Positions 1 to 48,772 of a stretch of DNA of 48,772 nt are shown here, piece by piece. Origin of the DNA: a virus; the IMG/VR virus record IMGVR_UViG_3300048834_001324, positions 1 through 48,772 of that record. The stretch is one strand, 5' to 3'. The notes beneath the pieces are model-generated. The model did no database searches and was not told the DNA's origin. It worked only from the letters and a program-made list of their open reading frames with translations. Positions within the stretch are counted from its first letter, which is position 1, and the number at the start of each line of letters is the position of its first letter. The position numbers were made by a program, and so were the translations under genes.

Positions 1-888
1 ATGAGCAAACAGCTGACCCCAGAGCAAAGATACCACATCGAATGCTGCCACCGGCGCGGTGTTGCGCAGTGCGAGATCGCTAAAGACATCGGCGTTCACA
101 AATCTACGGTCTGCCGTGAATTGAAACGCAATCGCGGTCAACGTGGTTATCGTCATCAGCAAGCCCAACGCAAGGCCGAGGAGCGACGCCTCAATAAACA
201 GCGCCCGCAGATCAGCCCTGAGACCTGGGATGCCATTGAATCGCGTCTCCGCAAGAAGCACAGTCCCGAAGCGATCAGTGGTCGCATGAAGAAGGAAGGC
301 TTGCCGACGGCGAGTCCCGAATGGATTTATCAGCATATCTATGCGGACAAGCGCAAGGGCGGCGATCTGCACTTGTCGTTGGTCAGCCAAAAGCCCCGTC
401 GCAAGCGGGCGGGAAGCTACGACAGGCGCGGCCAGATCGAGAACAAGACCAGTATTGACCAGCGTCCGGCGCTGGTGGATGAGTTGACGCGGATTGGCGA
501 TGGCGAGATCGATTTGGTCATCGGCCAGGGCCACCGTTGTCCGATCCTGACCTTCACCGAAAGGAAGAGTGGTGTCTTTTTGGCGCGCTTGCTCTCCCGC
601 AAATCAGCCCCAGAGGTGGCGGCGGCCGTGATCGAGATGTTGCGCCCTTACCAAGAGCACCTCTTCACTTTGACCTCCGACAACGGAAAGGAATTCGCCC
701 ACCATCAAGACATCGCGGCGGCGTTGGGATGTGACTATTACTTCGCCCATCCCTACAGCAGCTGGGAGCGCGGACGCAACGAGAATGCCAACGGAAGATT
801 GCGGCGCTACTTTCCCAAGCGGATGTCCTTCGTCCATCTCACGCAAAGGGGAAACACACGCACGCGCGAGCACGGGTTAAGCCAATGA
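1..888 (+). pseudogene. IS30-family transposase, C-terminally truncated
   Basis: The 295-residue product has the IS30 layout. An N-terminal helix-turn-helix (about residues 5-45, with EIAKDIGVHKSTVCREL) is followed by a DDE catalytic domain. Visible catalytic residues are D171 (in EIDLVIG), D227 (in TSDNGKEF) and E261 (in NENANG). The normal tryptophan of the GDWE motif is glycine (GDGEID). After FPK at about residue 273 the protein leaves the family: the usual C-terminus with an NxRPRKxLGYxTP-type motif, about 45-50 residues, is missing and replaced by an unrelated Arg/Thr-rich tail. It is therefore probably inactive. It lies outside the phage late operon and most likely marks flanking host DNA or old IS debris at the left edge. 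The window starts on its ATG, so upstream context is unseen. Confidence 0.85.
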
Positions 889-1027
889 GCCGATAAGCCT
901 GGAAAATAGGCGAAAATCCAGTGAGCCGACATAGCAAACAATGATTGGAAAAGTTAATTTTCACGCGCGCAATATATGATATAACCCAAAAGCATACCTT
1001 TTCTATGAACCATAACCAATAGTTATA

Positions 1028-1121
1028 CCTTGTAAAATCACAACAAACCCTAAGCCTAACTCGATAGAACGTTTATTCTGTTGTGTTAAGCCAAAGTGCA
1101 GGAACGCCTTATTTTACAAGG
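1028..1121. repeat. Nested inverted repeat
   Basis: CCTTGTAAAAT at 1028-1038 is matched perfectly by ATTTTACAAGG at 1111-1121. Immediately inside it CACAACA (1039-1045) is matched by TGTTGTG (1079-1085). The 94-bp unit could form a long bulged hairpin and resembles a small non-autonomous mobile element or a structured boundary element. No target duplication was recognised. Confidence 0.5.
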
Positions 1122-1291
1122 GGGTAGGGGTATTTTAGTGGGTGGGATATCGGTCACTTTCCAGATGGTTTTTTGCGGTGATTTTGGCGTTATTTTTGGC
1201 CTGTTTTTGTGGTGTATTTTTGGCGTTTTTGGTGTGTTTTGACGGGGTGATTCTTTCACGCTGTGCTTATTTCTGTGCTGTTACTTTGGTA

Positions 1292-1319
1292 TTGTGTTGT
1301 ATTGATTATGGTTTATACT
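1292..1319 (+). promoter_or_regulatory. Possible promoter for the terminase genes
   Basis: TTGTGT (1292-1297), a 16-bp spacer and TATACT (1314-1319) form a moderate sigma70-like promoter. Transcription would begin about 13 bp before the small-terminase start codon. The -35 box is weak and the local T/G richness makes chance matches likely. Confidence 0.35.
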
Positions 1320-1338
1320 TATGCGTGGGGGTGTTTTT

Positions 1339-1782
1339 ATGGGTAGATTATCGAGGGTGAAGCGTTCTTTGGGTGACATTGGTTTGGTTGACCGGTCATT
1401 GTTATCGTCTCGTCAGCATCAGGTATTGTCTCGTCAGTTGTCGGAGGTTCGCGCGGCATTGGCGGTGATAACAGAGTGTATTGAGTGTCGTGATGAGGAT
1501 GCGTTGTCTGGTGGCAGTGTGGTTTCGATTCGCAAGCGGTCGACGACGCGGATGAATGAGGTGTCTGCGTTGCGTGAGTTGCACGAGTTGGAGCGTGCGT
1601 ATGTGGGTTTGAATGTGAAGGCACCGGAGCAGGGTCAGAGTGAGTCTTCGATTGCGGTATTGGTGATGAATCAGCCGGATGGTTATACGCCGCCGGATGC
1701 CGAGGCATTGTCTTTATCTGACGGTGTGGCGGTGGATTTTGAGGAAGGGGCGGTGGTGAATGATGGCGAATCGTCTGTTTGA
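1339..1782 (+). CDS. Putative terminase small subunit
   Basis: The 147-residue product starts at ATG 1339, preceded at good spacing by a GGGGGTG ribosome binding site; an ATG six codons upstream is less well placed. It is helical and charged in the first 100 residues (QLSEVRAALAVITEC, ELERAYVGLNV) with an acidic tail. No family motif was recognised. The role is inferred from position: it overlaps the start of the large terminase by 23 bp, the usual place for the DNA-recognition subunit that loads phage DNA for packaging. The coding strand is unusually G+T rich, unlike later genes. Confidence 0.55.
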   Translation: MGRLSRVKRSLGDIGLVDRSLLSSRQHQVLSRQLSEVRAALAVITECIECRDEDALSGGSVVSIRKRSTTRMNEVSALRELHELERAYVGLNVKAPEQGQSESSIAVLVMNQPDGYTPPDAEALSLSDGVAVDFEEGAVVNDGESSV

Positions 1783-3436
1783 TGTTCGTGAGAGCGGCGA
1801 GTTGCGATTGAACTTCCACAAGTATCAGTGGCAGGCGATGTTTTCTTGTGCGCGGCATACGTATTTATTGAAGGGTTGGCGTGCTGGGTTTTCGAGTTTT
1901 GCGCCGTTTTGGTTAAAGCAGGAGATGACGCGGTGTGGGCCTGGCAATCCGGCGTTGCGTTATGCGGTGATTGCGCCTACGTTGTCGGGCATGAAAGAGG
2001 GCTTGTTGCCGGAGATGGTTCGTGTTTTTGTGGACTATTTGAAGTTGGCTACGCACAACAAGAACAAGAACGAGATGACGATCACGCCGGCGGGTGATGT
2101 GAAGTTGTGGGGTCATCGCCAGAAGGAACGGACGGTTATTTCTTTTTGTTATGCGGAGAATCCAGAGTCTTTTGCTTCGATGACGGCTTTGGGGTTTGTG
2201 GCGGACGAGATCGGCCAGACGGGCTTTAAGCTGGAGTCGTTTCGTACGATGTTGGCGCGTATGGGCACAACATCGGGGCAAGTGGCACCTGGCAATATTT
2301 CGCCTGACCTGATGGCGATGGGCTTTCCGAAGAATTTGCCGTCAGGAAGGCTGTTGGCGGGCTCGACGGTTTACCAGTTGGGCTGGCTGGAGGATATTTA
2401 CAACGAGTGGCGCGCGACTTATGCGGAGCGTATGCGCGAGTGGCGCGCGGTGTATCAGGAAGCCGAGAGCGACGAGGAGCGCCTCGTATTGCGAGAGCGC
2501 TATCGCGCATTAGCGTTTCGCGGCATGGTTCATCGCAAGACGCATTTCATTAGGTTTGACTCGACGGCGAATCCGACTTACAACAAAGAGGATTACGAAG
2601 CTGATCGAAAGTCTTTGCCAAAATGGTTCTTCGACATGAAGTTCCGTGCGATTTTTCGCAAGCCTGCCGGTGCGATTTTTGAAGGATGGGAACCTTCGCG
2701 TCATGTTGTGGCACCGTTCGAGATTCCCGAGAGCTGGCCAAGAGAGGTTGCCATTGATTTTGGCAAGCGTAATTTTTATGCGACGTTCTGGGCATGGGAT
2801 AAAGAGCGCGACCGGCATTTCCTGTATCAGAGCTATCACGATTCGCAGAAGAGCAACGAGGAGCGCGCCGAGGAGATATTGCGGCTGGAGCCTGATATTT
2901 CATGGTGCGTTGCCGGACAGGTCGCAGAGAGCGACGCGCGCGTCGAGCTGGCACTGGGCGGCATACCGGCCATACCTCCGTTGTATCGGCCAGTGTGGGA
3001 AGGCATTCATGCATTGGGCGCAATGATAAGCCAAGACAAGATATTCGTGTTCCGTGGCGCTTGCCCTGGAATTGAGGACGAGTTCAAAAGCTACGCGAGA
3101 CCAGTTGACGATCAAGGCCAAGTCAAATTGGACGCAGACCCCGTGAACAAAGAAACCTACCACTGGATAGATTCGGCAAGATATCGCGCCACATGGCGAG
3201 GCCGCAGACTTGCGCACGGCGTGGTCAGCGCACCACGCAAAAGCCGGAAAGTCGAGGCTGAAGAGCGCGCCGTTGCCAAAGCAACCGGCAGACCGCGCGA
3301 CGTGCCAATACTGAACGAAGCACAGCAAATATCACATATCGCCGCCACGAGACCGATGACACCGGCAGGCGCGATACGATTCGAGCGCTACGGACTCAGA
3401 GACGAAGGCTGCTATGAACCACACCTCGATATTTAG
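1760..3436 (+). CDS. Terminase large subunit (packaging ATPase-nuclease)
   Basis: The 558-residue product drives DNA into the prohead and cuts the concatemer. The N-terminal ATPase has a deviant Walker A around residues 38-47 (KGWRAGFSSF), where the lysine sits at the front of the loop as in lambda gpA (KSARVGYSK). The Walker B is LGFVADE at about residues 142-148. The C-terminal RNase-H-like nuclease begins with EVAIDFG at about residue 329, giving the first metal-binding Asp, and HWIDSARYRATW further on may hold another. Two ATGs (1760 and 1763) follow a GGAAGGGG ribosome binding site inside the small-terminase gene. Base composition changes along the gene: the first half is G+T rich, the last third C+A rich. 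Confidence 0.85.
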   Translation: MMANRLFDVRESGELRLNFHKYQWQAMFSCARHTYLLKGWRAGFSSFAPFWLKQEMTRCGPGNPALRYAVIAPTLSGMKEGLLPEMVRVFVDYLKLATHNKNKNEMTITPAGDVKLWGHRQKERTVISFCYAENPESFASMTALGFVADEIGQTGFKLESFRTMLARMGTTSGQVAPGNISPDLMAMGFPKNLPSGRLLAGSTVYQLGWLEDIYNEWRATYAERMREWRAVYQEAESDEERLVLRERYRALAFRGMVHRKTHFIRFDSTANPTYNKEDYEADRKSLPKWFFDMKFRAIFRKPAGAIFEGWEPSRHVVAPFEIPESWPREVAIDFGKRNFYATFWAWDKERDRHFLYQSYHDSQKSNEERAEEILRLEPDISWCVAGQVAESDARVELALGGIPAIPPLYRPVWEGIHALGAMISQDKIFVFRGACPGIEDEFKSYARPVDDQGQVKLDADPVNKETYHWIDSARYRATWRGRRLAHGVVSAPRKSRKVEAEERAVAKATGRPRDVPILNEAQQISHIAATRPMTPAGAIRFERYGLRDEGCYEPHLDI

Positions 3437-3450
3437 GCGTGGACAGGAGT

Positions 3451-3515
3451 GCTCAAATCCAACATAATGTTGAATTTGGAGGGCGTCCAAAACGGAATTT
3501 AATTCCGATTTGAGC
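3451..3515. other. Cloverleaf-like intergenic structure
   Basis: A closing stem GCTCAAATC (3451-3459) / GATTTGAGC (3507-3515) surrounds three consecutive small hairpins: CAACAT-a-ATGTTG (3460-3472), TTGGA-gggcg-TCCAA (3476-3490) and GGAATT-t-AATTCC (3494-3506). The outer stem continues imperfectly on both sides (AGGA/TCCT). The whole lies between the terminase stop and the portal promoter. There is no U-tract, so it is not a plain terminator. It may be a structured RNA or a palindromic repeat element. Confidence 0.55.
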
Positions 3516-3561
3516 CTTCCTTTCGCCGTGCGACTATGCCAAAAATAACGCCGCACTCTTA

Positions 3562-3591
3562 TTGACATTGTGAATAGCGGAGCGTTATAAT
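3562..3591 (+). promoter_or_regulatory. Strong sigma70-type promoter upstream of portal
   Basis: A perfect TTGACA (3562-3567), an 18-bp spacer and a perfect TATAAT (3586-3591) point rightward. Transcription would start at about 3598, just after the upstream GTG candidate start at 3597, so translation from ATG 3624 is more likely. This makes the head genes a separate transcription unit from the terminase. Confidence 0.75.
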
Positions 3592-3623
3592 CATCAGTGG
3601 AATCTATCCGCCAACGGCAGCCT

Positions 3624-5225
3624 ATGGCAGAAAGCGCACTCCCGAAGAAGAAGCGGGGGCGGCCTCGCAATGAAGAGCGCCTGGACATGGCGCAAGAGTA
3701 CACGTCCGGCCAGTCAGGCTCTTTTTACTCTGGCGTGTCGTCGTTCGCCGATTTGCAACGGCTGCACGGCAGCGTGGATGACATAGACATTACACTGGGA
3801 TGGGAAGCAAAGGATCGGATGGACAACGATCCGAACATTGCGGCGGCTTTGAGTACTCGCGCATTGGGCGCGACTTCGAGGTCGATTGAGGTCGTTCCGG
3901 CACCGGCGGCGCTTTTTCGTTCTGACAGTGACGAGCGCAAGGCCGATGAGGTCGCAGCGTTTATCCGCCGTTGCGTGGTGTATTTGGGTCAGTCTCATCG
4001 CGACCTGAATCTCACCGCCTATCAGCTCTTGAGGAGTGCGCTCAAGGTCGGGCATTCCAAAGCCGAGATATGCACGGATTTGGCGCATGGCGGCATAGAT
4101 AATCTGAAACGCGTTCCAATAAAAGTCAAAAGCAAAGACCGCAACAATTCTTGTTTTGTGGTGGACAGGCAAAACAATATCGTTGGGATTGCAGGTTACA
4201 CCGGAACCTATGGCAAGGACTATGGCAGTCCTTACGCCTTGCCGAGCGTGAAGATGCACGGCACGATGCCATTCGGTGCGCTAAGCGACGGATGGAAGCT
4301 GATCGACCGCTCTAAATGGTTAATCGTGACGAACCAAGCACCTGACAGCGATTCCCCGTTAGGCCAAAGCTTGCTGCGTGCGGTCTATACGGCTTATCGC
4401 AACAAGCGCGACGCATGGGTGATGTGGCTCAAGTCGCTTGACAATACCGCTCAGGGGATGGACGTTTTCGAGCTGCCCGAGCATTCTTACAATACGGACA
4501 CCTACCCGCTCGTGAATGGCGTGCCTGACACCAGCGGCGAAAAGGTGCCGATGGCGACGGCGGTTATGGACGGTCTAAAGTATGCGCGGCAGGCGGGTAT
4601 CTTTGTGCATCCTCATACCGGCAGGCATTCGAGAGTGCATTCGTCAGCCAGTGGTGATCCGTTCCTCTCGATGTTCAATTTCTGCGATTCTCAGATTGCA
4701 ATCGGTATTTTGATGCAGACATTGGCGACCGGAACCGACCGCCACATGGCGCGTGCGGCGGGGCAGGTGCATCAAGATGTATTGGATTTAGCGCACCGTC
4801 ATGACCGCGCTTTGATTGAAAACAGCATTACGCGCGATCTATTCGCGCCATTGATCAAGGCGAATTTTCCGAAAGACTACTGGCATCTTACGCCGTCGGC
4901 TTCGTTTGGTAAGGTGGAGTTACAGGATTTCGCGGCATGGGCGACGGCGCTTTCCAAGCTGGCGCAGTCGGGGCTGATACTGCCGTCACAGTTCGCGTAT
5001 ATCTGGTCTATCCTCGGGCTGCCGCAAGGCGACTTGAAGGAACTGCAAGAGCAGGTTGCGCGCGACAAAGCCGTGATCGAAGAGATTATGGAGCCGGAGA
5101 TTGACGCCATGACCGGCGAAAAGAAGCCCAGTCAGGCCGCGCGCTATATGCCGCAGGAAGTCGGCAAGCGCATGACGCGCAATGCGGGCGCACAAATCGC
5201 TTCGAGAGCGGGGAGTGAGCTGTGA
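3624..5225 (+). CDS. Portal protein, DUF935/Mu gp29-like
   Basis: The 533-residue protein forms the portal ring through which DNA enters and leaves the head. The middle has the DUF935 pattern, with DITLGWEAKDRMDNDPNIAAAL near residue 50, KWLIVTNQAPDSDSPLGQSL near residue 230 and a C-terminal region rich in QIAIGILMQTLATG and AHRHDRALIENSITRDLFAPLI. The start at ATG 3624 fits the promoter just upstream; GTG 3597 would be at or before the transcript start. The N-terminus is lysine/arginine rich and contains KKKRGRPRN, an AT-hook-like motif not normally expected in a portal. The stop codon overlaps the next start (GTGA). Confidence 0.8.
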   Translation: MAESALPKKKRGRPRNEERLDMAQEYTSGQSGSFYSGVSSFADLQRLHGSVDDIDITLGWEAKDRMDNDPNIAAALSTRALGATSRSIEVVPAPAALFRSDSDERKADEVAAFIRRCVVYLGQSHRDLNLTAYQLLRSALKVGHSKAEICTDLAHGGIDNLKRVPIKVKSKDRNNSCFVVDRQNNIVGIAGYTGTYGKDYGSPYALPSVKMHGTMPFGALSDGWKLIDRSKWLIVTNQAPDSDSPLGQSLLRAVYTAYRNKRDAWVMWLKSLDNTAQGMDVFELPEHSYNTDTYPLVNGVPDTSGEKVPMATAVMDGLKYARQAGIFVHPHTGRHSRVHSSASGDPFLSMFNFCDSQIAIGILMQTLATGTDRHMARAAGQVHQDVLDLAHRHDRALIENSITRDLFAPLIKANFPKDYWHLTPSASFGKVELQDFAAWATALSKLAQSGLILPSQFAYIWSILGLPQGDLKELQEQVARDKAVIEEIMEPEIDAMTGEKKPSQAARYMPQEVGKRMTRNAGAQIASRAGSEL

Positions 5226-5359
5226 GCAAGGCCGAGAAGATGATTCTGATGTTGATCGTGCGTTTGGCCGGTGCTATGGCGCGCGGGAATTTTGCTAAAA
5301 TACAAACCGTTGCCGCCAGTGTTGCGGACGACGCGCAAAAGATGTACGATATAAGCTGA
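5222..5359 (+). CDS. Small hypothetical protein
   Basis: This 45-residue protein (MSKAEKMILMLIVRLAGAMA at the start) begins at a GTG overlapping the portal stop codon and is preceded by GGGGAG at seven bases, so translation is probably coupled. It is amphipathic with a hydrophobic N-terminal helix. No family was recognised. It sits between portal and protease and is followed by an intrinsic terminator. Confidence 0.5.
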   Translation: MSKAEKMILMLIVRLAGAMARGNFAKIQTVAASVADDAQKMYDIS

Positions 5360-5406
5360 CAATTGAATATAACTTGGGACTGACTGCGTTTTATCGCAAG
5401 CCCATC

Positions 5407-5464
5407 GCCCGACATTTCTCGTATCGCCGCTTAGAGCGGACTGCGAAGAATGTCGGGCTTTTTT
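5407..5464 (+). terminator. Rho-independent terminator inside the head gene cluster
   Basis: GCCCGACATT (5407-5416) pairs perfectly with AATGTCGGGC (5449-5458), followed directly by TTTTTT. The long loop contains its own hairpin CCGCT-tag-AGCGG (5427-5439). It ends 15 bp before the protease/scaffold start codon, so it should reduce or attenuate transcription from portal into the capsid genes. Confidence 0.75.
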
Positions 5465-5479
5465 GTTTGGAGTTTTGGC

Positions 5480-6574
5480 ATGGAACCGAGCGAGTTTCCG
5501 ACAATACGGCGCACCGGCATCATCTTCAGACCGGGTGATTACGGAGCGAAGGGATCTTATACGGACGCCGATATCGAGGCGATGGCGGGGGATACCCCGC
5601 TGCCTATCCGTATGGGGCACCACGACACGCTTATCGAGCGTGCCAACCGCATGGGCGTATGTCACCGGACTTTCGTGGGGTTTGATGCTGCTGGGGAAAA
5701 AGTACTCATGGGCGAATGGGACGAGCCGGAGCCATTGGCTCAGCTATTAGCCGGAGTGCCTAAGACGGTTAGTGCGGAAATTGACTTGAAGACAAAGCGG
5801 CCTTTCGCTTTGGCACTTGAGGTCAATCCTCATATCGAAGGTGCCGCGTTTTTTGATGCCGTGGATCGAGCCTATGCGCAGTTCAGTAAAGGCGAGGACG
5901 TGACGCCAATCGAAGTAAAAAACAGCTTACAGGAGCAGGAAGACATGAGTACTCAGGAAACGGTATCAACAGAGCAGGCAAAGCCGTCTTTGCTGGATTC
6001 AGTGAAGGCATTTTTCAAGAGCGCGCCCGCCGAGGACGTGGCAGAGTTCGAGAGCGCGTTGGCTCAGGCCAAGACGGGCAAGACGGCGCGCGAGATTGAG
6101 TTAGAGGCGCAGGTCGCTCAGTTCGAGAAGTCCATCGAGGAAATGACTGCCGCAAAAGTGCATCAGGCCAACGAGGACGCACGGCGCGAAGCCGCCGAGT
6201 TTGCCGACGGTTTGGTGACGGATGGGCGTATCGAAGCCAAAGGCAACGATGCTTATAACACGGCGATTGCACTCTTTTCAGTCGCGCGCGAATACGACAA
6301 GAGTAAGCCAGAATTGGCGTGTTTTAGCGAAGAGTTTCGTTCCGCCGACTTTGACGCGCGTGGTGCAGTGAAAGCGGTTTACGAATCGCTGCCCAAGTTC
6401 GTCAATGGCGAGCAGGTCAGCGACCATGACCCGACCAAAGGCGCGGCTGCCATGTTTGAGCAGGAAGAGTCTACCGTCATTGACCCCGAAAGCCAGAAGG
6501 TCATTGCCTACAACAAGGAAGCAGCGGACAAGATCGTCGAGGCGAGGTTAAAAGCATCGGCTTCGCGCCCGTAA
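5480..6574 (+). CDS. Prohead protease with C-terminal scaffold, Mu gpI-like
   Basis: The 364-residue product has two parts. The N-terminal 130 residues (RRTGIIFRPGDYG, PIRMGHHDT, SAEIDL) match the general shape of Mu-type head maturation proteases, with a candidate catalytic His in the MGHHDT segment. The rest is a highly charged, coiled-coil-like scaffold (EIELEAQVAQFEKSIEEM) ending in EARLKASASRP. The start at ATG 5480 is preceded by TTTGGAG; the frame is open 30 bp further upstream, but that start would lie inside the terminator stem. It precedes decoration and major capsid genes, as in Mu-like heads. Confidence 0.7.
   Translation: MEPSEFPTIRRTGIIFRPGDYGAKGSYTDADIEAMAGDTPLPIRMGHHDTLIERANRMGVCHRTFVGFDAAGEKVLMGEWDEPEPLAQLLAGVPKTVSAEIDLKTKRPFALALEVNPHIEGAAFFDAVDRAYAQFSKGEDVTPIEVKNSLQEQEDMSTQETVSTEQAKPSLLDSVKAFFKSAPAEDVAEFESALAQAKTGKTAREIELEAQVAQFEKSIEEMTAAKVHQANEDARREAAEFADGLVTDGRIEAKGNDAYNTAIALFSVAREYDKSKPELACFSEEFRSADFDARGAVKAVYESLPKFVNGEQVSDHDPTKGAAAMFEQEESTVIDPESQKVIAYNKEAADKIVEARLKASASRP
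5945..6574 (+). CDS. Candidate nested scaffold protein (internal in-frame start)
   Basis: Inside the protease gene, ATG 5945 (MSTQETVSTEQ) is preceded by AGGAGCAGGAAG at correct spacing. It would produce a 209-residue protein equal to the C-terminal coiled-coil part. Mu (I/Z) and lambda (C/Nu3) make their scaffolds by the same in-frame nested arrangement. Translation from this start is inferred from the ribosome binding site and that precedent. Confidence 0.55.
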   Translation: MSTQETVSTEQAKPSLLDSVKAFFKSAPAEDVAEFESALAQAKTGKTAREIELEAQVAQFEKSIEEMTAAKVHQANEDARREAAEFADGLVTDGRIEAKGNDAYNTAIALFSVAREYDKSKPELACFSEEFRSADFDARGAVKAVYESLPKFVNGEQVSDHDPTKGAAAMFEQEESTVIDPESQKVIAYNKEAADKIVEARLKASASRP

Positions 6575-6608
6575 TCCGCAAAAATAAAACTACAGAGAGG
6601 ATATTCAC

Positions 6609-7475
6609 ATGACACGCACTTCCAGCACGCTAAGCCGTCAGCCTGGCATTGTAGAGCAAAGCTCCTTGCGTCACAACTCGGGGCGACAAATTGATTGGGC
6701 AAACGTCGCAGAATCGCGCCGCGAGTCTGCCGAGACCGTGAAGATCAACGGCGCAAAAGCCGCCGGTGTGACTTCGCTAACCGTGGACGCACTACCTATC
6801 GCATTGGCAAGAGATACCTTCTTGAAGTTTGGCACCTATGCGCCCGTCAATGTCACACTCAACGACGCCTCGGTAACTGCGGGGGATACTTCGATCACGG
6901 TCGCTGCACTGTCGGGGCCGCTTCCGGTTGGTGCGGTTCTCAACTTCACGGGCGGCACCAATGCCGAGGTCGCCATCGTAGCTACAGCAGCTGCTGCTGG
7001 TGCGACGACCATTGCAGTCGAGGCTTTGGATGGAACCATCACCAATACCAAAGTTGCGGCGTGGCCGGGTGGTACAATCGGCGCACGCGTTACCGCCGAT
7101 GCCGCTGCTGGCGCGACGACGCTCACGGTGGACGAGACGCAGTTCCCGATCGCTGATGACGCAGAGGCGACTTACGGCGGCACTGGCAAGAAGGCGATCA
7201 AAGCGCTCACCGTCATGGCGCAGCTTTCGAGTGGCAAGTTAATTCCTCGTGCGGACGTGACCGGCGCGGAGGTTTCGACGTGCATCATCGAAAGCGCCGC
7301 TGCCGAAGATGACACTTCAGTGTCGGGTTATGGATGCCTGACTGGTGGCGCGCTTTATGAAAACTTGCTGCCGGACGCATCGAGTGGAAGTATTTCCAGC
7401 ACCTACAAAACTGAACTGGTGGCTGCTGGGTGCAGTTTTGCCTTTGAGCAGTATGGAGACAATACCACATCGTAA
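6609..7475 (+). CDS. Putative head decoration protein
   Basis: The 288-residue product starts after a GAGAGGAT ribosome binding site and sits between scaffold and major capsid genes, the usual place of a decoration protein. Two to three similar modules of about 55 residues are visible (AGVTSLTVDALPIAL, AGDTSITVAALSGPLPVG, AGATTLTVDETQFPIADD), each an alanine/threonine-rich beta-type segment. The C-terminal 100 residues (KKAIKALTVMAQLSSGKLIPR onward) form a separate domain. No enzymatic motif is visible. Attachment to the capsid exterior is inferred from position and composition. Confidence 0.55.
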   Translation: MTRTSSTLSRQPGIVEQSSLRHNSGRQIDWANVAESRRESAETVKINGAKAAGVTSLTVDALPIALARDTFLKFGTYAPVNVTLNDASVTAGDTSITVAALSGPLPVGAVLNFTGGTNAEVAIVATAAAAGATTIAVEALDGTITNTKVAAWPGGTIGARVTADAAAGATTLTVDETQFPIADDAEATYGGTGKKAIKALTVMAQLSSGKLIPRADVTGAEVSTCIIESAAAEDDTSVSGYGCLTGGALYENLLPDASSGSISSTYKTELVAAGCSFAFEQYGDNTTS

Positions 7476-7518
7476 GACGGGGCGTGCCCCTCATAAAATC
7501 CAGTAAAAAAGGAAAGCT

Positions 7519-8640
7519 ATGCTCAATCTCAATGTTTCCAAGTTTCTCACCAACTTAGACCATCGCGAAGTACTGCGCGTGGTCAACAGCGCCCGCCCCC
7601 CGTCTTCCTACCTCTTCGCAAAGTACCTCCCCGAGCGACAAGAGGTGGACTTCGACATTCAGTCCGCAACGATTCGCGTCGTGCCAACGATGGCCGGCGT
7701 TGTTGGTATGGACTCGCCCTACCCCGAAGGCGGCGCGATCCTGAGCAGCCGCGTGACTGGCGAAATCGCTAAAATGGCGATTCAGGTTTCGCTGAACGAA
7801 CGCGACAAGCGCAAGATGTATCAAATGTTGCTGCGTTTGGGTAATGGCGCGCAAAGCACGCAATACATGGTAACGACACTGCTCAATTTTGCCGATAAGG
7901 TGCTGGGGCAATCACAACTCGACCGGCGCGAATGGTTGCGTGGACGTGCGCTCATTGACCATAGTATTGACTGGACGTTTAACAGCAAGAACGTCAAGGT
8001 GGATTATGGCATTGATTCCAAATACCGCTTGACCGCACGTACTGGCAATGATGGCTACGGCGGCTCCGCCTCGAAGTTCTGGGCGGACATTACCTCTGCC
8101 AAAAAGCTTTTGAAATACCGCGTCGCGGCTATCATCGCTCACCCTGATACGTGGGAGATGGTGCGAGCCAACAGCGTCAACAAAGCGCGCGTCATCAACC
8201 TCAACGAAGAAACCGGCGACATGGAAATCGTGCGCGTTGTGGGCACGACCGAAACCAGCGACACCGATCCCACCTATCGCGTCAAGTGCATTGCCTACGG
8301 CCTGGAAGGCTCGGTTTATGACCCCGCTAATCCCGAAGCGGTCGTCAATGTGCCTTTCATTAACCCAGGTGAAATTGTGGTGATTGGACGCGGTGTCGCG
8401 CAAGGCTTCAATGTCGGCGCGGCGGCTGTGGACGAGGGCGCAACGCCAAACGAGGTTAAGCCTTTGGGGTATCACCACATCGCGCCGACCGATGAAGGCG
8501 GCTACGCTCTGGGCGACTGGGGGCGCATCTATACGCCCGACAATGCGCCGAACAAAATCATCGGCCAGTCGGTCAGTAACAATATGCCGGTATTGGAAGC
8601 CGACAATCAGGTCGTGCGCCTCAAAACCGACATGGTGTAA
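7519..8640 (+). CDS. Major capsid protein
   Basis: The 373-residue product is probably the shell protein, with an HK97-type fold resembling the gpE class of capsid proteins. Features include an N-terminal ARPPSSYLFAKYLPERQEVDFD, an early GVVGMDSPYPEGG loop, IAAIIAHPDTWEMVRAN-like sequence in the middle and a PTYRVKCIAYGLEGSVYDPANPE stretch. It starts at ATG 7519 after AAAGGAAAGCT, follows protease/scaffold and decoration genes and precedes connector genes. The exact capsid family is less certain than the role. Confidence 0.75.
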   Translation: MLNLNVSKFLTNLDHREVLRVVNSARPPSSYLFAKYLPERQEVDFDIQSATIRVVPTMAGVVGMDSPYPEGGAILSSRVTGEIAKMAIQVSLNERDKRKMYQMLLRLGNGAQSTQYMVTTLLNFADKVLGQSQLDRREWLRGRALIDHSIDWTFNSKNVKVDYGIDSKYRLTARTGNDGYGGSASKFWADITSAKKLLKYRVAAIIAHPDTWEMVRANSVNKARVINLNEETGDMEIVRVVGTTETSDTDPTYRVKCIAYGLEGSVYDPANPEAVVNVPFINPGEIVVIGRGVAQGFNVGAAAVDEGATPNEVKPLGYHHIAPTDEGGYALGDWGRIYTPDNAPNKIIGQSVSNNMPVLEADNQVVRLKTDMV

Positions 8641-8645
8641 TCTTT

Positions 8646-9038
8646 ATGGCAGCCACCTACGACGCCTCGTCTATATCCACCAACATCGTAAGCTACGCGC
8701 GAGCGCGGTTCCGCGATGTTGGTGGATTGTCGGGCACTGTTGTCGGCAAACCTTTGATGCTTGACGAGGAGTATCAAGGGTTTGTATCGAGATTGGGTAA
8801 CGCCGAAGGCTTGGCTCAGGCCGCCGAAGCGTTAGCGGCAGGCTTTGCTCAAAAGGTTCAGCAATTCTCGGAATCAGGCGGCGTGGATGTGGTGTGGCCA
8901 CGTCGCGCTGAGTTCTACTTGGAATTGGCGCGCAACATCCGTCTTTACGGCGTGGACATGACCAATGGCGCACTGGTGGGGGCTTATGCACCCACGACAC
9001 CCATCATCGAGACCGATGAACGTTTGATGTTACTTTAG
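8646..9038 (+). CDS. Putative head-tail connector
   Basis: This 130-residue, mostly helical protein lies five bases downstream of the capsid stop codon and has no clear ribosome binding site, so its translation may be coupled. It has FVSRLGNAEGLAQAAEALAAGF and a tail ending in TDERLMLL. Position right after the capsid gene suggests an adaptor bound to the portal. No motif confirms this. Confidence 0.45.
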   Translation: MAATYDASSISTNIVSYARARFRDVGGLSGTVVGKPLMLDEEYQGFVSRLGNAEGLAQAAEALAAGFAQKVQQFSESGGVDVVWPRRAEFYLELARNIRLYGVDMTNGALVGAYAPTTPIIETDERLMLL

Positions 9039-9047
9039 GTTTGCTAA

Positions 9048-9671
9048 ATGGCTGATCTTCTGTCGCAAGATGAAATAGACGAAATCCGTGATGCCATTGC
9101 ACCGTCTACAGGCGATGAGCTGGTGTCTGTGATGGAAGTCTGGCGAATGCCGGAAGTGGCTACGCCGCCCTCGGGTGGTGCCGGTGTTAATAGCAGCGGC
9201 TTTGCAGTCGAAGAAAGTACGGATGTGACAAGGCCGGACTTAACGCGAGTGAAGGTTGCCGAATATCCGGCTCGTATTTCGCGCGCTGGCACCGGCAAAG
9301 AGGATGAGTTTGGGGGACAAGTCGTTTCTTTGAACCAGTACTCTTTGTTCTTTAACTGGGGAGACGCCCCAGATATCGAAGGCGGAGACCGCCTGTTAGA
9401 AAAGCGCGCTGTGTGGCAGGCGTCTCATGCCTACGCGCTGGGCGATGTGGTACAACCGACGGTGAGCAATGGCCGGTGCTACGTTGCCACAGACGACGGC
9501 ACAAGCGCCGGAACAGAAGCTGCGTGGCCATTAAACAAAGGCGACGTGGTGACTGACGGTGGCGTGGAATGGACTTGCACCGGAAGCCTGAAAACATATG
9601 AGGTCGTTGATTCAGGTACGGACACGACCTACAAAATAACGCGCAATGTGCGCGCCGAAGTCGTAGGGTGA
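9048..9671 (+). CDS. Putative head-tail stopper with inserted carbohydrate-binding-like domain
   Basis: The 207-residue protein has a beta-rich core (SLNQYSLFFNWGDAPDIEGGDRLL then TYEVVDSGTDTTYKITRNVRAEV) that looks like a head-closure/stopper protein. Between GGDRLL and TYEVV, where such proteins normally run on directly, it carries an insert of about 55 residues (about residues 123-177). The insert has the chitin-binding/CBM5-12-like pattern WQASHAYALGDVV, CYVATDDGTSAG and a DGGVEW end. Function is inferred from position among connector genes. The insert may be displayed at the neck and bind polysaccharide. Confidence 0.5.
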   Translation: MADLLSQDEIDEIRDAIAPSTGDELVSVMEVWRMPEVATPPSGGAGVNSSGFAVEESTDVTRPDLTRVKVAEYPARISRAGTGKEDEFGGQVVSLNQYSLFFNWGDAPDIEGGDRLLEKRAVWQASHAYALGDVVQPTVSNGRCYVATDDGTSAGTEAAWPLNKGDVVTDGGVEWTCTGSLKTYEVVDSGTDTTYKITRNVRAEVVG

Positions 9672-9678
9672 GAACGAA

Positions 9679-10215
9679 ATGCCGATTCGCTGCCAACTCG
9701 ACACTAAGGTTCAGCAGGTCAAGTCGAAGGTGCGCGCCGACGTGGAAGCACGCATGGTCATGGCCGCCGACGGCTTGCGCGCCCATGTCGCCGCCGAGTT
9801 AGACGGCGGATCGTTGCCGATCCACAGCGATACGACGGCGCTTGCCAAGTCGCTTTACGTGCAGTCCGAGACCGCGAGCGACTATGATAAAGCGCGCGGA
9901 CAAGCGAAAGTGGCGTATGTGACGAGCGCGTCGCGCTGGAGCCAAGCCGTGCGCGCCGAACTGGACGGGCGCGCCTATAGCCCCGAACACTTCGATGCGC
10001 GCTGTGCGCCCGAAGAGCCGCTCACGGCGGGGCAAGGCAGTATTAAAGCCGCCGTCGCGACCATGTTGATTTATGGACTGTGGTGGGAATATGGACACTC
10101 GAACCTTTTCACTAAGGCCGATGAACCCGCGCGTTATTGGTTTACGCCAACGGTTCATCGGTGGTGCGCCGCGTACTTGACGGGGTATTTTAGCGGCTTG
10201 CTGCAAGGCCGTTGA
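9679..10215 (+). CDS. Putative neck/tail completion protein (HK97 gp10-like)
   Basis: The 178-residue protein starts after AGGGTGAGAACGAA. A basic helical N-terminus (VQQVKSKVRADVEARMVM) is followed by the pattern YGLWWEYGHSN with an aromatic, proline-containing segment (ADEPARYWFTPTVHRW). The order, a WEYG-like motif then a later P-x-hydrophobic segment, is typical of HK97 gp10-like neck proteins. It lies between the stopper and the tail terminator candidate. Confidence 0.5.
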   Translation: MPIRCQLDTKVQQVKSKVRADVEARMVMAADGLRAHVAAELDGGSLPIHSDTTALAKSLYVQSETASDYDKARGQAKVAYVTSASRWSQAVRAELDGRAYSPEHFDARCAPEEPLTAGQGSIKAAVATMLIYGLWWEYGHSNLFTKADEPARYWFTPTVHRWCAAYLTGYFSGLLQGR

Positions 10216-10224
10216 GAATAAGGC

Positions 10225-10701
10225 ATGGCAGAGAGCGGACTTGATGCGGTGATAAAGAGTGTGCGCGCCTTTCTGGTGGCAGATGCCGCGCTTGCGTCAG
10301 TGGGCGTCGCCTATGGGCGCGCCGTGCGTGAAGAGGCGTTGCCTTATGTCGTTCTATCGGTTGCGCCTGTGGCCGCGAGTAAAGTGCTAACGGCAGCGGA
10401 TGCGATGCGGACGTATCGTGTGATGGTAAAGGTGTGTGCTGCCAACAAGGGCGGGCAAGGCGCGAATGAGATCGCCAAGCCGTTAGTGGATGCGGCTTAC
10501 ACGAGGTTCACGCGGATCGTGAGCGGCAAGACGCCGCAAGCACGATTGCAGGAGATATTGCAGCCGCTGGGGTTTGCGGCGATGGTGCCTTTGGAAGTCG
10601 GGGACATTACGCCTTACAGCGACACTGTAGGCGCAAACCGTGACATCGAGCGGTGGCATTTTGGCGCGCTGTATGACGTGAGAATTGCGCCGCTCTCTTG
10701 A
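10225..10701 (+). CDS. Putative tail terminator
   Basis: The 158-residue protein begins with helix LDAVIKSVRAFLVADAALASV and continues with alternating beta strands (PYVVLSVAPVAASKV, TYRVMVKVCA), the arrangement of tail terminator proteins that cap the tube at the head side. It is followed by the tube genes. The assignment rests on order and predicted fold pattern, not a diagnostic motif. Confidence 0.5.
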   Translation: MAESGLDAVIKSVRAFLVADAALASVGVAYGRAVREEALPYVVLSVAPVAASKVLTAADAMRTYRVMVKVCAANKGGQGANEIAKPLVDAAYTRFTRIVSGKTPQARLQEILQPLGFAAMVPLEVGDITPYSDTVGANRDIERWHFGALYDVRIAPLS

Positions 10702-10728
10702 CGAAAAAGAATTAAAGGAGTTATTGCG

Positions 10729-13029
10729 ATGCCTACAGATATTGGGATAGAATCAGCGATTTTTATAGACGGAACTGATGTTACGCGAATGCTCAACAAG
10801 GTCGGCGTCGGTGATAACCTTGACGCGATAGAGACCACGCGCTTTCGCAGCGTCAACCGCGCGAAGGAGTTCATCGCGGGACTTCGCAACTCCACAATTG
10901 CGCTCACCGGATACCATCCCGCAGACATGGGAACCGAAATCACCGAGCTTTTGCAGCAAGCGATGGGCAACAAGCGCACCGGTCAGGATATTTTGATTGG
11001 TGTGGGCGGTTTGGACGTGTCCAATGTCGCAATCGCCGCCAAGAGCCTCAAAACGTCCTATCGCGCCAATGTCGTCAGCGATGCGCTTTTGGCCGCCGAA
11101 GCCGAATTTCAGGTGACCAGCGCGTCGCCAGGAATCTCGCCGTGCGTAGTGCTTTACACGCCTCACGGCAGCGGCTCCTTTGATACCAACGAAGCTCAAA
11201 GCCTCGTCTTTACCGACTGCCCCGCGTCACTGAACCTTGTGGCCTACAACTCCACAGCGGACGCGACTTCGGCGGTGTTCTATGCTTCGGACACCAACGC
11301 GACAATCAAGGCACGGCTCGAAAGCATTTACACCGGCCAAACCATCACGGTTAGCGGCTCGCTCACGACCAGCACCGATAGCGACACTAACGAAACGCTT
11401 TACAGCGGCACGCTGACGCTATCGTTTGGCACGGCGGCGGATGTGGCGCAAGTCCAAATCAAATGCGGCGAGCAGCAAAAGCTTGTCGTGGCGAGTGGCG
11501 ATGATGGCAACTACACATGGAACGCAGGCGCGAACTTTGCGATGGGCGCGACCGAAAGCGACGTGCAGACGAATCAGCGCGCTTTGGCGGGGAGCTATGC
11601 CAATGTCGTGGTGAAGGGGCAGAGCAGCGCGCCGGTGAGCGGTAGCGATTCTATTGCGACTAAGAGCGCGGTGCTGCCATCGGGCAGATATGGCTCGTCG
11701 GCGGCGTATGCCAGTAACGGCAAAATTTACGTGTTTGGCGGTGGTGACAACTCAGGGACTCCTGTCAACATGATTTATGAGTACGATCCCGTCACGGATT
11801 CCATTACTACCAAAACTGCGACGTTACCGTCGGCGCGACTCGGCACATCTGCCGTGACGGGTAGTAATGGAAAAATCTACATCTTCGGCGGATACGAGTC
11901 TGGTGGCAGTCGCGTGGCGGCGATCACAGAGTACGATCCTACGACTGACGCCACGACTGTTAAAACTGGTGCCCTTGCGTCTTCCTGTTCCGTTGCGTCT
12001 GCCGCACTTGGAAGTAACGGAAAAATTTATGTGTTTGGCGGCGACACCTCGGGGTCACGAGATAAGATTAGTGAGTACGACCCCACGGCAGACGCACTTA
12101 CAGTCAAAAGTGCGACACTGCCTGCTGGTCGGAGCAATACATCGGCGGCACTCGCCAGTAATGGCAAAATCTACGTGTTTGGCGGTGGTGACAACTCAGG
12201 GAATCCTGTCAACATGATTTATGAGTACGATCCCGTCACGGATTCCATTACTACCAAAACTGCGACGTTACCGTCGGCGCGACTCGGCACATCTGCCGTG
12301 ACGGGTAGTAATGGAAAAATCTACATCTTCGGCGGTTATTTAAGTGGCGGCACGAAAACCGATGCTATTTTGGAGTACGATCCCGTTGCGGATTCAATCA
12401 CCACTAAAAGCACCGTGATGCCTGCTGTCCGCCAAGTTTTTGGTGCGGCTATCACCAGCGCGGGCAAGGCATACATTTTTGGCGGCGATGGTGCAAGCGT
12501 ATTGGACACCATTGTCGAGTACACCCTGCCCTCTGATGGTACCCCATCCTCTGCCACCTTCAACGCCTACTTCCCCTACAGCGTTGGCAACGTCGCCGAT
12601 CCCGCAACGACCGGCACCGGCGCGACCAGCAGCACGGTCAAAACCGGCGGCAGCGACGCGGGCAGCGTGGCAGCGGAAAGCACCACGACGGCGGGTTATA
12701 GCGGTGAAGCCGTGTACAATGTCATTACTGCGACCGGAAACGGCACATCAGTGAATGACACCGGCGGCGCGACGGCCACGACAAACGGCGCGGAGTTCAT
12801 CTTGCAGGCCGTCGGCACCGGCAGCGTGACGTGCAAAATCCAACACGCGCCGGACAGCTCGGGAAGCCCTGGAACATGGGCAGACCTCACGACATTCGAT
12901 GCTATTACCGGCACCGGCTCGACGCGCAAGTCCATAGCCTCTGGCACTTCGGTTAATCCGTGGTTGCGACTGGTAGTGACGGCGGTAACTGGCAAATACG
13001 CACTGGCCGCAGCCGTGACGCGCTTGTGA
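10729..13029 (+). CDS. Tail-tube-like protein carrying a six-bladed Kelch propeller
   Basis: The 766-residue product has four parts. Residues 1-145 (ESAIFIDGTDVTRMLNKVG, IETTRFRSVNRAKEFIAGL) resemble a tube protein and parallel the gene at 13085. Residues about 146-305 form a beta-rich Thr/Ser segment. Residues about 306-605 contain six repeats of 48-50 residues with the Kelch signature, SNGKIYVFGGG followed by IYEYDPVTDSI. Residues 606-766 form an Ala/Gly/Thr-rich domain like tail Ig modules (GAEFILQAVGTGSVTC). Blades 1-2 and 4-5 are nearly identical at the DNA level. The start follows AAAGGAG. The likely role is a decorated tube subunit displaying a propeller for host or surface binding. 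Confidence 0.7.
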   Translation: MPTDIGIESAIFIDGTDVTRMLNKVGVGDNLDAIETTRFRSVNRAKEFIAGLRNSTIALTGYHPADMGTEITELLQQAMGNKRTGQDILIGVGGLDVSNVAIAAKSLKTSYRANVVSDALLAAEAEFQVTSASPGISPCVVLYTPHGSGSFDTNEAQSLVFTDCPASLNLVAYNSTADATSAVFYASDTNATIKARLESIYTGQTITVSGSLTTSTDSDTNETLYSGTLTLSFGTAADVAQVQIKCGEQQKLVVASGDDGNYTWNAGANFAMGATESDVQTNQRALAGSYANVVVKGQSSAPVSGSDSIATKSAVLPSGRYGSSAAYASNGKIYVFGGGDNSGTPVNMIYEYDPVTDSITTKTATLPSARLGTSAVTGSNGKIYIFGGYESGGSRVAAITEYDPTTDATTVKTGALASSCSVASAALGSNGKIYVFGGDTSGSRDKISEYDPTADALTVKSATLPAGRSNTSAALASNGKIYVFGGGDNSGNPVNMIYEYDPVTDSITTKTATLPSARLGTSAVTGSNGKIYIFGGYLSGGTKTDAILEYDPVADSITTKSTVMPAVRQVFGAAITSAGKAYIFGGDGASVLDTIVEYTLPSDGTPSSATFNAYFPYSVGNVADPATTGTGATSSTVKTGGSDAGSVAAESTTTAGYSGEAVYNVITATGNGTSVNDTGGATATTNGAEFILQAVGTGSVTCKIQHAPDSSGSPGTWADLTTFDAITGTGSTRKSIASGTSVNPWLRLVVTAVTGKYALAAAVTRL
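11731..11891 (+). repeat. 161-bp direct repeat, copy 1 (Kelch blades 1-2)
   Basis: This segment recurs at 12175-12335 with a single mismatch that I can find (gggact versus gggaat). The offset is 444 bp, exactly 148 codons or three propeller blades. The other blades have diverged strongly, so this pair reflects recent duplication or gene conversion. Confidence 0.9.
12175..12335 (+). repeat. 161-bp direct repeat, copy 2 (Kelch blades 4-5)
   Basis: This is the second copy of the segment at 11731-11891, in frame and encoding the same residues except one Thr-to-Asn change (SGTPVN versus SGNPVN). Immediately after the repeat the blades differ (GYESGGSRVA versus GYLSGGTKTD). Confidence 0.9.
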
Positions 13030-13084
13030 TGATGGTTTTTAGAGAACGCCCCTTCTCCTGTAATACAATTTTGGAGTTAAGAAC

Positions 13085-13579
13085 ATGACACCACAGATCG
13101 GAGCCGGAACAATTATCAAGATTTGCACCGCATCCACGCCGATGAGCGCTATCTCGGGCGGCAGTGGCAGCGACAGCAACCTCGTTGACCGCAGCTCGGG
13201 GTTCAAGAGCTTTAACATCACCGATTCGCTGAACACGGTTGACGTGACCACGCTCACCATCGGAGCCGCCGAGAAATGGGCGCGGCGTTTCATCAGCGGC
13301 CTTGTGAACTGGCAGATCAGCGGCGACTACATTGATTCGCCAGTAGCGGCTGATTCACTTTGGAAAATCTTCGATGCTATCCGCAATGGCACGGCTCACA
13401 CCAAAGGACGCGGCCAAGTGGACTTCCAAATCCTGTTTGGTGGCGCAGTGTCCAATAACATCAAGATTGACGGCACGATGATTGTCACGGCGGCACCGTT
13501 TAACGTCGGCATCGAGGAAGTCTTTGGTGGTAACTTCTCCGCGCAGGTCAACGGCGCGATTACCATCGGTACTCAGTAA
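13085..13579 (+). CDS. Major tail tube protein
   Basis: The 164-residue protein starts after TTTGGAG. It shows a typical tube pattern: SGFKSFNITDSLNTVDVTTL, then KWARRFISGLVNWQISGDY and a C-terminal NVGIEEVFGGNFSAQVNGAI strand pair. The segment matches the N-terminal domain of the upstream Kelch protein (TTRFRSVNRAKEFIAGLRN), so the two are probably paralogues. It directly precedes the tail assembly chaperones, the expected location of the main tube subunit. Confidence 0.65.
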   Translation: MTPQIGAGTIIKICTASTPMSAISGGSGSDSNLVDRSSGFKSFNITDSLNTVDVTTLTIGAAEKWARRFISGLVNWQISGDYIDSPVAADSLWKIFDAIRNGTAHTKGRGQVDFQILFGGAVSNNIKIDGTMIVTAAPFNVGIEEVFGGNFSAQVNGAITIGTQ

Positions 13580-13737
13580 TAGCCGCGAAGGACGGCGCGA
13601 ACGCCCCGCCGCCGTCCGACTATTTTGCCTGACGATTGGTGCTTGTGGCCATTCTGTAAGTGCAGGCTTGCAGACACCGGCTTGCCGGTGCGGGGCGATG
13701 GACGCAAGCACCAATACTCAAACAAAAGGATAGCCCC
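13580..13737. other. Structured intergenic region with cloverleaf-like repeat
   Basis: After the tube gene, GGACGGCG/CGCCGTCC forms a hairpin followed by GACTATTTT, possibly a weak terminator. Next, ATTGGTGCTTG (13635-13645) pairs perfectly with CAAGCACCAAT (13705-13715). Inside lie TGCA-ggct-TGCA and CACCGG-cttg-CCGGTG hairpins, so the element is multi-branched like the one at 3451-3515. An AAAAGGA ribosome binding site for the next gene follows. Confidence 0.5.
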
Positions 13738-14418
13738 ATGTCTTCACTGCAAGAGATTCGTTCACTGACCGCTGTTATCAAGCTGCAACTCACCGATGAA
13801 GTTTCGCTCACCCTGCGCCCATTACTGGAGCGCGTATCGCCCAAAGACAAGGTGTGGGCTAAGCTCGAAAAAGCGGAGCAGGACGCCAAAACCGAAGGCC
13901 AGCGTTTATTGCAAGAGTTGGAGTCCGTCTTGCAGAACGTAGGCCAACTGGCCGTGCCCAACTCGGAGCGGCTGCAAGCGTTTCGCCAAACCATCGCTGA
14001 TAGCTTGGTGTCTCTGGGCGAACAGTTGGACACCGAAAATCCTGATGTTATCGAGCTTCGCCGTGGCGTAGTAGGCGCGTTGGCGGAACTGGAAAAGTTC
14101 ACCGGCGAGATATTGCCGAGCGAAGAGGAGCGCGCAGCAAAGGAGTCTGAGGCGCGCCTGAGAGCCGAAGAGTTGAGCAATCAGCTTTTGGCAGTCAATG
14201 CGAAGTTAGAAACCATTCGCAACGACAAGTTGGCGCACCTGCTCGACCATGCGGATGGGTGGGATTTGACCGATGATGACAAGCCGTTAAAGGTCACGCG
14301 CGCTAACATCGAAGCGTTGCCAATCGCGGGACTGCCACAACGGATGTATGACGAGTGTATTGACAAGGTTCAGAATTTTTTAGCGCCGAGGAGTACTGGG
14401 AGTTCGTCGCATGGATGA
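13738..14418 (+). CDS. Tail assembly chaperone, short form (gpG-like)
   Basis: The 226-residue protein starts at ATG 13738 after AAAAGGATAGCCCC. It is helical and acidic (LQEIRSLTAVIKLQL, LLERVSPKDKVWAKLEKAEQD, ELSNQLLAVNAKLETIRNDKL). In long-tailed phages two overlapping chaperone products lie between the tube and tape measure genes and coat the tape measure during assembly. A slippery heptamer near its 3' end allows a share of ribosomes to move into the next frame. Confidence 0.75.
   Translation: MSSLQEIRSLTAVIKLQLTDEVSLTLRPLLERVSPKDKVWAKLEKAEQDAKTEGQRLLQELESVLQNVGQLAVPNSERLQAFRQTIADSLVSLGEQLDTENPDVIELRRGVVGALAELEKFTGEILPSEEERAAKESEARLRAEELSNQLLAVNAKLETIRNDKLAHLLDHADGWDLTDDDKPLKVTRANIEALPIAGLPQRMYDECIDKVQNFLAPRSTGSSSHG
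14376..14382 (+). promoter_or_regulatory. Programmed -1 frameshift site T TTT TTA
   Basis: The codons AAT TTT TTA form a canonical X XXY YYZ heptamer in the zero frame. A -1 slip after TTA continues as AGC GCC GAG GAG TAC, giving SAEEYWEFVAWMIYEGELN without a stop into the downstream reading frame. The zero frame ends 36 bp later at TGA 14416. Lambda and many other tails use -1 slippage here to make gpG and gpGT. Confidence 0.85.
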
Positions 14419-14726
14419 TTTACGAGGGTGAACTAAACCCTGCGGTGTTTGGGCCAAAACTCCGCGCGAGAAACGAAAAGGCAAACGGGAATAAATTCAG
14501 CAATCCGGTTCAAGGCGCAAGTGATGTGTCGCTGATGAAGCGCGTTGCGGAGTATTGGTGCGGTGGTGACTGCGAGAAAGCGGAGCGTTTGCATTACGAG
14601 CGCCCCGCTTTGTTCTACCGAGTACTTACCATCGCGTGTGCGCAGTCCGAAGCGGAATCAAACCCTGAAAGACAGTCCTACGTAGAGGCGAAGGCCAAAG
14701 AGAAAGCGCGAAGAAATAGCAAGTAG
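14382..14726 (+). CDS. Tail assembly chaperone extension (T part of the G-T fusion)
   Basis: This reading frame is expressed by frameshifting at 14376-14382, giving a fusion of 215 + 114 = 329 residues. An ATG at 14415 (MIYEGELNP) could also start it but has no ribosome binding site, and the frame reads sensibly upstream of it (YWEFVAW). The extension is basic (GPKLRARNEKANGNKFSNP, EAKAKEKARRNSK), as expected for the part that binds the tube subunit or tape measure. The tape measure gene follows 15 bp later. Confidence 0.75.
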   Translation, partial: SAEEYWEFVAWMIYEGELNPAVFGPKLRARNEKANGNKFSNPVQGASDVSLMKRVAEYWCGGDCEKAERLHYERPALFYRVLTIACAQSEAESNPERQSYVEAKAKEKARRNSK

Positions 14727-14741
14727 CAAAAGGCGGTCATC

Positions 14742-17700
14742 GTGGACATTGGAACACTCAGAGCAATTTTAGAAGCCGACACAAAAGCCTTTGACGCCGC
14801 TCTTGACCGCGCCGAAACACGTCTTAAATCTTTTGCTCAAACCGCCTCTAATATCAATGTTCGCCTGAATACCAGCGGCGCGATAAAAGAAGTTACAGAG
14901 TTAGGCCGCGCCATGCGCGGCATCGTTGACAAGAACATTGCCGTCAACGTCAACACCAGTGGCGCGATTGCGCAAGTCACGGCGCTGGGGCAATCACTCC
15001 AAAGTGTGCAGCAGCAAGCCGCCTCCGCAGGGTTGTCTGGCGGCGCAAGAGGCGGAATCTTGTCGTCACGGTTCGATCCGTGGGGTGACAAAACCAAAGC
15101 TCAACGCGCGAATTTCGCGTCGCCGTGGTCACCGATGATTGCCGAGCAGAAGAAAGCCTTTGCGGAGACAAAAAGGCTCGAATCCGAAGCCGCTCAGAAC
15201 ACAAAATCACGCTTAGAGGACGCAAGGCAAGCCAATCTTGCCAGCGAGCGAGACGCGGCGCAAATCCGTCAAAAAGAAATCGCCGCACTGCGCGCCAATA
15301 TCGAAGAGCGCGCCCGTGTCGAGCAAGAAGGTTTCTTGCGCGCCCGTAAAACACAAGAGGCATACGGCGCAGCGCTCGCGCAAGACCTTGAAAACCAGCA
15401 AAAGTCACACGGGCGGTTTACGGACAGATTCGGCCAGCCTCAAACCGTCCACCTTCCGTTCGGCCAGCGGATGCAGAACCTGCAACGCAGCGGGTATTAT
15501 GACCTTGCCGCAGGCGCATCATTGACCGCAGCTGTAACCGCGCCTGTGGTGGGAGCCGGAATCGGCGTCGCAAAATCCGCAGCGGATTTTCAGGAATCCA
15601 TGCAGCACGTGGTGACGCTGACCGACATCGGCAAGAGCGAATTGGCGGGATTGAAAGAGAGCGTCTTAGAGCTATCGTCCGATCCGAACATCCGCCAAAG
15701 CCCAAAAGAACTGGCGGACGCGCTGTACTACGTCGCCTCGACCGGATTGCACAGCGCGGATGCCATGCAAGTCCTCAAGGCGTCCGCTTATGGCGCAAGT
15801 GCGGGTTTGGGTTCCACGCAAACCATCGCCAACACGGTTACAACGGTGCTGGACGCCTACGGACTATCCGCAGACAAAGCCTCGCGCGTGACCGATGTAT
15901 TGACCGAAGCGGTTAGGAAGGGTAAAGGCGAGGCAAGTGCCTACGCGGGGGCTTTCCCAAAGGTCATCGCCATTGCCGCGCAAGCCGGAGTGACCTTTGA
16001 AGAAGTCGCGGCGCAAATGGCCAGTGCAACGCGCGTAGGCTTGACACCATCAGAGACCGGCACGGCGCTTCGCCAAATCTTCAATAACCTGATTGACCCA
16101 TCGGAAAAAGCGCAGCGCGCGATGCAGAAACTCGGCACCAGCGCTGATGAAATCCGCAGCAAACTCAAGTTTGAAGGATTGTTCAACACTCTCAAAGACC
16201 TGATGGCGCGCAGCGGCGGCGACATTGGGCCTATCACGGAACTGTTCGGCAGCATCCGCGCGCTGACCGCGTTCCTTTCTACGACCGGAACCGGCACGCT
16301 TCAAGCTTACAAAGAGACGCTCGATGACATTCAGGGCGCGAACGGCTCCGCCATGAGAGCGGCGGGGATCGCCAGCGAGACCTTTGAGTTCCAAGTCGCC
16401 AAGCTAAAATCCACCATCGAAAAAACCGCTATTTCTATCGGCAGCGAGTTTTTGCCGCAACTCACAAAGCTGGTGGAGACAATGGGCACCACTATCCCCT
16501 CCGCTTTGAACGATTCCATCGCGGCATGGAACGCACTACCCGCGCCTATACAGAAGGTATTAACGCTTCTTGGCGGAGCGGTTTTGTTGTTAGGCCCCAT
16601 CAAGATGCTCAGCGGCACGCTCAAAATTATGGGGAGTGCGCTGGGATCAATCGTTCAGGTTCTTGGGAACGCCGGACAACTCATCGTGTTCTTCGACAAG
16701 CTCAAAGGCATGGGTGCTGCTATCTCGGGCATCGGCACTGCTATCTCGGGCATCGGCACGGCGTTGCGCACCGGTGGCGGTATCGCGGGCATCGGCACGG
16801 CGTTGCGAGCGGAGGGCGGTATCGCGGGCGCGCTGGGCATCGGTAGTGGCGGTGCGCTTGCTGCTGGTGGCGTGGCGGCGACGATTGGCGGGTTGGTGGT
16901 GATTCTTGAATCATTGGCCGTTGTGGCGGAGTTAGCAGGCACCGCGTTCTATAACTACCAAGCCAAACTGGAAGATGCAAAAACCGCGCAGCACAACCTC
17001 AAAATGGGCGCGGACGCAATGGCGAAGTCGCTTGACCGTATCGCCAAATTCGGACGTGGCGACAACGCGATTCAGGCATTTGCCAAGAAAGCTCGCGCAG
17101 AGATAAAGGCCGCAAAAGGCGACGCCGGAAAACTGGTCGGAGTACTCGAAAGTCTGGAAAAAAAGCGCATAGAAGTCGGCAAGAACATGAGTCTTGACCC
17201 ATCTGGCAAGGCGATGCTTTTAGACCAAATAAGCCGACTTAAGGCTCAAATCGAAAACCGGCTTGGCAATATCAACGCAAACATGGTTGCGCCAGACGTG
17301 GCAAGCGCTGTCAATCACGCTTTGCAGCCGTCTAATCAGGGCGCACCTTCGTTTGAGGACATGATGAACGGGCGTGGCATACCTGCCAATTCCACGCCGC
17401 AAAACCAACGCACCTATGTCCGCAACATGAAAGACAAAGACCTATTTGCCGAAAAAGCGAAATGGGATAACTTGTCTAAACAGGGTGCCAAGCTGAACAT
17501 AGAACAGCGCACGCGCCGCGAGGACGTGTACGACGATTACTACCGTCGTAAAGACCAAATTCAAAAAGCTCGTGAAGAGCAAAAAGGCAAGGCTGCGGAC
17601 GCTGCACGCTCCGCATCGGATCGCCAGCAGGAAATCGCACAGCAGAACGCTGACCGCCTGCGCGACATCGAACAGAAGCAACTCAACGACCGCGCGCAGA

Positions 17701-20700
17701 TGTGGGAGCGGTTTGGCAATCAAGCCGAAAGCGTGATTGGCCGCATTACGCAACTGCAAGAACAGGCGGGAGCCGCCGGAGAGAAAACGGCCAAATCGCG
17801 CATGGAAGCCGAAATGCTCAAGCGCGCTTACGATGGGATACCAGAGCCACTTAAACGAGCTGTTGTGGAACTGGCGGGTATCGAAGCGAAGATGCAAAAA
17901 ATCGTGGGCATCCGCGATTCATTCAGGGGCGTGTTTAACGACATGCTCAAGGGGTTGTCCGCTGAGGATTCTGCGCCTCTTCGCGCAATCATGGCGAAGG
18001 TGGGAAAAAGCCTAAACCTTCCGGCGCAGTGGAAAGAAGCCCAGCAAAGAGGCGATGTGCTGTCACGCCGCGTCACTGGTGCTGCTGAAAGCAATGCCGC
18101 GTCCTTGTCGGCGCAAAGTGAAGCGCTGAGATATGGCGGCGGAGCGGAATCATCGGGCGTAGGTAATGCTATCGCAAAAACCGCGATGACAATGCAAACC
18201 AGCGGCGCGGCAAGGGGTTTTGTTCACCTCTGCGAGTCATTAGCGCGAACGACAGTCCAAAAAACCACACATGCATACGACCAATACTTTAGTCGCAAGT
18301 CGGCACTGGCGTCTATGCGCAACTTTCAGCGCGCCGGAATCGGCACCCCCTACACCCCTGGTATGCCAGTCGCTCCTGGCGGACTACTTTATTCATCTTC
18401 CTTAGGTCGAGGTTTCGGCCACGTTGTCACCATTGGAGCAAACGGAGAGCGACTGGATCAGTACGGAAAAAACCGCTTCGCCTCCCGTAATTTTCAGTGG
18501 TATGTGCCACCTCCGGGCGCGTCGTCAGGCGGCGCAGCTACACTGCCATTTTCGGCCAAAGGCGGGGGCGCGCCCGGAGGGCTTGCGCCGTCTGAATTAG
18601 ATATGGTGCTGGGGCAGTACAAGCCACTCCCGAAATCATGGGGCGGCATGACGCGCTATCAGCGCTTGCAGCCAGAGCAAACCAACCAGCACCAGCAGGC
18701 AGTAGAAGCACAGTTGTTAGAATTGCTAAAAAATGGCGCTAAAATTTCAGGCGCTACGATGTGGGAATCCCGCAAAGCGGCAGTCATGCGTGACGCTCAG
18801 GAATCAGCGCGCACCCAAACCAACGCCGTGTGGGATTCTGTGCGCGAGATGAATAAAAAGATTCGGCTCATCGGCAAAGAAGAGAACCCCTACCTTGTCC
18901 TTCTTGAAGAGTTCGAGCATGGCGCACGTCAAAAAACCAGCAAAGGTGCAAAAAGCGCTGCGCTTGCGACTTCACTCCACGAACTTGTTGCCAACGCAGA
19001 ACACGCCACCAAGAAAGCAGGTGAAGAGTTACGCAAGAAAACGCGAATCTCGCTCGAAAACTCTTCCATGTTTAATGACCCCGAGTTTTCTTCTGCGCGC
19101 TATGGCCAACTCCAAAAAGCATCGCAAAACCGTGATGAGGTGTGGCAACGCAAAGACCTTAAAGACATGCTCGCAATCGCCGAAGCGAAGAGAGAAAGAG
19201 GCGACAATGCAGGCGCGGCGCGATTGCGCGCTAAAGCAAACGCATTGGCGCAGTCTGATATAGCCGCAAGGAACAACGCCGACAGATCAGACCGCATCCG
19301 TGCCGCCGGTGAAGCCTACGGGCAAATGGCCGAGCAGCACCGCGAAGAAATCGGATTGCTTGAGTATGAAATGAAGCTTCAGAAGAATCTGGCCATGACG
19401 CAAAAGCAGAGGGAAGAGTCGCTTGCGATGGAAAAAGCGCGACGCGACGAGGCGAAGCGGATTGCTGACGCGGTGGGTTACGTGTCGCCGGACGATCCTC
19501 GTATCGCAAACGCCGCGCTCATGGCGAGCGAATCCTACAAGGCGAAGGCTGCTTTAGATGCACTGAAAGAAAGTCACGAGAAAGCGGCGGCTGCGGCGAA
19601 AAAGCAGGAGGAAGACTTGCAGGACTTGCAACGCGCTCTTGCCACTATTGGCGACGAGAGCGGACGCGCCGCTCTGGAGTATGACTTGCAGTTTGGCAGC
19701 ATGAAAGATTTATCTGGCCTTGAAAAAGCGCGAAAGCTTAGTGACTTTGACGCAAAGAGGAAGGCGCAAAACGACGCCTCTTATTACAAGGGCATTTACG
19801 ATAGCGATGCCGAATTTGAATCTGGGAACACCCTCACCAATCGCGGTAAACTGGAAGCTCAATTGAAGGCTCGGGCACGCATGGAAAATTACTATCGCGC
19901 TTCCGTTCCAAGTTATCGCGCCGAAGACCATACCGATGAAGACACGCAAGCCCGCCGCGTCGCCGACCGTGCCGATGCGCAAGAACGTATTCGTTATGCA
20001 CTGGACGCACAAAAGCAAATCGAAATGTCTTTGGCGCGAACCGCCGTTGAGAAGCAAGCACTCGAAGAGAAGTATCAGGCTTTGCTTCAAAGCCGCTTAG
20101 AGATGCTGGGCTATGCGCAGAGCGACGCGGACAGAGCGGCTCAAGCCGAAAAAAATCGCGTGGACGAGATGGCCGCAGCGTCGCAAGATGCGCTGGATAA
20201 ATGGCGTGAAAATTCCGAGGAAATGAAAAATATTTTACGCGGCGCGCTCGAAGAAGGCATGAAGGACGGCGCGCTGGCCGGTGTTAAGTCATTCTTTACC
20301 CGCGTGAAGGACGCCGTTCTCAGTCGGGGCATGGATGCCATCGCAGAACACTTATCCGGCAACCTTTTCGGCCACAAGCCGAAGCAGGCAAACGGCGAAA
20401 GTATCATCGGCACGCTGGGCGGCTTCGCGCTTTCGCAAGTCGCGCCCTCAGCGAGTGGCATTGCTGGGCAATTGTTCCCACAAAGTGCGCCTGCACACGG
20501 GGGCGCGGTCAATGCCAATACCATTGTGGTGAATGGCCGCACCGTCAATGTCAACGGCAATACCGGAATGACGATGGGCACGCAAGCCTCTTCGCCGCTT
20601 TCGGTTGTGCAATCGTTGGGCGGCATAGTCTCCGCATTTTCGGGGCACGGCAGCAGTCGGGGCATGAACGGCGTGCGATTTTCTGGGGGCGGAGGTGCTT

Positions 20701-20708
20701 TGGTTTGA
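14742..20708 (+). CDS. Tape measure protein with embedded peptidase-like domain
   Basis: The 1988-residue protein starts at GTG after AAGGCGG. It sets tail length and is ejected with the DNA. A TP901/PhageMin-type domain covers about residues 275-600 (ADFQESMQHVV, SADKASRVTDVLTEAVRKGK, GLTPSETGTALRQIFNNL). Hydrophobic segments lie near 603-625 and 704-735, separated by Gly/Ala repeats (AISGIGT). Residues about 1160-1265 look like a Cys-His (CHAP/NlpC-like) hydrolase: HLCESLARTT, then APGGLLYSSS and GHVVTIGANGE. Residues 1300-1850 are long charged helices. Its stop overlaps the next start by four bases. At about 0.15 nm per residue the tail would be near 300 nm. Confidence 0.85.
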   Translation: MDIGTLRAILEADTKAFDAALDRAETRLKSFAQTASNINVRLNTSGAIKEVTELGRAMRGIVDKNIAVNVNTSGAIAQVTALGQSLQSVQQQAASAGLSGGARGGILSSRFDPWGDKTKAQRANFASPWSPMIAEQKKAFAETKRLESEAAQNTKSRLEDARQANLASERDAAQIRQKEIAALRANIEERARVEQEGFLRARKTQEAYGAALAQDLENQQKSHGRFTDRFGQPQTVHLPFGQRMQNLQRSGYYDLAAGASLTAAVTAPVVGAGIGVAKSAADFQESMQHVVTLTDIGKSELAGLKESVLELSSDPNIRQSPKELADALYYVASTGLHSADAMQVLKASAYGASAGLGSTQTIANTVTTVLDAYGLSADKASRVTDVLTEAVRKGKGEASAYAGAFPKVIAIAAQAGVTFEEVAAQMASATRVGLTPSETGTALRQIFNNLIDPSEKAQRAMQKLGTSADEIRSKLKFEGLFNTLKDLMARSGGDIGPITELFGSIRALTAFLSTTGTGTLQAYKETLDDIQGANGSAMRAAGIASETFEFQVAKLKSTIEKTAISIGSEFLPQLTKLVETMGTTIPSALNDSIAAWNALPAPIQKVLTLLGGAVLLLGPIKMLSGTLKIMGSALGSIVQVLGNAGQLIVFFDKLKGMGAAISGIGTAISGIGTALRTGGGIAGIGTALRAEGGIAGALGIGSGGALAAGGVAATIGGLVVILESLAVVAELAGTAFYNYQAKLEDAKTAQHNLKMGADAMAKSLDRIAKFGRGDNAIQAFAKKARAEIKAAKGDAGKLVGVLESLEKKRIEVGKNMSLDPSGKAMLLDQISRLKAQIENRLGNINANMVAPDVASAVNHALQPSNQGAPSFEDMMNGRGIPANSTPQNQRTYVRNMKDKDLFAEKAKWDNLSKQGAKLNIEQRTRREDVYDDYYRRKDQIQKAREEQKGKAADAARSASDRQQEIAQQNADRLRDIEQKQLNDRAQMWERFGNQAESVIGRITQLQEQAGAAGEKTAKSRMEAEMLKRAYDGIPEPLKRAVVELAGIEAKMQKIVGIRDSFRGVFNDMLKGLSAEDSAPLRAIMAKVGKSLNLPAQWKEAQQRGDVLSRRVTGAAESNAASLSAQSEALRYGGGAESSGVGNAIAKTAMTMQTSGAARGFVHLCESLARTTVQKTTHAYDQYFSRKSALASMRNFQRAGIGTPYTPGMPVAPGGLLYSSSLGRGFGHVVTIGANGERLDQYGKNRFASRNFQWYVPPPGASSGGAATLPFSAKGGGAPGGLAPSELDMVLGQYKPLPKSWGGMTRYQRLQPEQTNQHQQAVEAQLLELLKNGAKISGATMWESRKAAVMRDAQESARTQTNAVWDSVREMNKKIRLIGKEENPYLVLLEEFEHGARQKTSKGAKSAALATSLHELVANAEHATKKAGEELRKKTRISLENSSMFNDPEFSSARYGQLQKASQNRDEVWQRKDLKDMLAIAEAKRERGDNAGAARLRAKANALAQSDIAARNNADRSDRIRAAGEAYGQMAEQHREEIGLLEYEMKLQKNLAMTQKQREESLAMEKARRDEAKRIADAVGYVSPDDPRIANAALMASESYKAKAALDALKESHEKAAAAAKKQEEDLQDLQRALATIGDESGRAALEYDLQFGSMKDLSGLEKARKLSDFDAKRKAQNDASYYKGIYDSDAEFESGNTLTNRGKLEAQLKARARMENYYRASVPSYRAEDHTDEDTQARRVADRADAQERIRYALDAQKQIEMSLARTAVEKQALEEKYQALLQSRLEMLGYAQSDADRAAQAEKNRVDEMAAASQDALDKWRENSEEMKNILRGALEEGMKDGALAGVKSFFTRVKDAVLSRGMDAIAEHLSGNLFGHKPKQANGESIIGTLGGFALSQVAPSASGIAGQLFPQSAPAHGGAVNANTIVVNGRTVNVNGNTGMTMGTQASSPLSVVQSLGGIVSAFSGHGSSRGMNGVRFSGGGGALV

Positions 20709-21295
20709 GCATCATCATTGACAACGCGCGCCTACCGCTTGACCCGCAATTAGAAATGGAAGGCGGCCCGACTTTTCAGACGCAAGTCACTAAAACCAAC
20801 GGCGGCTACCGGTTCGCTAATAGCAACTGGGAGTATGCCTTGTGGCACGTGCGCATCCGCTTCGTCAACTACTCAGCGCTCATGCAAAAAATCGTGGGGT
20901 TTTGGCTGGCGAGAAAAGGCCCCGCGCGCGGATTTATCATCGAAGACCCCTTTGACCACGACGACAACGGATGGGGAAAAGTCGCGCTCGTCAGCGGCAG
21001 TTATCGGCTCGTGAAGGAGTACCCCGACGACGTTGCGCCCTACAAGCGGCTTATCACGCGCCCGAAGACTGGCACGGTAACGCTGACCGGCGTCGCCAAA
21101 AGTGGCGGCGGCACTTGCACGGAGTCGGATGTTGATTTGACGACCGGTATTATCGCCAACGCAACCAGCACCGGCACTGCTACTTACGAGTTTGAGATTC
21201 CCGTCGCTTTTACCTCAGACGGCCTGAAGTTCAATTATCAGGTCGGAGATGTCGCAGAGATGGCGGAGCTTGAGGCCGAGGAGTTGCGAGTATGA
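20705..21295 (+). CDS. Distal tail protein, DUF2460 family
   Basis: The 196-residue protein starts at a TTG overlapping the tape measure stop, with GGAGG nine bases upstream. It shows the DUF2460 pattern seen in GTA-like and lambda-like tails: PTFQTQVTKTNGGYRFANSNWEY, ARKGPARGFIIEDPFDHDD, RLVKEYPDD, KRLITRPKTGTVTL and VDLTTGIIA. It probably forms the distal tail ring joining the tube to the hub. It overlaps the following gene by four bases (ATGA). Confidence 0.75.
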   Translation: MSIIIDNARLPLDPQLEMEGGPTFQTQVTKTNGGYRFANSNWEYALWHVRIRFVNYSALMQKIVGFWLARKGPARGFIIEDPFDHDDNGWGKVALVSGSYRLVKEYPDDVAPYKRLITRPKTGTVTLTGVAKSGGGTCTESDVDLTTGIIANATSTGTATYEFEIPVAFTSDGLKFNYQVGDVAEMAELEAEELRV

Positions 21296-22965
21296 GCTCG
21301 ATAGGCAGCGGCACAACCGGAAACTCATCCATCCACAGTTTCGATGGCCTGCTGCCGGTCGCGTGCAGGCCGGGCTTCTCGGCCTCCCTGCCATTAAAGC
21401 TGGCCGTGCTGACCGCGAGCAGCATGGACAATTCGTGGACGGTGTCACCGGTCGCGCAATCGGTCTTTGGCCTCATCAATAACGGCACCACGGCCAACAG
21501 CGACCAGCCGAACGGATGGACATTTACCAGCTTTGCAGTGGACGGCGGAAGCTCTTTTTCGGAAGACGGCGGGTTCACATTCAAGTATCCGTCCGCATCG
21601 GTCACGGTGGGCGTTCCCATCGGCGCGACGCTCGGGTTGTATCTTGTCACTTATCGAGACACTGCCGGATTCAGCGGCGTCTACAACGCACTGCTTTCGG
21701 TGAGTTTGACGGCTGGCACTGGCATCGCCGCGCCGACGGTCTACAATATCACTGCCGAAAGCGCGCAGTTCGATGCGCCAACGCCGCTCGTCACCGGCTT
21801 TGCGTCTTACAGGCCGGAGTTCTACGACCCTCTCGCGGCGATGTGGCGCTCGGCAGGCGCCAACCTGCTCGCGGGCGAAACCGCAACCGCTTCGTTCTTG
21901 GAGCCGGACACCGGCGGTTACAAGGCGCGTTTCGTCGGCATACCGGCGACCGGCTACGGTGACGCAGAATCAGAGGGAGCCGAAAGCGCTGAGTTCACAA
22001 CGCTCGCCGCGCCGGAGCCTACGGTGTGTTCCATGCACGCGCTGGGCAAAGACATCAGCACTGCTTACAAGGCGCATCTCGACAACTCGGTTACGACGCG
22101 CGCGTTCCTTTACAAACTTAAGCGACGCGACGGCGTAACGCTTGGCTTCACGGGACACGACCGCGATATTGACGGCGACAGCATCACGCGAGGCGGGGTA
22201 GCAGTGCCTGAATGCGTTGGCGTCCTCTTTGAATCCAGCACCGGCATCTCGCCGACTGGCCTGCAATCCAAGCTTTCGATGGATCAGGATAACATGGAGA
22301 TCATGTCTGCCTTAACATCGGACGCGATCACCGAAGCCGATCTCAACGCAGGCGTTTACGACTTCGCCGAAGTTTGGGTGATGGAGTGCAATTATGCCGA
22401 TTTAACGCAAGGCATTCTTGCTTACAAATATGGGCGCATCGGGCGCATTTTTTTCGATGGCATGACGTTTCGTGCCGAGACCAACAGTCTTTCCGAACTC
22501 ACGGAAAACAAAGTTGTGGAAGAGACCTCGTTGCTTTGCCGCGCCAAGAAGTTTGGTGACGCGCGCTGCAAGAAGAATCTCGCAGGCAATTCCGTTGACG
22601 GCTTTGCAATCACGATCAATGGCACGATTGATTCCGTGGATTCGGGGAAACCCGATCGGAAATTCACCAGTTCGCAGGTAAACGGCTACCCCGTTAATCG
22701 CCTGACCTACGGATGGATGAAGATCACCGACGCGGGAAGCGACAACTACAACTTGGAGCGCCCCGTGCGCAGCAACACCGGCAGCGGCGAAGTCGAGCTT
22801 GACGAGCCGTTCCCCTACCCGTTGGCGGCGGGCGACACTTTTCAGGCGATTTGCGGTTGCCCGAGACGGATACGGGATTGCTGGGAGACCTACGACAACG
22901 CAGTTAATTTTCAGGGCGAGCCGTACATCCCGGGCGTCTCTGTTTACGACATCAATCGCGCTTAA
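21292..22965 (+). CDS. Tail hub protein, DUF2163/gpL-like, with extra N-terminal domain
   Basis: The 557-residue product carries DUF2163 from about residue 254 (AYKAHLDNSVTTRAFLYKLK, GFTGHDRDIDGD) and the BR0599-type C-terminus (ICGCPRRIRDCW, AVNFQGEPYIPG). Four to five cysteines (SLLCRAKKFGDARC near 415-425, CGC and C near 520-530) match those that hold an iron-sulfur cluster in lambda gpL and the GTA hub. The first 250 residues are an additional beta-rich region that normal DUF2163 proteins lack. It lies between DUF2460 and NlpC/P60 genes, the conserved GTA-like order. Confidence 0.75.
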   Translation: MSSIGSGTTGNSSIHSFDGLLPVACRPGFSASLPLKLAVLTASSMDNSWTVSPVAQSVFGLINNGTTANSDQPNGWTFTSFAVDGGSSFSEDGGFTFKYPSASVTVGVPIGATLGLYLVTYRDTAGFSGVYNALLSVSLTAGTGIAAPTVYNITAESAQFDAPTPLVTGFASYRPEFYDPLAAMWRSAGANLLAGETATASFLEPDTGGYKARFVGIPATGYGDAESEGAESAEFTTLAAPEPTVCSMHALGKDISTAYKAHLDNSVTTRAFLYKLKRRDGVTLGFTGHDRDIDGDSITRGGVAVPECVGVLFESSTGISPTGLQSKLSMDQDNMEIMSALTSDAITEADLNAGVYDFAEVWVMECNYADLTQGILAYKYGRIGRIFFDGMTFRAETNSLSELTENKVVEETSLLCRAKKFGDARCKKNLAGNSVDGFAITINGTIDSVDSGKPDRKFTSSQVNGYPVNRLTYGWMKITDAGSDNYNLERPVRSNTGSGEVELDEPFPYPLAAGDTFQAICGCPRRIRDCWETYDNAVNFQGEPYIPGVSVYDINRA

Positions 22966-23032
22966 TGGATTCTGTAGCCATTGTGTATCGGATGGAAACT
23001 TACAGCCTAATAACTACGAGAGGAGAATGTAG

Positions 23033-23302
23033 ATGAAAATCAAAATTAACATAAATCCTAATGAAGACGGGAAAGACGAGGGTGCAAGTGCGCGCAATGT
23101 GCAAGTTTTTGTTGATGGCAAGGACATTGCGAACAGGTTGATTTCAATCCACACTGATATTGACGTGCATAGTGTCCCAATAGTCACTATGCAGGTGTCC
23201 CCCACATCGCTTGAAGTCGAGGGGGATTTTGAAAGGTGGGCAATAGAAGAGGTGCCATTTCCGCGAATTGATGATGCGAGAAAAGCTCTTTCGGGAGGCT
23301 GA
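23033..23302 (+). CDS. Small conserved-type phage tail-region protein
   Basis: This 89-residue protein starts after GAGAGGAGAATGTAG. It begins MKIKININPN and continues VQVFVDGKDIANRLISI and VPIVTMQVSPTSLEVEGD, a pattern common in small phage proteins of unknown role. It is more AT rich than its neighbours and interrupts the usual DUF2163-NlpC order, so it may be a late insertion. Its end overlaps the start of the peptidase gene by 32 bp. No function is assigned. Confidence 0.6.
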   Translation: MKIKININPNEDGKDEGASARNVQVFVDGKDIANRLISIHTDIDVHSVPIVTMQVSPTSLEVEGDFERWAIEEVPFPRIDDARKALSGG

Positions 23303-23720
23303 GCGCCTCATTGGAACCAATTACCACCACCAAGGCCGCGACCCCGAAGGCTTGGGTGTGGACTGCGCGGGGCTGGTTATCGCGGCGCTGCTGCGCGCCG
23401 GATGGGAGCCTCGGCGTGCCGAGACTCTCGCCATGCAAGATTACCGGCGCATCCCTGATGGCGTGATGCTGCGCGATTACGTGCTGGGCGAGTGCGAAGA
23501 GATAGCGAAGCCGGACGCAATCGCCGGAGACTTGGTATTATTTGCATTCGGCAGTGACCCGCAACACTTGGCGGTTATCGTGCCCACGCCCGAAGGCTTG
23601 ACTGGAACCTATTTGGTTCATGCCGTCAACGGTCGTGGCGTGGTCAAACATCGTTACGCGACCGAATGGCGCAACCGCACCGTCGGATTCTTTCGCGTTC
23701 TTGGCATAGACGAAAACTGA
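23271..23720 (+). CDS. NlpC/P60-family tail peptidase (gpK-like)
   Basis: The 149-residue protein has the NlpC/P60 triad pattern: Cys32 in GVDCAGLVIA, His99 in DPQHLAVIV and a third polar residue near His117 (LVHAVNG). These enzymes are assembled in the tail tip and cut peptidoglycan peptides at infection. ATG 23271 or 23274 (or TTG 23268) could start it; GAGGTG lies about 20 bp upstream. It sits between the hub and tail tip genes as in lambda (L-K-I-J) and GTA clusters. Confidence 0.75.
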   Translation: MMREKLFREAERLIGTNYHHQGRDPEGLGVDCAGLVIAALLRAGWEPRRAETLAMQDYRRIPDGVMLRDYVLGECEEIAKPDAIAGDLVLFAFGSDPQHLAVIVPTPEGLTGTYLVHAVNGRGVVKHRYATEWRNRTVGFFRVLGIDEN

Positions 23721-23726
23721 TACGAC

Positions 23727-26102
23727 ATGGCGACACTCGCGCTCAACTTGGTCGGGCTTTACGCAGGCTCCGGCGGCTTCACCAACTCTTTCGTGTTGGG
23801 CGCGGCGGGGCTGCTCTTTGGCGGCAACAAGCAGGTCATGGAGGGGCCGCGTCAGCGCGACCTCTCGCCGCCCAGTTCTCGTGTCGGCAACCCGATCGCA
23901 AAGGTCTTCGGCGTTTATCCTGTGGTTTGTGACATCATCTGGTCAGAGCGCATAGACGAGGATTCGCACGAGGAAAGCGCAGGCGGCAAGGGCAGCGGCC
24001 CGACAATCGTTACCTACGAGTACTACGCGACTTTCGCCGCGCTCATCTGCGAAGGGCCAATAAAGCGCATTCGACAGATACGACTCAACGACCGCTTGGT
24101 CTGGGATTACAACGGCGGCGACGAAAAAGGCAAAGAGGACAGGCTGGGCAAGAAGAAAGGCGGCTCATTCTTCACTTACAATGCCGCGACCGGCACCTAT
24201 ACCAGCAACAACGGCAAGGTGCGATTACGCGTCGGCACCGACACCCAGTTGCCCGACGCCTCCGAAGAAGCCGACAAAGGAGTTGGGAAGACACCGGCGT
24301 ATCGTGGACGTGCTGTAATTCACTTCGACGAGCTTGAGATCACGGGCTGGGGCGGGCGCATTCCGCAGGTCACGGTTTTGGTGGAAGAACACACCACCAA
24401 TGTTTCCACGATTGCGGACTGGGCGCTCAGCCGTGCCGGTATTCCGTCGGGAAGTTATGAGACGTGCGAACTGGCCGGAGACCACTTAACGGGTTTAGTG
24501 ATTGACGAGAGCATCCCTGCGCGCGAAGTACTCAACCGCCTCGGCACCGCGTTTCAGTGCGATTTTCCCGAACGCGATTTCGTGATTCGCGCGCTTAAGC
24601 GAGGGCGGACTTCTGGCGTCACCATTCCTTACTTGGACATGAGGACACACGACGCGGGAAGCGAGCCGCCCGATGCGGTTTGGAGTCGCGACCGCGAGCG
24701 TTCTTTTCCGCACATGGTAGAAGTCTCGCACTTGGACGCGGCGCGCCAGTGGACGGTGAACAACGCCCCCAACTGGAGCGAATCCGCAGCCGACGAAGGC
24801 GAGAAGCTCAGCATTGACTTGTCTTCTCTCTCTCTTTCCAACCCGCAAGCGCGCAGCATCGCCGCCATCGAGCGTCACCGCCTCAAGAGTGCGCGCGTGA
24901 CCGCGACGTTAGCCTTGCCGCCGAAATATGCCTATCTTGCCACCGGCGACGTGGTGACGGCCACCATCGCCAACACCACGCACGACGTGGTGATCTCCGA
25001 ATCGCAAGAGAGCCTTTTTGGAGTGCTCTCTTATGCCGCGATTAAGACCGATGCAGACGACTACGCTTTTCCTCTGACCGGCGACGGCGAAGGATTGCCG
25101 CCCGGCATTGTGATCGGCACCAATAACACCTACTTCGCCATCATTGACACCAATTCGACAGCCGATAACCTCAACGACCAGCAGCGGCTTTACATCGCAG
25201 CTTGCGTGCCGTATGGCAGCACCTTGCGCAACTTCAATATGATGTCGTTCGCATGGGAAAGCGACGACGACGATGACCTCGGGCAAGAGACGCCTCTCGA
25301 AATACCGCATGGCGGCACACTGGGTCGAGTTGTCGGAGTACTCCCCCCGCATCCTTGCGGCCCACTTACCGGCGGCCCCGCCGACGCGATTTACGACGAA
25401 ACCAATACCATCACAGTAGACCTCTTCAACGGCGCGCTTTACAACGTGACCGATGCAGAGCTGCTTGCCGGTGCCAACCGCGCGATTGTCGGCAACGAGA
25501 TCGTGCGCTTTGGCAAGGCGACGTTTATCGAAACACGGATGGACGGCACTAAGCGCTATGCGCTTACGCATTTGGTGCGAGGCGACAGGGGCACCGACTA
25601 CTTTATGGCGACGCACGCCGAGGGCGAGGCGTTCGTGATGGTGGACAGGGGCATCGTGACAGCGAAATACAAGCGCGGCTATATCAACCAACCGTTCGCC
25701 ATTCGCGCCATTCAGGGCGAGATGGAGACGTTCAACATCGCCGTGCAACCACTGGCGCGCAACCTATGGCCGTATTCGCCCTACAACTCGAACGGCACGC
25801 GCGACGGCAGCAACAACCTGACGGTCACTTGGTCGCGCCGCTCGCGCTATAATGATAGCGCATGGTGGATCACTGGCACGCTGCCTATACTTGGCGAAAC
25901 CACAGAGAAATACGACATTGAGTTCTTGAACAGCAGCGGCGTCGTCGTGCGAGCCGTTGCCGGATTGTCTTCGCCGACTTACACCTACACCGCAGCAAAT
26001 CAGACAGCAGACGGGCTGACAGCAGGAGATATGGTGCGCGGAAAAATCTACCAAATCTCCGAAGCCGTAGGGCGCGGCTATCCGCACTCTTTCTATTTTT
26101 AA
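23727..26102 (+). CDS. Tail tip/central hub protein (gpJ/GTA-megatron-like)
   Basis: The 791-residue product contains segments typical of tail tip hubs: RQRDLSPPSSRVGNPIAKVF, VTYEYYATFAALICEGPIK, RIRQIRLNDRLVWDY, and later EVLNRLGTAFQCDFPE and ALKRGRTS. The centre has IERHRLKSARVTATL and the C-terminal part ALTHLVRGDRGTDYF plus an Ig/fibronectin-like end. It forms the tip that contacts the cell and guides DNA release. It starts six bases after the peptidase stop. Confidence 0.75.
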   Translation: MATLALNLVGLYAGSGGFTNSFVLGAAGLLFGGNKQVMEGPRQRDLSPPSSRVGNPIAKVFGVYPVVCDIIWSERIDEDSHEESAGGKGSGPTIVTYEYYATFAALICEGPIKRIRQIRLNDRLVWDYNGGDEKGKEDRLGKKKGGSFFTYNAATGTYTSNNGKVRLRVGTDTQLPDASEEADKGVGKTPAYRGRAVIHFDELEITGWGGRIPQVTVLVEEHTTNVSTIADWALSRAGIPSGSYETCELAGDHLTGLVIDESIPAREVLNRLGTAFQCDFPERDFVIRALKRGRTSGVTIPYLDMRTHDAGSEPPDAVWSRDRERSFPHMVEVSHLDAARQWTVNNAPNWSESAADEGEKLSIDLSSLSLSNPQARSIAAIERHRLKSARVTATLALPPKYAYLATGDVVTATIANTTHDVVISESQESLFGVLSYAAIKTDADDYAFPLTGDGEGLPPGIVIGTNNTYFAIIDTNSTADNLNDQQRLYIAACVPYGSTLRNFNMMSFAWESDDDDDLGQETPLEIPHGGTLGRVVGVLPPHPCGPLTGGPADAIYDETNTITVDLFNGALYNVTDAELLAGANRAIVGNEIVRFGKATFIETRMDGTKRYALTHLVRGDRGTDYFMATHAEGEAFVMVDRGIVTAKYKRGYINQPFAIRAIQGEMETFNIAVQPLARNLWPYSPYNSNGTRDGSNNLTVTWSRRSRYNDSAWWITGTLPILGETTEKYDIEFLNSSGVVVRAVAGLSSPTYTYTAANQTADGLTAGDMVRGKIYQISEAVGRGYPHSFYF

Positions 26103-26112
26103 GGATTAAGCC

Positions 26113-26547
26113 ATGATCGAATTTCTCGCTTTCCTCTTGGCTGCTGTGGGCGCCTACGTGTTACCGGATTGGGGCACGCGCGCGCTCACGGCAGCGGAGC
26201 GAAAGGCACTCGACGAGCTGCAATCACGACTGCTGATAGCGGCGGCGAAGTGCGAAGCAACGACGGGCGCATTGGAGTTCTTGGAATCGTTGCACGTGCG
26301 CAGCATCTTCAAGCGTTCCGGCGACGCTGACGGGGATTCTGAATCTGAAACCCGCGCCGGACGGTTCGCGCGCATCGGGACGCGAACGATTTTGCGCGCG
26401 GATTTTTTCGATGCTGATAGCTCGGTAGAATCACGCTTCACGTCGTTGCTGCACGAGGCCTATCACGCCCATACGCGCGATTTCACTGATGAGATTTCCT
26501 ACGACTGGGCGGCCAAAACCTACGCGTTATTGAAGGACGAACTATGA
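26113..26547 (+). CDS. Small zinc-metalloprotease-like protein
   Basis: The 144-residue protein starts after AAGGATTAAGCC. A hydrophobic N-terminus (MIEFLAFLLAAVGAYVL) suggests a membrane anchor or signal. The C-terminal part has a clear HExxH motif at 114-118 (SLLHEAYHAH), with acidic candidates for a third ligand at 126-131 (DEISYD). This is the zincin motif, but the protein is short and I do not recognise a named family. It lies between tail tip and tail fibre genes and overlaps the next start (ATGA). Confidence 0.55.
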   Translation: MIEFLAFLLAAVGAYVLPDWGTRALTAAERKALDELQSRLLIAAAKCEATTGALEFLESLHVRSIFKRSGDADGDSESETRAGRFARIGTRTILRADFFDADSSVESRFTSLLHEAYHAHTRDFTDEISYDWAAKTYALLKDEL

Positions 26548-26708
26548 GTGATAAGCAACGTGATGAAGCAGGGCAGGAATACGAAGAGCTTGAGGGCGAG
26601 CGCGAGAGTGGCGACGGCGACGGCGACCGCAAGTACGTACTCGGCGACCTGCTGACGCCTGAGCAAATCGAGAAGTTGACGCGCATGGCGCGCGCAAAAA
26701 CAAGTTAA
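26544..26708 (+). CDS. Small acidic hypothetical protein
   Basis: This 54-residue protein starts at an ATG overlapping the previous stop, so it is probably translationally coupled. It is very acidic (EEGEL-like runs, SGDGDGDRK) and ends LTPEQIEKLTRMARAKTS. No family was recognised. Confidence 0.5.
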   Translation: MSDKQRDEAGQEYEELEGERESGDGDGDRKYVLGDLLTPEQIEKLTRMARAKTS

Positions 26709-26717
26709 AATCTCACC

Positions 26718-26975
26718 ATGCAAAAACAGCGCGACCCGCTCGGCATATACGAGTACTTCCTGATACTGCTCACACTGGCCAGCATTGCAGGGATGTTCTA
26801 TTTTGCGGGTGTGGCATACGCGGCGCAACAACGCCTCAGCCATGCCGCTCTGATTGAACATGAGGGCGACGGCGAGACTGTGATGATAACGCGCGACGGC
26901 GAAGTTGTGAGCGAATGGGAACCGCGCGACGGCGAGGTTTACGACGTTTTAGACGAGGCATTGCACGAGGAATAA
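26718..26975 (+). CDS. Small single-pass membrane protein
   Basis: The 85-residue protein has one transmembrane helix at about residues 10-35 (YEYFLILLTLASIAGMFYFA) and an acidic soluble tail (DGETVMITRDGEVVSEWEP). It lies between tail tip and tail fibre genes. No specific family was recognised and the ribosome binding site is weak. Confidence 0.5.
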   Translation: MQKQRDPLGIYEYFLILLTLASIAGMFYFAGVAYAAQQRLSHAALIEHEGDGETVMITRDGEVVSEWEPRDGEVYDVLDEALHEE

Positions 26976-26978
26976 AAA

Positions 26979-28724
26979 ATGGCGACATTGAACGAAAAAT
27001 TACCGGTTCCGGGGCAAGGCGCAGGCAACAATTTGGTTGTGGGGAATGCGCTCCAGTATCTCGACCAAATGGCGAATGCGACGCAAGATTTCTCACTTGC
27101 GTCAGGGGACGCCACCGTCAACGATACCGAAACCACCAGCAACACCGCGCACTATGGAAAGTGGCGCACGACTGGCACGCTAACAGCCAATCGTGAGCTT
27201 ATCGCGCCGTCTCGTAAGTGGCGAAGATGGATCGAAAACGCTTGCAGTGGAGCCTATACCGTCAAGGTCGTTTTAGTAGCAGCAGGCGCAGGCGTGGAGG
27301 TCTCCGCTGGAACGACGGTGCTACTGGAATGCGACGGGACGGCAATCACGCAAATCGCCGTAGGTTCTACCACCAACCCGCTTGCGTTGGCCGACATAAC
27401 CGAGCCGTCACCTTCGACCAACAAACTCTACAGCGTGGCTACCGGCGTCTTAAAATGGGCGGGGAAGCGCATCGCTTTAATCGCCAGCACGCTGAGCAAT
27501 TCGCAAGTCGTGGAGACTGACAGTAGTGGGTACTTGGTGAGCGCGGCAAAAGGCACGGCCTACAACAAAGCATTCGGCACGGGGAGCGGTGATGTGTGCG
27601 AAGGCAATGATTCCCGATTGAGCGATTCTCGAACGCCTTCTGCTCACGCCAGTAGTCACGAAAACGGCGGCGCTGACGAAATCGCGCTCGACGCTTCTCA
27701 GGTCACGACCGGTGTTTTTAACATCGCACGATTGGCGACGGGCACGCCGGACGGCACGAAATTCATACGCGATGACGGATCACTTGTCACGCCATCGGGC
27801 GGCAGCGGAACGCTTGACGGATTATCCGATGTCGTCATCACTTCGCCCACTACGGGGCAGGTCGTGAAATACAACGGCACCAATTGGGTTAATGACGCCG
27901 ACGCAACCGGCGGCGGCTCAGGTGTAACGTCAGTGTCAGGAACTGCGCCTATCGTCAGTAGCGGCGGCACGACACCAGCAATCAGCATCAGCGCGGCAAC
28001 GACCAGCGACGCGGGGTCTATGAGCGCATCTGATAAGACTAAGCTCGACGGTGCCACTGACGCGGCTACGGCCTCTAAGCTAATGATCCGTGATGCCTCT
28101 GGCCGCGTTAAAGTCGCCGACGGCAGCGCGTCCGGCGATTGTGTCAACAAGGGGCAACTTGACCTTAAAGCGCCTTTGGCATCGCCTACTTTCACCGGAA
28201 CTGTTACTGTGCCAACGCCCAGTAATAGCACCGATGCGGCGACAAAGGGTTACGTGGACGGCATCGGCATTGGCGGGTATGACTACATCCAACTGCGCGA
28301 CGAAAAAAGCAGCGGCACTAATGGCGGCACTTTCACCTCGGGCAGTTGGCAAACCCGCACGCTCAACACCGAAACGCAAGACACCGGCAACGACTGTTCG
28401 CTTTCGTCCAACCAGTTCACGCTCGGCGCTGGGACGTATGAAGTTGAGGCATGGGCAGGTGGCAACAAAGTGAGTGCGCATCAGTTGCGCATCCAAAACA
28501 TCACCGATGGCACTACGGTCATCGTCGGTCAAACGATTTTGGCATCGGACGCCAACGGCGTATTCAATACCGCATCGCTAAGAGGCCGCTTTACTATCGC
28601 TTCAAGCAAGGCATTTGAGTTGCAACACCGCTGCGGAACAACTCGAAGCACGAACGGCTTCGGTAGTGCGAGTAGTTGGGGCACTGAGGTTTATGCTGAG
28701 GTCGTGCTAAGAAAGGTGGCCTAA
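26979..28724 (+). CDS. Tail fibre / receptor-binding protein
   Basis: The 581-residue protein has a fibre layout. The N-terminal part probably attaches to the tail tip. The middle has fibre repeats (TGQVVKYNGTNWVND, GVTSVSGTAPIVSSGGTTPA, ASPTFTGTVTVPTP, STDAATKGYVDG). The C-terminal 140 residues (SWQTRTLNTETQDTGNDCSL, GTYEVEAWAGGNKV, FELQHRCGT, VYAEVVLRKV) resemble a C1q/TNF-like jelly-roll tip. It is the last rightward gene and its end overlaps the convergent nuclease gene by 18 bp. Specificity cannot be predicted. Confidence 0.75.
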   Translation: MATLNEKLPVPGQGAGNNLVVGNALQYLDQMANATQDFSLASGDATVNDTETTSNTAHYGKWRTTGTLTANRELIAPSRKWRRWIENACSGAYTVKVVLVAAGAGVEVSAGTTVLLECDGTAITQIAVGSTTNPLALADITEPSPSTNKLYSVATGVLKWAGKRIALIASTLSNSQVVETDSSGYLVSAAKGTAYNKAFGTGSGDVCEGNDSRLSDSRTPSAHASSHENGGADEIALDASQVTTGVFNIARLATGTPDGTKFIRDDGSLVTPSGGSGTLDGLSDVVITSPTTGQVVKYNGTNWVNDADATGGGSGVTSVSGTAPIVSSGGTTPAISISAATTSDAGSMSASDKTKLDGATDAATASKLMIRDASGRVKVADGSASGDCVNKGQLDLKAPLASPTFTGTVTVPTPSNSTDAATKGYVDGIGIGGYDYIQLRDEKSSGTNGGTFTSGSWQTRTLNTETQDTGNDCSLSSNQFTLGAGTYEVEAWAGGNKVSAHQLRIQNITDGTTVIVGQTILASDANGVFNTASLRGRFTIASSKAFELQHRCGTTRSTNGFGSASSWGTEVYAEVVLRKVA

Positions 28725-29042
28725 TGTGATAGGCACCATCATCGCCTCTCTCACCGTCGCGTGCGCCCGTCCATCGCGCACCATGTCCGTAGTGAAACGC
28801 AAGACACGCCAGCCCAGCAGTGCCGCCGTGTTGTATTTGATGCAGTCGCTCTCATAGTGCTTGCCACGACTATGAGCACCCTTGACCCAAGTGCCGCCCT
28901 CGACCTCGACCGCAAGCATCCGATCCGGCCACGCAAAATCAAAGCGCCACTTTCGTGTTTCGTGGAAGCGATATTCACGCTCGGGCAACGGCAAGCGCTG
29001 CTGCCTGAGTTGCAATAATAGTAAATCCTCAAGCGCGCTCAC
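28707..29042 (-). CDS. DUF559-like endonuclease
   Basis: The 111-residue protein has the small PD-(D/E)XK-type pattern RKWRFDFAWPDRMLAVEVEG, with catalytic candidates Asp in FDF and Glu in VEVEGG. It continues ESDCIKYNTAALLGWRVLRF and MVRDG. Such stand-alone nucleases are common in phages. It could act in DNA processing or as a free-standing homing nuclease. It starts inside the end of the upstream coiled-coil gene and is the last gene of the leftward unit. Confidence 0.7.
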   Translation of the reverse strand: MSALEDLLLLQLRQQRLPLPEREYRFHETRKWRFDFAWPDRMLAVEVEGGTWVKGAHSRGKHYESDCIKYNTAALLGWRVLRFTTDMVRDGRAHATVREAMMVPITLGHLS

Positions 29043-29331
29043 GACGCAACTCCTCTAAATGCTGAAAGCGTTCGAATGAGTTTTGGATGCGCTCATACTT
29101 GACCTGCAATTCTGCATACTCGGCGTTAAGTTTGTAGTATTTCTCTTGCCACTCATCCACCATTTTACGCAAGGTGATAATCTCTTTGGCCTGTGAGGCA
29201 TGACCGTCCTGCAGCACTGTAATCTGCTTTTGCAGCACGTCAAACACGGCAAATTTGATGATCATAATCGCCGCCGCCAGCAATCCGCCACCACCGGCAA
29301 TTATCACCTCTACGATCCGTTCGGTCATCAT
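29029..29331 (-). CDS. One-TM coiled-coil protein, possible i-spanin
   Basis: The 100-residue protein has an N-terminal transmembrane segment (EVIIAGGGGLLAAAIMIIKF) followed by a long coiled coil (ITLRKMVDEWQEKYYKLNAEY through ERFQHLEELRRERA). That architecture fits an inner-membrane spanin or a holin-associated protein, consistent with its place in the lysis genes. No outer-membrane lipoprotein partner was found. Its start overlaps the stop of the 32-residue peptide gene (ATGA). Confidence 0.5.
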   Translation of the reverse strand: MMTERIVEVIIAGGGGLLAAAIMIIKFAVFDVLQKQITVLQDGHASQAKEIITLRKMVDEWQEKYYKLNAEYAELQVKYERIQNSFERFQHLEELRRERA

Positions 29332-29426
29332 AATTTCGGCTTCCTAAACGACAAAACAAACACCACGAACGATACCACCGTGGTGAACAATGACATAGCG
29401 CACAACCACGCAACGAATGCCGTCAT
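29328..29426 (-). CDS. 32-residue membrane peptide
   Basis: The peptide starts at ATG 29426 after a GGAGG at good spacing and overlaps both neighbours with ATGA junctions. It is almost entirely hydrophobic (FVAWLCAMSLFTTVVSFVVF) with a basic end (FRKPKL), giving one transmembrane helix. It may be a small holin or pinholin; this is inferred from location and character only. Confidence 0.55.
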   Translation of the reverse strand: MTAFVAWLCAMSLFTTVVSFVVFVLSFRKPKL

Positions 29427-29653
29427 GCCGCGCGCCTCCGCTCCTGCTTGCGATGCTCATGCGAGCGCCGAATCACACTGGCACGACGCGAGTAGGGGAT
29501 AGGCTTCTGACCGTTACTGAGCATCACGCCATCGGTTTCCACGCCGCCGCCGTCCTCATCCACCATATCAGGCCGATGCCGCCGCATCCAACGCAGAAAA
29601 TAATCCTCGCTGTGCATCAGGCTCGCGTCAAGTCCTTTGTCGAAAAATGCCAC
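29423..29653 (-). CDS. Small hypothetical protein in lysis cluster
   Basis: The 76-residue product probably starts at GTG 29653 after AAAGGAATTGAG. An upstream ATG at 29713 is in frame but lies inside the preceding gene. It contains SEDYFLRWMRRHRPDMVDED and a basic C-terminus rich in Arg/His (RRSHEHRKQERRRAA). Its stop overlaps the membrane peptide start. No family was recognised. Confidence 0.45.
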   Translation of the reverse strand: MAFFDKGLDASLMHSEDYFLRWMRRHRPDMVDEDGGGVETDGVMLSNGQKPIPYSRRASVIRRSHEHRKQERRRAA

Positions 29654-29657
29654 TATC

Positions 29658-29804
29658 TCAATTCCTTTCCAGTGTCGCACGAGCTTTATCAACTGCGCGC
29701 AAAGCCGCGTCAAAATGCTCTTGGTTCGCCGTGTCGCTCATCGTGATGCGCATCAGTTTGCGCAACGCCGCATCATAGCGGCCTTCGCCTTTCTTGCCTT
29801 TCAA
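29658..29804 (-). CDS. Small hypothetical protein downstream of endolysin
   Basis: This 48-residue product reads KGKKGEGRYDAALRKLMRIT then SDTANQEHFDAALRAVDKAR. I chose a TTG start overlapping the endolysin stop, with AAGGGTGG upstream; the frame stays open further upstream inside the endolysin gene. The repeated FDAALR/YDAALR word suggests two short helices. No function can be assigned. Confidence 0.35.
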   Translation of the reverse strand: MKGKKGEGRYDAALRKLMRITMSDTANQEHFDAALRAVDKARATLERN

Positions 29805-30535
29805 ATCTGCACCACCCTTAAATCTGCGCGATTCTGTGCCGCAAAGTTCGGCGTGTATTTTTCGTTGCGCCAGCCCCAGCGTTTCAACAACGCTGCGACC
29901 GGTGCCAACAGGCTCGGCGTCATCGTGGTGCCACCCAAAATCTCCGACAACGCCCCCTCGGGACAATACCACGAGCCACCGGCCAGATATGCCTCTTTGA
30001 CTTGCTGGCCGTTGACGAACAAGCGCGCCGGAATGTCTTTACGATAGGCTTTAGGAATGCGTTCCTCGTGTGCCGCCCACAACATCGGATTTTTCGCCTT
30101 CAAACCACGCGCAATCAGCCGGTCATACTCCGGCGGTGCGGCGTAGAACTTCTCTTTGGCATGGCCTTTCAGCCCGTTGCGGTCGTTGAGAAAATCCACG
30201 ACCTGTAAAAAGAGCTGGCTTTTCATGTCGAGCGCCGCATACACGACATGGATATGAGTGTTGCCTTCCCAGTTGCGAAACCATCCGGCGAAGCCATGTG
30301 CCGCCAGCCGGTCGAGCCATTTCCGAATCTGAGCATGGCTCAGGCCGTTGTCGGAAAGGTCAGTCGCGGCGCAGTAGGGCGCGCCGTTCTCTTCGCCGTC
30401 TTTGGCGTGGTAGCCCGCACTTGCCGGTGCGTTGCCGATGGTTTGCGTTACTCGATACGGCGCAATTTTGGCCTCGGCACAAGCCTGTAAATAAGCCTCA
30501 AATGCTGATGGTGCAAATCCGTATGGTCGTTTCAT
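29801..30535 (-). CDS. Endolysin, M15-type peptidase
   Basis: The 244-residue protein has the M15/VanY zinc pattern: His43 (ASAGYHAKDGEENG), Asp59 (AATDLSD) and His96 (GNTHIHVVY). M15 enzymes cut peptidoglycan cross-peptides, so it is the likely cell-wall hydrolase for lysis. Residues about 165-200 (RLFVNGQQVKEAYLAGGSWY, CPEGALSEIL) resemble the stalk domain of copper amine oxidases, perhaps for wall binding. ATG 30535 is preceded by AAGAGGA; another ATG lies immediately upstream and overlaps the preceding stop codon. Confidence 0.75.
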   Translation of the reverse strand: MKRPYGFAPSAFEAYLQACAEAKIAPYRVTQTIGNAPASAGYHAKDGEENGAPYCAATDLSDNGLSHAQIRKWLDRLAAHGFAGWFRNWEGNTHIHVVYAALDMKSQLFLQVVDFLNDRNGLKGHAKEKFYAAPPEYDRLIARGLKAKNPMLWAAHEERIPKAYRKDIPARLFVNGQQVKEAYLAGGSWYCPEGALSEILGGTTMTPSLLAPVAALLKRWGWRNEKYTPNFAAQNRADLRVVQI

Positions 30536-30864
30536 CATTCCTCTTTTGTTTTACGGTTGTAGGGCGCGCCCGTTGAGCCTCGCCCTTCCCTCAGTTGTTC
30601 CAATGCAACATCGGCCATCGTCTGGTTATTCTTCCAGTGAAAGCCGCCGTCTTTGTCGTAGCTCACCACGCCGCCAGCCGGTTTGACCGCCACGTCCGGC
30701 GATTCATGAAAGCCGCCTGTGGCTGGGATATAACTTTCGTCAGGAACCGCAGGCGGCTTTCTCGTTTGCAAGGTGCGCGATTCGCGCGTCTTGGCTGCCA
30801 CTGCCTCGCCGATCAGCTTCTCGATGAGCTTGCGGCCTTTGACGCTTTGGAGCGCGACGTCCAT
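30535..30864 (-). CDS. Hypothetical protein between holin and endolysin
   Basis: The 109-residue protein starts MDVALQSVKGRKLIEKLIGE and has two GGFH words (ATGGFHESPD, KDGGFHWKNN). The gene contains a perfect 12-bp inverted repeat, GAAAGCCGCCTG at 30708-30719 and CAGGCGGCTTTC at 30750-30761, which could form an mRNA hairpin. Its stop overlaps the endolysin start. No domain was recognised; position suggests a lysis or virion-related role. Confidence 0.5.
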   Translation of the reverse strand: MDVALQSVKGRKLIEKLIGEAVAAKTRESRTLQTRKPPAVPDESYIPATGGFHESPDVAVKPAGGVVSYDKDGGFHWKNNQTMADVALEQLREGRGSTGAPYNRKTKEE

Positions 30865-30878
30865 CAGCGCGCCCCAGT

Positions 30879-31277
30879 TCAGGTAGGGTTTTCGTTTGTC
30901 GTCGCCTCGGTCAACGCGCCGAATTTCTGGCTGAACATTTGATAGGTCGCCGTGCCAACCGCAAACACGGTTGCTAATGTTTGAAAGATCGTTTCCGGTG
31001 TCACCGAATCTTTTGTGAGCGCTTTAGTCACAATGCCAACCGCGATCGTTGCCACCATCGAAACCGCTACCAGAACCCAGCGCTTCTGCGCGGCGCTCCA
31101 ATGCGACTTCGCCAAGAGCGACGTGACGACCGGCGCTAAAATACCCAACACTACGCTGACCGTCTGCGACTGCCAGCCCCACAGCGGCAGAGCCGAGGCA
31201 ACGTCGCCTTGCGCGAACACAGCACCCACGAACACCAACAACACCATGACCATCAATCCAAATCCGAAACGTTTCAT
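30879..31277 (-). CDS. Holin-like membrane protein
   Basis: The 132-residue protein starts at ATG 31277 behind GAAAGGAGACACG. It has an N-terminal signal-like helix (GFGLMVMVLLVFVGAVFA) and two to three further hydrophobic helices (VSVVLGILAPVVTSLLA, WVLVAVSMVATIAVGIVT, TIFQTLATVFAVGTATY). Size, helix count and position upstream of the endolysin fit a holin. The frame stays open upstream, but that segment overlaps the structured leader and lacks a ribosome binding site. Confidence 0.6.
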   Translation of the reverse strand: MKRFGFGLMVMVLLVFVGAVFAQGDVASALPLWGWQSQTVSVVLGILAPVVTSLLAKSHWSAAQKRWVLVAVSMVATIAVGIVTKALTKDSVTPETIFQTLATVFAVGTATYQMFSQKFGALTEATTNENPT

Positions 31278-31537
31278 CGTGTCTCCTTTCCCTATTTGCG
31301 TGTTTGGGGAAAACCCCGCTGATTTTTCGGTCTCACTCTTTAGGCTTGGCAGCGATTGAGTGAAATCGAAGTTATCAGCGGGGCACCGTACCGATCGCTC
31401 GGTACAAAACTGAATTGGCAGTGGCGCATTGTTTCGCACCTATGCACTCGGGCTAAGGCCGGTGCCGTCGCACTGTTTACCGAAACCTATCACCACTACC
31501 AATCCTATTTTAACACAACTCCTAACAGTGGTAGCAA
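31278..31537 (-). promoter_or_regulatory. Structured leader of the lysis genes
   Basis: This 260-bp gap holds a long imperfect hairpin: CCCCGCTGAT (31314-31323) with ATCAGCGGGG (31374-31383), extended inward by TTTCGGTCTCACTC with GAGTGAAATCGAAG around a 19-nt loop. A second perfect hairpin is GTACCGA-TCGC-TCGGTAC (31388-31405). In the transcript direction the large stem ends in GGGGTTTTCCCC, a weak terminator-like sequence, 29-37 bases before the holin start codon. It may be an attenuator or antitermination site. TAAAAT near 31510 is a possible -10 box, but no convincing -35 box was found. Confidence 0.5.
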
Positions 31538-31888
31538 CTAAAACACACTCCGCAACCACGGCCTGCGCATCGCTGCCTCACCGACCGGCAAGCCGCTCAC
31601 ATCAGGCGGCTGATTGGCTTCAAGCAATGCAGCCGCGCGCTCTTGGCGTTCGCGCTCACGGCAAGCACGTTCGTACTCGCGTTGCCGTGTCCGAATCTCT
31701 TCGCGGTGCTTTTCTCGATAAGCTTTATCAATCGCAGCGCGCTCGCGGCTTTTTTTGGCAACCTCTGCGCGCTTCAGTGCCCTTGACGCGCGGCGCTTGG
31801 CATTAATCGCTTCCTTGTTCTTCTCGCGGTAAATGCGGTTTCTCTCGGCAGCCGCTTTGCGACGCTCTTCGTCGTCACTGTAAGCCAT
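31538..31888 (-). CDS. Highly charged helical hypothetical protein
   Basis: The 116-residue protein is dominated by Arg, Lys, Glu and Ala (EERRKAAAERNRIYREKNKE, KRAEVAKKSRERAAIDKAYR) and should form one long helix or coiled coil. It starts at an ATG overlapping the previous stop (TAATG). No domain was recognised; a DNA- or RNA-contacting role is possible from the charge. Confidence 0.5.
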   Translation of the reverse strand: MAYSDDEERRKAAAERNRIYREKNKEAINAKRRASRALKRAEVAKKSRERAAIDKAYREKHREEIRTRQREYERACRERERQERAAALLEANQPPDVSGLPVGEAAMRRPWLRSVF

Positions 31889-32064
31889 TAACGCTTCACC
31901 TCTACTCGCATCTCACGCCGACGCTCTACCGACAAACCAAACGCGCCGCGCACCACCGCGAACTTGCCGCAGCTTGACAATCTCTCCACCTTCGCCAAAC
32001 CGCGTTTTGTGTTCACCACGTCGCCCACTTTAGGCTTAATCGTTCCGTCGCTTGTTATCGGCAT
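31888..32064 (-). CDS. Small beta-rich hypothetical protein
   Basis: The 58-residue protein starts at ATG 32064 with AAAGGAG eight bases upstream. It reads MPITSDGTIKPKVGDVVNTK then RGLAKVERLSSCGKFAVVRG, a KOW/SH3-like small barrel pattern. Its start lies 29 bp inside the end of the preceding gene. No named family was recognised. Confidence 0.5.
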   Translation of the reverse strand: MPITSDGTIKPKVGDVVNTKRGLAKVERLSSCGKFAVVRGAFGLSVERRREMRVEVKR

Positions 32065-32320
32065 ATTCATTCTCCTTTCGCAACGCTTTGACCCTGAAGC
32101 TGTCAGGGCTTTCGGGGTTGTATTCGCCACACACAGATACCACATCACCAGCCTCGCACTCAGCCGCGTCCTCGGCACTGCGCCGGAAGGCAATACAATT
32201 CACGGTTCGGCCTTCTGTGCATAAATCAAATACAGCCACCCCTAAGCCTCGACTGCTATAGGTCAACATAGGCTTTTCTGAAAGCGCGCCAATCAACTCC
32301 ACATATTCGTCGTTCATCAT
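32036..32320 (-). CDS. Hypothetical protein downstream of dnaN
   Basis: The 94-residue protein begins at ATG 32320 (or 32317) after AAGGAAATTTGA, 18 bp behind dnaN. It has ELIGALSEKPMLTYSSRGLG and AECEAGDVVSVCGEYNPESP, a mixed fold with four cysteines but no zinc-finger spacing. No family was recognised. Confidence 0.5.
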   Translation of the reverse strand: MMNDEYVELIGALSEKPMLTYSSRGLGVAVFDLCTEGRTVNCIAFRRSAEDAAECEAGDVVSVCGEYNPESPDSFRVKALRKENEYADNKRRND

Positions 32321-32337
32321 TTCAAATTTCCTTTTCG

Positions 32338-33438
32338 CTAAACCTGCATCGGCATAATCACATACTGAAAATCATCGTTGCCGACCGCGCGCAATAAGCC
32401 CGGATTCAACGCGCCTCTCAACTCGATGCTGATATTCTCCGCACTCAAAATGCCCAGCACTTCCACCAAATAGCGCACATTGAACGCGATTTTAATATCC
32501 TCGCCGTTCATCGCTATCGGCACTTCTTCGAACGCTTTGCCCGAACTCGCGCTTTCGGCAGTGATCTCCAGCACCTCGCCTTTGGTCTCAAAAACCGCTT
32601 TCTCTGCCGCGTCTTTGGCGATGATGTAAACGCGTCGCACCGCTTCTAACAACGCCACGCGATTGAAGGTGATCTTGCGCTCCAAGTCTTGAGGGATCAC
32701 TTTTTCGTAGTTGGGATATTGGCCATCCAGTAAACGCGAAATCAGGGTGACACCATTCGCCTGAAAACGCACTTGTGACGCGCCAAAGCGCACCGCGATT
32801 GTGCCGCCATCTGACGGCTTCAACATCCGCTCCATGTCCGCTAAAGGCTTTGCCGGTATCACCGTAGTCACCGGATTTTCCAGCGCTGCCGCTAATTTGG
32901 CTTTCTTCAACGCCAAGCGGTGTGTATCAGTTGCGACCAGCGTTAGCGTGTCGCCGCGCACTTCAAAGAGTACTCCCATGAGCAGCGAGCGCGTCTCTTC
33001 GTTACTGGTGGCGAAGGTCGTCATGCGCAACATCTCTTTGAGCGTGGCTTGCGGAATCACAAGCTCGGTTCCGTCGTTGACCACTGGCACATTCGGATAA
33101 TCTTCGGCAGGCAGGCTCAGCACGGTGGTGTTGCTCTTGCCGCAACGGATTCTCACCTTGCCGTCTTGCGCCTCAAGGACGACCGGCGCATCCGGCAGTT
33201 TGGATACCACGTCAAGCGTGATTGCCGCCGGAACCGCGACTGCGCCGCTCTCGGCAATGCTGGCCGCTGCTTTGCAGTGAACCGTCGTGTCTAAATCCGT
33301 TGCCGTGAAGCGCAGCGCGTCGCCTTCGGCTTCGATGAGGATGTTTGACAGGATCGGGAGTGTGTTGCTCTTGCCCACCACGCGCGCCGTTGTTGCCAAC
33401 GCGTTTTGCAGTGCCGTTTTCTCGATTGTAATTTTCAT
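32338..33438 (-). CDS. dnaN: DNA polymerase III beta sliding clamp
   Basis: The 366-residue protein is a full-length bacterial-type beta clamp, the ring that tethers the replicative polymerase to DNA. It shows the clamp N-terminus MKITIEKTALQNALATTARV, then LPILSNILIEAEGDALRFTATDLD, a middle domain with EETRSLLMGVLFEVRGDTLTLVATDTHRLA, and the C-terminal MPMQV typical of clamps (hydrophobic end near the client pocket). It starts after GAGGAGGAGAAC. A phage-encoded clamp implies recruitment of a polymerase of host or unseen phage origin. Host dnaN normally lies beside dnaA, which is absent, so this is a phage copy. Confidence 0.92.
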   Translation of the reverse strand: MKITIEKTALQNALATTARVVGKSNTLPILSNILIEAEGDALRFTATDLDTTVHCKAAASIAESGAVAVPAAITLDVVSKLPDAPVVLEAQDGKVRIRCGKSNTTVLSLPAEDYPNVPVVNDGTELVIPQATLKEMLRMTTFATSNEETRSLLMGVLFEVRGDTLTLVATDTHRLALKKAKLAAALENPVTTVIPAKPLADMERMLKPSDGGTIAVRFGASQVRFQANGVTLISRLLDGQYPNYEKVIPQDLERKITFNRVALLEAVRRVYIIAKDAAEKAVFETKGEVLEITAESASSGKAFEEVPIAMNGEDIKIAFNVRYLVEVLGILSAENISIELRGALNPGLLRAVGNDDFQYVIMPMQV

Positions 33439-33475
33439 TATTCGTTCTCCTCCTCTGTTTCTTTTTTGCCGTCAT

Positions 33476-33790
33476 TCATACCCCATTGTGCCATTCGCCC
33501 TCTCCGTTCGTTTTTATCTTGCCGCCACGCGCTCTCCACGTCCCTCCAAGCGCGCCTACCCAGAAATACGTAGCGAATGATTCATTTTTTATTTTTATTT
33601 TTAGCGCGCCCTCTTCGAGCAAATCATTCAAGCCGCAGCGGAGCAGTGATATGAGCGCTTCGTTTGCCACCGTCTCTGACATCTCGCCGCTTGCGCCCTT
33701 CGTCGTGTATCTTGAAGCCTCCTCGCCAACCTCAATCGTGATCGTTGGCACCGGTTCAACTTCCGGCTTTTTGGTTTTTCGTTTCGTCAT
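33476..33790 (-). CDS. Hypothetical protein upstream of dnaN
   Basis: The 104-residue protein starts at ATG 33790 after TGGAGAATTGAA. It has a lysine-rich N-terminus (MTKRKTKKPEVEPVPTITIE) and TVANEALISLLRCGLNDLLEEG. No domain was recognised. It is the first gene after a 174-bp repeat-rich gap that may be a replication origin or operator. Confidence 0.5.
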   Translation of the reverse strand: MTKRKTKKPEVEPVPTITIEVGEEASRYTTKGASGEMSETVANEALISLLRCGLNDLLEEGALKIKIKNESFATYFWVGALGGTWRARGGKIKTNGEGEWHNGV

Positions 33791-33964
33791 TTCAATTCTC
33801 CATTTGAAAATTTTCCAATTTTTCAACACTCTCTTGGTACCATACAGTACTGGTACTCTCACGTACCCAGTACTAATACTCTATGTACATACTATTACTT
33901 ATTAGGTACTCTACTCTTACGTCATAACGAACGCGTACGTTATGCGAACGTTATGCGTAACACG
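33791..33964. repeat. Iteron-like repeat region, candidate replication origin
   Basis: The gap between the replisome-organiser-like gene and the gene at 33476 is AT rich and full of short repeats. CATAACG (33923-33929) is inverted as CGTTATG (33938-33944). CGTTATGCG occurs at 33938 and 33949, 11 bp apart, with a degenerate CGTTAGC at 33963. From 33840 to 33910, GTACT/AGTAC words recur (GGTACC, CAGTACTGG, CCAGTACTA). Adjacent replisome genes make an origin plausible; it could equally be an operator. Confidence 0.45.
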
Positions 33965-34324
33965 TTAGCACCTCTTTTTTTCGCGCCACTGCTGCATACG
34001 TTTTACGTCTTCGCGGCGTTTACGAATCAGCGCTCCCGCGTATTCGTGCCAGTCGTGAATCTCCATTGTGCCCATGTAGTCATCGTCAACAAATCCGGCG
34101 TGAACCAGCGCCCGAACGAACGGCTCAGGCGCCCCGTCCCACTGAGCTGCCTTCGCAATCATCCGATCGTTCTGCGGGAGTACTCCGGTCGGGCAGTTAT
34201 CCATCACCCAGCCCCACAGCGAAACCAGATGTCCCACCACCTGCACCGGCTCTAAGTCCAACTCTTCGGCCAGCACGAATGTCTTGCGATGGTTCATTAT
34301 CTTCGGCTCTACTTTTATCCACAT
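33965..34324 (-). CDS. Replisome-organiser N-domain-like protein
   Basis: The 119-residue protein starts at ATG 34324 with AAGGAGG six bases upstream. It has the N-terminal pattern of phage replisome organisers/DnaD-like proteins: MWIKVEPKIMNHRKTFVLAE, EPVQVVGHLVSLWGWVMDN, PTGVLPQNDRMIAKAAQW and MEIHDWHEYAG with a basic tail. These proteins bind the phage origin and help load helicase. The C-terminal domain seen in larger members is absent. It overlaps the small gene upstream and precedes the iteron-like region. Confidence 0.65.
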   Translation of the reverse strand: MWIKVEPKIMNHRKTFVLAEELDLEPVQVVGHLVSLWGWVMDNCPTGVLPQNDRMIAKAAQWDGAPEPFVRALVHAGFVDDDYMGTMEIHDWHEYAGALIRKRREDVKRMQQWREKKRC

Positions 34325-34451
34325 CCTCAACCTCCTTGTATTTTGCCTGTAGCGCGCTTCTTTTGGCTTTTGCGCCCAAACCCTTAGCCGCCGGATTCTC
34401 GCGGCTTGTAGGTGGCATTGCGCGCAAATCAGGCGGTATTACCAACGGCAT
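34197..34451 (-). CDS. Small overlapping hypothetical protein
   Basis: The 84-residue frame starts at an ATG overlapping the helicase stop (TGATG), so it is likely coupled. The first 50 residues (MPLVIPPDLRAMPPTSRENP, AKAKRSALQAKYKEVEDVDK) look genuine. The last part, rich in Gly/Ala/Arg, overlaps the next gene by 128 bp and may be just frame-open sequence. No family was recognised. Confidence 0.4.
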   Translation of the reverse strand: MPLVIPPDLRAMPPTSRENPAAKGLGAKAKRSALQAKYKEVEDVDKSRAEDNEPSQDIRAGRRVGLRAGAGGGTSGFAVGLGDG

Positions 34452-37400
34452 CACCAGCGCTTATTCGCGCTGATGTAGTCGCTGGCTTGTTGAAACGTCA
34501 TATTTCTCGCTGCTTCGGGTGTGACGCCCAGTTTGCGGCACATCAAATCTCGTTGAGCGTAAGAGGCTTTCCCGGCTTCACGGTCTTTCATCAGTTGCCC
34601 GATAATCCCCATCGCCGCCTTCTTGGTTAGGCCGTCTGTCTTGACTTTGCCCTTTGTCATTTTCTCGATGAGTGTGGCCTGCGCATCCGTGCACGGCTCG
34701 CCGGTGATGCTCATCGCCATCGGCGTAGTGTTCAGTAGCTGTGCGCAAAGCGGATCGTATTCGGTCACTTCGTACCGGAACCGCTCTTCGCGGTTTTTGC
34801 GCCGTCGCGCTTCCTGCTGCGCGGCCTTACGTGCTTCGATCTCTAACCGCACGCGCTCCTTCTCGCGCTCCTCTTCGACCGCGAGGCGCGCCTTTTCCAG
34901 TACTGTGGTTAAGTCGGCGTCAGGGTCGTTGTCTAAAATATCTTGCGCTGCGCCAAACAGCGCCTCGGCGTCCTCTTCGGTTTCGTCAGCGAGTTTTTCG
35001 GCCAGTAAGTCCGCGCCGCCAACCAACGGCAAACCCGATGTGATGTAGGAAAAACTCAGTATCAAGCAATCGGTTTTTCCAGTCTCGGGCGAGGGGCGTG
35101 TGCCGCGCCCGACGCATTGACGGTATAGGTTTATGCTTTGCGTTGGGCGCGCCATGACCACGCATTCGATCGGTGGGCAGTCGAAGCCCTCAGTGCATTT
35201 CATGCAGTTCACAAGAACCTGAAATTCGCCGTTTTCGAGGGCGTTGTATATTTTTTCCGGCTCTTTGGTTTCACCAGATACGGTCATCGCCTTAATGCCC
35301 ATGTCGTTAAGCGCCGCGCTCAGTGCGGTCGCCGATGCCACCAGTGGCGTAAAAACGATAGTGCGCCGCGCGCCGATGTTTTCCTTGATCGCGGTCGCCA
35401 AACGGTTGGTGTTTTGGTAGATAACGGCGTCTAATTCGCTTGCCACGAAATCACCATCACTGCCAAACACGCGCCCCACCATGCGCAGGTCAATGTTGGT
35501 TTTGACCTGCTTGAACTTCAACGGGCAGAGCGCGCCCATCTCGATTGCTTGTATCAATGTCAACGGCTCCAATGTCTCATGCCAACCGGCAAGATACATA
35601 TATTTTGGCTTGGAGCCTTTTTTCTTGACCGTGACACCAGGTGTTGCCGTGACGCCTAAACGCTGTGCGGTATTGAACCAGCGCAGCACTTTCGCCCAAT
35701 GGTTGCCTTTGCCCTCGAAATTGATGTGATGGCAATTATGAACTAACCATCCATCGGCAAAATAGTTGTGGTTTCCTTCGACTTCGATGTTGTAGACAAA
35801 ACCGTCTGGACACACCCGCTCAAATTCCGATTGACTTCCGAGTTCCAGAACCTCAACACTTTCCACCCGCGCGAAGTCAAAAACGCTGTTTTGCGTGCGT
35901 CCTGCTCTTTCCCTAACAGCGTCTTGTGCGATGCGCCGTCCACTTCCACTGCGATTTTTAAAGACAGGTTGGCAACGTCTATTTTGTAGCAAGTCGGTAA
36001 GCCGGAAGTGTCGCCTTTTCGGATGCCAGTTTTTACAACCACTTCCATTGGCCACCCCAACGCCTCGGCCAATTTCTGTTGTGCTTGGGTTGTTTGTCCG
36101 TTGCCGCCGCGTACTTTCGGTTTCCACGCAATCGCCTTCATTGCCGCGCGTTGCTTGTGATAGTACTCCGGCTTCTGCATTGGATTGTTTTTCGTCATGC
36201 GCTCCGAAGCATGAGTGCGATTTGTGCGTGCCATCGTTTCGGACTTGATGCGCGTCATACGAATAACTTTGCACGTTTCCGAGCAATAAGCTACTCCCCG
36301 CCGCGCATTTTGCCTTTGGCTTGGGGATAAGATCGGAACCGTAGTGCCACAAGTACTGCAAGGCATTTCCGATGGCGTTGTGCGCTTTGCACTGATTTGT
36401 TTTGGCGCAGGTCGTATCTTTTTGCGTGCATCCCTTCTGACTGCCTTGCAAGCCTCCGAGCAAATAGGTGTTTGCCCAACCGTCCAACTTCGCGGCCTGT
36501 AAGAACTCCCGCACACGACGCAAGATTTTAGAGGCACCAGTTCCTTTTTGCGGAACGGTTTTCGTTTGCGGCACTTGTCGCAGATCATCAGCCCGAACTT
36601 CCACGCCTTCTGATATTCCGCTTGGCAGTTGGTGCAAACAAAGGTTTTGAGAGGGTGTTTCATGCATCATATTGTAACACAAAATATCATTGGGCGAAAT
36701 ATACTCAATGTGTCCATTTTGCATTACAGCGAACGGATGCTCCGGTGTGCAAACAATGCTTTTCCCGTTATTGAATCTCACGCGAACAAGTTGCTTTGCA
36801 GGGTTTTTGTACAGGCGTGCAACGCGGCGCTTCTCAACCTTTTTGGTGCTGTGATTGTAGGATTTTACGAAGTCGCCAACCTTGATAGTTTCTATCGGTT
36901 TGCCATCCACAGGTGTGCCTGCGGGAAAACATTCATCAGAAATAATCAGGTCAAACGAATCGCGCGGCCAGAGCTGAACGCGGTCGCGGTGGAGCGATTG
37001 CACCGATGCCACCACGATCGGTTTGGTCTCGCTAAAATGCGGCAAGGCACGCAAATCGCCCTGCTCGATGAGCGGCACCACGCCGACTTTTTGCATTTTC
37101 TCATCGGCTTGCCGTAGTAAGTCTTTACGATGCACCAGCACTAAAACCCGCTTGCCCATCTGTGCGAAGATTTTCGCAATGGCGTTAAACGTGATCGTCT
37201 TGCCCGTGCCAGTGGGCAGCACTAACCGGCAAGAGCGCACGCCGTCATGCACGAAAAGATTGAGAATGTCCGAAATGGCTTGCGATTGGTAATCATGGAA
37301 CGTTATCACGTCGTCAATAATCATCTCGGGATGGTAGCGCGCTACAGCCTCTTCGCCAACGGGCAAATCGAAAATATCCGGCTCGTCATCAATCGGCGGC

Positions 37401-37486
37401 ACTAAGCGCAGCTCGGGATAAGCGCCGTCCGGCAAGGCATGGGGCAGGGGGTATTGAGGCGCGACACGCGCGGCATTGCTCACCAT
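34451..37486 (-). CDS. SF2 DNA helicase (DECH box) interrupted by an intein
   Basis: The 1011-residue precursor should splice to a 612-residue helicase. Extein motifs: Walker A LPTGTGKT (about residues 89-96), motif Ia VLVLVHRKDLL, DECH box SDE|CHH split by the intein after Glu185, motif III TATPG, and motif VI QCVGRGTRP. The C-terminal part has a charged coiled-coil stretch and a small helical domain (TDAQATLIEKMTKGKVKTDG). It resembles phage RecG/Ssl2-like helicases used in replication or recombination. The start overlaps the ParB-like stop (ATGGTGA). Intein removal is needed to restore motif II, so splicing could control activity. Confidence 0.85.
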   Translation of the reverse strand: MVSNAARVAPQYPLPHALPDGAYPELRLVPPIDDEPDIFDLPVGEEAVARYHPEMIIDDVITFHDYQSQAISDILNLFVHDGVRSCRLVLPTGTGKTITFNAIAKIFAQMGKRVLVLVHRKDLLRQADEKMQKVGVVPLIEQGDLRALPHFSETKPIVVASVQSLHRDRVQLWPRDSFDLIISDECFPAGTPVDGKPIETIKVGDFVKSYNHSTKKVEKRRVARLYKNPAKQLVRVRFNNGKSIVCTPEHPFAVMQNGHIEYISPNDILCYNMMHETPSQNLCLHQLPSGISEGVEVRADDLRQVPQTKTVPQKGTGASKILRRVREFLQAAKLDGWANTYLLGGLQGSQKGCTQKDTTCAKTNQCKAHNAIGNALQYLWHYGSDLIPKPKAKCAAGSSLLLGNVQSYSYDAHQVRNDGTHKSHSCFGAHDEKQSNAEAGVLSQATRGNEGDCVETESTRRQRTNNPSTTEIGRGVGVANGSGCKNWHPKRRHFRLTDLLQNRRCQPVFKNRSGSGRRIAQDAVRERAGRTQNSVFDFARVESVEVLELGSQSEFERVCPDGFVYNIEVEGNHNYFADGWLVHNCHHINFEGKGNHWAKVLRWFNTAQRLGVTATPGVTVKKKGSKPKYMYLAGWHETLEPLTLIQAIEMGALCPLKFKQVKTNIDLRMVGRVFGSDGDFVASELDAVIYQNTNRLATAIKENIGARRTIVFTPLVASATALSAALNDMGIKAMTVSGETKEPEKIYNALENGEFQVLVNCMKCTEGFDCPPIECVVMARPTQSINLYRQCVGRGTRPSPETGKTDCLILSFSYITSGLPLVGGADLLAEKLADETEEDAEALFGAAQDILDNDPDADLTTVLEKARLAVEEEREKERVRLEIEARKAAQQEARRRKNREERFRYEVTEYDPLCAQLLNTTPMAMSITGEPCTDAQATLIEKMTKGKVKTDGLTKKAAMGIIGQLMKDREAGKASYAQRDLMCRKLGVTPEAARNMTFQQASDYISANKRW
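35735..36931 (-). mobile_element. Intein in the helicase DECH box (399 residues)
   Basis: The intein starts at Cys186 (CFPAGTPVDGKPIETIKVGD, block A), has block B VCTPEHPF, and ends with block F/G FVYNIEVEGNHNYF then WLVHN, followed by the +1 extein Cys. The splicing His-Asn pair and both nucleophile cysteines are present, so it should be active. It sits exactly inside the Walker B/DECH motif, a favoured intein site. In the intein frame, the roughly 260 residues between N- and C-terminal splicing blocks have no endonuclease motif; a separate nuclease gene is encoded in another frame. Confidence 0.9.
35743..36663 (-). CDS. Vsr-like homing endonuclease nested out of frame in the intein
   Basis: The 306-residue frame is shifted +1 relative to the intein and lies wholly inside it. 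Zinc-binding pairs appear in order: C10xxC13, C28xxC31, C48xxC51 with C68xxxC72, C102xxC105 with C127xxxC131. Then a NPMQKPEYYHK motif and a Vsr/EDxHD-like core follow: KID (D229), AVEVDGASH (E240, D242, H246) and GWKVLRFWNSEV. Intein-associated Vsr-like nucleases are known; they normally sit in frame or in split inteins. The stop TAG overlaps the intein WLVHN codons. The start ATG has a TGA just upstream and only a weak ribosome binding site, so expression may depend on coupling or frameshifting. Confidence 0.75.
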   Translation of the reverse strand: MKHPLKTFVCTNCQAEYQKAWKFGLMICDKCRKRKPFRKKELVPLKSCVVCGSSYRPRSWTVGQTPICSEACKAVRRDARKKIRPAPKQISAKRTTPSEMPCSTCGTTVPILSPSQRQNARRGVAYCSETCKVIRMTRIKSETMARTNRTHASERMTKNNPMQKPEYYHKQRAAMKAIAWKPKVRGGNGQTTQAQQKLAEALGWPMEVVVKTGIRKGDTSGLPTCYKIDVANLSLKIAVEVDGASHKTLLGKEQDARKTAFLTSRGWKVLRFWNSEVNRNLSGCVQTVLSTTSKSKETTTILPMDG

Positions 37487-38448
37487 AGGATGAAGCCCCC
37501 CGTCTCACCGCGCGAAAACTGCCACTGCGACGGATGCGGCGTGTCAACGTAGGTTCGCACCCGCATGGTGTAGGGGTCGCCGCTCCGCACGTTGAGGATG
37601 CCATTCATAGCGCGCCGCAGCTCGTTGTTCGGCCTCTGTAAAACCCGCCACAGTAACGCGGCCTCTTCAAAGAGCCGCTCGGGGATTTTTTCGGCGCGCA
37701 GCTTGGCGCGTAATGGCAAGGTGTCCAACCAGTCTTCATCACTCAAGGCGTTCTCTTCGGCGCGCGTCAGGCGCTCCGGCTTGCGCGTCTCTTCCTCTTC
37801 CGGCAAGTCGGGGTGCATCACAACCGTTTCGCCTTCCGGCTCTTCGTGCTCTTCCGGCTCGATCGGGCGGCCATAGCCGTCAATTTCGCCGCTCTTAATC
37901 TGGCGCTGAATCTGCTTTATCGCGTCGCTGGGCGCGTGGTTTTGCCCGATATTGACGGGGTATTGCTTGCCGTCCTTTCCTGTTCGCGCTTGGGCTGAGG
38001 TGTCAACCGTTGACACCTGCTCTCCACGGAGTTGTCTCACGAATTCATGAGAAACTGCGCATTTCTCGGCAATCCATCGGTCGCTATTCACGTTCCACTC
38101 TTCGTCTTTAAGCACCATTTCGACGGCGCGGCGCTTGTCGGCATTGGTGCGTCGCAGGCCATGAGTGGCATTGGAGCCGACGGCGTGAAGCATGGCGTCG
38201 CGCTTGCCGCCTTCATGCACTATGACTGGCACTTCGGTGATATTGGCGAGTTCGTAGGCCTTGCGACGGTGGAAGCCCTCGGATAACCAGTAGTGCTTGC
38301 CGTCGTGGAATACGACCAGTGGCGGCAAGGATGCGCCATTGGCGAGTACTTCGGAGTACTCGCGTGCGACTTCGGGTTTGATTTCAGCGCGCGGCTGCAC
38401 GCTTTCGTCTGCGATGATTTGTTGGATGGCAAGTGTGGTTTTTGTCAT
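37480..38448 (-). CDS. ParB/Srx-type N-domain protein
   Basis: The 322-residue protein starts at ATG 38448 after AAAAGGAACC. The N-terminus has the ParB fold pattern: YSEVLANGASLPPLVVFHDG and YWLSEGFHRRKAYELA, followed by the helical region TNADKRRAVEMVLKDEEWNV and EKCAVSHEFVRQLRGEQ, a helix-turn-helix. The C-terminal half is acidic and low complexity (EPEEHEEPEGETV) then a helical domain. Phage ParB-like proteins can be partition, replication or nuclease-type factors. Its position next to the helicase suggests a replication role. The stop overlaps the helicase start. Confidence 0.65.
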   Translation of the reverse strand: MTKTTLAIQQIIADESVQPRAEIKPEVAREYSEVLANGASLPPLVVFHDGKHYWLSEGFHRRKAYELANITEVPVIVHEGGKRDAMLHAVGSNATHGLRRTNADKRRAVEMVLKDEEWNVNSDRWIAEKCAVSHEFVRQLRGEQVSTVDTSAQARTGKDGKQYPVNIGQNHAPSDAIKQIQRQIKSGEIDGYGRPIEPEEHEEPEGETVVMHPDLPEEEETRKPERLTRAEENALSDEDWLDTLPLRAKLRAEKIPERLFEEAALLWRVLQRPNNELRRAMNGILNVRSGDPYTMRVRTYVDTPHPSQWQFSRGETGGFILW

Positions 38449-38750
38449 GCTGTGGTTCCTTTTAACTGCAAAATAATCTCGCCGCGTTCGATGCAATCGC
38501 GCACGGCGGCTTGGATGTGCTTACACTGATAGCGCGGTGTTCCAATATCAGGGCGGACATGTTCCTCGCGTGCTCGAGGGAATCGTCGGCAGTTGAAGTC
38601 TGGACAACTACACTCGACTCTGCCATTGAGTAAGTCAATACATGTGAAGTACTCTTGCCCTGACTGGCTGCTGGTAATGCGATATACGGCGACATGGTCG
38701 GGCGTGACATGGCCTCGCGCGCAGCGGTTTTCGAGACGTGGTTTTCTCAT
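38445..38750 (-). CDS. SWIM zinc-finger protein
   Basis: The 101-residue protein has a SWIM-type CxC...CxH motif: VECSCPDFNC and later YQCKHIQAAV. SWIM fingers bind DNA or partner proteins. It overlaps the ParB-like start and the preceding stop (ATGA). A second SWIM protein is encoded at 45873. Confidence 0.65.
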   Translation of the reverse strand: MRKPRLENRCARGHVTPDHVAVYRITSSQSGQEYFTCIDLLNGRVECSCPDFNCRRFPRAREEHVRPDIGTPRYQCKHIQAAVRDCIERGEIILQLKGTTA

Positions 38751-39451
38751 TTTTCGGCTTCTAAAATCTGTTTTAGCTCAGGCAGCTCGCCGCTCTCGAT
38801 GCCGTCGCAGAACCGGCGAAGCGCGCTCACGATTTGCAAAGGCGGGTGCATCGGCTCAGGCGCAACGGTAGTGCTGGCGGCTTGCCATCGCTGCCCGTCC
38901 TCGGCGCTCACAGCTTCTTGCAGTGCTTCGCTTGCGGCATGGAGTGCGCGCCGCTGGGCGGCTTCGATGACCTGTTCGCAATAAGCCGCGACGTTCGCCG
39001 AAGAAGGGCACGCTTCGATGAGCGCGGTGAGATAGGCCGCGCCGCCGCAGCGTTCTAAAACTCGTTGCGCCCGAAGCGAGCCGACGACCCATATCAGGTC
39101 GTATTCGATTAGTGCCTTTGCCGATTTTCGCGCCATGTATTGCCGCCACGCCTGCACTGTCGCACTGAATACCAAAGTGTTTACCGGAGCGTGGAAGTGC
39201 GTCGTGCAAAGCGTGCGCGCGGTGTATGCGGCAGCCTTTTCGTCTATCAGCATCGCGCCTAATGTTGCGTGTTCGGCTTCTTGCGCCATGAATTGTGCCG
39301 GAAACGTCTTTCGCACACAAAGCGTGTGCTCGGTTAAGTACTCCTGGAATTGCGGCGTGACGAGTTGTCTATCCCACTTCGCCCATTCGCGCTCTTTGGC
39401 TTCCTTCTCACGCCTCAATTTGAGCACGTCGCGGTCAGTATCGGTTATCAT
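38747..39451 (-). CDS. Stand-alone DnaB N-terminal domain protein
   Basis: The 234-residue protein matches only the DnaB N-terminal collar domain: AEHATLGAMLIDEKAAAYTA, TTHFHAPVNTLVFSATVQAW, DLIWVVGSLRAQRVLERCGG and AAYLTALIEACPSSANVAAYCEQVI. The RecA-like ATPase and its Walker motif are absent, while the family is usually about 450 residues. It may bind primase or host DnaB to redirect it, or it is a decayed helicase. It is flanked by overlaps (ATGA) with both neighbours, arguing that the short form is its stable state. Confidence 0.7.
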   Translation of the reverse strand: MITDTDRDVLKLRREKEAKEREWAKWDRQLVTPQFQEYLTEHTLCVRKTFPAQFMAQEAEHATLGAMLIDEKAAAYTARTLCTTHFHAPVNTLVFSATVQAWRQYMARKSAKALIEYDLIWVVGSLRAQRVLERCGGAAYLTALIEACPSSANVAAYCEQVIEAAQRRALHAASEALQEAVSAEDGQRWQAASTTVAPEPMHPPLQIVSALRRFCDGIESGELPELKQILEAEK

Positions 39452-40377
39452 GCTGCGACCTTTTGCGATTCAACCCATGCCTGCAATGCGCGCGTGCGCT
39501 TGATTGCGTCGGCCTCAGTTTTGAGCGTTTCGGCTTCGGCGGGGTCGTTGCCGCTGGGTGTCTTGAACCCTATTGCCATCGCTTCCAGTCGCGCGATTGC
39601 GTATTGCTCTAACGCCATCTCGGACGGCGGCTGGGGCGGTTCTATATCCGGTGGTGTGTAAGGCGCGCTCGGTTCGGATTGCTGCCATACCGCAGTCGTG
39701 AACCCTCTTTCGTCAACGCACATTTTGTTTTTGCATTTGAAATCAGGGGCTTTTTCGTTCTTCTTCCCAACACGGTTATCGTACATATCGCCACCACAAG
39801 CAGGGCACGGCGGCGCCGGAGTACTCGGTGCGGGTGCGCTTGGCTGGGGCGCATAGTTCCCGTTGCTGTTGCCGTTGCCGTTATGGTGCATAGGTTGCGG
39901 CTCGAGGTGCATATCCTCAACGTCTTGCGTGAAGACGCTACACGCGCCGGTTGCGTCCAAAGTCGCATCAATCAAGCCGCGCTTTTTCGCCATTTTCAGC
40001 AGCGTGTTATCAACATCGGCGGGGCTTTGGCGCGCGTACTTGCGCTCAGCGCTATTGCAACTGCCTACACCTTCAGCCTCGGTCATGCCGCTCAATTTGT
40101 TTTGCAGCGTGACGATGACACGGTAGGAAACGATTTCGCGTTTGCTGCCGTTGGGCAGTTCCTCTACTGTCGCATCGCGTATAACGTCGCGCACAACAGA
40201 TGCCAGCGAGAATGCCGCCATCAACTTCTGCGCGCCTGGCTTAAAGAGCGACGGCTTGTTAAAGCCTTGTATCAAGCCGTAGTCTTCGCCTTGTATCAGC
40301 GTGCCGTCGGCCATCATCTGTTTAACTTGTTGCAGCCGCTCGATTGCGGCTTGGAATGGTGTTTGTACTTCTGTCAT
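39448..40377 (-). CDS. Conserved phage protein with zinc ribbon
   Basis: The 309-residue protein starts at ATG 40377 after AAAGGAGAACTG. The N-terminal domain has QGEDYGLIQGFNKPSLFKPG and QKLMAAFSLASVV, a pattern I have seen in phage proteins near recombination or replication genes but cannot name. After a low-complexity linker of Asn/Gly and Pro/Ala repeats comes a zinc ribbon CPACGG ... FKCKNKMC. A DNA-binding or annealing role is inferred from context only. Confidence 0.6.
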   Translation of the reverse strand: MTEVQTPFQAAIERLQQVKQMMADGTLIQGEDYGLIQGFNKPSLFKPGAQKLMAAFSLASVVRDVIRDATVEELPNGSKREIVSYRVIVTLQNKLSGMTEAEGVGSCNSAERKYARQSPADVDNTLLKMAKKRGLIDATLDATGACSVFTQDVEDMHLEPQPMHHNGNGNSNGNYAPQPSAPAPSTPAPPCPACGGDMYDNRVGKKNEKAPDFKCKNKMCVDERGFTTAVWQQSEPSAPYTPPDIEPPQPPSEMALEQYAIARLEAMAIGFKTPSGNDPAEAETLKTEADAIKRTRALQAWVESQKVAA

Positions 40378-40379
40378 TT

Positions 40380-40700
40380 TCAGTTCTCCTTTCCCGCCAT
40401 CACGACATTGCGAGTACTCTCCGGCAAGTCGTTCCGCTCGCAAAATTCGCGCCACTTCCGCGCCTCTTCGCGTCGGCGCATGGTGAGCAGCCTGCTCGAT
40501 GCCGCGTTGCGCGCTTCTTGCCGAAGAGCGGCTTCACACTCGCGCGTGCTGCGCTTCCTGAACCGTTTGGCGGCCTTGCGCTGGGCGCGTGATGGCTTGT
40601 TACCCCAAATGCCCTTGTCGGCGCTGACGTAGAGCGTGTAGCAGACTAACGCGCTACTTGCGATGATCGCGGCTTCGGTGATGATGTGTAGTGTTGTCAT
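40380..40700 (-). CDS. Membrane-anchored basic hypothetical protein
   Basis: The 106-residue protein starts after AAAGGAGAATAA. It has an N-terminal membrane helix (IITEAAIIASSALVCYTLYV) and a long, highly basic, coiled-coil-like tail (RAQRKAAKRFRKRSTRECEA). No family was recognised. Confidence 0.5.
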   Translation of the reverse strand: MTTLHIITEAAIIASSALVCYTLYVSADKGIWGNKPSRAQRKAAKRFRKRSTRECEAALRQEARNAASSRLLTMRRREEARKWREFCERNDLPESTRNVVMAGKEN

Positions 40701-41018
40701 TTATTCTCCTTTGGCTTTGGCGATAGCGGCACGCATCGCAGCATCACACGCGTCACAGGCAGAAGCGGCCTCGCTGACCGAAACTCCCGAATTGCCATCG
40801 CACGTAGCAAATGCCAGCGCGCGGGCTGAAATGTAGAGTTCCGCAGCTTTCAGCAAATCCGGCGCAGCGGCGACGAGTAGGGCATTGTGAATTCCTTCGA
40901 TAGTCTTGCGATGCCGGAGAAATTCTTCTGCTATTAATAGCCCGTCCTCTCCAACGACAACAACTTTCGCTCTGTCCTCGATAACCCATGTCCCTGGCGT
41001 GTGCTTGGTTTTACTCAT
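40701..41018 (-). CDS. Common small phage protein (HTPG...AAAPDLL type)
   Basis: The 105-residue protein begins MSKTKHTPGTWVIED and has NALLVAAAPDLLKAAELYIS, the hallmark pattern of a very widespread phage family of unknown function. It follows AAAGGAGAAATAAAAG and a hairpin leader at 41047-41076. Confidence 0.6.
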   Translation of the reverse strand: MSKTKHTPGTWVIEDRAKVVVVGEDGLLIAEEFLRHRKTIEGIHNALLVAAAPDLLKAAELYISARALAFATCDGNSGVSVSEAASACDACDAAMRAAIAKAKGE

Positions 41019-41046
41019 CTTTTATTTCTCCTTTGATTTGTTGTAG

Positions 41047-41076
41047 GGGCGCGGCACACTGGGGATGGCCACGCCC
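41047..41076 (-). promoter_or_regulatory. Leader hairpin H1
   Basis: GGGCG-c-GGC (41047-41055) pairs with GCC-a-CGCCC (41068-41076) around a 12-nt loop. On the transcript it is followed by TACAACAAATCAAAGGAG and the start at 41018. It shares its GCCGCGCCCC-AACAA-AGGAG organisation with H2 and H3. Confidence 0.5.
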
Positions 41077-41086
41077 TTATCTGTTG

Positions 41087-41950
41087 TCAATCGCTACAAA
41101 CCTCTTCAACTTTCCCCTTGATACAATGATAGGGACGATTTGCTTGAATACCACCCTCGCCGACATAGGCTGTTTCGCAGCGCCAGCGCATTACCTTACT
41201 GTCCCACCATTTAAAGATCAATGTGCCCCTATCACCTGCCGTGGCTGTGCCGTAATCGCCTGTCGTGGCTGTGCCGTAAGCGCCCGCCGTGGCTGTGCCG
41301 CAATCGCCTGCCGTGGCTGTGCCGTAAACGCCCGCTGTGGCTGTGCCGTAATCGCCCGCTGTGGCTGTGCCGCAATCGCCCGCCGTGGCTGTGCCGTAAT
41401 CGCCTGTCGTGGCTGTGCCACCATAGCCTGTCGTGGCTGTGCCACCATCACCTGCTGTGGCTGTGCCCCTATCACCTGCTGTGGCTGTGCCCCTATCACC
41501 TGCCGTGGCTGTGCCGTAATCGCCTGTCGTGGCTGTGCCACCATAGCCTGTCGTGGCTGTGCCGCAATCGCCTGCCGTGGCTGTGCCGTAAACGCCCGCT
41601 GTGGCTGTGCCGTAAGCGCCCGCCGTGGCTGTGCCACCATTACCTGCCGTGGCTGTGCCCCTATCACCTGTCGTGGCTGTGCCGTAATCGCCTGTCGTGG
41701 CTGTGCCACCATAGCCTGTCGTGGCTGTGCCGTAAGCGCCCGCCGTGGCTGTGCCCCTATTACCTGCCGTGGCTGTGCCCCAATCACCTGCTGTGGCTGT
41801 GCCGTAATCGCCCGCTGTGGCTGTGCCGCAATCGCCTGTCGTGGCTGTGCCGTAATCGCCCGCCGTTTTTAGGGCGAGGATGCGCTCACCACTCACCCGC
41901 CATTTTTTCCCTTGGTTAGCTGTGACAGTCGTTTTTGTTGATTTGCTCAT
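41087..41950 (-). CDS. Octapeptide-repeat protein (GTATAGD repeats)
   Basis: The 287-residue protein starts at ATG 41950 after AAAGGAAAGC. An N-terminal MSKSTKTTVTANQGKKWRVSG leads into about 27 eight-residue repeats of the type YGTATAGD, where positions 1 and 8 vary (Y/R/G/W and D/N/Y/A/V). It ends with a folded cap, GTLIFKWWDSK, TAYVGEGGI and NRPYHC. Similar repeat-plus-WWD cap proteins occur in phages; the regular 8-residue pitch suggests a solenoid or beta-helix. Function is unknown. Confidence 0.7.
   Translation of the reverse strand: MSKSTKTTVTANQGKKWRVSGERILALKTAGDYGTATTGDCGTATAGDYGTATAGDWGTATAGNRGTATAGAYGTATTGYGGTATTGDYGTATTGDRGTATAGNGGTATAGAYGTATAGVYGTATAGDCGTATTGYGGTATTGDYGTATAGDRGTATAGDRGTATAGDGGTATTGYGGTATTGDYGTATAGDCGTATAGDYGTATAGVYGTATAGDCGTATAGAYGTATTGDYGTATAGDRGTLIFKWWDSKVMRWRCETAYVGEGGIQANRPYHCIKGKVEEVCSD
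41218..41870 (-). repeat. 24-bp tandem repeat array
   Basis: About 27 tandem units of 24 bp (plus-strand core GCCGTGGCTGTGCC followed by a variable decamer) encode the octapeptide repeats. Because the unit is a multiple of three, copy-number change never breaks the frame. The repeats also leave other frames open, which creates spurious long ORFs on both strands. Confidence 0.9.
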
Positions 41951-41966
41951 GCTTTCCTTTTTTGTT

Positions 41967-42008
41967 GGGGCGCGGCCATCCCGCAGAGATGCACTCGCGC
42001 CGCGACCC
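41967..42008 (-). promoter_or_regulatory. Leader hairpin H2
   Basis: GGGGCGCGGC (41967-41976) pairs with GCCGCGACCC (41999-42008), one mismatch. On the transcript it lies just before AACAAAAAAGGAAAGC and the start of the repeat protein. It is closely related to H3 at 42440-42491. Confidence 0.6.
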
Positions 42009-42017
42009 AATTAGCTG

Positions 42018-42419
42018 TTATTCGTCCGAAACCTCATGCTTGCCTCTTAGCAGGTCATTCTCTGCCGACAGAACTGCAATTTTATTCCTCAACTCACTAA
42101 TGAGTTTTTCTTTAGTGGCTATTGCCTCATGACTACTAACCAGTGTCTCGGGGGTAGCTAATACAAACGAATCGTCAATAACTGATCCGTTCTCGACAAC
42201 AGCTATTTCTGGTTCGCCCTCGTGGCCAGTCCGTAATACGTTCCCTAATACGATTTCCATTTCAGGTCGTACGATCTCCACTTCTCGCCAAGTACGTCTC
42301 ACAAAAACTGCGTTTTGTTCCAGCATTCGCGCCAGCGCTGGCAGTGTTTTTTCCGCACCTTCCGTGGGGATGTGGATTACGATGTCCGTCGCGTTGTTCG
42401 TCTTGATTTTTGCAAACAT
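42018..42419 (-). CDS. Hypothetical protein with C-terminal coiled coil
   Basis: The 133-residue protein starts at ATG 42419 after AAGGAGAAAAA. It reads MFAKIKTNNATDIVIHIPTE, has an IVRPEMEIVLGNVLRTGHEG segment and ends in a coiled coil (AIATKEKLISELRNKIAVLS). No family was recognised. Leader hairpin H3 precedes it. Confidence 0.55.
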   Translation of the reverse strand: MFAKIKTNNATDIVIHIPTEGAEKTLPALARMLEQNAVFVRRTWREVEIVRPEMEIVLGNVLRTGHEGEPEIAVVENGSVIDDSFVLATPETLVSSHEAIATKEKLISELRNKIAVLSAENDLLRGKHEVSDE

Positions 42420-42439
42420 TTTTTCTCCTTGTGTTTGTA

Positions 42440-42491
42440 GGGGCGCGGCCATCCCGCCAGAGATGGAGTACTCGCACTCGCGCCGCGCCCC
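42440..42491 (-). promoter_or_regulatory. Leader hairpin H3
   Basis: GGGGCGCGGC (42440-42449) pairs perfectly with GCCGCGCCCC (42482-42491), with a loop containing GAGTACTC. On the transcript it is followed by TACAAACACAAGGAG and the start at 42419. The arms and much of the loop match H2. Confidence 0.65.
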
Positions 42492-42498
42492 GTGTTGG

Positions 42499-43023
42499 TT
42501 ATCTAATCCGCAAACTTTTGCCGCGCTCGCCCAGCCGCGCCCATTCGAGAGTGCCGCCGTTTTCCAAAAACTCGCGCGTCGCGGCTTTGTCCACTTCCAC
42601 GCGCACGCTCTGAAAATGCTCGGGCAGTTCGCTCGGGCTGACTTCGCTGAGCTGTAGCGGCAGCACTCCGCCGTTGTTGGCGAGCGTGAACTTGTAGCGC
42701 GCGGTCTCTTGTTTCTCAATGCCGTTGGCTTCAAAATACCAGCGCAACCGCTCTTTTAAGCGCTTTGCTTTGTTGGCATCGGCATCAGCCAGCAGTTCCA
42801 AGCGCGCGGCTTCGTCATAGCGCGCGTTCGCCTTAGCTTCGCACTCGCGTATCAATGCGCCGTAGCCGTCAAGCTTTTTCTCAAGCGATTCGTTGTTCTC
42901 GGCCAGCCAGCCGTCAATCGCGGCCTCGGCTTCTGGCGTCAACTCGCCTTCGTTCTCGGTCAAATGCTCTTCGATAAGCGCTTGCAGTGCCGCGCCCTCG
43001 GCTCCAATTTCAAATAATGTCAT
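42499..43023 (-). CDS. Gp157-family phage protein
   Basis: The 174-residue protein fits the siphovirus Gp157 family: MTLFEIGAEGAALQALIEEH, DGWLAENNESLEKKLDGYG, ALIRECEAKANARYDEAARL and LKERLRWYFEANGIEKQETA. Members are helical early proteins of unclear function, linked to resistance or recombination contexts in streptococcal phages. Confidence 0.7.
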   Translation of the reverse strand: MTLFEIGAEGAALQALIEEHLTENEGELTPEAEAAIDGWLAENNESLEKKLDGYGALIRECEAKANARYDEAARLELLADADANKAKRLKERLRWYFEANGIEKQETARYKFTLANNGGVLPLQLSEVSPSELPEHFQSVRVEVDKAATREFLENGGTLEWARLGERGKSLRIR

Positions 43024-43048
43024 TTCAATTCCCCTTTAGCGCCCCGTG

Positions 43049-43189
43049 TTACCGCTCGTTTGTCTCTTCGCACTGGGGGCAATACTCTTCTTCTTCGTAG
43101 TCGCACACGCTGGGCGTATACGACATCCGCTCTTTCAGTTCGCCGCCACAGCGTTCGCAGACTGCGACTGGCATTTCGGTATCGGTCAT
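43049..43189 (-). CDS. Small zinc-ribbon-like protein
   Basis: This 46-residue protein starts at ATG 43189 with AAAGGAG upstream. It has two Cys pairs, VCERCGG and YCPQCEE, separated by an acidic loop with another Cys, consistent with a zinc ribbon. It overlaps no neighbour and follows the IS-interrupted gene. Function is unknown. Confidence 0.55.
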   Translation of the reverse strand: MTDTEMPVAVCERCGGELKERMSYTPSVCDYEEEEYCPQCEETNER

Positions 43190-43448
43190 GGTCACTCACT
43201 CTCCTTTACGAGCTTTTCGTAGCGCTCATGCACATTGCGCACGATCTCGGCATCTATGCTGTCGGGGTTCTGCTCCGCGTGGTACTGTATGACATCCCAC
43301 ATCAGATCTATTTCTGTAAACACGGCAGTGTTGGCGCACATCTCCAAACTGTCGTCATCGCGACGGGAAAATAACTCTGCAACGCACTGATCGAGCCGGT
43401 CATAGATGCGCGCGCCGTCTGTGGTGAGCTTTATCTTGCGCCCGAATA

Positions 43449-43650
43449 TTGTGCATTGCAGTGCAGTGGTATTCGTGACACTCTACACGCGATAAATCGC
43501 GGTAGCTTCTTGGGCTACGGGTAGCGTTACGACACTTCCGTTAGCGCCCAACGGCTGTGTCCCAGCCGATGTTTTTAGGATGTTGATTGCCGCGTTTTGG
43601 TCTCTATGGAGCGAAAGGCCACACGCGCAATCAACCCAACGAGTAGAAAG
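43449..43650 (-). ncRNA. Putative omega/reRNA of TnpB
   Basis: TnpB nucleases use an RNA derived from the 3' end of their own gene plus the sequence just past the element's right end. Here the RNA would include the end of tnpB and the hairpin CGCGAT-TT-ATCGCG (about 43487-43500) and finish in a guide read from 43469 downward, CCACTGCACTGCAATG. Boundaries are inferred from family knowledge only. Confidence 0.4.
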
Positions 43651-44643
43651 CGAGAAGCCTTCAAAAAGACTTCCGCAAGCCGAGCAGGTTTTAGATGTAT
43701 AAGCGGGGTTCACAAACTCTATCACGCGACCAGCTTCTACCGCTTTGTGCGCGAGACGTTGAGAGAGATAGCCCCAACCGGCGTCTAAAATGCTTTTTGA
43801 CAAATGATGGTTTCGCACCATATTTTTGATGCGAAGGTCTTCTAAAACAATGTGATCGTAATTTTGAACCAGACCATGAGCGACTTTATTCAAAAAGTCC
43901 TTACGGGTATTCTCGATGCGTTGATGCTGCGTTTGCAATCGCTTAACTGCTTTGCGTCGGTTCATGCCGCCCTTTTTGCGCCGCGCGACTTTGCGCTGCA
44001 AAACGCGCAACTTCTTTTGCTCGCTCCGATACCATTTCGGATTTTCGATATGAGAACCATCCGAGAGCGTAAGCAAACTTTCAATGCCAACGTCCACACC
44101 AATACTTTGGCCGGTTGCAGGCAATGGCTGCGCTGCGACTTCGCACGAAAAACACGCATACCAACCATCAGCTTTCTTGATGATGCGAAGAGATTTAACC
44201 ACACCTTCAAGCGGTCTGTGCCAACGCACCGGCACACGGCCAATGCCCGAAAGTTTCAAGCGCCGCCCGTCTATCTTAAAGCCGTTGCCGTACTCTTTGA
44301 AGCCAAAAGAATCGAAGCGATGAAAGCCTTTGAAGCGCGGATAACCGGCTTTCTCTTTAGCTTTCACGCGGCGAAAGAACGCTTGAAAGGCTTTATCCAA
44401 ATCAGAGACCACAACCTGCAAAACATGGCTGTGGATATTGGCCGCGTAAAGATTGTTTTTCTTTTCGTCTTTAACTTTGCGCAACTGCTCAAACTTGCCG
44501 ATGGTTTCGCCGCGCTCCTCGTAAGCTGTTTTGCGCTCTGCCAGACACGAGTTGTAAAAGCGGCGGCACGTCTCGCGCGTCGCTTCCATGCGAAGGGCTT
44601 GCCCTTCACTGGGATACAACCGATAGCAAAATGCTTTGAACAT
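43483..44643 (-). CDS. tnpB: TnpB RNA-guided nuclease (IS605 OrfB)
   Basis: The 386-residue protein has the full TnpB architecture: N-terminal helical domain (MFKAFCYRLYPSEGQALRME), OrfB region with PRFKGFHRFDSFGF, and RuvC catalytic residues D184 (GVDVGIE), E268 (VLEDL) and D348 (HRDQNAA). The zinc finger CSACG ... CACG lies between the last two. Family members cut DNA next to a short motif using an RNA from the element's right end and favour element persistence. All key residues are intact. It begins right after tnpA. Confidence 0.9.
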   Translation of the reverse strand: MFKAFCYRLYPSEGQALRMEATRETCRRFYNSCLAERKTAYEERGETIGKFEQLRKVKDEKKNNLYAANIHSHVLQVVVSDLDKAFQAFFRRVKAKEKAGYPRFKGFHRFDSFGFKEYGNGFKIDGRRLKLSGIGRVPVRWHRPLEGVVKSLRIIKKADGWYACFSCEVAAQPLPATGQSIGVDVGIESLLTLSDGSHIENPKWYRSEQKKLRVLQRKVARRKKGGMNRRKAVKRLQTQHQRIENTRKDFLNKVAHGLVQNYDHIVLEDLRIKNMVRNHHLSKSILDAGWGYLSQRLAHKAVEAGRVIEFVNPAYTSKTCSACGSLFEGFSLSTRWVDCACGLSLHRDQNAAINILKTSAGTQPLGANGSVVTLPVAQEATAIYRV

Positions 44644-45039
44644 TTACTTGCCTTTTTGCTCTTCGATGTAACGCTGAATCGTTTCTTGCGAGACGTTGCC
44701 TGCCGTCGAAGCGAAATAACTTCTACTCCACATCGAAGGCAGTTTTTTGAGATGCGGAAACTTCAAACGCAATTCATGGGACGTAAGACCTTTAACTTCC
44801 TTTACAACTTCCGCCGCCGATGTTTTGGGAAACACTCTGACGAAAAGATGTACATGGTCGGGCATGACAGCCAAGCGCAAAATCTCCCAGCCCTGCTCAT
44901 TGCACTTCTGATAAATCAACCGCTCGCACTCTTTACCAACCGCTCCGACCAAAACCGGCTTGCGCCGTTTCGGGCAAAAGATGAGGTGATAAACAATGAG
45001 ATGAACCCTATGTTCGTCGCGCTGATATTGCATTGCCAT
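44644..45039 (-). CDS. tnpA: TnpA Y1 transposase (IS200/IS605)
   Basis: The 131-residue HUH transposase acts on single-stranded DNA to excise and insert the element. It has the His-hydrophobic-His motif PDHVHLFV and a C-terminal helix with the nucleophile Tyr in TIQRYIEEQ. I chose ATG 45039; a longer frame upstream would run through the left-end structure. An inverted repeat ATTGTTGA/TCAACAAT (45040-45047 and 45062-45069) lies just before the start and may hide it in mRNA. A promoter-like TTGCTT-N17-CATACT precedes it. Confidence 0.88.
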   Translation of the reverse strand: MAMQYQRDEHRVHLIVYHLIFCPKRRKPVLVGAVGKECERLIYQKCNEQGWEILRLAVMPDHVHLFVRVFPKTSAAEVVKEVKGLTSHELRLKFPHLKKLPSMWSRSYFASTAGNVSQETIQRYIEEQKGK

Positions 45040-45195
45040 ATTGTTGACAGTATGGCACAAATCAACAATAAAAGCAAGGCTTATTTTTATGCAAATTCTT
45101 ACGTTCAACGTCTTCGACGGGCTAAAGCCGTCGGTGATAAACCGCGCCTAACCCCTGCCATTAAAATGGCGGGGCTTGCGGCGGGTTGCTATTCG

Positions 45196-45399
45196 TCATT
45201 CCCCCACCTCTAAAACCAACGTGGCCATGACCGGCAACGTTTTGATTATCCCCATAATCAAATCGTGCCGATCGTCGCACGCCAGCCGCGTGCAGATCGT
45301 GTTGCCGTCGGCGTCAAGGATGTACTCCAAGTCGCCGACACGCTCACGACGCCACGGGGCGCGTAGATTGCTGAATACGTCACGGGTTTCTTCGTCCAT
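45196..45399 (-). CDS. Small hypothetical protein upstream of the IS
   Basis: The 67-residue protein starts at ATG 45399 overlapping the previous stop (TGATG). It reads MDEETRDVFSNLRAPWRRER then YILDADGNTICTRLACDDRH and MGIIKTLPVMATLVLEVGE. The DADGNTICTRL segment is common in small phage proteins. Its stop codon overlaps the start of the gene split by the IS. Confidence 0.55.
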   Translation of the reverse strand: MDEETRDVFSNLRAPWRRERVGDLEYILDADGNTICTRLACDDRHDLIMGIIKTLPVMATLVLEVGE

Positions 45400-45689
45400 C
45401 AAAGCCTCCCCGTGCTGATGTAGCGTTCCCAGCTGCGGTCTTCAGCTTGCAGGTCGTAGCCTGCGCCGCTCTCTTCCCAGCGCAGCTCACGGCGCTTGTC
45501 CGATTCGACTTCCAACGCTTCGTAGAAGGCGTCTATTTTGGCGTGCCACAGCGCTTTGGGCGTGGCATCGAAGTACTCGCCGCAAGCGTTGATGAGTGTC
45601 TTCACCTCGGCGTCAGAGTACTCCATGAACACGTCTTCCGACCACAACGTGTAAGCCGCAACGCGGCGCTTAAATTGATATGGCGTCAT
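45399..45689 (-). CDS. Small helical hypothetical protein
   Basis: The 96-residue protein starts after AAAGGGGAGAA. It is helical and aromatic rich (YQFKRRVAAYTLWSEDVFME, TPKALWHAKIDAFYEALEVE). No family was recognised. It overlaps both neighbours. Confidence 0.5.
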   Translation of the reverse strand: MTPYQFKRRVAAYTLWSEDVFMEYSDAEVKTLINACGEYFDATPKALWHAKIDAFYEALEVESDKRRELRWEESGAGYDLQAEDRSWERYISTGRL

Positions 45690-45876
45690 TTCTTCTCCCC
45701 TTTTTCTTGGCCTGCTTAATCAGTTCCACCCGCGTCCAAACCCCCATCGGGCCGCTCTCGGACGGCGGCAACGGGACATAGATAAAGCGCATCCCATTCC
45801 AACGATCCGCGCGCCGCGCATTGCACGCGCGATTCCAGTTCGCCACTGTAATGAAAATCGGCGCTTTGGTCATCAT
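45670..45876 (-). CDS. Small hypothetical protein
   Basis: The 68-residue protein starts at ATG 45876 overlapping the SWIM gene stop (ATGATGA). It reads MMTKAPIFITVANWNRACNA, RFIYVPLPPSESGPMGVWTR and a basic end KQAKKKGRRND. No family was recognised. Confidence 0.45.
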   Translation of the reverse strand: MMTKAPIFITVANWNRACNARRADRWNGMRFIYVPLPPSESGPMGVWTRVELIKQAKKKGRRNDAISI

Positions 45877-46109
45877 GGCCGCACCGTCCGAATCTCGCCG
45901 CTGCGCTCCAACACGCCCAACGCGCGTTTCAAGTGCTTGCACACCCGATGCCGGTACTGGTGGTCGGCGCAGTCGCACCAATACTCGCCCGTCGTCGCGT
46001 CAAAATGCGGGTGATATTTTGTGCCGTCATCGCGCGTCAAGCTCTTGATCGTGAACTCGCTCGCGCCCTTGCGCACAATCCGCCGCGTGCCTACCGCCTT
46101 TGCTGTCAT
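45873..46109 (-). CDS. Second SWIM zinc-finger protein
   Basis: The 78-residue protein has a compact SWIM motif, YWCDCADHQYRHRVCKHLKR (CxC...CxH), and an N-terminal RKGASEFTIKSLTRDDGTKY strand region. AAGGGGAGAATGAG precedes its ATG. It resembles the 38445 protein only in the SWIM motif. Confidence 0.6.
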   Translation of the reverse strand: MTAKAVGTRRIVRKGASEFTIKSLTRDDGTKYHPHFDATTGEYWCDCADHQYRHRVCKHLKRALGVLERSGEIRTVRP

Positions 46110-46142
46110 CTCATTCTCCCCTTAAAGATCACTCCGATCCGT

Positions 46143-46313
46143 CTAATTCGTCGGATTCATGGTAGAATAAAACCGTTGTTTCATTCTCCCCGCCCCGCGT
46201 GTTCGTTGCACGCGGGGCAACTTTCTTTCAGGCTGCCTTACGTTCCTCGGCCATAGCCACCGCTCTTCTTCTAAAAGCTCCGCAATCATCTCTGCCAAAA
46301 CCTTCTCGTTCAT
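46143..46313 (-). CDS. Small hypothetical protein containing a hairpin in its gene
   Basis: This 56-residue frame starts after TAAGGAGACAGA (MNEKVLAEMIAELLEEERWL). Its first 20 residues form an acidic helix; the later, Arg-rich part is encoded across a perfect GC-rich hairpin (46192-46218). A shorter overlapping frame (MAEERKAA) and a 13-residue ORF start in the same stretch, so the true product end is uncertain. Confidence 0.4.
   Translation of the reverse strand: MNEKVLAEMIAELLEEERWLWPRNVRQPERKLPRVQRTRGAGRMKQRFYSTMNPTN
46192..46218 (-). other. GC-rich hairpin H4
   Basis: GCCCCGCGTG (46192-46201) and CACGCGGGGC (46209-46218) pair perfectly around the loop TTCGTTG. Loop and arms closely match H5 at 46759-46786. 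A GGGGAGAATG translation start follows on the transcript strand. Confidence 0.6.
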
Positions 46314-46365
46314 TCTGTCTCCTTAGTAGTGGCATTCGCTATCGTCGCCATTCATAGACAGCATC

Positions 46366-46545
46366 TTAAGCAGCTTGCGGTGCTGGTTCAAGGGAGTTGT
46401 CAGAACTTTTCTGGGAATTCTTTTGCGCTTTTTGCCGCTCCTCAATCTCGACAGCCGCCGCCAGAAACGACGCCAGATTCGAGATGAACGGCTTATGCTG
46501 CCGGAGCCTCTCGATGGCGTCCGGTGAGAATTGGGTGGTACTCAT
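46366..46545 (-). CDS. Small hypothetical protein
   Basis: The 59-residue protein starts at an ATG overlapping the previous stop (ATGA). It reads MSTTQFSPDAIERLRQHKPF then ISNLASFLAAAVEIEERQKA, two helices with a basic, Gln/Ser-rich tail. No family was recognised. Confidence 0.5.
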   Translation of the reverse strand: MSTTQFSPDAIERLRQHKPFISNLASFLAAAVEIEERQKAQKNSQKSSDNSLEPAPQAA

Positions 46546-46745
46546 GTCACACCATCCGTAATTACGATTTCGTAGCGCGTGGCTTCGGCGATTTTCTGCC
46601 GTGCCGAGAGCGCCGCTTGCGCAAACCGCGCCGCCGTCTTGAGGGCTTCGCTGTCGCCCACGCCGCGCGCGGTCAAGACCAATTGCAGCACGCCCTCAAC
46701 TTCGCCGTCGCTTGCGTCACCCGATGTTAAAATTGGTTTCGCCAT
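46542..46745 (-). CDS. Small hypothetical protein behind H5
   Basis: The 67-residue protein starts at ATG 46745 (MAKPILTSGDASDGEVEGVL), directly following GGGAG. It contains VLTARGVGDSEALKTAARFA and ends YEIVITDGVT. No family was recognised. Confidence 0.5.
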   Translation of the reverse strand: MAKPILTSGDASDGEVEGVLQLVLTARGVGDSEALKTAARFAQAALSARQKIAEATRYEIVITDGVT

Positions 46746-46758
46746 CTCCCGATGGCCG

Positions 46759-46786
46759 CCCCGTCCTGTTCGCTGCAGGCGGGGCA
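46759..46786 (-). other. GC-rich hairpin H5
   Basis: GCCCCG-t-CCTG (46759-46769) pairs with CAGGCGGGGC (46777-46786) around the loop TTCGCTG. It lies between the HTH gene stop and the start at 46745. Confidence 0.6.
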
Positions 46787-46790
46787 CTTT

Positions 46791-46988
46791 TTATGTAACT
46801 GCCAAAAACTCTTCACGTTCACGAGCGTATGCCCGTACTTTCTCTTCATCTAAGAGTACTCTCACCTGCTTGCCCAACTGTCTACGCTCTGCCGTCAAGA
46901 CGCCATCTTTTATCAACTGGATAACTCGGGGGGCGCTTACACCGATGATTGCAGCAGCCTGAGTCGCACTGACTTTTCCGGTTTTCAT
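46791..46988 (-). CDS. Small HTH DNA-binding protein (excisionase/MerR-like)
   Basis: The 65-residue protein starts after AAAGGAGAAGGA. It has the short winged-helix pattern of excisionase-type proteins: KVSATQAAAIIGVSAPRVIQ, LIKDGVLTAERRQLG and a C-terminal REREEFLAV helix. It is the first gene of the leftward early operon, directly behind a near-consensus promoter, so it is probably a directionality factor or early regulator. Confidence 0.7.
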   Translation of the reverse strand: MKTGKVSATQAAAIIGVSAPRVIQLIKDGVLTAERRQLGKQVRVLLDEEKVRAYAREREEFLAVT

Positions 46989-47041
46989 TCCTTCTCCTTT
47001 GTGTAGAAAACACTATTCAAACGCGCCATAGGCGCTTGGGT

Positions 47042-47070
47042 ATTATAGTGACTACTAACGCCCTTGTCAA
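47042..47070 (-). promoter_or_regulatory. Leftward early promoter (near-perfect sigma70)
   Basis: On the minus strand TTGACA (47070-47065), a 17-bp spacer and TATAAT (47047-47042) match the consensus exactly. It should drive the HTH gene and the early operon behind it. Its -35 box overlaps the -35 box of the rightward promoter. Confidence 0.85.
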
Positions 47071-47093
47071 GCGGTATTTTTCGGTAGTATTAT
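47064..47093 (+). promoter_or_regulatory. Rightward promoter for the RHH regulator
   Basis: TTGTCA (47064-47069), an 18-bp spacer and TATTAT (47088-47093) point toward the RHH gene. The two divergent promoters share the -35 region, so RNA polymerase cannot use both at once. Confidence 0.65.
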
Positions 47094-47119
47094 TATGTAT
47101 CTCTGTTAAGCGTTTATTA

Positions 47120-47140
47120 GTGGTAAATAGTTGTTACCAC
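47120..47140. promoter_or_regulatory. Candidate operator inverted repeat
   Basis: GTGGTAA (47120-47126) and TTACCAC (47134-47140) form a perfect 7-bp inverted repeat with a 7-bp spacer. It lies in the RHH gene leader, just before its ribosome binding site, where it could be an autoregulatory operator or an mRNA hairpin. Confidence 0.55.
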
Positions 47141-47161
47141 GCACAAAAGGAGGCGGTGTTC

Positions 47162-47518
47162 GTGCTTGAAAAATTGAGCCCGGGGCGAAAACCCCGTGGT
47201 GGCATTGCGGGAAGCGATCGTTTGCCGCCAATATACGCTTCTGAGGAATTCGTGGAATTGGTGACGAATGAGGCCACGAAGCTCGGAATGGGGATTTCGG
47301 AGTTTGGCCGCGAAGCGTTTCAGTACTACATCGAAAATCGCGGCGCGAAACGAGACGACGTAATTTCCTTTGACCTCAACGACCGCGACATGAAAGAGCT
47401 TCACGCTCGCAATAGCCCGTCAGGTCACTTCTCACTCTTACACACCACTCCCAGTTTCTTTAACCCGTCGGCGGTCGGCTCGATGCCGCGCGCTTTAGGA
47501 CGTTGGTTTGGGCTTTGA
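47162..47518 (+). CDS. Ribbon-helix-helix regulator, candidate repressor
   Basis: The 118-residue protein probably starts at GTG 47162, with AAAGGAGG eight bases upstream; an ATG at 47036 is in frame but precedes the promoter -10 box. The central part, DRLPPIYASEEFVELVTNEA followed by TKLGMGISEFGREAFQYYIE, has the strand-helix-helix pattern of Arc/MetJ/CopG proteins. It lies divergent to the early operon and is the only rightward gene near the integrase, the expected place for a lysogeny repressor. Its last 24 bp overlap the convergent integrase gene. Confidence 0.65.
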   Translation: MLEKLSPGRKPRGGIAGSDRLPPIYASEEFVELVTNEATKLGMGISEFGREAFQYYIENRGAKRDDVISFDLNDRDMKELHARNSPSGHFSLLHTTPSFFNPSAVGSMPRALGRWFGL

Positions 47519-48772
47519 GATGCTTAATGCTGCGGTAGCACGTCTCATGGCCACTTCGATGTCGCGGCGGTCGTAGCGCGCGGTTGTGGTGACACTGGCG
47601 TGCCCTACCATCTCCGAAACGGATGCTAAGTCCACACCGGCGCTGAGCATGGTTCCCACTGCGGTGCGGCGGAAGTCATGGCACGACAGTTTTCGTATTC
47701 GTGCTTGCTTGGCGCGGGTTTTAGTGAGGTCGTTGAGTGATGTCAGCGAAAGGCGACCTTCGCGCGCGATGTCCCCGTACCTGTTTATGGACTGAAACAG
47801 CGCCCCGCTGTGATGGCCTCGGTGGGCAAGCCACTTGTTCATAGCGGACTGCGCTTCGTCGTTGAGCTGCGTCACGCGCTGCTTATTGCCTTTTCCGCGC
47901 AGAACAAGCTCGCCTTCCTCTGCGTTGTAATCCTCAAGGTTTGCGTTTACCACCTCGGAGCGGCGAGGCGCTCCGCACGAGTAGAACAAGAGAAAAAGCG
48001 CCTCGTCGCGTGCGGATTTTGCGGGGTTTTTCTCACTTTCCTTGCGGATGGCGAGAATCAAGCGCTGCATCTCGGTGGCTGCGATATGGCGACCGGCGGG
48101 CATGCGCTCGCCTTTGGGGTATTTTATGTCGGTGATGTGTGTGTGATGGCTGGTGTCAATCAGCCCTAATTTCCAGCATGCGCGCATTACGCCTTTTACT
48201 GCGGACAGTCGCTTCGATGCGGTTTGGTATGAATACCCCTGCTCCATCATGCGGTTGATAAGCGCTCTGATATGGCTTTCCTGGACGTTCTGCCAGCGGA
48301 ACGTCCAGCAGTTTTTGCGGCCTTCGCTGAACGCTTTGGCTGCCGCGCTGATTTCGCGCCTCATGGTTTCGCGCGAGACTGCGGACTGGAGTGTTTCGAG
48401 GTAGTAGCTAACTGGATGTTTACCGGCTTCGATGCGCGCTATCACGTTAGGCGGAACGAGGTCGGTGCGCTCTACAAGGCCGGTGCCACTGGCCAAAGCT
48501 GGCGTGTGCGCGACTTTGGGCACCTTGTTGGCGCTGGTGGCGAAAATAGCCTCTTCGCTTTCGTCCGTGTCGGCGTATACAAACTCTAAATGAGTGATGC
48601 TGCTGGCTTGATTTTGCATGACGTTATACGATACGTGGATACCGTCACGGGCGGCTTCGTCGGCGATGTTTTGAATCTCGTTTGGCGTGAGCTTGTGAAA
48701 TGCGACAGCCGCGCTATCGTTGGCGGTGAGCGCCTGCGCGATGCGTAGCCGTGCTTCTTGGTATGTTTTCAT
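47495..48772 (-). CDS. int: Tyrosine-recombinase integrase
   Basis: The 425-residue protein carries the full tyrosine recombinase set: R271 in CGAPRRSEVV, K297 region in RGKGNKQRV, H365 and R368 in CHDFRRT, H391 in VGHAS, and nucleophile Y400 in TTTARYD. A SAM-like core-binding domain (PVSYYLETLQSAVSRETMRRE) precedes it, after about 100 extra N-terminal residues (TPNEIQNIADEAARDGIHVS) likely to bind arm sites. It integrates and, with an excisionase, excises the prophage. The ATG is the last three bases of the window, so its promoter and the adjacent attachment site are outside. Confidence 0.92.
   Translation of the reverse strand: MKTYQEARLRIAQALTANDSAAVAFHKLTPNEIQNIADEAARDGIHVSYNVMQNQASSITHLEFVYADTDESEEAIFATSANKVPKVAHTPALASGTGLVERTDLVPPNVIARIEAGKHPVSYYLETLQSAVSRETMRREISAAAKAFSEGRKNCWTFRWQNVQESHIRALINRMMEQGYSYQTASKRLSAVKGVMRACWKLGLIDTSHHTHITDIKYPKGERMPAGRHIAATEMQRLILAIRKESEKNPAKSARDEALFLLFYSCGAPRRSEVVNANLEDYNAEEGELVLRGKGNKQRVTQLNDEAQSAMNKWLAHRGHHSGALFQSINRYGDIAREGRLSLTSLNDLTKTRAKQARIRKLSCHDFRRTAVGTMLSAGVDLASVSEMVGHASVTTTARYDRRDIEVAMRRATAALSISKPKPTS

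Follow-up and report, generated by a model that had tools for sequence, protein, structure and literature searches.

A siphovirus major tail protein with a predicted six-bladed Kelch propeller between its two domains

A major tail protein of a siphovirus carries a Kelch propeller as part of a large insertion between its two conserved domains. The protein is encoded by an open reading frame (ORF 10729-13029) in virus record IMGVR_UViG_3300048834_001324, one metagenome contig whose 48,772 bases were analysed as a whole and are referred to as the window. An N-terminal tail-tube domain is followed by the insert and then by a C-terminal domain, and this architecture is well supported. The Kelch-tube fusion is real in the sequence and unusual, and it is well explained if a known major tail protein of two domains has received an insert. 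The family of that protein corresponds to PHROG 9522 (241 positions) and is named MTP1 here. An earlier note, made from the DNA letters alone, had described a tail-tube protein with a Kelch propeller beside a simple tube paralogue as an unusual combination, and profiles, AlphaFold2 (AF2) and synteny agree with that description. The order of tube domain, Kelch repeats and C-terminal region given in the note also stands, but the note had left unseparated a region of ~177 amino acids (aa) between tube domain and propeller, called region X here. It appears probable that the MTP1 tube domain places many copies of the propeller on the tail surface, where they would make avid contacts of low affinity with the host and aid adsorption.

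The tail-gene neighbourhood

The plus strand of the window carries a siphovirus structural cassette that runs from the terminase through gene-transfer-agent-like tip genes (Table 1). The major tail protein of siphophages is encoded between the tail-completion gene and the tape measure, and ORF 10729-13029 sits at this position. The ORF is intact, with an ATG start and a ribosome-binding-like AAAGGAG upstream. The order of tail completion, MTP1, a second tube protein (MTP2), two small ORFs and tape measure matches that of the MTP1 family, the two small ORFs being assigned as chaperones by position only. The tape measure protein is more than twice as long as that of lambda, and a tail of ~300 nm would therefore be expected.

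Table 1. Features of the structural cassette and of the MTP1 gene in the window
Feature	Position	Strand	Basis or remark
Head genes: terminase, portal (Portal_Mu), head maturation protease, major capsid protein E, neck genes		+	
Tail completion / terminator gene	10225..10701	+	PF11367 Tail_completion_gp17, E 2.6e-6
MTP1 (major tail protein) with Kelch insert, whole gene	10729..13029	+	766 aa
Tail-tube domain, residues 1-131	10729..11121	+	MTP1 tube profile over 8-131; phrog_9522; AF2/Foldseek
Inserted region X, residues 132-308	11122..11652	+	no significant profile/PDB match; low-confidence beta strands (model)
Inserted six-bladed Kelch propeller, residues 309-603	11653..12537	+	Pfam, repeat spacing, AF2, Foldseek
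Near-identical tract copy 1, blades 1-2	11710..11891	+	3 differences/182 nt compared with copy 444 nt downstream
Near-identical tract copy 2, blades 4-5	12154..12335	+	444 nt, or exactly three blades, after copy 1
Thr/Ser/Gly/Ala-rich linker that ends the insert, residues 604-664	12538..12720	+	sequence; GC3 0.78
C-terminal MTP1 domain, residues 665-766	12721..13026	+	MTP1 C-domain profile; cement-protein / galactose-binding-like by family
MTP2, naked tail-tube paralogue, 164 aa	13085..13579	+	phrog_10528 E 1.9e-3; phrog_1407 E 9e-4 (major tail protein)
ORF, tail-assembly-chaperone position	13660..14418	+	position, with a weak match to phrog_393 (tail assembly chaperone; E 0.12)
Second ORF, chaperone position	14415..14726	+	position only
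Tape measure protein, 1988 aa	14742..20708	+	PF10145 E 2.4e-32; phrog_991 E 2.6e-65
Tip genes, gene-transfer-agent-like: DUF2460, phiJL001 Gp84, Rcc01698			

Other genes drew attention in their own right. A small neck-region protein (9048-9671, plus strand) has a head-decoration match in its C-terminal half (phrog_20658, 6.7e-12), and other loci have matches to it too. On the minus strand, a helicase (ResIII/Helicase_C, 34451-37486) has an apparent intein in its ATPase at about residues 203-584 (Intein_splicing, 4.3e-12), and the gene at 28707-29042 strongly matches the uncharacterised PHROG phrog_503 (E 5e-35). Among the other loci, Tetraselmis viridis virus S20 (L015) has sialyltransferase and glycosyltransferase genes, according to its annotation, between its capsid and neck/tail genes (5016-10599).

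The conserved domains of MTP1

The tail-tube domain was recognised by several profiles. An MTP1 tube profile built without the window sequence matched residues 8-131 at 40.9 bits, where the best of 2,000 shuffled sequences reached 11.1, and positions 9-124 of the phrog_9522 profile matched residues 8-128 (E 2.3e-6). A wider tail-tube profile of 57 proteins, which started from three seeds outside the window and was iterated over loci fetched via the tail hub, scored residues 1-140 at 16.6-20.8 bits (shuffled maximum 7.5-9.6). An AF2 model of the first 140 residues, with 38 further sequences aligned, reached a modest confidence (pLDDT 60.6). Almost all of its Foldseek matches were tail tube or related tail/baseplate proteins, including those of phage 812, AFP, PVC, monocin, lambda gpV, a gene transfer agent and roseophage R4C, and only the top match had an E below 1e-3. 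These results uphold the N-terminal tube-like domain that had been read from the sequence.

The C-terminus had been read as Ig-like, and this part of the earlier description was not confirmed. No Ig family was matched by the C-terminus in the profile searches. It is the second of the two domains conserved in the MTP1 family and is not evidently Ig-like. An MTP1 C-domain profile, again built without the window sequence, matched residues 665-762 at 35.2 bits (shuffled maximum 9.9), and positions 139-234 of the phrog_9522 profile matched the C-terminus at E 3.2e-5. What does this domain resemble? Positions 137-233 of the MTP1 family profile match PDB entry 3j4u_H, a 'cementing protein' (E 2.1e-7), and a NedA-like galactose-binding model was matched by 10 of 15 MTP1 members and an F5/8 type C model by 8 of the 15, with weak scores. 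Residues 665-766 of the 766-aa protein alone gave no direct match to 3j4u or to F5/8-type models, so the likeness to cement and galactose-binding proteins holds by family only. A tblastn search with this domain alone found nothing in phages. As a separate observation, the second MTP1 domain (e.g. L221:5986-6690) links tail-tube decoration to a virion decoration protein through its profile match to 3j4u, a phage cementing protein of solved structure.

One PHROG, 9522, annotated 'major tail protein', matched both ends of the 766-aa protein, and it was matched by all MTP1 members scanned (15/15). A scan with degenerate patterns led to nine virus loci, two of which (L221 and L222) encode a 234-aa protein in which the two domains adjoin, and the last scan gave 45 loci with MTP1. 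The distinct full-length relatives (n=31) are 233-255 aa long; as to exceptions, L235 is cut by the contig end and L270 has ~250 aa when read from a later start. MTP1 is also present in sixteen GenBank phage records, with spans of 687-732 nt. At 766 aa, the window protein lies outside this family length, at which the two domains are adjacent, and it is a variant by insertion rather than a case of failed homology. MTP1 profiles split into their two parts matched nothing significant between residues 131 and 665. Because the profiles match only residues 8-131 and 665-762, ~533 residues are inserted between the two MTP1 domains, and this insert consists of region X, the propeller and the linker.

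None of the other MTP1 proteins found has a large insert. None of 30 related virus records had a Kelch match, and a Kelch motif scan of IMG/VR gave 63 stretches, in which no Kelch gene resembled one for a tube protein upstream of a tape measure gene, as judged by ORF lengths, neighbours and N-terminal sequences rather than by a tube-profile search. Similar fusions, for which the earlier note had proposed a search, were thus seen in neither set. The first profile search of genome contigs found no relative, PHROG 9522 had no convincing member in 50 virus records and 49 genomes with a related tail hub, and exact peptide patterns detected no close relatives of the whole protein, the portal or the hub in IMG/VR. 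None of the papers searched describes a tail-tube protein with a Kelch propeller, which does not prove that there is none.

MTP2 had also been noticed earlier, as a simple tube paralogue at 13085, and its PHROG matches (Table 1) are joined by a score of 14.9 bits on the wider tail-tube profile in later rounds (shuffled maximum 8.4). A tblastn search with MTP2 found nothing in phages. MTP1 is followed by MTP2 in 42 of 42 IMG/VR loci checked, in the same order as in the window; the frame had to be read by eye in three of these loci, in the case of L244 via its near-identity to L243. In L221, for example, the order is terminator, MTP1, MTP2 (137 aa, naked), a small ORF and the tape measure region. 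In Arthrobacter phages Salgado and Ottawa both proteins bear the annotation 'major tail protein', and in Microcystis phage Mae-JY09 only the second does. No structure of an MTP1/MTP2 arrangement was found, and one may ask how a single tail accommodates both tube proteins.

The inserted Kelch propeller

Kelch propellers are protein-interaction wheels best known from cellular proteins. In the 766-aa protein, Kelch families of Pfam were matched with high significance (PF24681 E 2.9e-38, PF13415 2.9e-31, PF01344 2.9e-29). Five repeats scored above the curated cut-off one by one, and the sixth was recognised by eye. Six GK[IA]Y[VI]FGG motifs, likewise identified by eye, lie at residues 331, 381, 431, 479, 529 and 579, with a spacing of 48-50. 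Ahead of the first repeat, the segment DSIATKSAVLPSGR looks like the final strand of such a blade and would supply the strand that closes the six-blade ring. AF2 run without alignment on the full-length protein gave any confidence only at residues ~322-602, and Foldseek matched this part to crystal structures of six-bladed Kelch proteins, namely KLHL12, KLHL20 and the designed SAKe6 (E down to 1.3e-13; target TM up to 0.77 against six-bladed Kelch structures). Structure prediction thus yields a propeller and Pfam agrees, as the six Kelch blades counted in the earlier note had led one to expect. Searches of Pfam, NCBIfam, PHROGs and PDB with region X gave nothing significant.

Column counts over the repeats showed that the strands are near constant and that the loop after FGG is the most variable part. 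This loop is ligand-facing in Keap1-type propellers. Variable inter-strand loops on invariant strands are as expected of a binding scaffold. The near-identical tracts of Table 1 differ from each other at three nucleotides that lead to one amino-acid change, and most other blade pairs have 48-67% DNA identity. To judge from the letters, the tracts would be the product of a recent sequence exchange or duplication, in register. Tandem Repeats Finder reported nothing, the copies being too diverged. GC3 is 0.55 in the Kelch segment, compared with 0.64 in the tube domain, 0.73 in region X, 0.78 in the linker and 0.70 in the C-terminal domain, and the lower value of the Kelch segment relative to the rest of the gene is consistent with its acquisition.

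Possible roles of the propeller

How might a propeller on a tube protein be used? In the model favoured here, MTP1 would be the major tail protein, with its two domains, of a siphovirus whose tube proteins form a tandem MTP1/MTP2 pair, and its tube domain would be built into the tail tube together with MTP2 rings or among them. The insert and the C-terminal domain would project from the outer tube wall, at the site where other siphophages show Ig-like or carbohydrate-binding decorations. Multiple propeller copies would then engage a host-surface molecule, each weakly but together with avidity, and so assist adsorption, with primary recognition left to the products of separate tip and fibre genes (26979 and those beside it). 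The tube domain and the gene order suggest display on the tail surface, and a host-binding role is suggested by the tail protein extensions of 936 phages, which bind host cells (PMC6669499). Binding of a glycan or protein along the tail is plausible by likeness to this lactococcal extension. The propeller (residues 309-603) has no His and no Trp, which weakens, but does not exclude, a lectin role.

An alternative that is possible but doubtful concerns the number of propellers. MTP1 might form a minor specialised ring, e.g. by the terminator or the tip, with ~six propellers per virion and with MTP2 as the main tube protein. MTP2 is naked, small and always present, and the extra domains sit on MTP1, which speaks for this alternative. 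However, MTP1 is annotated as a major tail protein in cultured Arthrobacter phages, by similarity only. MTP2 could form most of the tube.

It is unlikely that the propeller is structural and not adhesive, serving to brace neighbouring tube rings or to space the tail surface for stability or flexibility. The resemblance of the MTP1 family C-domain to a phage cementing protein and the missing Trp and His would suit this role, as would the Ig-like domains of tail-tube proteins (TTPs), which are without a settled function (PMC9022992). However, relatives with the same MTP1/MTP2 pair manage without a propeller, and variation is concentrated in the inter-strand loops and not in the strands. An elaboration of the adhesive model, in which the propeller-studded tube is a renewable adhesin whose binding loops are reshuffled by exchange between blades three apart (the 182-nt tract of blades 1-2 and 4-5) while the ring is kept, is rather improbable.

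The fusion itself could in principle be an assembly artefact in which a Kelch gene of bacterial origin was stitched into the tail gene. The single metagenome contig, the want of a close relative, the shift in composition of the Kelch segment and the near-identical internal repeats would all be compatible with this, and 182-nt tracts of this kind could mislead an assembler. However, the block is flanked by both MTP1 halves in the right order and frame, no stop codon interrupts the ORF, the blades number the canonical six and synteny is intact, so that an artefact is very improbable. That the propeller is an enzyme for sugars of the host surface, of the galactose-oxidase or the sialate-mutarotase type, is scarcely credible, although it would account for the profile matches to NANM/YjhT mutarotase and galactose-oxidase models: the mutarotase matches arise from the shared repeat and stay far under the NCBIfam cut-offs (60.9 of 256 bits), and the propeller, with zero His, has no galactose-oxidase copper site, which largely refutes galactose oxidase and the AA5 copper oxidases.

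Comparison with known systems

Tail-tube decorations are common and their purpose is unsettled. A propeller of ~300 aa between the two domains of a tube protein that has insert-free relatives suggests that a very large insertion can be accommodated by the tube at one defined site, and a comparison of Kelch-bearing with insert-free MTP1 would cleanly test what such decorations are for. The closest known counterparts are phages Salgado (gp64/gp65), Ottawa (gp39/gp40) and Mae-JY09, which have the same tandem tube pair (PHROG 9522/10528) before the chaperone and tape measure genes. Their MTP1 has the same tube and C-terminal domains as the 766-aa protein; however, it is about 230-250 aa long and lacks the propeller and region X.

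Kelch proteins are also found in phage particles or among structural genes, as in the jumbo phages CBB of Pectobacterium (CBB_552) and EL and Noxifer of Pseudomonas, and in a structural protein of phiERICV. These are separate proteins or fibre-region genes, and none was found fused to a tail-tube domain. Phage CBB has a whisker-covered tail and a Kelch virion protein, and its authors were unable to assign the whiskers to any gene (PMC5259590).

Accessory domains are carried on the tube surface by lambda gpV, T5 pb6, SPP1 gp17.1* and YSD1, the last as an internal insertion, and Ig-like folds are the common peripheral domains, with unclear function (PMC9022992). Whereas these decorated TTPs carry small Ig/FN3 folds, the protein described here has a far larger propeller. 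In lactococcal 936 phages, a major tail protein (MTP) with the TpeX extension binds host cells specifically (PMC6669499), and the two systems share a large non-tube extension on a tail-tube protein. However, TpeX is a C-terminal BppA-type carbohydrate-binding module added via a programmed frameshift, whereas the Kelch propeller lies in frame between the MTP domains.

Follow-up and report, generated by a model that had tools for sequence, protein, structure and literature searches.

A candidate homing endonuclease gene nested out of frame in the intein of a phage helicase gene, with its core overlapping the splicing block

Introduction

Canonical large inteins carry a LAGLIDADG or HNH nuclease in the host frame, as a domain of the spliced intein. 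The locus described here shares with them the HINT domain, the insertion into a conserved motif and the homing logic. However, its nuclease is a separate ORF in the +1 frame, and the host-frame middle of the intein is predicted to be disordered. A second arrangement, the fractured gene, was reportedly described by Dassa et al. in 2009 (NAR) and combines split inteins with a free-standing EDxHD/Vsr-like nuclease. There, too, a Vsr-like nuclease is tied to an intein yet made as a protein of its own, but the host gene is split; in the present locus the host gene is unbroken, and the nuclease ORF lies out of frame across the splicing domain. A 2025 preprint by Gosselin is said to deal with non-canonical intein architecture in actinobacteriophages and to be cited for overlapping frames. 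Going by its title and citation, it may report related architectures; Gordonia phage Clown, which recurs below, is the kind of phage surveyed. As far as title and citation tell, the preprint may overlap in part with the arrangement described here.

An HNH nuclease lying out of frame in a phage methylase gene is known as the ShiLan domain or Pacc40 insertion; the host frame is open and the distribution is disjunct (Arsenault, Gosselin and Gogarten 2025; PMC11855218). A splicing domain was undetectable in that insertion, which is predicted not to splice (PMC11855218). The present locus resembles it in the out-of-frame nuclease within a phage gene and in the open host frame, but contains a full HINT domain, the C-terminal block of which is dual-coded. 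I-Bth0305I, which is annotated as a mobile-intron protein, joins a multidomain DNA-binding region to a catalytic domain (PMC3943268). This protein and the EDxHD homing endonucleases are like the nuclease studied here in catalytic fold, family profile and the layout of DNA-binding region plus catalytic domain. In contrast to the mobile-intron protein, the present family has zinc pairs and lies out of frame in inteins. Here we describe what is very probably a mobile intein whose homing endonuclease is not one of its domains but the product of a gene of its own, written in the +1 frame.

Results and discussion

The helicase gene contains a complete intein

The DNA analysed (the window) comprises all 48,772 nucleotides of the IMG/VR virus record IMGVR_UViG_3300048834_001324. 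An ORF of 1011 aa on its minus strand (34451-37486) matches the Pfam domains ResIII (2e-25) and Helicase_C (3.7e-10) and was divided as follows.

34451..37486 (-), helicase precursor ORF (SF2/ResIII), interrupted by the intein; from ORF and Pfam
36932..37486 (-), N-extein, terminating in ...IISDE, the first half of motif II; from the translation
35735..36931 (-), intein of 399 aa, from Cys1 to the terminal HN; from motifs, Pfam and NCBIfam
36656..36931 (-), N-terminal HINT splicing half, intein residues 1-92, blocks A and B; AlphaFold2 pLDDT ~97, TIGR01445
35897..36655 (-), intein-frame linker, residues 93-345, open, disordered and little conserved; AlphaFold2, mean pairwise identity 0.19
35735..35896 (-), C-terminal HINT splicing half, intein residues 346-399, blocks F and G; NCBIfam, AlphaFold2, identity
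34454..35734 (-), C-extein, starting with the +1 Cys (CHHINF...); from the translation

The intein is inserted in frame into motif II of the SF2 helicase (DE / CHH), and uninterrupted homologues exist. Its splicing motifs comprise Cys1, T62 and H65 of block B, block F, HN399 and the +1 Cys. In an alignment of 54 intein sequences C1, T62, H65 and N399 are invariant. Pfam Intein_splicing matches the 399-aa intein (E = 3.8e-13), as do the NCBIfam models intein_Nterm (TIGR01445, 5.8e-08) and intein_Cterm (5e-07). AlphaFold2 modelled residues 1-90 and 352-399 at a pLDDT of ~97 and the middle at ~40-60, mostly below 50. The best Foldseek matches of this model were inteins, hedgehog/BIL and other HINT domains. 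By every feature of sequence and predicted fold that was tested, the insert is an intein.

A fractured gene was considered as an alternative, in which a free-standing nuclease sits between the halves of a split intein; it is for this arrangement that a Vsr-like/EDxHD nuclease is reported (Dassa et al. 2009, cited in PMC3229294). However, the helicase reading frame is unbroken through the whole insert, as a single open frame (34451-37486). This continuity refutes a fractured gene at this locus, and we allow it only a minute probability compared with a contiguous gene bearing an intact intein.

A nuclease ORF is nested in the +1 frame

A second ORF lies wholly within the intein, with an overlap of 921 bp. 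Its TAG stop falls within the L-V codons of the intein motif WLVHN. The initial annotation had both frames, the +1 shift and the 921-bp overlap exactly right, and the features of the inner ORF are listed here.

35743..36663 (-), nested nuclease ORF, 306 codons plus stop, +1 relative to the intein; from ORF and Pfam
36571..36636 (-), first CxxC pair, C10, C13 ... C28, C31; in a low-confidence region, may precede the real start
36535..36537 (-), alternative GTG start (V43) with AAGGA upstream; duplex -5.6 kcal/mol
36448..36522 (-), second zinc pair set, C48, C51 ... C68, C72; from sequence and AlphaFold2
36271..36360 (-), third zinc pair set, C102, C105 ... C127, C131; invariant or nearly so among relatives
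35899..35979 (-), putative nuclease catalytic region, D229 ... E240, D242, H246 ... D255; from conservation and fold matches

Profile searches of the two frames, which the initial annotation had suggested, recovered the intein (Pfam, NCBIfam) and a DUF559/Vsr-like nuclease (Pfam) separately. It had also read zinc pairs and a Vsr-like core in the 306-codon frame: the zinc pairs are present, and the 306-aa product matches Pfam DUF559 with E = 2.9e-14, the match to Vsr being weak. An alignment profile of the nuclease matched PDB entries 3hrl (3.9e-13) and 3r3p, which is I-Bth0305I (0.0022). For AlphaFold2, an alignment of 61 window and locus sequences was used, with phage-database rows left out. 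The model has a mean pLDDT of 86, with 92-98 in the catalytic domain and ~52-63 in residues 1-40; the catalytic domain of I-Bth0305I (3r3p) and the DUF559 protein 3hrl were the leading Foldseek matches. In relatives ~30-50% identical to the nuclease of the window, D229, D242, H246 and D255 are invariant and E240 nearly so. In the HMM alignment 3r3p carries N at the position of the family's D242 and is without H246; the likeness to I-Bth0305I is one of profile and fold. Judged from profiles and the predicted fold, the nuclease is a member of the EDxHD/DUF559 (Vsr-like, PD-(D/E)XK) fold group. The two frames would encode two separately folding proteins, so far as prediction reaches.

The frame relation is conserved and stop codons are avoided

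The nuclease served as the query to collect relatives from phage records and from contigs of viruses and genomes, and the intein halves near these nucleases were located with intein N and C profiles built here. Nuclease and intein C block co-occurred at 143 places, each time in the same relative frame (143/143). Both intein halves were found in one ORF in 136 of the 143, which correspond to 109 distinct loci once identical copies are removed. A further set was selected by the intein. A single-protein intein search returned no relatives and the whole-intein alignment was too divergent as a query; the alignment of the C block alone served instead. Of the 80 members of this set, 63 carry the DUF559/EDxHD nuclease, all in the same shifted frame. 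The initial annotation had named relatives with the nuclease in the intein frame as evidence of a frameshift error; we looked for them and found none (0/143 nuclease-selected and 0/63 intein-selected relatives). The arrangement is also present in isolated phages, namely phi673, CP-T1, MR14 and Vibrio phages. In all 11 nested phage records inspected (8 helicases, 3 terminases) the inner ORF is unannotated, and the helicase isolates annotate the outer CDS alone.

The expected number of stop codons was estimated by shuffling synonymous codons, so that neither the nuclease protein nor its codon usage changed. In the 109 distinct loci no intein-frame stop was observed vs 905 expected, whereas the third frame, as a control, contained 1833 stops vs 1713 expected. 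Shuffles of the window gave 11.9 intein-frame stops on average, and none of 40,000 was stop-free. This agrees with the rough ~4e-7 of the initial annotation for one frame staying open by chance, and chance openness of two frames was ruled out. In free-standing homologues of the nested nuclease families the alternate frames are closed (L124, L030, L311-L313 and others).

Two ORFs in different frames would also result if the nuclease were an in-frame domain of an ordinary intein and the sequence contained a frameshift from sequencing or assembly. Such an error is refuted by the relatives, all of which share the frame relation (143/143, isolated phages included), and by the 109 distinct loci where both intein halves lie in one uninterrupted ORF; its probability is practically nil. 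Given the uniform frame, the avoidance of stops and the closed frames of the free-standing homologues, frameshift error and coincidence are both excluded. The out-of-frame arrangement is conserved in more than 100 phage and bacterial loci.

Dual coding of the nuclease core and the splicing block

The bases of the linker (35897..36655, minus strand) chiefly code for the nuclease. Towards its end the nuclease runs into the C-terminal splicing half, where two further features were defined.

35743..35896 (-), shared segment, nuclease C-terminal core plus C-terminal splicing half; from nuclease third-position divergence
35842..35868 (-), dual-coded motif, nuclease GWKVLRFWN, equal to intein-frame VESVEVLE (35843-35866); from translations and conservation

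The third positions of the nuclease are the first positions of the intein frame. Their divergence was 0.345 in the zinc and core regions vs 0.147 over the C-terminal splicing half (Fisher p=5e-19); among the 14 independent pairs compared, the splicing-block overlap was the less divergent region in 12 (Wilcoxon p=0.0009). Mean pairwise identity in the intein frame was 0.38 in the N splicing half, 0.19 in the linker and 0.48 in the C splicing half; that of the nuclease was 0.34-0.49 along its length. VESVEVLE is a conserved strand of the intein. Judged from these comparisons, both frames are constrained over the final 154 bases, which the nuclease shares with the C-terminal splicing block. Identity and codon-position divergence indicate that the remaining, larger part of the overlap serves the nuclease and has only to be stop-free in the host frame, and that the last 154 bases encode two proteins. 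The initial annotation had assigned the nuclease C-terminal core and blocks F/G to the same bases, and the drop in third-position divergence bears this out. Its proposal to look for selection in each frame had a divided outcome: both frames are constrained at the splicing-block overlap, but elsewhere in the overlap the intein frame is mostly just stop-free, giving a disordered and poorly conserved linker. Two proteins with tied inheritance, as it had pictured them, hold as a fact of the sequence or as a well-supported reading of it.

The inner ORF could instead be a relic, an unexpressed former nuclease kept open solely by constraint on the intein frame. Homing genes usually decay, and L034, L036 and L147 are mini-inteins that have lost the nuclease and retain the overlapping tail. 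However, across the linker it is the nuclease frame that is conserved (core 0.44 vs intein linker 0.19), with free third positions, and the invariance or near-invariance of the putative catalytic residues at ~30-50% identity also speaks against decay. We judge a relic to be quite improbable and keep to a nested nuclease gene.

Mobility and origin of the element

In nearly all relatives the insertion follows DE (or DEAH) of SF2 helicase motif II and ends in HN or SN before a +1 Cys/Ser. Nucleases that are 61-63% identical occur in helicases with flanks only 32-40% identical (L081 vs L088, L096 and L117; L041 vs L069), and phage helicases with an uninterrupted motif II were found. At the level of sequence this shows transfer of the element between divergent helicases, which is consistent with site-specific cleavage and homing. 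In a Spirochaetaceae contig (L124) a free-standing nuclease, 54% identical to that of the window, lies immediately upstream of an intein-free helicase gene. It has a normal ATG start, and its alternate frame is closed by 19 stops. The element likely originated by capture of a free-standing nuclease gene that already acted beside the same target gene. Some genes apparently hold a pair of inteins: L022, L023 and L025 contain an extra upstream C-terminal splicing motif, and L305 (724-4269) has an in-frame LAGLIDADG match as well.

Other nuclease families are nested in inteins

The intein-selected set also holds ordinary in-frame LAGLIDADG and HNH inteins (L275, L276, L281, L283) and mini-inteins. 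Zinc HNH nucleases were found in L254, L269 and L285, where their frame relation to the intein is that of the nuclease of the window, and HNH_3 nucleases in L273 and L279 in the other alternate frame; the intein frames are open in both groups. A search with the L279 nuclease returned relatives out of frame in inteins, many of them in terminases.

L273, L279, L290-L308, L315, L316, L319, L322 and L323, HNH_3 nested loci; both alternate sense frames are used across the HNH and HNH_3 loci

The nested relatives of the L279 nuclease amount to 17 distinct loci with 0 intein-frame stops vs 49.5 expected, L316 being in the opposite frame. Isolates of this type are Acinetobacter phage Highwayman, Tetrasphaera phage TJE1 and Gordonia phage Clown. 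Free-standing members of the HNH_3 family adjoin terminase genes (BP10, EauM-23), paralleling L124 beside a helicase. In L270 and L326-L332, an ORF with DUF559 and zinc pairs (285-342 aa) lies antisense and wholly within an intein that interrupts a Mu F-like head protein. This antisense case comprises two variants, which are 89% identical.

L270, 2427-3590 (+), intein-side ORF
L270, 2661-3518 (-), antisense nuclease ORF

Stops in the antisense register depend on codon usage alone, so synonymous shuffling is uninformative there, and the case rests on domain matches on both strands. L277 was not counted as a further nested nuclease, as its intein frame has 25 stops. At 2701-3498 it carries a PD-(D/E)XK-like ORF (weak Phage_endo_I match) over the intein C block, possibly a split or fractured intein.

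It looks as if homing genes have become nested out of frame in inteins more than once, with several unrelated nuclease families involved. It is probable that inteins have repeatedly been colonised by homing genes in a frame of their own. The +1, +2 and antisense registers of contiguous inteins are occupied in four or more associations, namely those of EDxHD/DUF559 with SF2 helicases, of zinc HNH, of HNH_3 with terminases and of antisense DUF559 with the Mu F-like head protein, and the core of the main family is dual-coded onto the splicing block. Nesting would then be a general and overlooked third mode of intein mobility, beside in-frame domains and split inteins.

Proposed mechanism and expression of the nuclease

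From the ORFs, homology, predicted folds, frame relation, stop avoidance, dual constraint and transfer, we infer splicing, internal translation, cleavage and homing as follows. Translation of the helicase mRNA in the host frame would yield N-extein, HINT-N, the disordered linker, HINT-C and C-extein. The HINT halves would associate, splice out the insert and restore helicase motif II (DE joined to CHH). An internal start in the +1 frame of the same mRNA would give a free zinc-ribbon and EDxHD nuclease. Helicase genes that lack the intein would be cleaved by this nuclease at the motif II site, and the element would be copied into them. Since the nuclease and the C-terminal splicing block share bases, a deletion that removed the entire nuclease would take splicing and the host helicase with it.

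Internal initiation is the least supported step of this mechanism. ATG 36663, the first start of the nested ORF, is without an SD sequence. On folding grounds GTG 36537 (V43) is more likely the nuclease start, because residues 1-40 are modelled at low pLDDT and AAGGA lies upstream. A start codon precedes the zinc core in 108 of 109 loci, the exception being L051, and strong SD sequences lie ahead of the inner start in L017, L018, L025, L031, L057, L073, L084 and L139. Overall, candidate nuclease starts had a mean SD strength of -4.96 kcal/mol vs -4.54 kcal/mol at same-frame internal starts, and 15 of 500 resamples were as strong. This enrichment is slight and was rejected as proof of internal initiation.

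The nuclease might instead be made by a +1 programmed ribosomal frameshift, as a HINT-N/nuclease fusion. The nuclease frame is indeed +1 of the intein frame and opens in or just past HINT-N at many loci, and the overall SD support for internal starts is weak. Against this stand the start codon before the zinc core at all but one of the 109 loci, several with strong SDs, and the normal ATG of the free-standing homologue L124. Moreover, unrelated nucleases lie in the other frame or antisense, and one type of frameshift cannot serve these. We consider frameshifting unlikely and favour internal initiation.

Implications and other features of the window

The coupling of inteins and nucleases has to be rethought, as the nuclease need not be a domain and may be encoded by a gene that overlies the splicing domain. 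Nested nucleases would explain why the inteins of these phage helicases and terminases have long, disordered linkers, and a hidden set of nucleases missed by annotation is now exposed. Nuclease GWKVLRFWN over intein VESVEVLE offers a natural dual-coding system. How free-standing nuclease genes evolved into nested ones, and perhaps into fractured ones, can now be put to the test.

Several other features of the window were noted. A small free-standing nuclease-like ORF (28717-29036, minus strand) matches DUF559 below the threshold (E 1.7e-4) and contains the motif WRVLRF. Near the helicase gene, a protein resembling a DNA polymerase sliding clamp is encoded at 32338-33438 (minus strand; by eye). 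The gene at 41087-42010 consists of short-unit repeats (TATAGDYG...), which leave several frames open on both strands. A TnpB-like ORF at 43483-45108 (minus strand) stands beside a small Y1-transposase-like ORF and by eye resembles an IS200/IS605-type pair. At the start of the record, positions 1-888 (plus strand) hold an ORF that, by eye, is IS30-like transposase.
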